Assembly (NCBI RefSeq): GCF_000373365.1 | Contig: NZ_KB891245.1 | Coordinates: 1 to 32,905 of the forward strand | DNA length: 32,905 nt | Direction of reading: 5' to 3' | From: Parafrankia discariae | GTDB taxonomy: Bacteria > Actinomycetota > Actinomycetes > Frankiales > Frankiaceae | Translations under genes and position numbers: made by a program | Notes under the pieces: generated by a model | Databases searched by the model: none | Seen by the model: the letters and a program-made list of their open reading frames with translations, nothing else | What the model was told of the DNA's origin: nothing | Part shown: in pieces, positions 1 through 32,905 of the stretch | How positions within the stretch are numbered: the first letter of the stretch is position 1 | Layout of the letters: each line of letters begins with the position of its first letter

Positions 1-149
1 TTGTGGGTTACGTAGAGGATCGCGTCCACGATGTCGCGCCGGTCGTGTTTCTCGGGCCGGCCGTCTTTCGGGACCGGAGGCAGCAACGGCTGGACGTAGG
101 CCCACTCCTCATCGGACAGATCCGACGGATACCGGTGCGATCGCGCCAT
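1..149 (-). CDS. IS5-type transposase, N-terminal fragment (cut by window edge)
   Basis: The reverse strand from the ATG at 149 encodes 49 residues and runs off the left edge. It begins MARSHRYPSDLSDEEW and continues with PLLPPVPKDGRP and RRDIVDAILYV. This is the conserved start of IS5-family transposases (the DUF4096 region: 'SDLSDEEWA..QPLLPP', then 'R..RDIVDAILY'). The catalytic DDE residues would lie outside the window, so I cannot say whether the gene is intact. No terminal inverted repeat could be fixed in the sequence just right of the start. The fragment means an insertion sequence borders the catabolic region on this side. Confidence 0.8.
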   Translation of the reverse strand, partial: MARSHRYPSDLSDEEWAYVQPLLPPVPKDGRPEKHDRRDIVDAILYVTH

Positions 150-491
150 GTCCGGACCCTGGCGAACCCGCCCTCCCAGCCTGGCCCGCCACACCAGGAA
201 GATCAGGAATGGGCCACATGCGGCCCACACAACCAAGATTCAGGACAGGCACTCACCCGCCAGGCCGGCACCCACATCCGCCAGAACCAACACGCCCCAC
301 GCCTGATCAACCTCTGACCAGGCAGACCGGTCCCGGCCTCCGGTAAATCTCGGACACCAACCAGGAACCGGCGTCGGCCTGCCGATGCGCCGACGCGGGT
401 GAAACGCACCGCGTGACGGCGACCGACGGGTTGAAAAGAGAAATTCAATTCTGTGAGACCGGAGCATCGCGAAAATACGCGGAGTTCCAGG
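150..491. other. Intergenic region between IS fragment and crotonase terminator
   Basis: No credible gene is seen here. The part nearest the transposase start must include the insertion sequence end, but I could not identify its inverted repeat or target duplication. The stretch near 425-480 is richer in A and T than its surroundings. Reading frames crossing it lack a ribosome binding site and recognisable domains. Confidence 0.5.
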
Positions 492-531
492 AAAAACAGA
501 AGGACCCGGGCGTGTTGAGCGCCCGGGTCCT
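492..531 (-). terminator. Rho-independent terminator of the crotonase gene
   Basis: A perfect 12-bp stem (501-512 pairing with 520-531) has a 7-nt loop. Read on the minus strand it is followed by a T-rich tract ending in TTTTT, the complement of the A run near 492-496. It lies 64 bp after the stop of the minus-strand crotonase, so it fits as that gene's transcription terminator. Confidence 0.8.
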
Positions 532-594
532 GGTCGACCGGTTCCGAAGAAGCCGCGGCGGCCTCGGGCACTGCTGGCCCGGACCGCCGTCCAC

Positions 595-1365
595 TCAGCT
601 CTTCTGCTTCGCGGAGAGCCGCGCGATGATGGAGGCGAAGTCATCGGTCTGGAACGACGCCTCCTCCGCGGTCGTCGCGAAGTCGAGCGAGGCGATCACG
701 GCGCGCTCGACGTGCAGGTTGAGCAGCCGCTTGGTGGTCTCCACCGCCTGCTGCGGCAGCTCGGCGATGCGCTTCGCGCACGCCAGCGCCTCGGCCACCG
801 GATCGGCGGCGATGTGGTTGGCCAGCCCCATCTGGATGGCCCGCTCGGCCGAGATGCGCGCGCTGGTGAACGCGTACTCCTTGGCCAGGTGCATGCTGGT
901 GTGCAGCGGCCAGGTGAGCGGACCGCCGTCGGCGGCCACCAGGCCGACCTGGATGTGCGGGTCCGCGAGGAAGGCCTTCTCGGCCATGTAGACGATGTCG
1001 CTCAGCGCGACCAGGCTGCAACCGAGACCGACGGCCGGGCCGTTCACCGCGGCGACCACGGGAATCCGGCAGCGCACCATGCCGAGGACGATCTCGCGCC
1101 CGTGTGCGATGGACAGGGCGCGCAGGTCCTTGTCCTTGAACAGCTCGTCGAGGTAGGCGAAGTCGCCGCCCGCGGAGAACGCCCGGCCGGCTCCGGTGAG
1201 CACGGCAGCGCGCGCGGAGCGGTCCTCGTTCAGCTGCGGCCAGAGCTTCGCCAGCCCGACGTGCAGGGAGTGGTTGACCGCGTTGAGATCGTCGGGCCGG
1301 TTCAGGGTGATGATCCTCAGCGGTCCGTCCGCATGGACCTCGATCTCCTCCGGCATGTCGTACAC
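595..1365 (-). CDS. Enoyl-CoA hydratase/isomerase family protein (crotonase fold)
   Basis: A 256-residue crotonase-superfamily protein of usual family length, expected to act on an acyl-CoA in the cytoplasm. The oxyanion-hole segments are visible: GAGRAFSAGGDFAYL at about 58-72 and AAVNGPAVGLGCSL at about 105-118. The two glutamates used by classical enoyl-CoA hydratases are not conserved. The usual 'PEI' is PHI (His137) and the usual 'GAGG' is AADGG (Asp146), so simple hydration of 2-enoyl-CoA is not assured. The start is uncertain: GTG at 1365 and ATG at 1356 are in frame, and neither has a clear ribosome binding site. The frame stays open about 50 codons further upstream without a normal start codon. 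The gene stands alone, divergent from the acyl-CoA dehydrogenase, and has its own terminator. Confidence 0.85.
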   Translation of the reverse strand: MYDMPEEIEVHADGPLRIITLNRPDDLNAVNHSLHVGLAKLWPQLNEDRSARAAVLTGAGRAFSAGGDFAYLDELFKDKDLRALSIAHGREIVLGMVRCRIPVVAAVNGPAVGLGCSLVALSDIVYMAEKAFLADPHIQVGLVAADGGPLTWPLHTSMHLAKEYAFTSARISAERAIQMGLANHIAADPVAEALACAKRIAELPQQAVETTKRLLNLHVERAVIASLDFATTAEEASFQTDDFASIIARLSAKQKS

Positions 1366-1505
1366 GTCATACGTCCAATCGATGATCCGGGTAGCGATGT
1401 TGTCGGTGGCCGGCCCCGGTGCGTGACCCTCGACGATGTGCTGCCGGGCGCCGCGGCCACCGCCGCGGTGCCCCGAGATCGCATCTCCTCGTCCCCAACC
1501 TCTGC

Positions 1506-1534
1506 AAGCTACATTCTCGCTGGGGGTGAATCAA
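1506..1534 (-). promoter_or_regulatory. Candidate promoter for the crotonase
   Basis: On the minus strand TTGATT (1534-1529) is followed, after exactly 17 bp, by TAGCTT (1511-1506). This resembles a vegetative -35/-10 pair. It would give a leader of about 130 nt before the crotonase start, which is long. The match is by eye only. Confidence 0.3.
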
Positions 1535-1676
1535 CCAATCGCCGGGAAGAATGCCGGGCACAGTCATATCGGAGTCTTGACCCGGCGGGACGGGTGTGCT
1601 TGTCCCCGAGGTCCTCGCGGATGAAGGTTTTCGAGCGAACGCGGCGGATGAATGTTGAATCCGTGGCAATGTCGAT

Positions 1677-1717
1677 TGCCCTTGATCGTATTCCCCCTGA
1701 TCGTATGCCTAGATCGT
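1677..1717 (+). promoter_or_regulatory. Direct-repeat element upstream of the acyl-CoA dehydrogenase
   Basis: TGATCGTAT occurs at 1683-1691 and again at 1698-1706, a 15-bp period. A partial third copy, GATCGTT, starts at 1712. A TTGATC/TATGCC pair with a 16-bp spacer overlaps the repeats, so this may be a promoter with a regulator site. It lies about 100 bp before the GTG start at 1812. The rest of the 446-bp divergent gap shows nothing else I can name. Confidence 0.3.
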
Positions 1718-1811
1718 TGCTTCGCGGAACCCGGCCGTCACGGAGTCCGGCCGTCATCGATGTCGACCCGCGCCGTGTGGGTGCGACCCTGGAACGAGAG
1801 CGAGATCGACT

Positions 1812-3128
1812 GTGTGGGAGTTCGAGACCGACCCGGCCTACCAGGAACAGCTCGACTGGGTGGACGCGTTCGTCCGGGACGTCGTCGAGCCCCTCGACTT
1901 CGTCCTCGACAACCCGTTCGACAAGCGGGACGAGCGGGCGCAGGCGATCGTCCGGCCGCTCAAGGAGGAGGTGAAGGCACGCGGCCTGTGGGCCTGCCAC
2001 CTCGGGCCCGAGCTGGGCGGTCAGGGCTACGGCCAGGTACGGCTCGCCCTTCTCAACGAGATCCTGGGCCGCTCCCGGTGGGCGCCGTCGATCTTCGGCT
2101 GTCAGGCGCCCGACTCCGGGAACGCCGAGATCCTCGCCCACTTCGGCACTCCGGAGCAGAAGGCCAGGTACCTCGAGCCGCTGCTCGAGGGCGACATCGC
2201 CTCGTGTTACTCGATGACCGAGCCGCGCGGGGGCGCCGACCCGACGTTGTTCACCGTCCGGGCTGTGCGCGACGGTGACCACTGGGTGATCAATGGTGAG
2301 AAGTGGTTCTCGACGAACGCCCGGCACGCCAGCTTCTTCATCGTTATGGCCGTCTCGAACCCCGAGGTGGACGCGTACAAGGGCATGTCGATGTTCATCG
2401 TGCCGGCGGAGACGCCCGGAATCACGATCGTGCGCAACCCCGGCGTCGCCACCGAGCCACCCGAGCAGGGCTCGCTGGGCGGAGTCCGGCATGACCACGG
2501 CTATGTCCGGTACACCGACGTCCGGGTGCCCGCGGATCACCTGCTCGGTGGGGAGGGCGACGCGTTCGCGATCGCGCAGACCCGGTTGGGCGGCGGGCGG
2601 GTGCATCACGCGATGCGGACGGTCGCCCTGGCCCGCCACGCGTTCGACCTGCTCTGCGAGCGGGCCGTCTCCCGCCAGACCCGGACGGGTCCGCTGGGGT
2701 CGCTGCAGATGACCCAGGAGAAGGTCGCCGACAGCTGGATCGACATCGAGTGCTTCCGGCTGCTGGTGCTGCGCACCGCCTGGCTCATCGACAAGCACAA
2801 GGACTACCGGAAGGTCCGCAAGGACATCTCCGCGGTCAAGGTGATGCTGCCCCGTGTTCTACACGACGTCGCCCAGCGGGCCCTGCGCATTCACGGATCG
2901 CTCGGAGTGTCCAACGAGATGCCGTTCGTGAGCATGATGGTGACCGCGGAGGCGCTCGGCATCGCCGACGGCCCCACGGAGGTCCACAAGGTGACGCTGG
3001 CCCGTCAGGTGCTGCGGGAGTACACCCCGGTCGAGACGCTCTTCCCGTCCGGTCACCTGCCGACCCTGCGGGAACAGGCCTTCGCGGCCTTCGCCGACCG
3101 CCTCGAGCGCGAAGCCGCCGAGCTGTGA
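1812..3128 (+). CDS. Acyl-CoA dehydrogenase (FadE / ACAD10-11-like)
   Basis: A 438-residue FAD-dependent acyl-CoA dehydrogenase. It has the N-terminal helical domain, the beta domain with YSMTEPRGGADPT at 133-145 and NGEKWFSTNA at 161-170, and the C-terminal four-helix domain with HGSLGVSNEMPF at 361-372. Near the C terminus the motif is IADGPTEVH (384-392). Aligning it with the 'YEGT.EI' of medium-chain enzymes puts Asp386 at the catalytic base position. An Asp-Gly-Pro motif here is typical of ACAD10/ACAD11-like enzymes and many actinobacterial FadE proteins. The gene converges on a phosphotransferase of the kind fused to this domain in ACAD10/11. The substrate may thus be a 4-hydroxyacyl-CoA that is first phosphorylated, but ordinary 2,3-dehydrogenation remains possible. 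The GTG start is preceded by only a weak purine-rich site. Confidence 0.9.
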   Translation: MWEFETDPAYQEQLDWVDAFVRDVVEPLDFVLDNPFDKRDERAQAIVRPLKEEVKARGLWACHLGPELGGQGYGQVRLALLNEILGRSRWAPSIFGCQAPDSGNAEILAHFGTPEQKARYLEPLLEGDIASCYSMTEPRGGADPTLFTVRAVRDGDHWVINGEKWFSTNARHASFFIVMAVSNPEVDAYKGMSMFIVPAETPGITIVRNPGVATEPPEQGSLGGVRHDHGYVRYTDVRVPADHLLGGEGDAFAIAQTRLGGGRVHHAMRTVALARHAFDLLCERAVSRQTRTGPLGSLQMTQEKVADSWIDIECFRLLVLRTAWLIDKHKDYRKVRKDISAVKVMLPRVLHDVAQRALRIHGSLGVSNEMPFVSMMVTAEALGIADGPTEVHKVTLARQVLREYTPVETLFPSGHLPTLREQAFAAFADRLEREAAEL

Positions 3129-3147
3129 CCCCTGCCCTGCCCTGCCC

Positions 3148-3173
3148 GGCCTAGCCGGGCGGCCGGCTAGGCC
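3148..3173. terminator. Bidirectional terminator hairpin between convergent genes
   Basis: A perfect 11-bp stem (3148-3158 with 3163-3173) has a GCGG loop. It lies in the 38-bp gap between the convergent acyl-CoA dehydrogenase and phosphotransferase and contains the TAG stop of the latter (3167-3169). There is no T-tract on either strand, as is common in actinobacterial terminators. The preceding CTGCC triplication (3132-3146) is low-complexity filler. Confidence 0.65.
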
Positions 3174-4213
3174 ACCCGGGTGAAGGACAGGCCCTGCCGG
3201 ACGCGTGCCTCGACCTCGGTCGCGAACGTCGGTAGATCCTCGGGTGAGGTGCCCATCTTCCCGTCGAGGTAGCGCCGGTACACCCCGGCCAGGATGGCGG
3301 CGGCCCGCCAGGCGGTGAACGCCATCCAGTAGTCGAGCTCCGCGATCGAGCGACCGGACCGCTGGGCGTAGCGTGCGGCGAGCTCGTCCGTCGTGGGGAA
3401 GCCCGGCAGCGCGGAGGGCAGCCGCTCCTGGCTCGCCCGCGCGTCCGGCGTCGACCAGGTGCGCAGCAGGTAGGCGACGTCGGCGAGCGGGTCGCCCAGG
3501 GTGCAGAGCTCCCAGTCCAGCAGGGCCAGGACGTCCCCGTCGGGACCGAGGAGGGCGTTGCCGAGCCGGAAGTCGCCGTGGACGAGGCGCGCCGTGGACT
3601 CGGCGGGCCGGTGGGCGACGAGCCAGTCGTGCAACGCGGCCATGCCGCCCATGTCCCCGAGCTCGCACGCCGACCACTGCGCGGACCAGCGCCTGAGCTG
3701 CCGGTCGAGGAAGCCGTCCCGCCGGGAGAGCGTGCCGAGCCCGACCGCGTCGACGTCGACGGCGTGCAGCGCGGCGAGGGTGTCGACGAGTGCGTACCCG
3801 GCCCGGCGGCGGGCCTGCGGGGTGGGGAGCAGCTGTTCGGAGTCGGTGGCGGTGCGCAGCACGAGCCCGTCCACGTAGGCCATCACGTAGAAGGGCGCGC
3901 CGGTCACCTCCGGGTCGTCGCTCACGCCGAGCACGCGCGGCACCGGGACGCCGGAGCCGGCGAGCGCGGTCAGGATCCGCGCCTCGCGGGTGACGTCGTG
4001 GGCGGTCGCGAGCAGCGCGCCGACCGGCGGCCGGCGCAGCACGTACCGCCGGTGACCAGCGTCGGTGACGAGGTAGGTGAGGCACGAATGGCCACCGGTG
4101 ACCCGGTCGTAACGCAGCGGTGACACCGCCCCCGCCACCCGCGCGTCGAACCAGCGGTCGAGCGCCCCGGCCTCGATGCCCAGGGGCGCGGGTGCCGTCG
4201 GAAGGGCATCCAT
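3167..4213 (-). CDS. Phosphotransferase family protein (APH/choline-kinase fold, ACAD10/11 kinase-like)
   Basis: A 348-residue kinase-fold protein of the APH family. The glycine-rich region is VTGGHSCLTYLV (38-49), followed by YVLRRPPVG (57-65). The catalytic loop is LVHGDFRLGNALL (210-222), with Asp214 and Asn219. The metal-binding motif is LLDWELCTLGDP (231-242), with Asp233. This pattern fits the branch whose members phosphorylate hydroxyacyl-CoAs (the ACAD10/11 N-terminal kinase, LvaA of levulinate catabolism) better than antibiotic-resistance kinases. The ATG at 4213 has an AAGGCAGG site about 6 nt upstream. The gene converges on the acyl-CoA dehydrogenase, and a split kinase/dehydrogenase pair is the likely functional unit. 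The exact substrate is not known. Confidence 0.85.
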   Translation of the reverse strand: MDALPTAPAPLGIEAGALDRWFDARVAGAVSPLRYDRVTGGHSCLTYLVTDAGHRRYVLRRPPVGALLATAHDVTREARILTALAGSGVPVPRVLGVSDDPEVTGAPFYVMAYVDGLVLRTATDSEQLLPTPQARRRAGYALVDTLAALHAVDVDAVGLGTLSRRDGFLDRQLRRWSAQWSACELGDMGGMAALHDWLVAHRPAESTARLVHGDFRLGNALLGPDGDVLALLDWELCTLGDPLADVAYLLRTWSTPDARASQERLPSALPGFPTTDELAARYAQRSGRSIAELDYWMAFTAWRAAAILAGVYRRYLDGKMGTSPEDLPTFATEVEARVRQGLSFTRVA

Positions 4214-4552
4214 CAGCGACCTGCCTTCGGCTCAGCGCGTAGATCACCGTGGCGAGAGCGCCGCGGTTCCCAGCATCTGACCTTACCGTCACCTTGCTCG
4301 GAGCCGCCCGGAAAGGCGCCCCGGACACCTCGGCCGCCCCGGACAGGTGGCCGGACAGGTGGATCGGGAGGTGCGAGCCTTGTCGTCACCTCGGGCGTCT
4401 TTCTTCGGACGAGTCGGTGCCGGCCGCCGCTATGAGCCGCCCGACGACCGGATCTGACCGGCGGTATCCGCCGGCGCGATCCGCTGGCGTCGTGGACCAC
4501 CGAAGTGTAGGGAGGATAAGGACATCAAGCGCAGACGACCAGGGGAGGACTC
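4214..4552. other. Divergent intergenic region with a tandem 12-bp repeat
   Basis: This 339-bp gap separates the phosphotransferase (leftward) from the amidohydrolase (rightward) and should hold both promoters. CCGGACAGGTGG occurs twice in direct tandem at 4339-4350 and 4351-4362. A related CCGGACACCT lies at 4321. These could be regulator sites. I see no convincing sigma-factor consensus and no gene. Confidence 0.4.
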
Positions 4553-5743
4553 GTGGCTCACGCCGGAATCTCGGTGTTCGACGCGGACAACCATTTGTAC
4601 GAGACGAAGGAGGCACTGACCAAGTACCTGCCTGCCCGCTACAAGGGCGCGGTTGACTACGTCGAACTCAACGGGCGCACGAAGATCATGGTCCGGGGTC
4701 AGGTGAGCGAGTACATCCCGAACCCCACGTTCGAGGTCGTGGCCCGGCCCGGCGCGCAGGAGGACTACTACCGGAAGGGGAACCCCGACGGGCTGTCCTA
4801 TCGGGAGATCTTCGGCAAGCCGGTGAAGTGCATCGACGCCTGGCGCGAGCCCGCCGCCCGGCTGGCGAAGATGGACGAGCAGGGCCTCGACCGCACCCTG
4901 GTGTTCCCGACGCTGGCCAGCCTCATCGAGGAGCGGATGAGGGACGACCCGGACCTGATCCACGCGGTCATCCACTCCCTCAACGAATGGCTGTACGAGA
5001 CCTGGCAGTTCAACTACGAGGGGCTGGACCGGATTTTCACGACTCCGGTGATCAGTCTTCCGTTCGTCGACAAGGCGATCGAGGAGCTCGACTGGGTGCT
5101 TGAGCGGGGCGCCAAGGTCGTGCTGATCCGGCCGGCGCCGGTGCCCGGGCTCCGTGGCCCCCGTTCGTTTGGTCTGCCCGAGTTCGACCCGTTCTGGGCG
5201 CGGGTGCAGGAGGCCGGCATCCTGGTCGCGCTGCACTCCTCCGACAGCGGCTACGCCCGCTACACGAGTGAGTGGATGGGCGCGAGCATCGAGATGCTCC
5301 CCTTCCAGCCGAACACCTTCCGCATGCTGCAGGCCTGGCGTCCGGTCGAGGACGCCGTATCGGCGCTGGTGTGCCACGGTGCGCTCTCCCGCTTCCCGGA
5401 GCTGAAGATCGCCATCGTCGAGAACGGGATGAGCTGGGTCGAGCCGTTGCTCAAGTCCATGAAGAACCTGTACAAGAAGATGCCGCACGACTTCCTGGAG
5501 AACCCGGTCGACGTGGTCAAGCGGAACATCTACGTGAGCCCGTTCTGGGAGGAGGACCTCGGCGAGCTGGCGCAGCTCCTCGGTGAGGACCACGTCCTGT
5601 TCGGCTCGGACTACCCGCACCCGGAGGGCCTGGCCAACCCGGTGAGCTACATCGACGAGCTGTCGCACCTGCCCGAGGAACTCGTCCGGAAAATCATGGG
5701 TGGCAACCTCGCCCGGCTCATGGGCATCGGCGTCCCCGCCTAG
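4553..5743 (+). CDS. Amidohydrolase family protein (Amidohydrolase_2, COG2159 type)
   Basis: A 396-residue TIM-barrel, metal-dependent hydrolase or decarboxylase of the Amidohydrolase_2 family (relatives of ACMSD and gamma-resorcylate decarboxylase). The first strand has FDADNHLYE (9-17), matching the family's D-x-D-x-H opening. Further conserved points are VALHSS with His228, LVCHGALSRFPELK with His275, and LFGSDYPHPEG with Asp353, the usual metal or acid-base residue of the last barrel strand. Members decarboxylate or hydrolyse ring carboxylates, but this branch in actinobacteria is mostly uncharacterised. The GTG at 4553 has a strong AGGGGAGG site 4 nt upstream. The SnoaL-like gene follows 45 bp later on the same strand, probably in the same transcript. 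Confidence 0.88.
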   Translation: MAHAGISVFDADNHLYETKEALTKYLPARYKGAVDYVELNGRTKIMVRGQVSEYIPNPTFEVVARPGAQEDYYRKGNPDGLSYREIFGKPVKCIDAWREPAARLAKMDEQGLDRTLVFPTLASLIEERMRDDPDLIHAVIHSLNEWLYETWQFNYEGLDRIFTTPVISLPFVDKAIEELDWVLERGAKVVLIRPAPVPGLRGPRSFGLPEFDPFWARVQEAGILVALHSSDSGYARYTSEWMGASIEMLPFQPNTFRMLQAWRPVEDAVSALVCHGALSRFPELKIAIVENGMSWVEPLLKSMKNLYKKMPHDFLENPVDVVKRNIYVSPFWEEDLGELAQLLGEDHVLFGSDYPHPEGLANPVSYIDELSHLPEELVRKIMGGNLARLMGIGVPA

Positions 5744-5788
5744 GAGTTCCAGGAGTCCCAGGACCGTGGTATCAGAGAGGGAGACCAG

Positions 5789-6196
5789 ATGCTCGACGAC
5801 GGGACAGTGACGGCTTTACAACGCCACTGGGAGGATGGATTCAACGGGTACGACGTCGACGTGGTGATGGGGTCCGTCGCCCAGGACGTCGTTTTCAGCT
5901 CGCCGTTCGTGCCGCGGCTGACCGGTGATCCGCGCAGGGTGACGATCGAGGGCCACGCCCCGTTCCGGGAGTACATCGCGGATTCGATGCGCCGGGTACC
6001 GGGGATCCGCTATTCGGTCGACGCCGTCTACGTCAGCACACAGACCGTCATCTTCGTGTACTCCTGCCACTTCTCTGACGGTCAGGTGCGCACCGGCGCC
6101 GACTCCATCCGGGTCGACAGCGACGGGAAGATCGTCGAGTGGCGCTGTCACTACACGTTCGAACCGAAGGCCCTGGACAGCCTCATCGAGGACTGA
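5789..6196 (+). CDS. SnoaL-like / NTF2-fold small protein
   Basis: A 135-residue protein with the layout of the SnoaL-like NTF2 fold: an N-terminal helical stretch (LQRHWEDGFNGYDVDVVM), then FSSPFVPRLTG, GHAPFREYIADSMRRVPGIRY, and a C-terminal sheet ending IVEWRCHYTFEPKALDSL. These alpha+beta barrels act as small hydrolases, isomerases, cyclases or non-catalytic binding proteins, so the reaction cannot be assigned. The ATG at 5789 follows an AGAGAGGGAG site. It lies 45 bp downstream of the amidohydrolase and probably shares its transcript and pathway. Confidence 0.8.
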   Translation: MLDDGTVTALQRHWEDGFNGYDVDVVMGSVAQDVVFSSPFVPRLTGDPRRVTIEGHAPFREYIADSMRRVPGIRYSVDAVYVSTQTVIFVYSCHFSDGQVRTGADSIRVDSDGKIVEWRCHYTFEPKALDSLIED

Positions 6197-6229
6197 GCCT
6201 GCTCCCGCCGCGCGAGGCCAGCGGGGCCG

Positions 6230-6263
6230 CCAGCCCTGCCAGCCCGCGGCCAGCCCTGCCAGC
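6230..6263. repeat. Tandem direct repeat in a convergent gap
   Basis: CCAGCCCTGCCAGC occurs at 6230-6243 and again at 6250-6263, a 20-bp period. It lies just after the SnoaL-like gene. No function is evident. Confidence 0.6.
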
Positions 6264-6288
6264 GCGGCCGGCAGGCCGGCGCTGCGTT

Positions 6289-6342
6289 CACTTGTCCGCG
6301 GGCGGACGGGAGCCGGTCGGCTCCCCCCGTCCGCGACAAGTG
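6289..6342. terminator. Long imperfect hairpin between convergent genes
   Basis: The outer stem CACTTGTC (6289-6296) pairs with GACAAGTG (6335-6342). The inner part GCGGACGGGAGCC pairs with GGCTCC and CCGTCCGC, with bulges. The structure lies between the convergent SnoaL-like gene and SDR and probably terminates both transcripts. Confidence 0.65.
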
Positions 6343-6384
6343 GACGAGCAGGCGGCGGTGGTCAGCCCGCGGCCGGCGCCAGGA

Positions 6385-7140
6385 TCAGGTGTTGCGGCCG
6401 CCGTTGACGCCGATGATCTGACCGGTGATGTACCCGGCCTCCTCGGAGATGAGGAACGAGGCGGCGGCGGCGATGTCCTCGGGCTTGCCGGGGCGCCGCA
6501 CCGGGGTGCGCTCGGCGTGGTCGGCGATCGTGCCGCCGATGAAGCCCTTGGCCTCGACGTCGCGCAGCATCGGGGTGTCGACGAAGCCCGGCGGGATCGT
6601 GTTGACCGTGATGCCCTTGGGGCCGAACTCCAGGGCCAGCGACTTGGTGAAGCCGATGAGGCCGGCCTTCGTCGACACGTAGTGGACCATGTACTGCTGG
6701 CCCGAGTGCGCGCTCGACGACGAGATGTTGACGATCCGGCCCCAGTGGGCGTCGATCATGTCCGGGAGAACGGCCTGGGTCAGGTAGTACGGGCCGCTGA
6801 GGTTCACGGCGATCATCCGGTCCCAGAGCTCGTCCGTGATCTTCTGGAAGCCCAGGGTACCGGTGAGACCGGCGTTGTTCACGAGCACGAGGACCGGGCC
6901 GTACGCGGCGCGGATGCGGTCGATCGCCGCGTTCACCTGCGCCCGGTCGGAGACGTCGACACCGCCGAAGGCGGTGGCCTCGTACCCCAGCTCGCGAGCC
7001 TCCTTGGCCACCTGCTCGGCGCTTTCGGTGTTGATGTCGAGCACGGCGGTGGCGAAGCCGTCCTTGGCCAGGCGCAGGCTGATCGCCCGTCCGATGCCTG
7101 ATCCTCCGCCGGTTACTACGGCCGTCTTCCGTTCGGTCAC
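6385..7140 (-). CDS. Short-chain dehydrogenase/reductase (SDR)
   Basis: A 251-residue classical SDR. The nucleotide-binding motif is TGGGSGIG (10-17). Asp35 ends the second beta strand (LDIN), which favours NAD(H) over NADP(H). NNAG is at 88-91. The catalytic residues are Ser141 in the SSSS run, Tyr154 and Lys158 (YVSTK). The C terminus has the usual GQIIGVNGG. It should oxidise or reduce an alcohol/ketone pair. The GTG start at 7140 has an AAGGGGAGG site 9 nt upstream. It is the last gene of the minus-strand Rieske set but is separated from the dioxygenase by a strong hairpin, so it may be transcribed at a lower level. An oxidation step producing the ketone for the OCH-like hydrolase would fit; that is inference. 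Confidence 0.9.
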   Translation of the reverse strand: MTERKTAVVTGGGSGIGRAISLRLAKDGFATAVLDINTESAEQVAKEARELGYEATAFGGVDVSDRAQVNAAIDRIRAAYGPVLVLVNNAGLTGTLGFQKITDELWDRMIAVNLSGPYYLTQAVLPDMIDAHWGRIVNISSSSAHSGQQYMVHYVSTKAGLIGFTKSLALEFGPKGITVNTIPPGFVDTPMLRDVEAKGFIGGTIADHAERTPVRRPGKPEDIAAAASFLISEEAGYITGQIIGVNGGRNT

Positions 7141-7188
7141 GTTGCCGAACCTCCCCTTGTGGGTAGCTGCGTCGCTGATGGTCGGTCG

Positions 7189-7243
7189 ACGGAGTTCGCG
7201 CCCGTGAACCGCCGACCAGGCGGTTCACGGGCGCGAACTCCGT
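7189..7243. terminator. Perfect 25-bp inverted repeat between TauD and SDR genes
   Basis: The arms at 7189-7213 and 7219-7243 are perfectly complementary over 25 bp, with a GACCA loop. The hairpin starts 10 bp after the TauD-like stop and ends 48 bp before the SDR start. There is no T-tract. It can act as a terminator or attenuator that lowers SDR expression, or as a 3' stabiliser of the upstream mRNA. Its length and perfection are unusual for an intercistronic hairpin. Confidence 0.8.
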
Positions 7244-7253
7244 ACGAACAGAA

Positions 7254-8087
7254 TTACGCGACCGCTTCCTCACCTGCCAGCGATGTGCGGTGCATCAGCC
7301 TGGACGAGGACGGTCCGTAGGGGAGGGCCCGGTGCAGCATCCCGGTGTTGTCCCAGATCACGAGGTCGCCCTGGGTCCAGCGGTGCCGCAGGACGAACTG
7401 CGGCTGGGTCGCCCAGTCCAGCAGGCGGTCGAGCAGCGCCCGCCCCTCGTCCGCGGGCAGGCCGACGACCTCGCCCGCGGTCGAGCCCACCAGCAGCGAC
7501 TTGCGGCCGTTGCGGCGGGTCCACACGATCGGCTGTTCCCGGGTCGGATTGCGATCCCAGGCCGCCCGCTCCTCGGGTGAGGGGTCGGGGTTGGCGACGA
7601 GCTGGGAGGCGGTGAAGCTGTGCAGGGCCCGCATGCCCGCCAGCTGTGCCTTCTCCTCGTCGGACAGCGCCTCGTAGGCGGCGTAGGTGTTGGCGAACTC
7701 GGTGTCGCCCTCCGGGTCGCCGGAGATCCGGCGGGCCGTGAGCAGCGTGGCCTTGTCCGGCACCTCGCCGGTGGTCCCGTCGATGTGCCAGTGGAACGTG
7801 GCCTCGCGGTACGCCGCCAGCTTGCTCTGCGACGCGTCGCGGGTGATCCGCTGGATTTCCTTGATTTCGTGGCCACCCATGGGGAGCGGCAGGACGTTGC
7901 CGAGCAGCCGGGCGAAGGCGACCAGGCCCTCGTCGTCGATGTCAGCCTCGCTGAAGACGACGACCCCGGTCTCCTCCAGAGCGGCCAGGGCGTCCTCGGC
8001 GACGCCCTTGTCGACGAGCTGCGTGCCCTTCAGCCCGCTGAACTCTGTGCCGGTGTTCGGAGTGATCTTCCTGATGGTGGTACCCAT
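7254..8087 (-). CDS. TauD/TfdA-family Fe(II)/2-oxoglutarate dioxygenase
   Basis: A 277-residue member of the TauD/TfdA family. It should couple oxidation of a substrate to decarboxylation of 2-oxoglutarate using mononuclear iron. The facial triad is visible as FHWHIDGTTG (His101, Asp103) and NTGMLHRALPY (His252). The 2-oxoglutarate-binding arginine is in SSRLMHRTSL (Arg263 or Arg267). Length is normal for the family. The ATG at 8087 is chosen because it lies 14 bp after the preceding stop, has AAGG upstream and starts the conserved sequence; earlier in-frame codons overlap the 114-residue gene. Placement directly after a Rieske oxygenase suggests a second oxygenation or a C-O bond cleavage in the same pathway. 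The substrate is unknown. Confidence 0.88.
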   Translation of the reverse strand: MGTTIRKITPNTGTEFSGLKGTQLVDKGVAEDALAALEETGVVVFSEADIDDEGLVAFARLLGNVLPLPMGGHEIKEIQRITRDASQSKLAAYREATFHWHIDGTTGEVPDKATLLTARRISGDPEGDTEFANTYAAYEALSDEEKAQLAGMRALHSFTASQLVANPDPSPEERAAWDRNPTREQPIVWTRRNGRKSLLVGSTAGEVVGLPADEGRALLDRLLDWATQPQFVLRHRWTQGDLVIWDNTGMLHRALPYGPSSSRLMHRTSLAGEEAVA

Positions 8088-8101
8088 GGCAGGTCGCCTT
8101 C

Positions 8102-8446
8102 TCAGAGGGCCGGTTCGACGGCGGTGTCGAAGAAAGCCGCGCCGGAGTCCGGGATCCGGGGCTGCTTGAAGATGTTCACCGGGTACGAAACCATGATCAT
8201 CGAGTAGAGCAGGCGCAGCAGCCGGGTGTCCTCGCCGGACAGGGCGTTCACGTCGCGGGTGTCGAGGTAGGCGATGGCCTCCTCGGCGAGCGGCGCGATC
8301 GCGTCGTAGAAGTCCTGCAGCTCGTCGATGGTCTTGGTCAGCCGCTTCTCGTAGCGCTCGACCCGAGTCGCCAGGTCCCAGTCGGCGACCCACGGCTCGA
8401 GGGCGCGGAACCGCTCGGGCAGGGATGTGTCCACGGTGGTGGTCAT
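8102..8446 (-). CDS. Hypothetical 114-residue protein of the Rieske operon
   Basis: I do not recognise a named family. The product is 114 residues, acidic in the middle and predicted mostly helical, with no signal peptide or membrane segment. Notable parts are LPERFRALEPWVADWDL (9-25), DELQDFYDAIAPLAEEAIAY (41-60) and YPVNIFKQPRIPDSG (88-102). The charged, heptad-like middle part could form a helical hairpin for protein contact. It lies 14 bp after the Rieske stop and 14 bp before the TauD-like start, so the three are surely cotranscribed. The ATG at 8446 has AGAGGA about 10 nt upstream. A role as a small partner or chaperone of the Rieske enzyme is inferred from position only. It does not look like a classical beta subunit, which is longer and NTF2-like. 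Confidence 0.82.
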   Translation of the reverse strand: MTTTVDTSLPERFRALEPWVADWDLATRVERYEKRLTKTIDELQDFYDAIAPLAEEAIAYLDTRDVNALSGEDTRLLRLLYSMIMVSYPVNIFKQPRIPDSGAAFFDTAVEPAL

Positions 8447-8460
8447 GTCGACGGGTTCCT

Positions 8461-9756
8461 CTACTTCTCGCTGCCGGCCTGGTGCGCCGCGACGGCGTCC
8501 CGGACGACCTTGTGGAACTGACGGATCATCAGCTCCATGTCGGACAGGTGGAACGTCTGCAGCGCCCGGTTGTTGAGCTGCGACCAGGTCGCCTCCACCG
8601 TGTTCGTGTCCTGCATCGCGAACTCGATGGTGCTGTCGACGACGAGCTCCTGGGCCAGCCGCTCGGAGGCGGTCTTCGGCTCGGGGAAGTAGATGTCGAC
8701 CTCGTAGGCGTGGGTGCCGACGGTCTCCGGGATGTACTGGTACGTGATGTAGTACCCGCGGCCCCAGAGCTGGACCGACAGGTTCGGGAACAGCCAGTAC
8801 TGGTCGTTGCTCCAGGACTGGACGTTGCCGGGGTTGCGGTTCGGGGTGAGGTGGCCGAGGTCCTCGCGGACGTCGTCCGGGCCGAACAGGCCGGCGCGGA
8901 ACAGCCGGTAGGCCCAGTTCATGTCCCGCTTGGCCGGGCCGACCGAGCCCTCCTTCTTCTTCAGGAGCGGCGGGCCGGGCACCGAGGTCAGCATGTGCGG
9001 GGTGAACAGGTCGTAGTGGTAGGAGTCCATCGGCGGGACGAGCTTCTCTGCCTCGGCGACGTTGGTGTTGAGGAACCGCCCGTGGACGTACGCCGGGTGG
9101 TACCACTCCAGCAGCGCGTCGATGCCGATCTTCCAGTTGCCCTTGACCTTGGTCCGGAACGACCAGTGGTTGGTGAACTTCTCGAACGGCCAGCTCTCCA
9201 GCTCGGTGGCCAGCTTCTCACCGAGGAACTGGCGCAGCGGCGGGGCGTCCTGGCTGAAGTTCACGAAGATGAACCCGGCGAAGACCTCGCAGCGCAGCTG
9301 CGGCATGGCGAGCTCGTCGTCGGGCAGCGACTCGAAGAACTCGTTGCGCTTGGTGACGTAGGTGCACTTGCCGTCGAGGCCGTAGCGCCAGCCGTGGTAC
9401 TTGCAGGCGAACTGCCGGGCGCTGCCCTGGGTCTCGTTGGTCGGGTGCTCCTGCCAGACGACCTTGTTCCCGCGGTGCGCGCAGATGTTGTGCAGCGCGT
9501 ACACCTCACCGTCGGTGTGCCGGGTGATCACGATCGATCCCAGGCCGACGAACTCGCGGGTGAAGAACGTCCCGTTGCGGGGCAGCTGCTCCATCCGGCC
9601 GACCTTCAGCCAGGTCCGCTTGAAAATCGCCTCACGCTCGGCCTGGAAGAACTCCTCGGAGATCGAGTCCTCGTAGTCGACCGGACCGGTGTCGAGGTTC
9701 GGGTACCCCGGTGTGTACTTGCCTCTGCCGGTCGCAAGCTTTTCCTGGATGGCCAT
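8461..9756 (-). CDS. Rieske [2Fe-2S] aromatic-ring-hydroxylating oxygenase, alpha subunit
   Basis: A 431-residue oxygenase alpha subunit. The N-terminal Rieske domain has NICAHRGN (Cys92, His94) and FACKYHGWRYG (Cys118, His121). The spacer between His94 and Cys118 is 23 residues, longer than the common 15-17. The catalytic domain has NWKIGIDALLEWYHPAYVHG, where His220 and His225 are iron ligands. Glu217 sits where most family members have the bridging aspartate that passes electrons between subunits; carnitine oxygenase CntA also uses Glu here. No reductase or ferredoxin gene is in the window, so electrons must come from elsewhere. The ATG at 9756 is chosen over a TTG at 9765 because AGAGGGG lies 9 nt upstream of it and abuts the TTG. 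It is the third gene of the operon. Confidence 0.93.
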   Translation of the reverse strand: MAIQEKLATGRGKYTPGYPNLDTGPVDYEDSISEEFFQAEREAIFKRTWLKVGRMEQLPRNGTFFTREFVGLGSIVITRHTDGEVYALHNICAHRGNKVVWQEHPTNETQGSARQFACKYHGWRYGLDGKCTYVTKRNEFFESLPDDELAMPQLRCEVFAGFIFVNFSQDAPPLRQFLGEKLATELESWPFEKFTNHWSFRTKVKGNWKIGIDALLEWYHPAYVHGRFLNTNVAEAEKLVPPMDSYHYDLFTPHMLTSVPGPPLLKKKEGSVGPAKRDMNWAYRLFRAGLFGPDDVREDLGHLTPNRNPGNVQSWSNDQYWLFPNLSVQLWGRGYYITYQYIPETVGTHAYEVDIYFPEPKTASERLAQELVVDSTIEFAMQDTNTVEATWSQLNNRALQTFHLSDMELMIRQFHKVVRDAVAAHQAGSEK

Positions 9757-9793
9757 CGGCTTCAACCCCTCTCGCAGGATGATTAACTCGGTG

Positions 9794-10984
9794 TCAGATC
9801 ACTCCATCGGCGCGCAGGCGCGCGATCTCCTCCGGAGTGCGTCTCAGTAGTTCGGTGAGTACGTCGTCGGTGTGGGCGCCGAGCTCCGGTCCCAACCAGC
9901 GAATCTCACCCGGGGTGTCGGACAGCGCCGGGATCACTCCGGGCACTGCCAACGGGCCGATCCGGGACTCCTCGACGGTGATCGTCTCGCGGTGCTTGTA
10001 CTGAGGATCGTCGAAGATGTCGGCGATGGAGTAGAGCTGGCCGGCCGGCACCTGGGCCTCACGGCACCGGGCGAGCGCCTCGTCGCACGGCAGGGAGCCC
10101 ACCCACCCGCCGACCAGTTCGTTGACCAGGTCGCGGGCGGCCAGCCGCTTCGCCTTCGGCCCCAGCTCGTCCTCGTTCGCCAGTTCGGGACGTTCCATGG
10201 CCCGGGCCAGCCGGGCGAACATGTCGTCGTTGGAGCAGGCGATCGCGATCCAGCGGTCGTCCTTGGTCCGGTAGTGACTGTGCGGGAGCACGTTGACGGT
10301 GTCGGCGCCCATCCGCTCGCGGACGTACCCGAACTGCTGGTAGGCGGGGGCGATCTCGTCGAGCGCCCGGAAGATCGTCTCGTACAGGGCCAGATCGACG
10401 ACCTGGCCCTTCCCGGTGCTCTCCCGGGCGCGCAGGGCCATCAGGACGCCGATGACCCCGTACAGCCCCGTCATGTAGTCGGCCAGCGAGGTGGAGCCCG
10501 GGGTGACCGGCGTGCCGCCCGGCTCGCCGGCCAGGTAGGCCAGCCCCGAGAACGCGTGGGCGATCCGCGCGAAGCCGGGCAGGCTCCGGTTGGGCCCCGA
10601 CTGCCCGTAGGCGGAGACCCGCAGCAGGATCGCGCGCGGGTTCAGCTCCTCGATCACCTCGGGGCCGAGGCCCCAGCGTTCGAGGACACCGGGCCGGAAG
10701 TTCTCGATCACGATGTCGGCGGTGGCGATGAGCTCCCGGAGGATCTCGAGGCCACGGGGATCGCCGAGGTTGAGCGTCACCGATCGTTTGTTGCGGCTTT
10801 CGCTGAGCCAGACCAGGGTGTCGCCGCAGTCCGTGTCGGTGCCGAAGCGGCGAAGGTTGTCGCCGGTGCCGGGCCGCTCGACCTTGATGATGTCGGCCCC
10901 GAACTCGCCGAGCACCGTGGCGCAGAACGGCCCCGCGAGGTAGGTGCCCAGGTCGAGGACCCGGACGCCCTGGAGTGCGTGCAT
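9794..10984 (-). CDS. Class III CoA-transferase (CaiB/BaiF family)
   Basis: A 396-residue family III CoA-transferase, which moves CoA from a donor thioester to a carboxylate through an aspartyl intermediate. Family features are the opening GVRVLDLGTYLAGPFCATVLG, FGADIIKVERPGTGD, SRNKRSVTLNL and ENFRPGVLERWG. The catalytic Asp is Asp169 in TSLADYMTGLYG, the same number as in formyl-CoA transferase. The ATG at 10984 has GGAGG 9 nt upstream. It is 44 bp after the OCH-like gene and 37 bp before the Rieske gene. In this operon it probably activates a carboxylic acid, perhaps the product of ring hydrolysis, for beta-oxidation. Confidence 0.93.
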   Translation of the reverse strand: MHALQGVRVLDLGTYLAGPFCATVLGEFGADIIKVERPGTGDNLRRFGTDTDCGDTLVWLSESRNKRSVTLNLGDPRGLEILRELIATADIVIENFRPGVLERWGLGPEVIEELNPRAILLRVSAYGQSGPNRSLPGFARIAHAFSGLAYLAGEPGGTPVTPGSTSLADYMTGLYGVIGVLMALRARESTGKGQVVDLALYETIFRALDEIAPAYQQFGYVRERMGADTVNVLPHSHYRTKDDRWIAIACSNDDMFARLARAMERPELANEDELGPKAKRLAARDLVNELVGGWVGSLPCDEALARCREAQVPAGQLYSIADIFDDPQYKHRETITVEESRIGPLAVPGVIPALSDTPGEIRWLGPELGAHTDDVLTELLRRTPEEIARLRADGVI

Positions 10985-11028
10985 GCTGTCAGCCTCCGTG
11001 GTCGGCGATTCGACGTCCAGGTCGATTC

Positions 11029-11892
11029 TTAGTCCGACCAGGGCTGTGCGTCCCACGGTCTGTCCAACGGCTCCATCCCGCCACCGAACGGGAAGAACTC
11101 CCGCTGGGCGTAGGTCTCCCGACCGAGGCCGTGACCGAGCTCGTTCAGGAAGGCGCGCTTGAGGTCCTGGGTGAACAGCTCGCGGGTGTAGCGCAGCACG
11201 AGTGGGGGCTTGCGCACCAGCTCCCGCGCGAGCTCCCAGGCCCGGTCGAGGAGCTGCTCCTTCGGGTGCACCTCGGCGACGGCGCCCCAGGCGAGCGCCT
11301 CCTGGGCGCCGAGCTTCTTCCCGGTGAGCAGCAGGTAACGGGCGCGGTTGTGGCCGACGAGGAACGGCCAGATGACGTGCTGCCCGTCGCCGGGGACCTG
11401 GCCGCGGGGGAAGTGCGACACGTCCTGGAAGTAGGCGTCCTCGGAGGCCAGCACGATGTCGCCCATCAGCGGGACCTCGGAGTGGATGTTGCACGGGCCG
11501 TTGACCGCGCTGATCATGGGGACGCCGACGTCGAGGACGTTGTTGATCAGGTTGCGGTTGTACCAGGCCTTCTCGTCGAGCTTGCGCAGCCCGCGGTCGC
11601 CCGGCATCAGCCGGTACTCCGGCTTCTCCGGGGGCTCGCCGCTCGGGAGGTTGCCCCAGTTGGCGTTGTAGTTCGCGCCGGTGCCGGTGTGGATCAGGAT
11701 CTTGATCTCGCGGTCGCCCGCGACGTCGGCGAACGCGTCGGCCATGTCGTCGTGGGACTTCCAGTCCCACACCAGGCTGCCGCCGTTGGTGTGGCACTGC
11801 ATGAGCAGGATGCCGTCCTCGTCTAACTCGAACCGGTAGTTGGCGTACCGGGCCTCGTACTCCTTGAACCTCGTCCGCTTGACCATCCCCAT
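11029..11892 (-). CDS. Crotonase-fold protein resembling 6-oxocamphor hydrolase (C-C bond hydrolase)
   Basis: A 287-residue crotonase-superfamily protein whose closest remembered relative is Rhodococcus 6-oxocamphor hydrolase (OCH), a beta-diketone hydrolase that opens bicyclic diketones by a retro-Claisen reaction without CoA. Shared blocks are GGSLVW (37-42), VNGPCNIHSEVPLMGDIVLA and HFPRGQVPGDGQHVIWP. The OCH residues Trp40, His122, His145 and Asp154 correspond to Trp42, His137, His160 and Asp169. An extra stretch of about 20 residues lies at 75-108 (NYNANWGNLP onward). The ATG at 11892 and the ATG at 11886 are both possible; AAGGG fits the second better. It is the first gene of the minus-strand operon. 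I expect hydrolysis of a cyclic 1,3-diketone; a plain enoyl-CoA hydratase is less likely. Confidence 0.85.
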   Translation of the reverse strand: MGMVKRTRFKEYEARYANYRFELDEDGILLMQCHTNGGSLVWDWKSHDDMADAFADVAGDREIKILIHTGTGANYNANWGNLPSGEPPEKPEYRLMPGDRGLRKLDEKAWYNRNLINNVLDVGVPMISAVNGPCNIHSEVPLMGDIVLASEDAYFQDVSHFPRGQVPGDGQHVIWPFLVGHNRARYLLLTGKKLGAQEALAWGAVAEVHPKEQLLDRAWELARELVRKPPLVLRYTRELFTQDLKRAFLNELGHGLGRETYAQREFFPFGGGMEPLDRPWDAQPWSD

Positions 11893-11944
11893 GTCCCTTC
11901 GGCGCGGCGCGGGAGAACGGCGATCTTCCCTTGCGGAAGTGACG

Positions 11945-11973
11945 TTACCACATATCCAAGGTCGTCCTATAGT
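11945..11973 (+). promoter_or_regulatory. Candidate promoter of the LLM oxidoreductase in a 106-bp divergent gap
   Basis: TTACCA (11945-11950) and TATAGT (11968-11973) are separated by 17 bp. Transcription would start near 11980, giving a leader of about 20 nt that lacks a clear ribosome binding site. The same 106-bp gap must also hold the promoter of the leftward operon, so one regulator could control both. Confidence 0.4.
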
Positions 11974-11998
11974 CGGACGCGCATGTTATTCTCCGTCG

Positions 11999-12976
11999 AT
12001 GTCAACCTTGCGGCCGTTCCGCTTCGCTGTCCAGGCCACGAAGGCCAAGTCCGGGGCGGAGTGGCGTGACCTCGCCCGCCGCGCCGAGGATCTTGGGTAC
12101 TCGACGCTCTTCCTGGCCGATCACTACCTGGGGCACGGGCCGGCGCAGAAGGAAGCGAAGTGGCCACCGCAGTACCTGGCGCCCATCGCGGCGATGGCCA
12201 CGGCCGCGGCGGTCACCGAGACGCTGCGGGTCGGCTGCCGGGTCTTCTGCATCGACTACCACGTGCCGGCCGTGCTGGCGAAGGAGACGGCGACGATCGA
12301 CCTGCTCTCCGACGGCCGCCTCGAACTGGGGATCGGCGCGGGTTGGAGCGAGCCCGAGTACCGGGCGTTGGGCGTCCCGTTCGAGACGCCGGGCCAGCGG
12401 ATCAGGAAACTGACCGAGGTGATCGCGCTGCTGCGGGCGCACTGGTCCGGGCAGGACCTCGATCAGCACGGGGAGTTCGTCAACGTCACCGGTTACGCCG
12501 GGCTGCCGCGTCCGGTGCAGCAGCCGCACCCGCCGATCATGATCGGCGGCGGCCGCCGCCGGGTGCTCTCCCTCGCCGGGCGGGAGGCCGACATCGTGAG
12601 CATCTCCACCGTGCCGTTCGCGGCGGTGAACGATGACGGCCTGACGCCCGCCGAGGAGGCGGCGCGCCGGTTGGGCTACGTCCGTGACGCGGCCGGTGAG
12701 CGCTTCGCCGGCATCGACATCGAGACCTCGCCGTTCTTCACCCGGATCACCAAGGACGCCGAGGAGGCCGACGCGGCCGTCGCCCGGGTCGCGGTGGCGA
12801 TGCGGGTGGACCCGGTGAGCCTGCCGGACCATCCGAACATGCTGGTGGGCTCCCCGGACGAGGTCGTCGAGCGCCTCCAGGAACGCCGCGAGGCGTTCGG
12901 GATGAACTACATCACCGTCCAGCAGACGGAGCTCGAGAGCTTCGCTCCCGTCGCCGCGCGCCTCAGCGGGAGCTAG
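11999..12976 (+). CDS. LLM-class F420-dependent oxidoreductase (TIGR03621-like)
   Basis: A 325-residue luciferase-like TIM-barrel protein of the actinobacterial F420-dependent group. It opens RPFRFAVQ, then has LARRAEDLGYSTLFLADHY, APIAAMATAAAVTETLRVG, LAKETATIDLLSDGRLELGI (the common LLM signature) and GGGRRRVLSLAGREADIV. The cofactor is inferred from subfamily resemblance; FMN use cannot be excluded. The ATG at 11999 is chosen because homologous sequence starts there; it has no strong ribosome binding site. It is divergent from the OCH-like/CoA-transferase/Rieske operon with only 106 bp between, so it is probably co-regulated and supplies a redox step in the same pathway. Confidence 0.88.
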   Translation: MSTLRPFRFAVQATKAKSGAEWRDLARRAEDLGYSTLFLADHYLGHGPAQKEAKWPPQYLAPIAAMATAAAVTETLRVGCRVFCIDYHVPAVLAKETATIDLLSDGRLELGIGAGWSEPEYRALGVPFETPGQRIRKLTEVIALLRAHWSGQDLDQHGEFVNVTGYAGLPRPVQQPHPPIMIGGGRRRVLSLAGREADIVSISTVPFAAVNDDGLTPAEEAARRLGYVRDAAGERFAGIDIETSPFFTRITKDAEEADAAVARVAVAMRVDPVSLPDHPNMLVGSPDEVVERLQERREAFGMNYITVQQTELESFAPVAARLSGS

Positions 12977-12996
12977 GCGATGGCCGCGGGCCGGCG

Positions 12997-13026
12997 GACG
13001 GGTCGCCGTGGACCGGGCGACCCGTC
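12997..13026. terminator. Bidirectional terminator between LLM and SDR genes
   Basis: A perfect 11-bp stem (12997-13007 with 13016-13026) has an 8-nt loop and can extend outward through GCCGG/CCGGC with a bulge. It lies in the 67-bp gap between the convergent LLM and SDR genes and fits a shared terminator. Confidence 0.65.
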
Positions 13027-13043
13027 ACCGGCGCCGCGGCGCC

Positions 13044-13811
13044 TCAGCGGGCCACGTACCCGCCGTCCACCGGGATGGCGGTTCCGGTGACGAACGACGA
13101 CTCGTCGCTGGCGAGGAACAGCGCGGCCGCCGCCAGCTCCTGCGGGCGGCCCCACCGCCGCATCGGCTGGGGCAGGTTGGCGACGGGGGGCTCGGAGTCG
13201 TCGGCCGCGTTCGCCAGGCCCGTCCACGTCATGCCCGGGCAGATGGCGTTGACCCGGACCCCGGACTCGGCGAAGTCCAGCGCGGCGGACTTGGTCATCT
13301 GCACGACCCCGCCCTTGGCCGCCGAATATATGGCCTGGTCCTTCCAGCCGACGAGACCGGCGGCCGAGGCGGTGTTGATGACCGACCCGCCGCCGCCGCG
13401 CAGCATGGCGGCGATTCCGAACTTCATTCCGAGGAAGACGCCTTTGAGGTTGACCGCGATCAGTTTGTCGAAGGTCTCCTCGTCGAACTCGGTGATCGGT
13501 TTGCGTGGGCCACCGCCACCGGCATTGTTGAACAGCACGTCGAGCCGCCCGAACTCCTGCACGGCGGTGTCGATCATATTCTGCACGTCGGCCGAGGAGG
13601 TGACGTCGACGTGTACCGGAACGGAGCCGTCACCGATAGTCGCCGCGGTTTCCTTCTCCCGGCCACTGAAGTCGGCGCAGACGACGCGTGCGCCCTCGCG
13701 CGCGAACAGCAGGGCGGCTGACCGGCCTATGCCGGAGCCCGCGCCCGTGATAACCGCGACCTTCCCCTCGAGGCGTCGCGCCGGAGTGGAATCCCTTAAT
13801 TGCTCGCCCAT
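13044..13811 (-). CDS. Short-chain dehydrogenase/reductase (SDR)
   Basis: A 255-residue classical SDR. TGAGSGIG (22-29) binds the nucleotide, and Asp47 at the end of the second strand (CADF) suggests NAD(H). FNNAG is at 94-98. Ser149, Tyr162 and Lys166 (IYSAAKGG) form the active site. The C terminus has VTGTAIPVDGGYVA. It most resembles 3-oxoacyl reductase or cyclic-alcohol dehydrogenase types; the substrate is open. The start is uncertain: the ATG at 13811 begins normal family sequence, but an ATG at 13832 is also in frame and neither has a strong ribosome binding site. It converges on the LLM gene and lies downstream of the CitE-like gene, beyond that gene's terminator, so it is probably transcribed alone. 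Confidence 0.9.
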   Translation of the reverse strand: MGEQLRDSTPARRLEGKVAVITGAGSGIGRSAALLFAREGARVVCADFSGREKETAATIGDGSVPVHVDVTSSADVQNMIDTAVQEFGRLDVLFNNAGGGGPRKPITEFDEETFDKLIAVNLKGVFLGMKFGIAAMLRGGGGSVINTASAAGLVGWKDQAIYSAAKGGVVQMTKSAALDFAESGVRVNAICPGMTWTGLANAADDSEPPVANLPQPMRRWGRPQELAAAALFLASDESSFVTGTAIPVDGGYVAR

Positions 13812-13896
13812 GGCCGTCAGTCTACACATCATGTCATGGAGGTAAAGATGTCCCGCGAATAGTTCGAGTGACGTGGGCCTGGCATGCCGGTGATGT

Positions 13897-13945
13897 CCGA
13901 CAAACCGCGCGAGGTTTCTCCGGTAAACCCCGCGCGGTTTTTCGG
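13897..13945 (-). terminator. Terminator hairpin after the CitE-like gene
   Basis: Arms 13897-13914 and 13928-13945 pair over 18 positions with two mismatches, and TTT/AAA at the loop edges extends the stem to 21. It starts 46 bp downstream of the stop of the minus-strand CitE-like gene. An unpaired-T tract is absent. It separates that gene from the next SDR. Confidence 0.6.
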
Positions 13946-13991
13946 CATGCGCGTTTCCGGGGTGGGCGGGCGGCCTCGCCCACCCCGCGGC

Positions 13992-14927
13992 TCATCGGCC
14001 GGCGAGGGCCGCCTTGTGCAGGACGTTGGCGGCCAGGCGCATGTGGGCGGCGTCGACGAGCCGCCCGTCGCGGCCGATCGCGCCGACCCCGTCCGCCTCG
14101 GACTCGCGGTAGATCTTCACCGCCTCGTGCGCCTCGGCCACCTCCTGCTCGGTCGGCGCGAACACCTCGTTGGCGATGGGCACCTGCGCCGGGTGGATGG
14201 CCCACTTCCCGTCGAAGCCGAGCAGGCTCGCGTGGGTGGCCGACCGGCGGTACCCGTCGACGTCCTGGTAGGCGGGGTACGGGGCGTCGATCGCGTCGAT
14301 GCCCGCCCCGCGCGCCGCCGAGAGCACCTGGACCCGCGCGAAGTGCCAGAAGTCGCCGGGGTACTCCCCGACGGGGTCGAAGTTGCCGTCCACCCGGGCG
14401 CGCAGCGACGCCGAGAGGTCACCGGCGCCGAAGATGATCGCCTCCAGCCGGCTGCTGGACCGGGCGATCTCGGCGGCGTTGGACAGACCCTCGGCCTCCT
14501 CGATCAGCACCTCCAGCCCGATCCGCCGGGTCAGCCCGAGCTTCGTCTCGAGCTGGGTCAGCAGGACGTCGACCCACCAGACGTCGCGCGCCGAGCGGGC
14601 CTTGGGAACGATGAGCACGTCGAGCGACGCGCCCGCCCCGGTGACGATCTCGATGATGTCGTCGTGGCACCAGGGCGTGTCCAGACCGTTCACCCGGACG
14701 GCGCGGACAGTGTGCCCCCAGTCCAGGTTGGTGAGCGCGCCGACGGCGATACCGCGGGCGGCCTCCTTGGCCGACGGCGCGCAGGCGTCCTCCAGGTCGA
14801 GAAAGACGAGGTCCGCTCCCGAACCGGCGGCCTTCTGGCACATCTTCTCGCTGCTGGCCGGGGTGGCCAGTTCCGAGCGACGGGCGCGCGGCCTGGTGAC
14901 GTTGGATTCTTCCGCTCTACCGGACAC
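13992..14927 (-). CDS. HpcH/HpaI aldolase / citrate lyase beta-like protein (CitE family)
   Basis: A 311-residue TIM-barrel lyase of the CitE/malyl-CoA lyase family, which cleaves or condenses 3-hydroxyacyl-CoA-type substrates with a divalent metal. LVFLDLEDACAP (40-51) and VRVNGLD with Arg78 are the family's CoA and substrate sites. The metal ligands are Glu143 in LIEEAEG and Asp170 in FGAGDLSASL. LLGFDGKWAIHPAQV near the C terminus is the conserved lid region. The GTG at 14927 is chosen because GGGAGG lies 5 nt upstream. No citrate lyase alpha or gamma subunit is nearby, so a stand-alone malyl-CoA or beta-hydroxyacyl-CoA lyase is more likely than citrate lyase. It could make acetyl-CoA or glyoxylate from a pathway end product. 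Confidence 0.9.
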   Translation of the reverse strand: MSGRAEESNVTRPRARRSELATPASSEKMCQKAAGSGADLVFLDLEDACAPSAKEAARGIAVGALTNLDWGHTVRAVRVNGLDTPWCHDDIIEIVTGAGASLDVLIVPKARSARDVWWVDVLLTQLETKLGLTRRIGLEVLIEEAEGLSNAAEIARSSSRLEAIIFGAGDLSASLRARVDGNFDPVGEYPGDFWHFARVQVLSAARGAGIDAIDAPYPAYQDVDGYRRSATHASLLGFDGKWAIHPAQVPIANEVFAPTEQEVAEAHEAVKIYRESEADGVGAIGRDGRLVDAAHMRLAANVLHKAALAGR

Positions 14928-15569
14928 AACTGCCTCCCATGTCTGCTGAATTCGCTGTCGGGTCGTGCGCCGCACACGGCGTTCCTGGACGCGCGGTGCC
15001 TGGGCACCGTGTGCCCGGGAATCGGCGCCGATCGTTCCGGGTGTCTTTTTCGATTATCCTGGCGAAGGGCTTGGTGACGCGGGGTGAATCGGGGTGAAAG
15101 AGCCGGGCGGCAGGCGTTCGCGGTGCCGGCTCCGGCCCGGGGAATTCGCGGCCGGTCGGCGTTCTCCCGGCGCTACGCTGGGTTGGATCTTCGTGACGGA
15201 TCCGGGTCGGACCGGGGCTGGTGATCAGTCATGCCCGGGTCGCCGCGGAGGCATGACCGAAATACGCTTCGAGTGGATCACATTCCCGTCCTCGAGGCGG
15301 GACGGATCCGGTTGTTCGATATAGACGCCAACGTTAGTGTTGTCGTATGACGACCGCAACTGTCGACGGCCGCGGGGCCGGGGCGCCAGCCCGGGCTCGC
15401 GGGTCGCGCACGGTCGTCCCGCCGCCGGCCGGGAATCCCGGACCGCCGGCCCGGGGTTCGTCACCATGCCTGGATCTGTCAGACCACGACTGATCGTCAC
15501 GTCAGCTGATCGCTACGTCATCGCGTCACGTCATCACGACGTCATCGCGCGCCGTGTCCGGAGGGACTC
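14928..15569. other. 642-bp divergent intergenic region
   Basis: This gap separates the leftward CitE-like gene from the rightward aldehyde dehydrogenase. A palindrome-like CGGTGCCTGGGCACCG lies at 14994-15009, about 70 bp upstream of the CitE-like start. A TATAGA box and operator-like repeat lie at 15320-15342. A 48-codon reading frame (ATG at 15347, stop at 15491-15493) has no ribosome binding site, is Ala/Pro/Gly/Arg-rich and is not called. Repeated CGTCA-type words lie at 15496-15545. Nothing else is recognisable. Confidence 0.4.
15320..15342 (+). promoter_or_regulatory. Candidate -10 box with operator-like inverted repeat
   Basis: TATAGA at 15320-15325 is followed by CAACGTTAGTGTTG (15329-15342). 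Its outer CAAC/GTTG arms are inverted and its centre resembles operators of TetR-type repressors, which often contain TAACGTTA-like cores. It would lie close to or over a transcription start for the aldehyde dehydrogenase, about 230 bp before the ATG. No good -35 box is seen and no TetR gene is in the window. Confidence 0.3.
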
Positions 15570-17021
15570 ATGCAGGAGCAAGATCGTCTTTTTGTCGGCG
15601 GCGAATGGGTCGCGCCCAGCGGCACGCGCACGATCGAGGTGGTCTCGCCGCACAGCGAGCAGGTCATCGCCCGCATCGCCGCGCCCGGCACCGAGGATGT
15701 GGACCGGGCGGTGGCCGCCGCCCGCGCCGCGTTCGACGAGGGGCCGTGGCCACGTCTCGCCCCGGCCGAGCGGGTCGCGGTCATCCGGCAGCTGGGCGCG
15801 CTGCTCAAGCCTCGACGCAAGGAGCTCTCCGAGCTGATCAGCGCCGAGATGGGGGCGCCGATCTCGTTCGCGAAGCTGTCGCACGTGACGCTGCCGCTGC
15901 TGATGATGGGCGCGTTCGCCGACATCGCGGAGAACCTGCCATGGGAAGAGCCGCGCAAGGGCTTCTACGGGCAGGACGTTCTGCTGCGCAAGGAGCCGAT
16001 CGGGGTCGTCGCTGCCATCGTCCCGTGGAACATGCCGCTGTTCCTGACCATCGGGAAGCTGGTGCCGGCCCTGCTCGCCGGGTGCTCGGTCGTCCTCAAG
16101 CCGTCGCCGGAGACGCCCCTCGACGCCTACGTGCTGGCCGAGAGCCTCGCCGAGGCCGGGCTGCCGCCGGGCGTCGTCAGTGTGCTGCCCGGTGACCGGG
16201 AGATCGGCGAGTACCTCGTGGCGCACCCGGGGGTGGACAAGGTGTCCTTCACCGGCTCCACCGCGGCCGGCCGCCTGGTGGCAGCGTCCTGCGGGTCGAA
16301 CCTCAAGCGGGTCAGCCTCGAGCTCGGCGGCAAGTCCGCCGCGGTGGTGCTCGACGACGCCGACCCCGCCGCCGTGGCCGAGGGTGTGGAGATCGCCGGC
16401 CTGATGAACAGCGGGCAGGCCTGCGTCGCCCAGACCAGGATCCTCGTCCCCCGCGCGCGCTACGGCGAGTTCGTCGACGCCCTCGCCGCGATGGTCGAGT
16501 CGCTGCCCGTCGGTGACCCGTCCGACCCGGCGACGAAGGTCGGCCCGCTGGTCGCCCGCCGCCAGCAGGAGCGGGTGCGCGGGTACATCGAGGAGGGCCA
16601 GAAGGAGGGCGCCCGCCTGGTCGTCGGCGGCAGCGACCTGCCGGCCGGGATCGACCAGGGCTGGTACGTCCGCCCGACCGTCTTCGCCGACGTCGAGAGC
16701 GGCATGCGCATCGCGCAGGAGGAGATCTTCGGCCCGGTGCTGACCGTGCTGCCCTACACCGACGACGCCGACGCGGTCCGCATCGCGGACGACACCGAGT
16801 ACGGCCTGTCCGGCTCGGTGTGGACGTCGGACGTCGAGCGGGGCCTCGCGGTCGCCCGCCGGGTCCGCAGCGGGACCTTCGGTGTCAACCAGGCGTACAG
16901 CATGGACCCGAACGCGCCGTTCGGTGGGGTCAAGGCCAGCGGGATCGGTCGCGAGCTGGGCCGCGAGGGCATCGAGGGCTACCTCGACGTCAAGTCGATC
17001 TCGGTGGCGCCGGCCTCGTAG
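15570..17021 (+). CDS. NAD(P)-dependent aldehyde dehydrogenase
   Basis: A 483-residue aldehyde dehydrogenase of normal length. Asn154 (VPWNMPL), Lys177 (VLKPSPETP), the FTGST turn (227-231), Glu251 (LELGGKS) and the catalytic Cys285 (NSGQACVAQTR) are all present. EEIFGPVL and the C-terminal PFGGVKASGIGRELG complete the family signature. It oxidises an aldehyde to a carboxylate, or a semialdehyde to the acid. The ATG at 15570 has GGAGG 5 nt upstream. It is the only plus-strand gene between the CitE-like gene and the two-component system, and converges on the histidine kinase with a 20-bp gap. It may finish an aldehyde product of the catabolic region. Confidence 0.95.
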   Translation: MQEQDRLFVGGEWVAPSGTRTIEVVSPHSEQVIARIAAPGTEDVDRAVAAARAAFDEGPWPRLAPAERVAVIRQLGALLKPRRKELSELISAEMGAPISFAKLSHVTLPLLMMGAFADIAENLPWEEPRKGFYGQDVLLRKEPIGVVAAIVPWNMPLFLTIGKLVPALLAGCSVVLKPSPETPLDAYVLAESLAEAGLPPGVVSVLPGDREIGEYLVAHPGVDKVSFTGSTAAGRLVAASCGSNLKRVSLELGGKSAAVVLDDADPAAVAEGVEIAGLMNSGQACVAQTRILVPRARYGEFVDALAAMVESLPVGDPSDPATKVGPLVARRQQERVRGYIEEGQKEGARLVVGGSDLPAGIDQGWYVRPTVFADVESGMRIAQEEIFGPVLTVLPYTDDADAVRIADDTEYGLSGSVWTSDVERGLAVARRVRSGTFGVNQAYSMDPNAPFGGVKASGIGRELGREGIEGYLDVKSISVAPAS

Positions 17022-17054
17022 CCGGTGGCGTCCCGGGGCGGCTACGAGGCCGGC
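17009..17054. terminator. Hairpin containing both stop codons of a convergent pair
   Basis: A perfect 15-bp stem (17009-17023 with 17040-17054) has a 16-nt loop. It includes the TAG stop of the aldehyde dehydrogenase (17019-17021) and the TAG stop of the histidine kinase (17042-17044) in its two arms. Each gene's 3' end therefore encodes one arm. It should end transcription in both directions. Confidence 0.7.
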
Positions 17055-18244
17055 ACCGCCGGCCCGTTCCCGGCTGCCTCGGGGCCGCGGCTCGCCCGGC
17101 CCCGAGGCAGCCGGGCGGTGACGTCCAGCCCCCCGCCGGGGCGGGGGGTGACGGCGACCGTGCCGCCGTGGGCGGCGGCTACCGCGGCGACGATGGAGAG
17201 GCCCAGCCCGAGCCCGCCGTCGCTGCGGGTGCGCGAACCGTCGCCGCGGACGAACGGTTCGAGCAGCGCGGCCGCACCGCCGGCGGGGATCGGCGGGCCG
17301 GAGTTGCTGACCCGCAGCAGGACGTCGCTGCCGGCGGCACGGGTCTCGACCGTCACGTGGCCACCACGGTGGTTGTAGCGGACGGCGTTGTCGACGAGGT
17401 TGGCGGTCATGCGCTCGAGCAGCGTCGGCTCGCCGTCCACCGGCGCGGGACGCAGCTCGCGGCGCAGCGCGACGCCCCGCCCGCGTGCGTCGCCGGCGGC
17501 GGCGTGGACGGTGGCCGCCGCGACGGTGGCGAGGTCCAGGGAGCTCCGCCGGCGCGGGCCGGCCTGGCTGCGGGCCAGCGCCAACAGCCCGTCCAGGGTG
17601 CGCTGGCTGTGCTCGACCGCGGCCCGGATGTCGTCGGCCATCGCCCGCAGCTCCGCCGCGTCCGGCTCGCCGTCCAGCGTCACGTCGAGGGCGATGCGCA
17701 TCGTCGTGAGCGGGGTCCGCAGCTCGTGCGCGGCGTTGGCGGTGAACATCCGCTGGCTGTCCAGCGCGCGATCGCGTTCGGCGAGACCCCGCTGGATGCG
17801 GTCGAGCATCCCGTTGAGCGTCCCGGCGAGTGCCGTGAGCTCGTCCGCGGGGGTGGTCACCGGCACCCGCTCGGAGAGGTTCTCCGCGGAGATGCGGGTG
17901 GCGGTGGCCGAGATCAGCCTGATCGGCCGTAGCACCCGTCCGGCGATGAGCCAGCTCAGCACGGCGGCGAGCACGGTGACGACGGCGAGCGCGACCGCCG
18001 CCTGGGTGAGGAGCTCGGCCAGGGCGACCGCGCGTACCTGGCCGGTAAGCGCGGGCAGCGCTCCGGGATCGGGAGGCGGTCCAGCCGCTCCCGCCGGTGT
18101 GTAGAACTGGACGACGGCCGCCCGACGGGGCAGGTTCCGGCGCATCAGCAGGTAGGTCAGCGTGGTGAGGGCGAGGCCGGTGCCCAGGACCAGCATCGTG
18201 TGCAGGACCGCCAACCGGTGGCGGGCGGTCAGCCGTCGCCGCAT
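17042..18244 (-). CDS. Two-component sensor histidine kinase
   Basis: A 400-residue membrane sensor kinase. Transmembrane segments lie at about 11-34 and 82-102, bounding a short extracellular loop of about 45 residues. A HAMP domain follows (RVLRPIRLISATATRISAENL). The HisKA motif FTANAAHELRTPLTTMR carries the phosphorylated His173. The ATPase domain has NLVDNAVRYN with Asn286 and the G boxes SDGGLGLGLSIV. The small loop is typical of kinases sensing envelope or membrane signals. The start at 18244 overlaps the end of the response regulator by 16 nt, so the pair is translationally coupled. Its partner regulator appears frameshifted, so the system may be broken or the sequence may hold an error. 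Confidence 0.93.
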   Translation of the reverse strand: MRRRLTARHRLAVLHTMLVLGTGLALTTLTYLLMRRNLPRRAAVVQFYTPAGAAGPPPDPGALPALTGQVRAVALAELLTQAAVALAVVTVLAAVLSWLIAGRVLRPIRLISATATRISAENLSERVPVTTPADELTALAGTLNGMLDRIQRGLAERDRALDSQRMFTANAAHELRTPLTTMRIALDVTLDGEPDAAELRAMADDIRAAVEHSQRTLDGLLALARSQAGPRRRSSLDLATVAAATVHAAAGDARGRGVALRRELRPAPVDGEPTLLERMTANLVDNAVRYNHRGGHVTVETRAAGSDVLLRVSNSGPPIPAGGAAALLEPFVRGDGSRTRSDGGLGLGLSIVAAVAAAHGGTVAVTPRPGGGLDVTARLPRGRASRGPEAAGNGPAVPAS

Positions 18245-18898
18245 GCCACGAGCCGGTATCCGGCACCGCTCACGGTGTGGATGAGCGGCGGGTCGCCGAG
18301 CTTGCGGCGCAGGGTCCCGAGCGTGATCCGCACCGCGTTGGTGAACGGGTCGGCGTGCTCGTCCCAGACCTTGTCCAGCAGTGTCTCCGCGCTGACCAGG
18401 GCACCGTCCGCGGCCAGCAGCAGTTCGAGCACCCCGAACTCCTTCGGGGTCAGGCGCAGCATCCGCCCGGCGCGTTCCGCGGTACGCCGCGCCGGATCGA
18501 GGACGACGCCGGCGACACGGAGCACCGGGGGGTGGGCCGGGGCGCTGCGGCGGACGAGAGCCAGCAGCCTCGCCACCAGCTCGGAGAACGCGAACGGCTT
18601 CCCGAGGTAGTCGTCCGCGCCGAGCCCGAGGCCGTCGACCCTGTCCTCGACGGTGTCGGACGCGGTGAGCATCAGTACGCGGGACAGACCACGGGCCGCC
18701 AGGTGACGACACACGGTGTCCCCGTGCACCACCGGCAGGTCCCCGGTCCAGGACGACCACGTCGTACGGCGTGACCTCGCACCTGTCCAGCGCGGCGCGG
18801 CCGTCGTGGGCGACGTCGACGGCGAAGCCGTGCCTGCGCAGCCCGACCGCGATGTAACCGGCGAGCGGCCGCTCGTCCTCCACCAGCAGAACACGCAT
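18229..18898 (-). pseudogene. OmpR-family response regulator with apparent +1 frameshift
   Basis: The ATG at 18898 opens a receiver domain in one frame: MRVLLVEDERPLAGYIAVGL, with the phosphoacceptor at Asp51 (VVVLD). The rest continues in another frame: LPVVHGDTVCRHL, MLTASD, GADDYLGKPFAF, then an OmpR-type winged helix with LTPKEFGVLELLL, VRITLGTLRRKLGD and HTVSGAGYRLVA. Removing one base from the CCCC run at 18741-18744 (GGGG on the coding strand) restores the usual D-R-D-L-P and gives a 222-residue regulator. All domains are otherwise intact. The gene should control transcription with the kinase that follows, perhaps of the divergent beta-lactamase-like gene 116 bp away. The change could be a sequencing error, a recent mutation or phase variation. 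Confidence 0.85.
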
Positions 18899-19014
18899 CC
18901 CCCGAGTGTCGCCGCGGCCACCTATGGATTTCCTACGGGTCCGCCATCGTCCGCCGCCGGTGGGTGCGTCGGTAGACATCGCGGTGTCGCACCGGCTGGA
19001 GGTCAGGGGAGTCC

Positions 19015-20304
19015 GTGAGCTCGATGATGTACAGAAGATCCTTCCTGGGAGGATCCGCACTGGCCGTGCTGGCGACCGGGTGCGGCCGGTCCGGGCCGCG
19101 GTCGGCGGGCCCGGGCAGCGGCGCCGGCGGCGCGTCCGCCGCGCCGGCCGACGTCGATCTCAGTGCCCTGGACGAACACCTGGCGACGCTGGCGGCCGCC
19201 GGACGGTTCTCCGGGGTGGTCCAGGTCGCCCATCTCGGCCGGACGGTGCTGGCGGCGGCCTACGGCATGGCCGACCGGGCGGCCGGAGCGGCCAACACTC
19301 CGCGGACGCTCTTCTGTATCGGTTCGCTGAACAAAATGTTCACCGGCGTGGCCGTGGCTCAGCTCGCGGGGCGGCGCCTGCTGTCGTTCGACGACCCCGT
19401 CGGGAAGTTCCTGGACGGGTTCCCGCCCGAGACCGCCTCGGCGGTCCGGCTCCGTCACCTGCTGACGCACACGTCCGGCCTGGGTGACATCTTCGACGAC
19501 GAGGGCGGCGGCGCGGAGGTCACCGCGGAGAACCACACCATCGACGCCCTGCTGGCGCGGATACGGCGCGAGCCGCCGCGTTTCGCGCCGGGTTCGGGCT
19601 ACAGCTACAGCAACGCCGGGTTCGTCGTCCTCGGCGCGATCGTCGAGCGCGTCACCGGGCAGGCGTACGCCGACTACACCCGGGAGCACGTCTTCACGCC
19701 GGCCGGCATGCGCGACACCGTCGTGCGGTCACGCCGTCCCGTCGACGTCGGCGGGATGGCTCATCCGTACGCCCTGGTCGGGCCGGACGGGCGGCCGTTG
19801 GATCTGGGCCCGGCTCCGGCGGCGGAGCTGCCGCCGGGTACCGAGACGCGTGATCTCGGAGACCAGGTGCAGGGTGCCAGCCCCGCGGGCGGCGCGGTGT
19901 CGACCGCCGCCGACCTGGTCGGCTTCGCCGACGCTCTCCTGCGCCACCGACTGCTCAGCCGTGAGCTCACCGACCTCGTGCTCGCCGGGAAGGTCCAGCT
20001 GACCCAGCCGGCTCCGGCCCCCGGCGATGCGGGCACGGGCGGCTCCGGTCCCGGCGCGGCTCCAGCCCCGGCTCCGGGAGGGGGTCCCGTCCGGACAGGA
20101 CCGGTCGAGCCGCCGCGGTACGGCTACGGCTTCCTGGACAGGCGGATCAACGGGACCCGGGTGGTGGGCCACAACGGCGGGACCCCGGGCTATGAGGCTG
20201 ACCTGGCCATCTATCCGGACAGCGGCTACGCCGTCGCGATCCTCGCCAATCAGGATCAGGTCCTGCTGTCCGCGTCCGCGCGGGCGGAGGAACTGCTGAC
20301 CTGA
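19015..20304 (+). CDS. Serine beta-lactamase/DD-peptidase-like lipoprotein (PF00144 family)
   Basis: A 429-residue exported hydrolase. The N terminus YRRSFLGGSALAVLATGCG combines a twin-arginine-like RR motif with a lipobox ending at Cys23, so it is probably a lipoprotein on the outer membrane face. The penicillin-binding motifs are IGSLNKMF (Ser104, Lys107), YSYSN (Tyr198, Asn200) and VGHNGG in place of KTG. This is the class C beta-lactamase/esterase fold. The substrate may be a peptide, ester or beta-lactam, and resistance cannot be claimed. A Gly/Ala/Pro-rich insert lies at about 335-365. The GTG at 19015 follows AGGGGAG. It is divergent from the two-component system, a common arrangement for cell-wall-stress targets. 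Confidence 0.88.
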   Translation: MSSMMYRRSFLGGSALAVLATGCGRSGPRSAGPGSGAGGASAAPADVDLSALDEHLATLAAAGRFSGVVQVAHLGRTVLAAAYGMADRAAGAANTPRTLFCIGSLNKMFTGVAVAQLAGRRLLSFDDPVGKFLDGFPPETASAVRLRHLLTHTSGLGDIFDDEGGGAEVTAENHTIDALLARIRREPPRFAPGSGYSYSNAGFVVLGAIVERVTGQAYADYTREHVFTPAGMRDTVVRSRRPVDVGGMAHPYALVGPDGRPLDLGPAPAAELPPGTETRDLGDQVQGASPAGGAVSTAADLVGFADALLRHRLLSRELTDLVLAGKVQLTQPAPAPGDAGTGGSGPGAAPAPAPGGGPVRTGPVEPPRYGYGFLDRRINGTRVVGHNGGTPGYEADLAIYPDSGYAVAILANQDQVLLSASARAEELLT

Positions 20305-20338
20305 CCGGAAGTCACGCCGGATCGTCGCGTGACCGGTC
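20303..20338 (+). terminator. Terminator after the beta-lactamase-like gene
   Basis: GTCACGC (20311-20317) pairs with GCGTGAC (20327-20333), and GACCG/CGGTC extends the stem outward across a small bulge. The outer arm begins at the stop codon of the plus-strand gene. It is a plausible terminator without a T-tract. Confidence 0.55.
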
Positions 20339-20454
20339 GCGACGAGCGTGGCGCGGACCCGCTTCGGTGATCCGTCCTCAGGAGAGCATGCCGCGTACCC
20401 GGGGCGTCGCTGACGCGGGGCGGCGGATACAGGAATGCCTTGCGGCGGCGGCCG

Positions 20455-20847
20455 TCACGGCAGCTCGCGGGCGGGATGTTCGTGATCGGCCGGAGCGGGC
20501 TCCGGCGCGGCGGCGGCGGCGGAAGTGACGGCGGTGGTGGTGGCGGGAGCTGTGGCGGCGGTGGCGTCCACGGCCACCCAGCGGCGGGCGTGGGAGAGCG
20601 CGGCGCCGACGTCCTGGAGGCGACGCAGGCCGGCGGTCACCTCGGCGGGGGGCAGGCCCAGGTCGAGGGCGAGGACCCGGGCACGCACCGGCCGGTCCGC
20701 CCGGGCCAGGGCCTCGCGGACCGCGATGACGGTGCGGTCGGCTCGGGTCACCTTGTCCCGGTGCCGGCGCTGGGGCTGGCGCGGGACATCACCGGTTAAC
20801 CGGGTCTTGGTCGGGGTGACGTTCGTGGGGGAGGTCACAGAATGCAT
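20455..20847 (-). CDS. Small putative winged-helix protein
   Basis: A 130-residue protein with a basic N terminus, a central helical region and an Ala/Pro/Thr-rich tail. The central part, from DRTVIAVREALARADRPV through LDLGLPPAEVTAGLRRLQDV to GAALSHARRWVAVD, reads like a compact winged helix: two helices, a recognition helix and a short wing. I do not recognise a named family, and the low-complexity tail from about 98 may be disordered. The ATG at 20847 has AGAAAGGTG 5 nt upstream. It stands alone between the beta-lactamase-like gene and a long intergenic stretch. A DNA-binding role is inferred. Confidence 0.5.
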   Translation of the reverse strand: MHSVTSPTNVTPTKTRLTGDVPRQPQRRHRDKVTRADRTVIAVREALARADRPVRARVLALDLGLPPAEVTAGLRRLQDVGAALSHARRWVAVDATAATAPATTTAVTSAAAAAPEPAPADHEHPARELP

Positions 20848-21521
20848 TGCATCACCTTTCTCGATTTCGCTTAACTCCAACAATGCCTAGTTCTGTCGCT
20901 GTCGTCATGGTGAGGTTCGCCGCGTCACGCTAAGTGTTTGCATGAATACAACCTGCCGAAAGGTGTGTCCGTCGCAACACCTGCGTTGCTGGTTCCCGTG
21001 CGTCGGATGTGTGACGCGAACGACGCTGGGCGGCCTGCCCGGCGGTGGCCCGGAAGTGCCCGGGCCGGGTGGCCGGTGTGCCCGGCCGGGCCGGTGCCGG
21101 CCGGATGTAGGCACCTGTGCCCGGTCTAGATTTCTCCAGTTTTTCCGAGTCGATTCCATCGGCCATTCTAGCGGCCCTTTCTCGAGCGCCGGAACGTTGT
21201 GTCGGCGTCCTGATTACGACAGTTCTGCCGGAATCGAACGAGTCGGGTCAGGGTTGTCGCGACCCGGTGCGGCCCTGGTCGCCGTGGCCGGCTGTGGGCC
21301 GATGCGGCTCGGTGTGGCTCGGTGTGGGCCGGTGGGCCCGGGTCGGCCCGCCCGCGGTGGGTCGGGGATGGCGGTCGGTTCACGTCGCCCGGTGGCGCGA
21401 CCGGTGTTGGCTTGTGTGTGCCCTTGTGTTTTCGTTCGGCGGGTAGTCGCGGGTCGCGTGGTTCCACAGGGGTTCTGTTTGGCGGAGGTTCGGGTGGCGG
21501 GCGGATCGGCCGACGGGTGGA
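20848..21521. other. Long intergenic region with G/T-rich repeats
   Basis: This 674-bp stretch lies between the small winged-helix candidate and the end of the glutamate decarboxylase gene. It contains AT-richer patches near 20870-20960 and 21130-21240, and a degenerate GGCTCGGTGTG-type repetition near 21300-21340. Several reading frames cross it but none has a ribosome binding site or a recognisable domain. It may hold the 3' end of the decarboxylase transcript and the promoter of the small gene. Confidence 0.4.
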
Positions 21522-22943
21522 TCAATGGTGGAACGACGCGAGATCGGCGCCGCCGGCCGCGGTCCGCCACCGGGGGCCGGAGAGCCGTCCCACCACCCGG
21601 TTCAGGTCCTCGACCAGCAGATGGGCCAGATCCCGGCTGAACTCGGCCCGCACGACGATCCGCAGTACCGCCAGCTCGGTCAGATCGGGCGGAAATCGGT
21701 ATGCGGGCACCAGCCAGCCACGGGCGCGCAGTGCCTCGGAGACCTCGAAGACGCTGAACTCGGCAGCATCCCTCGTCGTGAACGCGAAGGCCGGGATCCC
21801 CGAACCGTCCGAGACCAGCTCGAACGGGCCGAGCTTCGCGATTTCATCCGCCAGCCAACGCGCATTGTCACGGCACGTGCGGGCGGTATGCCGGTAACCG
21901 GCCCGGCCGAGTCGTAGCAGAGAGTAGTACTGCGCGACGACCTGTGCCCCCGGCCGGGAGAAGTTCAACGCGAAGGTCGGCATCGAGCCGCCGAGATAGT
22001 CCACGTCGAAGACAAGCTCCGCCGGAAGGTGCTGGGCGTCGCGCCAGAGCACCCAGCCGACCCCGGGATAGACCAGCCCGTACTTGTGCCCGGAGGCGTT
22101 GATGGAGACGACCCGCTCCAGCCGGAAATCCCAGACCAGGTCGGGGTCACAGAACGGGGCGATGAACCCGCCGGAGGCGCCGTCGACGTGCACCGGGACG
22201 TCCGGACCGCCCGAGGCGGCCAGCTGGTCCAGCGCGGCGACGATCTCGGCCACCGGCTCGTACGTCCCGTCGAACGTCGAGCCGAGGACGGCCACGACCC
22301 CGATGGTGTTCTCGTCGCAACGGGCGACGGCCTCCGGCGCGGTGAGGTGGGTCCGCCCGGGTGCGAGGGGCATCAGCCGGGGCTCGACGTCCCAGTAGCG
22401 GGCGAACTTCTCCCAGCACACCTGCACGTTGGCACCCATGACGATGTTCGGCCGCGCGCCGGCGCCCCGCGACCCGTCGGGCCGTTCCCCGTTGGACCGC
22501 GCCCCGTTGGACCGCCACCGGCGCAGCATCGCCAGCCCGGCGAGCATGCACGCCTCGGAGGAGCCGGTGGTCGAACAGCCGACGGCGTCGGTGGCGTCGG
22601 GGGCGTGCCACAGGTCGGCGAGCATGTTGACGCACCGCGCCTCGAGCTCGGCCGTCTGCGGGTACTCGTCCTTGTCGATCATGTTCTTCGCCGCGCACTC
22701 GGCCATCAGCCGGTCGGCGTGCTCGTCCATCCAGGTGGTCACGAACGTCGCCAGGTTCAGCCGGGCGTTGCCGTCCAGCATCAGCTCGTCGCGCACGATC
22801 TGGTAGGCGGTCTCGGCGGGCATCGAGGAGCGCGGCATGCGGTATCGGGGGACGGGCCCGTCCTCGTCCGGGATGACCAGGTGTGGCCGTACCTCCACGG
22901 CCTGGTCGCCGCGTCTGCCTTTCGCCCGGCCGTGTAGGGCCAT
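21522..22943 (-). CDS. gadB: Glutamate decarboxylase
   Basis: A 473-residue PLP-dependent glutamate decarboxylase. It converts glutamate to GABA and CO2, consuming a proton, and serves acid resistance or GABA metabolism. Family blocks are GNARLNLATFVTTWMDEHAD, MIDKDEYPQTAELEARCVNM, GCSTTGSSEACML and VHVDGASGGF. The PLP lysine is Lys287 in INASGHKYGLVYPGVGW. The C terminus ends FHH, reminiscent of the C-terminal histidine that blocks the active site at neutral pH in E. coli GadB. A Ser/Asn/Gly/Arg-rich insert lies at about 144-165, built partly from a tandem 15-bp repeat at 22487-22515. The ATG at 22943 has GGGAGGG upstream. No GadC antiporter is in the window. It follows the kinase-like gene by 120 bp on the same strand. 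Confidence 0.95.
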   Translation of the reverse strand: MALHGRAKGRRGDQAVEVRPHLVIPDEDGPVPRYRMPRSSMPAETAYQIVRDELMLDGNARLNLATFVTTWMDEHADRLMAECAAKNMIDKDEYPQTAELEARCVNMLADLWHAPDATDAVGCSTTGSSEACMLAGLAMLRRWRSNGARSNGERPDGSRGAGARPNIVMGANVQVCWEKFARYWDVEPRLMPLAPGRTHLTAPEAVARCDENTIGVVAVLGSTFDGTYEPVAEIVAALDQLAASGGPDVPVHVDGASGGFIAPFCDPDLVWDFRLERVVSINASGHKYGLVYPGVGWVLWRDAQHLPAELVFDVDYLGGSMPTFALNFSRPGAQVVAQYYSLLRLGRAGYRHTARTCRDNARWLADEIAKLGPFELVSDGSGIPAFAFTTRDAAEFSVFEVSEALRARGWLVPAYRFPPDLTELAVLRIVVRAEFSRDLAHLLVEDLNRVVGRLSGPRWRTAAGGADLASFHH

Positions 22944-23063
22944 GGACGTCCCTCCCTCGGCCGTGTCCGTCGTCGACCAGAGTCTGCGACCAGATCGAGG
23001 ATCACGCCAGGTGACTTTCCGAGTGCGTTGCGTAATTGGGCTTGGGTGTGGGTACCCGAGCGC

Positions 23064-25364
23064 TCAGGCGCCGCCGACCCGCTGCGGCGGGCACCAGCGG
23101 ATCTCGACGCAGAGCTGGCCGTCGCCGCTGTCGTCGATGACCTGCGTCCAGGCGGACGGTGCCGGGGCGACGGGCCGGCCCGGCCCGGTCAGCGCCGGGT
23201 CGTCGGCGGTCACGAACGCCTCGCCGGTGTCGTTCGTGCCGGTCAGGGTGACCGTGACCGCGGTGGCCGCCGGGGTGACCGTGGCCAGCGCCGCCGAGAG
23301 CGCGGCGACCACCTCGTCGCGGGCCGTCCCGGGAACGGCGTCGAAGGTGCCGGCGACCTGCATCCGTACCGCGACCCCGCGGCGCTCGGCGGCGCGCAGC
23401 GCCGGCTCGAGGCCCTCGAGCAGGTCCGAGCCGGCGGTGGGGCTGGTCATCGCGCGGCGCAGCTCCGCGGCACTGGACGCGCAGCGCGCGCGTACCTGGT
23501 CGGCCGCGGGGTCGAGCTGGCCGTCACCGATGGCGGCCAGCAGCGGCAGCGCGTCGGCGCGCAGCCGGTCGAGCCGGGCCCGACGGTCCTGGGTGATCTT
23601 GGCTGAGGCGAGCAGGTCGGCGGCGAGCTCGGCGTCGGCGCGGGCGATCTCGGCGGCGGCCGTCGCCGTCCCGCGTCGCATGGGGCCGAGCGCGCCGATG
23701 ACCGACTGGACCGCCGCCTGCGTGTAGAAGACCACGCAGAGGTAGCCGACCAGCCCGGACCCGCCGCCGTACCCGGTGGCGATGAGAGTGCCCGCGCACG
23801 TGGCGATCGCCGCCGAGGCGGGCAGCCACCGCCGGACGGGGCAGGCCGCGGTCACGAAGGCGCACACCCCCAGCCCGCTGATCAGCACCCAGTTGAGTGG
23901 CACCCGCGAGCCCGCCTGGCCGAGGGTCGCCGCCGTGATCTGGGTGACCAGGAACAGACCGGTGAGCCCGGCCACCGCCGGCCCGCGCAGCTGGCCGTGG
24001 CGCCCGGCCCGACCCGCCCACAGCAGCGCCGCCCCGGACACCGCCCAGGCCAGGACGACCAGGCCCGGGTACTGGTAGTAGGACAGCCGGGACCCGAGCA
24101 CGATTCCGAGCGCGAGCTGCCAGACGGCGGCGCCCCGCCCGACGGCCCGGGCCGTGTCGCGGGCCAGCCGCTCCTCGAGCTCCGCGACCTCGATCGTCGG
24201 CCCGTCGGGTGGGTGACGCGTCCACCGCAGGGTCACGACCGTCGGGCCCCCCGGCGCGGACCGCACGGTGGCGGACCCACCGACGTCACGCATCGGGTCG
24301 ATGATCGACCGGCGCACGCCCAGCTGGTCGTCGCGGTACCGGCCGGGGGTGAAGCCCACGCCGTGGTCGGTCACGGTGACCAGGACGCCCGTCGGGTCGC
24401 TGCGGGCGTCCACCCGCGCCCGGGGCAGGCCGGAGTGGCGGCGCACGTTCGACAGCGCCTCGCCGACGGCCAGCGCGACGGCGGCGGCGACCTCGCCCGG
24501 GGTGTCCGTGGAGCCGGTGAAGGAGAAGTCGACGCCCAGCCCGTTGGCCCGGGCCCGGTCCAGGCTCCGGCCGAGGGCGACCAGCAGGCCGTCCTCCCAG
24601 TCCCGCGTGCCGGCCAGGAGGTCCTCGCAGATCGCCACGCTCTGCCGGCACCGGGCCCGGACGCTCTTCCCGCCCGCGTCGCGAGCCCCCCAGGCGAGGC
24701 CGGTGAGCGTGTTCAGGACGGTGTCGTGCACGAGCCGGTCCGACTCGGTGACGTCGAGGCGCCGGGCCGCGACGACGCCGCGCGCGCAGCGCCGCGTGTG
24801 GGCGAGGGCGAGCGACTCGTCGCAGCGCCGGGCGCCGCGGCGCATCCGCCCGACGACCGCGGCGAACGTGAGGGGGACGGCGACGACCGCGCCGGCCGGC
24901 AGCGCCGCCCCCAGCGCGGACGGCGCGGCGATCTCGTGGACGACGGCCGTGTACAGGGTGGCGAACGACAGCACGGCCGGCAGCCAGATCACCGGCGGGA
25001 AGCACCACACGATGGTCAGGCCGGTACCGATGAGTCGCAGCAGGACCCAGTTGGGGCTGGTGACGAGCTCGCCCGGCGGCACGGCCCAGGGCGCGCAGCC
25101 GGCCACGACCAGGCCCATCAGCAGCTCGCCGGTCGCGAGATCCCGACCCAGACCACGGGTCAGGCAGACCACGGCGAAGAACACGCCCCAGCAGGCGGCG
25201 ACCGCCGGCAGAGCGAGCCGGACCGGTGATCCGTACCAGCCGGCGTCCGCGAGGAGCACCGCGATCCCGAACAGGACCGCGATCAGGCGCAGCAGCCCGA
25301 GGGTCCGCGACATCCTGGTGCCGAGCCCGGCCTCGTTCGGGCCCACGCCCGCGTCCCCGGTCAC
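23064..25364 (-). CDS. Membrane protein with two fused sensor-kinase-like modules
   Basis: A 766-residue protein. The first half has several transmembrane segments (about 22-40, 48-68, 80-96, 108-140, 150-172) and then a NarL-type kinase core: RLVHDTVLNTLTGLAWG with a candidate His213, a HATPase N box AVGEALSNVRRHSG with Asn306, and DHGVGF at 333-338. The second half repeats the plan: membrane segments at about 412-545, then a cytoplasmic part from about 560 with coiled-coil-like helices and a degenerate ATPase-like end that lacks clear N and G boxes. The second half may thus be a sensory or dimerising copy. No response regulator is adjacent. The start is unsure (GTG 25364, or ATG 25313 just before the first membrane segment). 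It lies downstream of the LOV-phosphatase. Confidence 0.75.
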   Translation of the reverse strand: MTGDAGVGPNEAGLGTRMSRTLGLLRLIAVLFGIAVLLADAGWYGSPVRLALPAVAACWGVFFAVVCLTRGLGRDLATGELLMGLVVAGCAPWAVPPGELVTSPNWVLLRLIGTGLTIVWCFPPVIWLPAVLSFATLYTAVVHEIAAPSALGAALPAGAVVAVPLTFAAVVGRMRRGARRCDESLALAHTRRCARGVVAARRLDVTESDRLVHDTVLNTLTGLAWGARDAGGKSVRARCRQSVAICEDLLAGTRDWEDGLLVALGRSLDRARANGLGVDFSFTGSTDTPGEVAAAVALAVGEALSNVRRHSGLPRARVDARSDPTGVLVTVTDHGVGFTPGRYRDDQLGVRRSIIDPMRDVGGSATVRSAPGGPTVVTLRWTRHPPDGPTIEVAELEERLARDTARAVGRGAAVWQLALGIVLGSRLSYYQYPGLVVLAWAVSGAALLWAGRAGRHGQLRGPAVAGLTGLFLVTQITAATLGQAGSRVPLNWVLISGLGVCAFVTAACPVRRWLPASAAIATCAGTLIATGYGGGSGLVGYLCVVFYTQAAVQSVIGALGPMRRGTATAAAEIARADAELAADLLASAKITQDRRARLDRLRADALPLLAAIGDGQLDPAADQVRARCASSAAELRRAMTSPTAGSDLLEGLEPALRAAERRGVAVRMQVAGTFDAVPGTARDEVVAALSAALATVTPAATAVTVTLTGTNDTGEAFVTADDPALTGPGRPVAPAPSAWTQVIDDSGDGQLCVEIRWCPPQRVGGA

Positions 25365-25520
25365 GTGGCGGTCACCACGCCACCGGGTCGGCAGTCAGCA
25401 GAACTGCCGGCCAACGTGCCCGCACGATCGTCAGTACCCACGCCGCCCCCCGCGAGCGCTGCCCCCCGACCAGCCGATCGGACAGCAAGATCCATCGACT
25501 GCCTTCTCACCATAACCGAC

Positions 25521-25557
25521 CCTGACGTGTCGTCAGGTGCCGACGTCCGCGCGGACG
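25521..25557 (-). terminator. Two small stem-loops after the LOV-phosphatase gene
   Basis: CGTCCGCGCGGACG (25544-25557) is a perfect palindrome. CCTGACG/CGTCAGG (25521-25527 with 25531-25537) is a 7-bp hairpin with a 3-nt loop. They lie 20-60 bp after the stop of the minus-strand LOV-phosphatase, in a 214-bp gap before the kinase-like gene. They may terminate or attenuate transcription. Confidence 0.4.
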
Positions 25558-25578
25558 CGGGCCCGCCTCAGCCCGGCC

Positions 25579-27573
25579 TCAGTCCGGCCCGGTGAGCACC
25601 CGCAGGCCGAGGATCGCGACGTCGTCGTCCTGGCGCCGGCCGGTGAGCATCTGGTCGACGATCAGATCGACCAGCGCCTCGGGCCCGTCCTCGGGAACGT
25701 GCTTCTCCACGGTGAGTCGCAGGCGCTCGAGGCCGTCGTCCAGGTCCAGATCCCGGGATTCGACCAGCCCGTCGGTGTAGAGGACCAGGTGCGAGCCGGC
25801 CGGCAGGAGGATGCGCAGCTCCGGGCGCGGCGAGGTCTCCGCGCCGCCCGCCCCGATCAGCACCCCGGCGTCCGCGGTGGATAGACCCGCAGGCACCGGC
25901 CCGGTCCCCGGGCTGGGCGCTGGTCCTGACGGCGCGCCGGTCGATCCCAGCAGGTGGGCCCGACCGTCCGGAGTGAGCAGGAGCGGCGGCAGGTGGCCGG
26001 CGTTCGCCCACCGCATGAAGGCGGGGGCGGCGGTCCCCTGCGCGAAGCCGGCGTCGTTGACCTGGATCCAGGCGTACAGACAGGTCGCGAGCTGGGCCAT
26101 CTCCAGGCCCTGCACCAGCCGGTCCAGCCGGTCGAGCACGACCGCCGGCCGGTGGCCCTCCCACGCGTACGAGCGCAGCACGCTGCGGAGCTGACCCATC
26201 GCCGCCGCGGCCGCGATGTCGTGGCCCATCACGTCGCCGATCGCGACCCCGGCGGCCCCGTCGGGCAGCGCGAGCACGTCGAACCAGTCGCCGCCCACGG
26301 TCGCCGTCGCCGCGGTGGGCAGGTAGCGGGCCGCGAACGCGAGGCCGGGCAGCGCGGGGATCGTCGGCAGCAGCGAGCGCTGCAGCGACTCCGACACCGT
26401 GTGCTCGGCGCGGTACAGCCGGGCGTTGTCGATCGCGGTGCCCGCCCGCCGGCCGAGATCCTCGGCGAGGCGCAGGTCGTCCGCGGTGTAGGAGCCCGAC
26501 GAGCGGGCCATCACCAGCGCGCCGAGCACCCGGCCACGGGCGAGCAGCGGGGTGGCGACAGCCGTCGTCAGGCCCAGGTCCGTCAGTAGACGCACCAGCT
26601 CGTCGGTGCGGGGGCCTGCCGAGCCTAGAGCCGCCCGCAGCCCCTCCGGGTCGATGCGTTCCCGCAGCACGGGACGTCCGGTGCGCAGCACCTGGACCAC
26701 GGCGCTCGCCGCGTTCGGCAGGTCGGCCTGGAGCAGCTGGCTGCGCTCGGCGATCGCGCGCAGCCGGGGGTCGCGGTGATGGGTGATGACCCGCCGCGGC
26801 CCCGTCGCCTCGGAATCCGTCCCGGTCAGCGCGGAGCGGGGCGGGAGGATGTGCACGGAGCACCAGTCCGCGGCGGTGGGCACCACGGCCCTGGTGAGCC
26901 GGTCGAGGGCCTCACCCACGTCGAGGGTGCCCGAGAGCAGCTCGCTGACGTCGGCGAGCAGCTTCAGCTGGGCGGTGGCGCGCTCTGCGTCGCCGCGGGC
27001 GGCCCGCTCGCGTTCGAGCAGCCGGTCCCGTTCGAGCTGGGCGTCGACCCGCTCGGTGACGTCGGTCTGCACGCCCACGAAGTGGGTGATCTCCCCCCGC
27101 GGGTCGAACACGGGGCTGACGGCGAGCTCGTTCCAGAACGGGGTGCCGTCCCGCCGGTAGTTGCGCAGCACGACCGTCACGTGCCGGCCGGCGGCCATCC
27201 CGGCACTCAACTCGGCGAGCGCCGGCTGGTCGGTGTCGCCGTTCTGCAGGAACCGGCAGTTACGCCCGACGACCTCGGCCAGGCGGTAACCGGTCACCCG
27301 CTCGAACGCCGGGTTCACCCAGATCAGCGGGTTGTCGGGCTGGCGGGGATCGGTGATCGTGAAGCAGGTCCCGGTGGCCCGCAGCGCGCCGTCGCGGATC
27401 CGCGAGTCCAGCCACTCCGGCGAGTCCAGCCACTCCGGCGGGGTTGGCCGCTCCGGCGGGTCGGGATCCGGCACGGGGTCGGTCGCCGACGCGTGAAGGT
27501 CGGCATGGCCGTTGACCGACCGCGGCCGGTCGTTCTCGGCCCCGTCGGTCGATCCCGCGTCGACAGCGTGCAT
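25579..27573 (-). CDS. LOV-GAF-SpoIIE (PP2C) serine/threonine phosphatase, likely blue-light sensor
   Basis: A 664-residue multidomain protein. An N-terminal LOV-type PAS domain spans about 65-175. It has VVGRNCRFLQ with Cys106, the residue that forms the flavin adduct in light, NYRRDGTPFWNELAVSP with Asn138 and Asn148, and FVGVQTDVTER with Gln169. These are the flavin contacts of true LOV domains. A GAF domain follows (about 205-380: LLADVSELLSGTLDVGEALD to DLGRRAGTAIDNARLY). The SpoIIE phosphatase domain has VGGDWFDVLAL, VAIGDVMGHDIAAAA, WANAGHLPPLLL, LVLYTDGLVE and DDDVAILGLRV, with metal-binding aspartates present. Such phosphatases dephosphorylate anti-sigma antagonists. The ATG at 27573 has CAGGG upstream; a TTG at 27624 has no such site. 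A SPEWLD tandem repeat lies before the LOV domain. Confidence 0.92.
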   Translation of the reverse strand: MHAVDAGSTDGAENDRPRSVNGHADLHASATDPVPDPDPPERPTPPEWLDSPEWLDSRIRDGALRATGTCFTITDPRQPDNPLIWVNPAFERVTGYRLAEVVGRNCRFLQNGDTDQPALAELSAGMAAGRHVTVVLRNYRRDGTPFWNELAVSPVFDPRGEITHFVGVQTDVTERVDAQLERDRLLERERAARGDAERATAQLKLLADVSELLSGTLDVGEALDRLTRAVVPTAADWCSVHILPPRSALTGTDSEATGPRRVITHHRDPRLRAIAERSQLLQADLPNAASAVVQVLRTGRPVLRERIDPEGLRAALGSAGPRTDELVRLLTDLGLTTAVATPLLARGRVLGALVMARSSGSYTADDLRLAEDLGRRAGTAIDNARLYRAEHTVSESLQRSLLPTIPALPGLAFAARYLPTAATATVGGDWFDVLALPDGAAGVAIGDVMGHDIAAAAAMGQLRSVLRSYAWEGHRPAVVLDRLDRLVQGLEMAQLATCLYAWIQVNDAGFAQGTAAPAFMRWANAGHLPPLLLTPDGRAHLLGSTGAPSGPAPSPGTGPVPAGLSTADAGVLIGAGGAETSPRPELRILLPAGSHLVLYTDGLVESRDLDLDDGLERLRLTVEKHVPEDGPEALVDLIVDQMLTGRRQDDDVAILGLRVLTGPD
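27403..27438 (-). repeat. In-frame tandem 18-bp repeat in the LOV-phosphatase gene
   Basis: Two identical 18-bp units occupy 27403-27420 and 27421-27438. They encode SPEWLD twice in the linker just upstream of the LOV domain. This looks like a recent slippage duplication and does not affect the domain. Confidence 0.85.
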
Positions 27574-27749
27574 CCCAGAGGCCCTGTCCAGGTCCGGCCG
27601 GACAGAACATCCGAACCTGAACAAGTGATCTAAGTCACATGGGGCGACTTGATGTACGGGTTACGGCGGGCAAGATCGGGGTTCGCGGGTGTGGCGGGGG
27701 GCAAAGCGGAAAGGACCGCCGTGCCCGACATTCTCTCCCGGAGGTAGTC

Positions 27750-27959
27750 ATGGGACTGCGCTACACCCGCCGGCCGCACTACGGGCCCTTCTACGTGAAC
27801 GTCAGCGAGAACGGGGTGTCCTCGGTGACTCTGAAGCTCGGCCGAATCTCCTGGCGGGTGTGGTCGAAGAACCGCCGTGGCGGCCTGTCCAGCGTCGACC
27901 TTCCCGGTCCGTTCTCCTACCGCCGGGACGGCCGCCGCCGGGCCCCCGCCAACCGCTGA
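27750..27959 (+). CDS. Small basic protein, DUF4236-like
   Basis: A 69-residue protein starting MGLRYTRRPHYGPFYVNVS and continuing GVSSVTLKLGRISWRV, then VDLPGPFSYRRDGRRR. The pattern of a short basic N terminus, 'GP(F/L).(V/I)N.S..G' and alternating beta strands resembles DUF4236-type small proteins of actinobacteria. The function is unknown. The ATG at 27750 has GGAGG 5 nt upstream, which makes it a real gene. It is the only plus-strand gene within the signalling block, sits between two phosphatase genes, and converges on the second with a 25-bp gap. Confidence 0.8.
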   Translation: MGLRYTRRPHYGPFYVNVSENGVSSVTLKLGRISWRVWSKNRRGGLSSVDLPGPFSYRRDGRRRAPANR

Positions 27960-27984
27960 CCGGCCGGCGGACGTCGCGGGTTCG

Positions 27985-29217
27985 CTACTCCGCCGCCGTG
28001 GCCGCGCTGGCGTTCGCGGGAGCGGCCGGAAGCGCCCCGGCGGAGGACGCGGCCCCGGTGACGGCCGGCGCCTGGGCCGCGGCGGCCAGCGCCGCGCCCG
28101 TCGGGAGCCGCTCGACGAGCAGCAGAGCCAGATCGTCGTGCAGGTTCCCACCCACGTGGCCGGTGAGGGCGCTGGTGAGCCGGTCGAGCGCGGCAGCGGG
28201 CGGGACGTCGCGCAGCAGGTCGACGTGCCGCTCCAGCGGGAAGAAGGCCCGCTTGCTGTCGCGGGCCTCGATCAGCCCGTCGGTGAACAGCAGCAGGCGG
28301 TCGCCGACCGCCCAGTCCGCCGTCGTGGTCGCGAAACGGTCACCGAGCCCGAGCGGCGGTGAGGACGGGCAGTTCAGCGCGGTGGTGGCGGTCGCCCCGA
28401 CCAGCAGCGGCGGATGGTGACCCGCCGAGCACAGGCTGAGCCGGCCGTCGGGGTAGATGTCGACCAGCAGGGCCGTCACGAAGTCCTCCGGCTCGGCCTC
28501 GCGGCCGACCGAGCGGGCGCAGGCGGCCGCTACCTGACCCTGGTCCAGCCAGGTCACCGCCGCCTCGCGGAAGGCCCCCAGGACCACCGTCGCCAGCCGC
28601 ACCGCGGGCAGTCCCTTGCCGCGGACATCGCCGATGATCATGCGGATGGTGTGCGGCGTGGCGACCACCTCGTAGAGATCGCCGCCGACCGACGCCTCCT
28701 TGGCGGCGGAGAGATAACGGGCCGCGAACCCGGCCCCGTGCAGCGCGGCGGGCACCTCCGGCAGCAGCGCCCGCTGCGCGACCTCCGCCACCGCCCGGAC
28801 CTGCTGGAGCTCCGAGCTGCGCCGGTTGCGGCTCACCGACACGTAGACGGCCACCGCGACCTGGGCCGCGACCAGGACGCAGGCCGCGATGTGCTGACCG
28901 TTCCCGAACCGGTGGTCCCACAGCCCCGAGACGACGGCCAGCGCCTCGGTGACCAGACCGAGACCCAGCGTCGCCGCCGGAAGGCAGGTCACCGCGGACA
29001 CCAGGGCACCGAGCCCGAAGTAGCCCGCGGTGGACAGGTCGGTGACGACGCCTACCGCGACCGCGGCTCCGAGAACCAGCAGACCAGCCCCCAACTGACC
29101 CGCGAAGTCCCCGATCCGGGGCACCACGTTGCTGAGCATGCGCCATTGTCCAGGTCGGAGGGCCCCGTTCGCGGGCGACCTCAGATTTTGTACCCCCGAA
29201 GGCACTTCGGCGGTCAC
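27985..29217 (-). CDS. Membrane-anchored SpoIIE-type (PP2C) serine/threonine phosphatase
   Basis: A 410-residue protein. Hydrophobic segments at about 40-60, 67-96 and 110-127 form an N-terminal membrane domain, followed by RNRRSSELQQVRAVAEVAQRALLP, the usual helix leading into SpoIIE phosphatases. The catalytic domain has KEASVGGDLYEVVAT, MIIGDVRGKGLPA, FVTALLVDIYPDG, CSAGHHPPLLV, LLLFTDGLIEARD and NLHDDLALLLVERL, with the metal-site aspartates. An Ala-rich tail follows from about 375. It probably removes phosphate from a STAS-domain anti-anti-sigma factor, none of which is in the window. The start is uncertain: GTG 29217 or ATG 29139, which begins directly before the membrane domain. It follows the amidase by 76 bp. 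Confidence 0.88.
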   Translation of the reverse strand: MTAEVPSGVQNLRSPANGALRPGQWRMLSNVVPRIGDFAGQLGAGLLVLGAAVAVGVVTDLSTAGYFGLGALVSAVTCLPAATLGLGLVTEALAVVSGLWDHRFGNGQHIAACVLVAAQVAVAVYVSVSRNRRSSELQQVRAVAEVAQRALLPEVPAALHGAGFAARYLSAAKEASVGGDLYEVVATPHTIRMIIGDVRGKGLPAVRLATVVLGAFREAAVTWLDQGQVAAACARSVGREAEPEDFVTALLVDIYPDGRLSLCSAGHHPPLLVGATATTALNCPSSPPLGLGDRFATTTADWAVGDRLLLFTDGLIEARDSKRAFFPLERHVDLLRDVPPAAALDRLTSALTGHVGGNLHDDLALLLVERLPTGAALAAAAQAPAVTGAASSAGALPAAPANASAATAAE

Positions 29218-29293
29218 CTCGGGTGAGCTATGAGGCGCTTCACGTGCCGGTATCCCCCTCGGGTCCCGGTGCCCCGGGCCGGACGCCGCCGGG

Positions 29294-30763
29294 TCAGGCC
29301 GGCGTCGAAGCCTCCAGCCGGCCCGGCCGCCGCAGGTACCAGCGCTCGACGTCCTCCAGCTCGGCGGCCAGGGAGATCAACGGCCCCTCACCGCCCGCCG
29401 GGCCCATGAGCTGGGCGCCGACCGGCAGTCCGGCGGGCGTCAGGCCGGCCGGGACGTTGACCGCCGGCCAGCCGAGGACGTTCCACGGCCAGGTGTACGG
29501 GCAGGCCGCGACGATCGCCTGATCGGTCTCCCAGTTCGTCTCCCGGTTCAGCTCGCCGACCCGCGGCGGCGGCACCGCCGTCGTCGGCGCGAGCAGGACG
29601 TCCACCGTGCGGAAGACCCGGCCGATCCACGCCCGGGCCGGTGCCTCGGCGGCCCGGGCCAGTCCGAGCACCGGCCGCAGCGCCCGGCCGTTACGCGCGT
29701 TCGCCACCGTCCGCGGATCGAGCAGCTCCGGGTTGGGCACCCGGTGCGACCAGTCCCGGATGCCGTCCATCGAACGGGGCAGGAACAGCAGGCCGAGCAG
29801 GCCGTACGGCGGCTCGACCGGCACCACGTCATGCCCGAGCCGGGCCAGCACCTCGGCGAGGCGCTCCACGGCCGCGCGGACAGCCGGATCCAGCGTGGCC
29901 GCCATCCCGCTGTAGGGGACGCGCAGCGACAGGCCGATGCGCAGCCGGGGCGGCGGGTGCTCGGCCGAGCGGAGGAAGGTCTCCACCGGCGCCGGCGGGC
30001 GGTCCCGGTCCACCGGCAGGCTTCCGCTGAGCAGGTCCAGCAGGAGGGCGCCGTCCGCGACGGTCCTGGTCAACGGGCCGAACGTGGTCAGCCCGTTGAA
30101 CTGCTCGGTGACCGGCGCGCTGGAGATGCGCCCGCGCTGCGGCTTGATCCCGACCAGGTGGGTCCAGGCCGCGGGGATGCGGACCGAGCCGGCGCCGTCC
30201 GACCCGATCGCCGCGGGCACCAGCCCGGCCGCGACAGCCGACGCCGCGCCGCCGGACGACCCGCCGGGGGAGTAGTCGAGGTTCCACGGGTTGCGGGTCG
30301 CGCCGAACGCCGCGCCCTCGGTGAACGGCCACTGCCCGAACTCGGGTGTGTTCGTCTTGCCGACGATGATCGCGCCGGTGGCCCGCAGCCGCCGGACCAT
30401 CTCGCAGTCCTCGGCGGCCGGCGGGAAGTCGCCGGCCGCGCCGAAGGCGGTGGGGAGGCCGGCGATGTCGGTGTCGTCCTTGATGGCCACCGGGACCCCC
30501 AGCAGGGGCAGCCGCTCCCCGGCGTCGAGCCGCCGGTCGGCCTCCTCGGCCTCCGCCAGCGCCTCCTCGGCCCGCAGCAGCCGGAAGGTGTTCAGGGTCG
30601 TGGACGTCGCCTCGACGCGCTCCAGGCAGGCGGCGACGAGCTCTCGGGAGCTCATCGAGCCGGCCGCGAGCCGCCCGGCGAGCTCACGCAGCCCGTAGAG
30701 GCCGTCGAGCCGGCCGTCGTCCGTACCCACACCCGCGGGACCCACACCTGCGGAATCCGACAT
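29294..30763 (-). CDS. Amidase signature family enzyme
   Basis: A 489-residue amidase of the GatA/FAAH signature family, which hydrolyses amide bonds of small compounds. The Ser-cisSer-Lys triad is seen as Lys95 ([11 protein letters not shown]), Ser169 (SPGGSSGG) and the nucleophile Ser193 ([12 protein letters not shown]). [16 protein letters not shown] and the C-terminal [15 protein letters not shown] are further family blocks. No GatB or GatC gene is nearby, so it is probably a metabolic amidase rather than part of tRNA amidation. The ATG at 30763 has a perfect AGGAGG site 7 nt upstream. The substrate is unknown. It lies upstream of the membrane phosphatase on the same strand. Confidence 0.93.
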
Positions 30764-31076
30764 CAGCCACCTCCTGGACGCGACACGCGCGGCGGGAGCC
30801 GTGGGGGAACGGTAACCGACCCCGCGCCGCGGGCTCCGCCCTTTGTCGAGCACGAGACGTACATGGCATATGTCGGCCGCGAATCGTGGCGACCAGCACG
30901 GCCCGGTCGGTGGTCGACGGCCGGCGGTCGGCTGGCGCACCGTCCGTCGGGCGCCGGGACGGGGGGCGCGGACGACGGAGGGCTGGGAGGCTGACCGGCA
31001 ACGCCCCCCCGGGGCCCTCCGGTGCCGGACATTCCCGACATCGGGGTGCGGTGACTGTGATGCGCGCACACGTCGC
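30764..31076. other. Divergent intergenic region upstream of the amidase
   Basis: No gene is supported in this part of the gap. It is G/C-rich with short homopolymer runs such as CCCCCCCC near 31003. It should hold the amidase promoter, which I could not identify. Confidence 0.4.
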
Positions 31077-31101
31077 GTTATCCACGACGAGTGGTGGGTA
31101 G
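31077..31101 (+). promoter_or_regulatory. Candidate stress-sigma (SigB/SigF-type) promoter
   Basis: GTTA (31077-31080) and GGGTAG (31096-31101) are 15 bp apart. This matches the GNNT-N(14-16)-GGGTA(T/C) pattern of actinobacterial general-stress sigma factors in all but the last base. It lies about 90 bp upstream of the repeat-bearing membrane protein at 31190. Judged by eye. Confidence 0.4.
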
Positions 31102-31189
31102 TTGTTCGACAGGACGCGTGCGGGCAACCCAGAAGTCGCCATCCGTTCAGGCACGCGACAGTCCCCGATTCTGCCGAGGAGAGCCAGCG

Positions 31190-31783
31190 ATGAACGAAGG
31201 CACGAATCCCCCGCGTACCGATCTCACGGGCGCTTATCCGCCCGTCATCGCCGAACCCGACCCGACGCCGACTCCCACTCCGGCCCCGACTCCGGCCCCG
31301 GCCGTGGGGACCGGGAGCACCGTTCCCGTGGCTCCCGCGCCGGCCGGCCCCGCCGCGGACGCCGGCGCAGACGCGGACGGTGCCGACGTCCGGCGGAAGT
31401 TCAACGAGATGACGGCCGGGCTCGCGCCGCATGTGGCCTCGGCCACGGAGAAGACCCGTGACGCCGCCGAGAAGGCGGTGGGCGCGGTCCGGGAGAAGGT
31501 CGGCCAGAACCCCACCCTCGCCTCCGCCGCGGAGAAGACGGTCGAGGCGAAGGACCGGGCGGTCGGCACCGTCCGGGAGCAGATAGGGCAGCACCCGCAG
31601 GTCGCGGCCGCCGCGGAGCGTACGGCGGCCTCCAGCGGGAAGGCGGCCCGGACGGCCGGCCAGCAGGCCCGGCGGCATCCCGGTGCCACCGGTGGCGCGG
31701 TCTTCGGCGGCGCCGTGCTGCTCCTGCTCCGGCGGTCGGCGCGCCGCCGCCGGGCCACGAAGGCGGCGAAGTCCGGCAGCTGA
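31190..31783 (+). CDS. Repeat-containing membrane-anchored protein (DUF3618-like)
   Basis: A 197-residue protein in three parts. Residues 1-65 are Pro/Thr/Ala-rich and probably disordered (PTPTPTPAPTPAPA). Residues about 66-155 form amphipathic helical repeats with a 28-residue period: AVGAVREKVGQNP, AVGTVREQIGQHP and AARTAGQQARRHP. The C terminus has one hydrophobic segment, GGAVFGGAVLLLL, followed by a strongly basic tail, so the repeats are tethered to the membrane. The layout resembles DUF3618-type and envelope stress proteins; no enzyme activity is suggested. The ATG at 31190 has GAGGAGAG upstream. It precedes the GlsB-type gene by 146 bp and a candidate stress promoter lies upstream. 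Confidence 0.8.
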   Translation: MNEGTNPPRTDLTGAYPPVIAEPDPTPTPTPAPTPAPAVGTGSTVPVAPAPAGPAADAGADADGADVRRKFNEMTAGLAPHVASATEKTRDAAEKAVGAVREKVGQNPTLASAAEKTVEAKDRAVGTVREQIGQHPQVAAAAERTAASSGKAARTAGQQARRHPGATGGAVFGGAVLLLLRRSARRRRATKAAKSGS

Positions 31784-31867
31784 GGCGACTTCCTGCCGAG
31801 CCGGTCCGGCGGCGTGGGCGCTGAAAGCGTCCACAAAGCGGTGGATCCGGTTCTCGCCAGACAAAGT

Positions 31868-31892
31868 GTTTGCGAGTTCCGGTGCGGGGCAA
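31868..31892 (+). promoter_or_regulatory. Candidate stress-sigma promoter of the GlsB-type gene
   Basis: GTTT (31868-31871) and GGGCAA (31887-31892) are 15 bp apart, the same spacing as the candidate at 31077. GGGCAA is a weaker match to GGGTAT. It ends 37 bp before the ATG at 31930. Confidence 0.25.
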
Positions 31893-31929
31893 AAAGGTCT
31901 CAACAACCTCGGTAAAGGAGAAACCACAG

Positions 31930-32241
31930 ATGCTGACTTTCCTCGTCGTCATGGTCCTGCTCGGTCTGATCGCCGGCGCGGTCGCGCGTCTGGTTCTCCC
32001 CGGCCCGGACCCGATCGGAATTCTCGGCACGATCGCCGTGGGCGTCGTCGGATCCTTCGTCGGAGGTTTCCTCGGTTACCTCCTGTTCAACAAGGACATC
32101 GGTGAGGGCGCGCTCCAGCCGTCCGGCATCATTGGTTCGATCATCGGCGCGATCATCGTGCTGGCGCTCTGGAGGACCTTCAACGGCCGTGGCCTCTCCC
32201 GGTCGCGGACCTCGCACAGCCGTCGGTACGCCCGCCGGTAA
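31930..32241 (+). CDS. GlsB/YeaQ/YmgE-family stress-response membrane protein
   Basis: A 103-residue protein with three hydrophobic segments: LTFLVVMVLLGLIAGAVARL (2-21), ILGTIAVGVVGSFVGGFLGY and GIIGSIIGAIIVLALW. The glycine-zipper-like spacing and the N-terminal GLIAGAVARLVLPG are the hallmark of the transglycosylase-associated (GlsB/YeaQ) family. These small inner-membrane proteins are often induced by general stress, and their activity is unknown. The basic tail (RSRTSHSRRYARR) is longer than in the E. coli proteins. The ATG at 31930 has AAAGGAG about 10 nt upstream. A strong terminator follows 45 bp after the stop. Confidence 0.93.
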   Translation: MLTFLVVMVLLGLIAGAVARLVLPGPDPIGILGTIAVGVVGSFVGGFLGYLLFNKDIGEGALQPSGIIGSIIGAIIVLALWRTFNGRGLSRSRTSHSRRYARR

Positions 32242-32286
32242 GTAACACGGAGGTCGGCGGCTGACCGCGGTTGGCGCCTGGCGACG

Positions 32287-32330
32287 GAAAAGGGCCGCTG
32301 CCCCGAGATCTCGGGGCAGCGGCCCTTTTC
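32287..32330 (+). terminator. Strong palindromic terminator after the GlsB-type gene
   Basis: A perfect 44-bp palindrome with arms 32287-32308 and 32309-32330 has GAGATCTC at the centre. The stem begins AAAAGGGCCGCTGCCCC and its complement ends in TTTTC, so it works as an intrinsic terminator from either strand. It lies 45 bp after the GlsB-type stop. Confidence 0.9.
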
Positions 32331-32675
32331 GTGTCCGCCGGTGCGCCAGTGTTCCGGCGCCGGTGCTCCGCGTTCGGGACGCATCAGTGAGTCCGGGACG
32401 TGTCCGGTGGGAGGACCGCCGAGGCGAGCCGACTGAGCCACCCCATGTCACCCCGTGCCACCCGTACGCCGCTCTCACGACTCACTTCGGAGCGCGGGGG
32501 GAACCGACTGGTCCTCCGTCAGCGGTGGCGGAGAGCCAGTCGGCGCGCGGTGGTCCTATCTCGACGCGCGGCCGTGGCCGTCGGGGGCGCGGCCGCCGTC
32601 CGCCTCGCTGTCCTCCGCGTCGCGGGGGTCCGGAGTCAATGCCGTGAAGCTTAAGGCGATCTTGCTGGGGTTTGG
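32331..32675. other. Intergenic region before the right IS fragment
   Basis: No gene is supported. The part nearest 32640-32675 (CTTAAGGCGATCTTGCTGGG) should include the end of the insertion sequence whose transposase stops at 32676. I could not fix its inverted repeat. Confidence 0.4.
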
Positions 32676-32905
32676 TCAGGCCGCGCGTGGGGTGAGTGGG
32701 TGGAGTCGGATCGTGGCGGGGCCCGGGTGGCGGATCGAGGCGGGTTCGTCGGGTTTCTTGACGCGGTAGCTGTTGTGCCGGGCGCGTTTGACGACCCGGG
32801 GGCAGGTGCGGTGACGCCGTGGCGGGTTGAGCGTGCGGGTGATCTCGGTGTGGAACCGGGGTAGCCGGGTGTTCCAGTCCTCAGGGGGGAATGTCCGCCG
32901 TCCCG
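32676..32905 (-). CDS. Transposase C-terminal fragment (IS4-like, cut by window edge)
   Basis: The reverse strand is open from the right edge to a TGA at 32676-32678, giving 76 residues. It reads FPPEDWNTRLPRFHTEITRT, then NPPRRHRTCPRVVKRARHNS, YRVKKPDEPASIRHPGPATI and a short tail. The basic end with RVVKRARHNSYRVKKP is the kind seen at the C terminus of IS4-family transposases that are numerous in Frankia genomes; this is from memory of the family. The catalytic part lies beyond the edge, so completeness is unknown. With the IS5-type fragment at the left edge, it shows the window lies between two different insertion sequences. Confidence 0.6.
   Translation of the reverse strand, partial: GRRTFPPEDWNTRLPRFHTEITRTLNPPRRHRTCPRVVKRARHNSYRVKKPDEPASIRHPGPATIRLHPLTPRAA

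What the first reader, a model, noticed from the sequence alone, without database searches (positions are those of the whole stretch)
6385..11892. Undescribed-looking catabolic operon: OCH-like hydrolase, CoA-transferase, Rieske oxygenase, small unknown, TauD dioxygenase, SDR
Six same-strand genes have gaps of 44, 37, 14, 14 and 113 bp. Two different iron oxygenases (Rieske and 2-oxoglutarate type), a diketone-type hydrolase, a CoA-transferase and an NAD-type SDR together are not a standard aromatic pathway. An F420-type oxidoreductase is divergent from it across 106 bp. The order fits hydroxylation, oxidation to a diketone, ring hydrolysis, then CoA activation.
Basis: partly seen in the sequence, partly recalled or inferred. 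Interest (0 to 1): 0.7.

Follow-up and report, generated by a model that had tools for sequence, protein, structure and literature searches.

The report
Rieske oxygenase operon with small partner
A conserved set of soil-bacterium genes that probably breaks open a ring-shaped molecule, in which an iron oxygenase is usually followed by a small helical protein that I could not find described and that may be a new kind of oxygenase subunit.

Summary
The six genes are real, with the stated gaps. They travel together: 27 orthologous clusters were mapped in Frankiaceae, Nocardia, Rhodococcus, Actinomadura, Amycolatopsis and Prauserella, and in 301 genomes of another family close OCH and Rieske homologues occur in the same 4 genomes, at one locus each. 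The unit is larger than proposed: the F420 enzyme, a second SDR and a malyl-CoA-lyase-like gene belong to it. The "OCH" keeps the catalytic residues of 6-oxocamphor hydrolase but sits in only 2 of 12 Frankiaceae clusters; Parafrankia colletiae keeps a deletion remnant. So ring hydrolysis is an ancestral step that was lost, not a fixed core. The best lead is the "small unknown". It has no Pfam, NCBIfam or PDB match, is predicted to be a four-helix bundle, and lies just downstream of 42 of 47 members of one Rieske subfamily. That subfamily has an invariant glutamate at the electron-bridging position (178 of 178), as in carnitine monooxygenase CntA. I read the pair as a two-component oxygenase. 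The substrate is unknown; a cyclic ketone or terpenoid-like acid is most likely.

The parts
11029..11892 (-). OCH-like beta-diketone hydrolase (crotonase fold), 287 aa
   Evidence: PDB best hits 6-oxocamphor hydrolase 1e-65 and Alr4455 beta-diketone hydrolase 7e-59; W42, H137, H160, D169, E259 match OCH W40, H122, H145, D154, E244 (numbers recalled) and are kept in 14 of 14 sequences aligned; in 16 of 27 clusters
9794..10984 (-). CaiB/BaiF class III CoA-transferase, 396 aa
   Evidence: PF02515 3e-116; orthologue in 22 of 27 clusters
8461..9756 (-). Rieske oxygenase catalytic subunit with bridging glutamate E217, 431 aa
   Evidence: PF00355 and PF00848; E217 in 178 of 178 aligned sequences; model closest to CntA, Z 32.1, rmsd 3.2 over 331 residues
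8102..8446 (-). Small partner of the Rieske enzyme, 114 aa, predicted four-helix bundle, family not found described
   Evidence: No Pfam or NCBIfam family at E <= 0.001, none better than 0.02 for 27 members; no PDB sequence match (best E 0.3) or fold match at E <= 0.001; AF2 pLDDT 85.8; downstream of 42 of 47 family Rieske genes
7254..8087 (-). TauD/TfdA-type 2-oxoglutarate dioxygenase, 277 aa
   Evidence: PF02668 2e-55; best PDB TfdA-type 5bke 4e-32; HxD and distal His present; 21 of 27 clusters
7189..7243 (-). 25-pair hairpin between TauD and SDR (terminator- or processing-like, no U tract)
   Evidence: Fold z -8.9; 11 of 25 pairs with changes on both sides, 93.3% of cells paired in 6 genomes; gap is 0-12 bp by alignment ends in 5 Nocardia, Rhodococcus and Prauserella loci
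6385..7140 (-). Short-chain dehydrogenase, 251 aa
   Evidence: PF00106 7e-61; YxxxK and GxxxGxG; 24 of 27 clusters
11963..11979 (.). Palindrome between OCH and F420 genes, operator-like (function not tested)
   Evidence: 15-base core in 6 of 6 genomes of the window's genus, 0 of 6 in the sister genus; the only exact copy in the genome
11999..12976 (+). LLM-class F420-dependent oxidoreductase (TIGR03621), 325 aa
   Evidence: TIGR03621 1e-80, above cut-off; 24 of 27 clusters, co-directional in Nocardia/Rhodococcus
13044..13832 (-). Second short-chain dehydrogenase (SDR2)
   Evidence: Pfam; 25 of 27 clusters
13992..14975 (-). HpcH/HpaI-family C-C lyase, malyl-CoA-lyase-like
   Evidence: PF03328; best PDB malyl-CoA/beta-methylmalyl-CoA lyase 5ugr 1e-72; 20 of 27 clusters
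15570..17021 (+). Aldehyde dehydrogenase, conserved next to the cluster in Frankiaceae
   Evidence: PF00171 2e-160; 11 of 12 Frankiaceae clusters at >=75% identity, 0 of 15 others

Best explanation
This is a conserved actinobacterial catabolic operon for a cyclic, non-aromatic (alicyclic or terpenoid-like) compound. Shown by sequence: which enzymes are present, that they are co-inherited, that known catalytic residues are intact, and that the small gene tracks the Rieske gene. Inferred: the Rieske protein and the small protein form one two-component oxygenase fed by an FNR/2Fe-2S reductase encoded elsewhere; Rieske and TauD enzymes each install an oxygen; the SDRs oxidise alcohols to ketones; where OCH is present it opens a cyclic 1,3-diketone by retro-Claisen cleavage; the CaiB enzyme makes the acid a CoA ester; the malyl-CoA-lyase-like enzyme splits a 3-hydroxyacyl-CoA; aldehyde dehydrogenase takes up the aldehyde. 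OCH was part of the ancestral set and was deleted in Frankiaceae lineages, which must use another ring-opening step or a substrate that enters later.
For: Synteny in 27 clusters. OCH and Rieske in the same 4 of 301 genomes of another family, 51 to about 1290 bp apart. OCH catalytic residues 14 of 14. OCH 5' and 3' remnant in P. colletiae. Lyase, CoA-transferase and dehydrogenase assignments. Small/Rieske linkage: 68 of 68, 116 of 118, 42 of 47 in reverse, small pairing follows Rieske pairing in 628 of 630 locus comparisons. FNR/Fer2-type reductases beside paralogous or related pairs.
Against: No substrate, transcript or activity is known. OCH is missing from 10 of 12 Frankiaceae clusters, and CoAT, TauD, SDR or HpcH from 3 to 7 of 27, so the set is modular. 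A distant Rieske-small pair sits in a skatole/indole type of cluster, an aromatic context. Five of 47 family Rieske genes lack a small neighbour, and on three plasmids the small gene lies upstream instead. Six of ten OCH-less genomes hold 31-40% OCH-like matches elsewhere, so a stand-in is possible. Whether the small protein binds the Rieske enzyme was not tested.
Confidence: 0.5

Rival explanations
1. The operon degrades an aromatic N-heterocycle or plant aromatic (indole, skatole, auxin-like); the Rieske-small pair hydroxylates a ring as other ring-hydroxylating oxygenases do.
For: An Acinetobacter plasmid holds Rieske-small-NTF2-styrene/indole monooxygenase-flavin reductase-SDR-ferredoxin-reductase. 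In A. piscicola p38 gene1684 (Rieske), 1687 (monooxygenase) and 1690 (ferredoxin) rise on skatole, and 1688 is the flavin reductase, the same spacing, so the small gene is probably 1685 (passages and tables of PMC11434297).
Against: No styrene/indole monooxygenase, ring-cleavage dioxygenase or ferredoxin among the 25 window proteins scanned. That Rieske is distant (31% identity). OCH and malyl-CoA-lyase-like enzymes are not aromatic-ring enzymes (general knowledge).
Confidence: 0.2
2. A tailoring cluster for a secondary metabolite: Rieske, TauD, F420 and SDR enzymes decorate a natural product.
For: All four enzyme types occur in natural-product clusters (general knowledge); weak TauD hit to pentalenolactone synthases, far below cut-off.
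Against: No assembly-line, terpene cyclase or transporter domain in the 25 window proteins scanned; CoA-transferase, C-C lyase, acyl-CoA dehydrogenase, enoyl-CoA hydratase and aldehyde dehydrogenase neighbours point to catabolism; the set recurs in seven genera.
Confidence: 0.1
3. The small gene is not a subunit but a dedicated folding or metal-insertion helper, or a regulator, of the Rieske enzyme.
For: Small, predicted all-helical; absent beside 5 of 47 family Rieske genes, as a helper could be.
Against: Each small gene follows its own Rieske gene when two units share a cluster (628 of 630 comparisons among 36 loci, not independent); a general helper would not need one copy per oxygenase.
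Confidence: 0.3
4. Chance neighbours of six ordinary catabolic genes.
For: Such gene types are abundant in the 7.9-Mb genome, which has many similar stretches (43 matches).
Against: Synteny over 27 clusters in seven genera and same-locus co-occurrence in 4 of 4 genomes.
Confidence: 0.01

Closest known systems
6-oxocamphor hydrolase (OCH) of Rhodococcus and Alr4455 beta-diketone hydrolase
   Same: Sequence family (E 1e-65 and 7e-59) and all five catalytic positions
   Different: Here embedded with Rieske and TauD oxygenases instead of a P450-started camphor route (route recalled); substrate unknown
Carnitine monooxygenase CntA (Rieske, alpha-3, bridging glutamate)
   Same: Closest fold of the Rieske model (Z 32.1); Glu in place of the usual bridging Asp (CntA E205 in passages of PMC7948474)
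   Different: 19-24% identity; CntA's substrate-binding Tyr203, two residues before the Glu, is Phe/Leu/Ile/Val here, so a quaternary amine is unlikely; I know of no small four-helix partner of CntA (recalled, not searched)
Alpha-beta ring-hydroxylating oxygenases (naphthalene, terephthalate, salicylate 5-hydroxylase)
   Same: Oxygenase gene followed by a small-subunit gene
   Different: Their beta subunits are of the cystatin/NTF2 type (recalled); this one is predicted all-helical and matches no Pfam family
TfdA/AAD-type 2-oxoglutarate dioxygenases
   Same: Best PDB matches of the TauD-family gene
   Different: Only 4e-32; below every NCBIfam cut-off listed
skatole (ska) and indole (iif) clusters of Rhodococcus and Acinetobacter
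   Same: A distant Rieske-small pair lies in an Acinetobacter cluster of this type
   Different: No flavoprotein indole/skatole monooxygenase or ferredoxin among the 25 window proteins scanned

Membership tests
OCH-type beta-diketone hydrolases | Closest sequence match to OCH/Alr4455, far above other crotonases | tested here: met
   1e-65 and 7e-59 against 9.5e-18 for the next chain
OCH-type beta-diketone hydrolases | Catalytic Trp40, His122, His145, Asp154, Glu244 (numbering recalled) | tested here: met
   All five conserved in 14 of 14 sequences aligned
OCH-type beta-diketone hydrolases | Hydrolysis of a cyclic 1,3-diketone without CoA | not testable with these tools
   Needs enzyme assay
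Rhodococcus camphor pathway | P450 camphor hydroxylase in the cluster (recalled) | tested here: not met
   No P450 among 25 window proteins scanned; a P450 lies beside the Prauserella cluster; most other clusters were not scanned for it
Rieske oxygenases (ring-hydroxylating alpha subunits) | CxH...CxxH Rieske site, 2-His catalytic iron site | tested here: met
   C92, H94, C118, H121, H220, H225 in 178 of 178
CntA-like quaternary-ammonium Rieske monooxygenases | Bridging glutamate | tested here: met
   E217 in 178 of 178
CntA-like quaternary-ammonium Rieske monooxygenases | Tyr two residues before the Glu (CntA Tyr203) | tested here: not met
   Position 215 is F 151, L 13, I 9, V 5 of 178; register inferred from the Glu
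Alpha-beta dioxygenases with cystatin-type beta subunit | PF00866-type beta subunit gene next to alpha | tested here: not met
   Small gene matches no Pfam family and is predicted all-helical; no PF00866 among the 25 window proteins scanned
Single co-transcribed operon of six genes | Same strand, short gaps | tested here: met
   Gaps 44, 37, 14, 14, 113
Single co-transcribed operon of six genes | No terminator-like element inside | tested here: inconclusive
   Conserved hairpin in the 113-bp gap before SDR; the consensus scan, which asks for a T run, does not list it; its effect is unknown

The most novel reading that the evidence does not exclude
A third architecture of Rieske oxygenases: a glutamate-bridged catalytic subunit with its own four-helix small subunit, unrelated to the cystatin-type beta subunits, present in Actinomycetota and Pseudomonadota as probably hundreds of gene pairs, up to seven per genome, and used in modular pathways with a 2-oxoglutarate dioxygenase and, in this case, an OCH-type ring hydrolase.
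Probability: 0.45. Interest if true: 0.65.

Novelty: new variant of a known kind. Interest (0 to 1): 0.5.

Why it matters
If the small protein is a true subunit, many Rieske genes annotated as lone alpha subunits would be expressed and studied without part of their enzyme, and a new oxygenase type becomes directly testable. The operon also offers a place for OCH-type ring hydrolysis outside camphor, with natural deletion mutants (most Frankiaceae that carry the cluster) for comparison.

Tried and rejected
Chance neighbourhood: rejected by synteny. OCH as an invariant core step: rejected (2 of 12 Frankiaceae clusters; remnant). OCH moved elsewhere in the OCH-less genomes: at E <= 1e-20 six of those ten genomes hold only 31-40% matches (best G001, 40%) and four hold none, so a distant stand-in is not excluded. 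Quaternary-amine demethylation: unlikely because the CntA Tyr is absent. Abscisic acid idea (a Novosphingobium P6W plasmid hit): the one paper search for it found nothing. Operator regulon: the palindrome has no other exact copy, and with 3 mismatches allowed it gives 12 matches against 31 for its control, so no regulon is claimed. Fold of the small protein: Foldseek gave no match at E <= 0.001 and VIA's best Z was 5.2, within what helical bundles give by chance; this does not show a new fold.

Literature: the 10 paper searches listed no paper that I recognised as describing the small family or this operon. Listings only, except four papers: passages of PMC7948474, PMC12538310 (indole genes, no mention of Rieske), PMC11434297, and passages plus section 9 of PMC13101512. 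Most subscription papers are not held, so the family may be in print elsewhere. PHROGs, PADLOC and viral scans were not used.

Mirror-tree values (0.90 Rieske-small, 0.92 Rieske-TauD, 0.81 small-TauD) do not separate binding from mere linkage, so they are not used as evidence of binding.
Full report
Observation. Pfam gives crotonase, CoA-transferase III, Rieske alpha, nothing, TauD and SDR. The crotonase is specifically OCH-like, and the five OCH catalytic positions are conserved in 14 of 14 sequences aligned (position numbers recalled).

Do the genes travel together? A small-gene match of 71% identity or more is in 12 of the 35 genomes of this family searched. In the window and the 11 others CoAT, Rieske, small, TauD and SDR are in the same order with a divergent F420 gene; in one (L036) the TauD match is only a piece. 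The genome-contig scan found 485 loci for the small family and kept the best 80; 15 loci outside Frankiaceae, at 62-72% in the small gene, carry the orthologous cluster. I tabulated these with the 12 (n = 27, all picked by the small gene): Rieske 27, small 27, SDR2 25, F420 24, SDR 24, CoAT 22, TauD 21, HpcH 20, OCH 16. Some contigs end inside the cluster, so the lower counts are lower bounds; in N. alni the TauD and SDR2 counted are on the other strand. In Nocardia and Rhodococcus the order HpcH-SDR2-F420-OCH-CoAT-Rieske-small-TauD-SDR is co-directional (L086, L090, L095). A test not picked by the small gene: in 301 genomes of another family, OCH at E <= 1e-60 is in 4 and Rieske at E <= 1e-130 in 4, the same 4, at one locus each, 51 bp apart in one and about 1.3 kb in three (only the best few first-look candidates per genome were scored).

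OCH is an ancestral but disposable member. It is in 14 of 15 clusters outside Frankiaceae (two of these are cut by contig ends) but in 2 of 12 inside. In P. colletiae the CoAT-F420 spacer aligns with the window over the first 177 positions (139 identical, reaching OCH codon 24 in a global alignment; 236 columns at 74.6% by blastn) and again over the last 59 positions, with the middle missing; the score is 165 against at most -24 for 100 shuffles. EUN1f, G004 and EI5c keep the upstream region and at most a few codons. So the gene was deleted in at least one lineage. Distant matches elsewhere in OCH-less genomes are told under Tried and rejected.

The small gene. Alignment A1 (27 members) has no Pfam match better than E 0.02 and no PDB sequence match better than 0.3. 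AlphaFold2 with 64 sequences gives four helices at mean pLDDT 85.8; no PDB fold match at E <= 0.001. Linkage, forward: 68 of 68 small genes in loci fetched around small genes lie directly downstream of a Rieske gene; 116 of 118 in the genome-contig loci (some Frankiaceae places are in both counts), the misses being one at a contig end (L112) and one in L150 with no Rieske match. Reverse: in 14 genomes, 13 of them chosen because they carry small genes, the Rieske search gave 47 full-length family members and 33 short, distant ones. Of the 47, 42 have a small gene within 100 bp downstream and 5 do not; of the 33, 1 does, and it is itself a diverged pair (places are not independent). When loci have two units, the small genes pair up the way the Rieske genes do in 628 of 630 comparisons among 36 loci. 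On plasmids 14 records hold a small relative. I opened 4: all 4 sit directly behind a Rieske gene and hit the family profile. By the coordinates, 4 more have it downstream, 3 have it upstream (H7, H10, H13) and 3 cannot be told. So the link holds in distant relatives but the order is not fixed there.

The Rieske subfamily. All 178 aligned members have Glu where naphthalene dioxygenase has the bridging Asp (alignment). In CntA that glutamate (E205) is needed for intersubunit electron transfer, and the paper cites E205D and E205Q as inactive (passages of PMC7948474). The model (mean pLDDT 71.9) is closest to CntA (Z 32.1 over 331 residues), 1.6 above terephthalate dioxygenase. CntA's Tyr203 has no counterpart, so I do not propose a quaternary amine. 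FNR/Fer2 reductases lie inside a paralogous cluster of the same genome (L021), beside the Prauserella cluster and beside the R. qingshengii pair; none is among the 25 window proteins scanned, so a reductase encoded elsewhere is inferred.

Functional anchor, distant. An Acinetobacter plasmid has Rieske-small-NTF2-styrene/indole monooxygenase-flavin reductase-SDR-ferredoxin-reductase. In A. piscicola p38 gene1684 (Rieske) is listed as up on indole and on skatole, 1687 and 1690 on skatole, and 1688 is the flavin reductase (passages and tables of PMC11434297). The numbering matches the plasmid order, so gene1685 is probably the small gene; I did not see its sequence. The Rhodococcus ska cluster is assigned a three-component oxygenase (section 9 of PMC13101512); whether it contains the small family was not tested.

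Transcription. Between TauD and SDR is a 25-pair hairpin without a U tract. In 6 genomes of the window's genus 11 of 25 pairs change on both sides and 93.3% of cells pair (structure taken from the window, only 6 rows). Long predicted stems also fill that gap in 5 of 6 loci of the sister genus (no shuffle control), while in the sixth (L034) the gap is 26 bp; in 5 Nocardia, Rhodococcus and Prauserella loci the gap is 0-12 bp by alignment ends. It may end or tune the transcript before SDR. A palindrome between F420 and OCH is conserved in 6 of 6 genomes of the window's genus and absent in that form elsewhere.

Mechanism and verdict. I read the set as two oxygenations, ketone formation, retro-Claisen ring opening where OCH is present, CoA activation, C-C cleavage by a malyl-CoA-lyase-like enzyme and aldehyde oxidation. 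Only the enzyme identities and linkage are shown. The operon as such is a new variant of known catabolic logic; the Rieske-small pair is the part most worth an experiment.

Noticed in passing
window 1812-3128 and 3167-4213: An acyl-CoA dehydrogenase beside an APH-type kinase gene on opposite strands; this pairing recalls hydroxy-acyl-CoA phosphorylation systems (recalled, not tested). The APH protein is below every NCBIfam cut-off listed.
   Followed up: no
window 4553-6196: Amidohydrolase-2 and SnoaL-like genes lie next to the cluster on the + strand; an 83% paralogue of the amidohydrolase lies near a Rieske gene that lacks the small partner (L023).
   Followed up: partly
L021 (own contig C172) and L107 (Mycobacterium paraense): A recurring paralogous module: aldehyde dehydrogenase divergent from Rieske-small with TauD, SDR and a second Rieske-small unit, seen in several Frankiaceae and mycobacterial loci.
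   Followed up: partly
L217-L220 and L023: Five family Rieske genes without the small neighbour; in L220 an SDR and in L218 a TauD-like gene follows directly, in L217 the next frame is on the other strand. They may be a subclade that needs no partner.
   Followed up: partly
window 23064-29217: Two SpoIIE-type phosphatase genes and a histidine-kinase-like ATPase gene, a possible stress-signalling group.
   Followed up: no
L239 (Sphingobium plasmid pRSMS1): The Rieske-small pair is flanked on both sides by copies of the same IS21-type element, so it may move as a unit.
   Followed up: no
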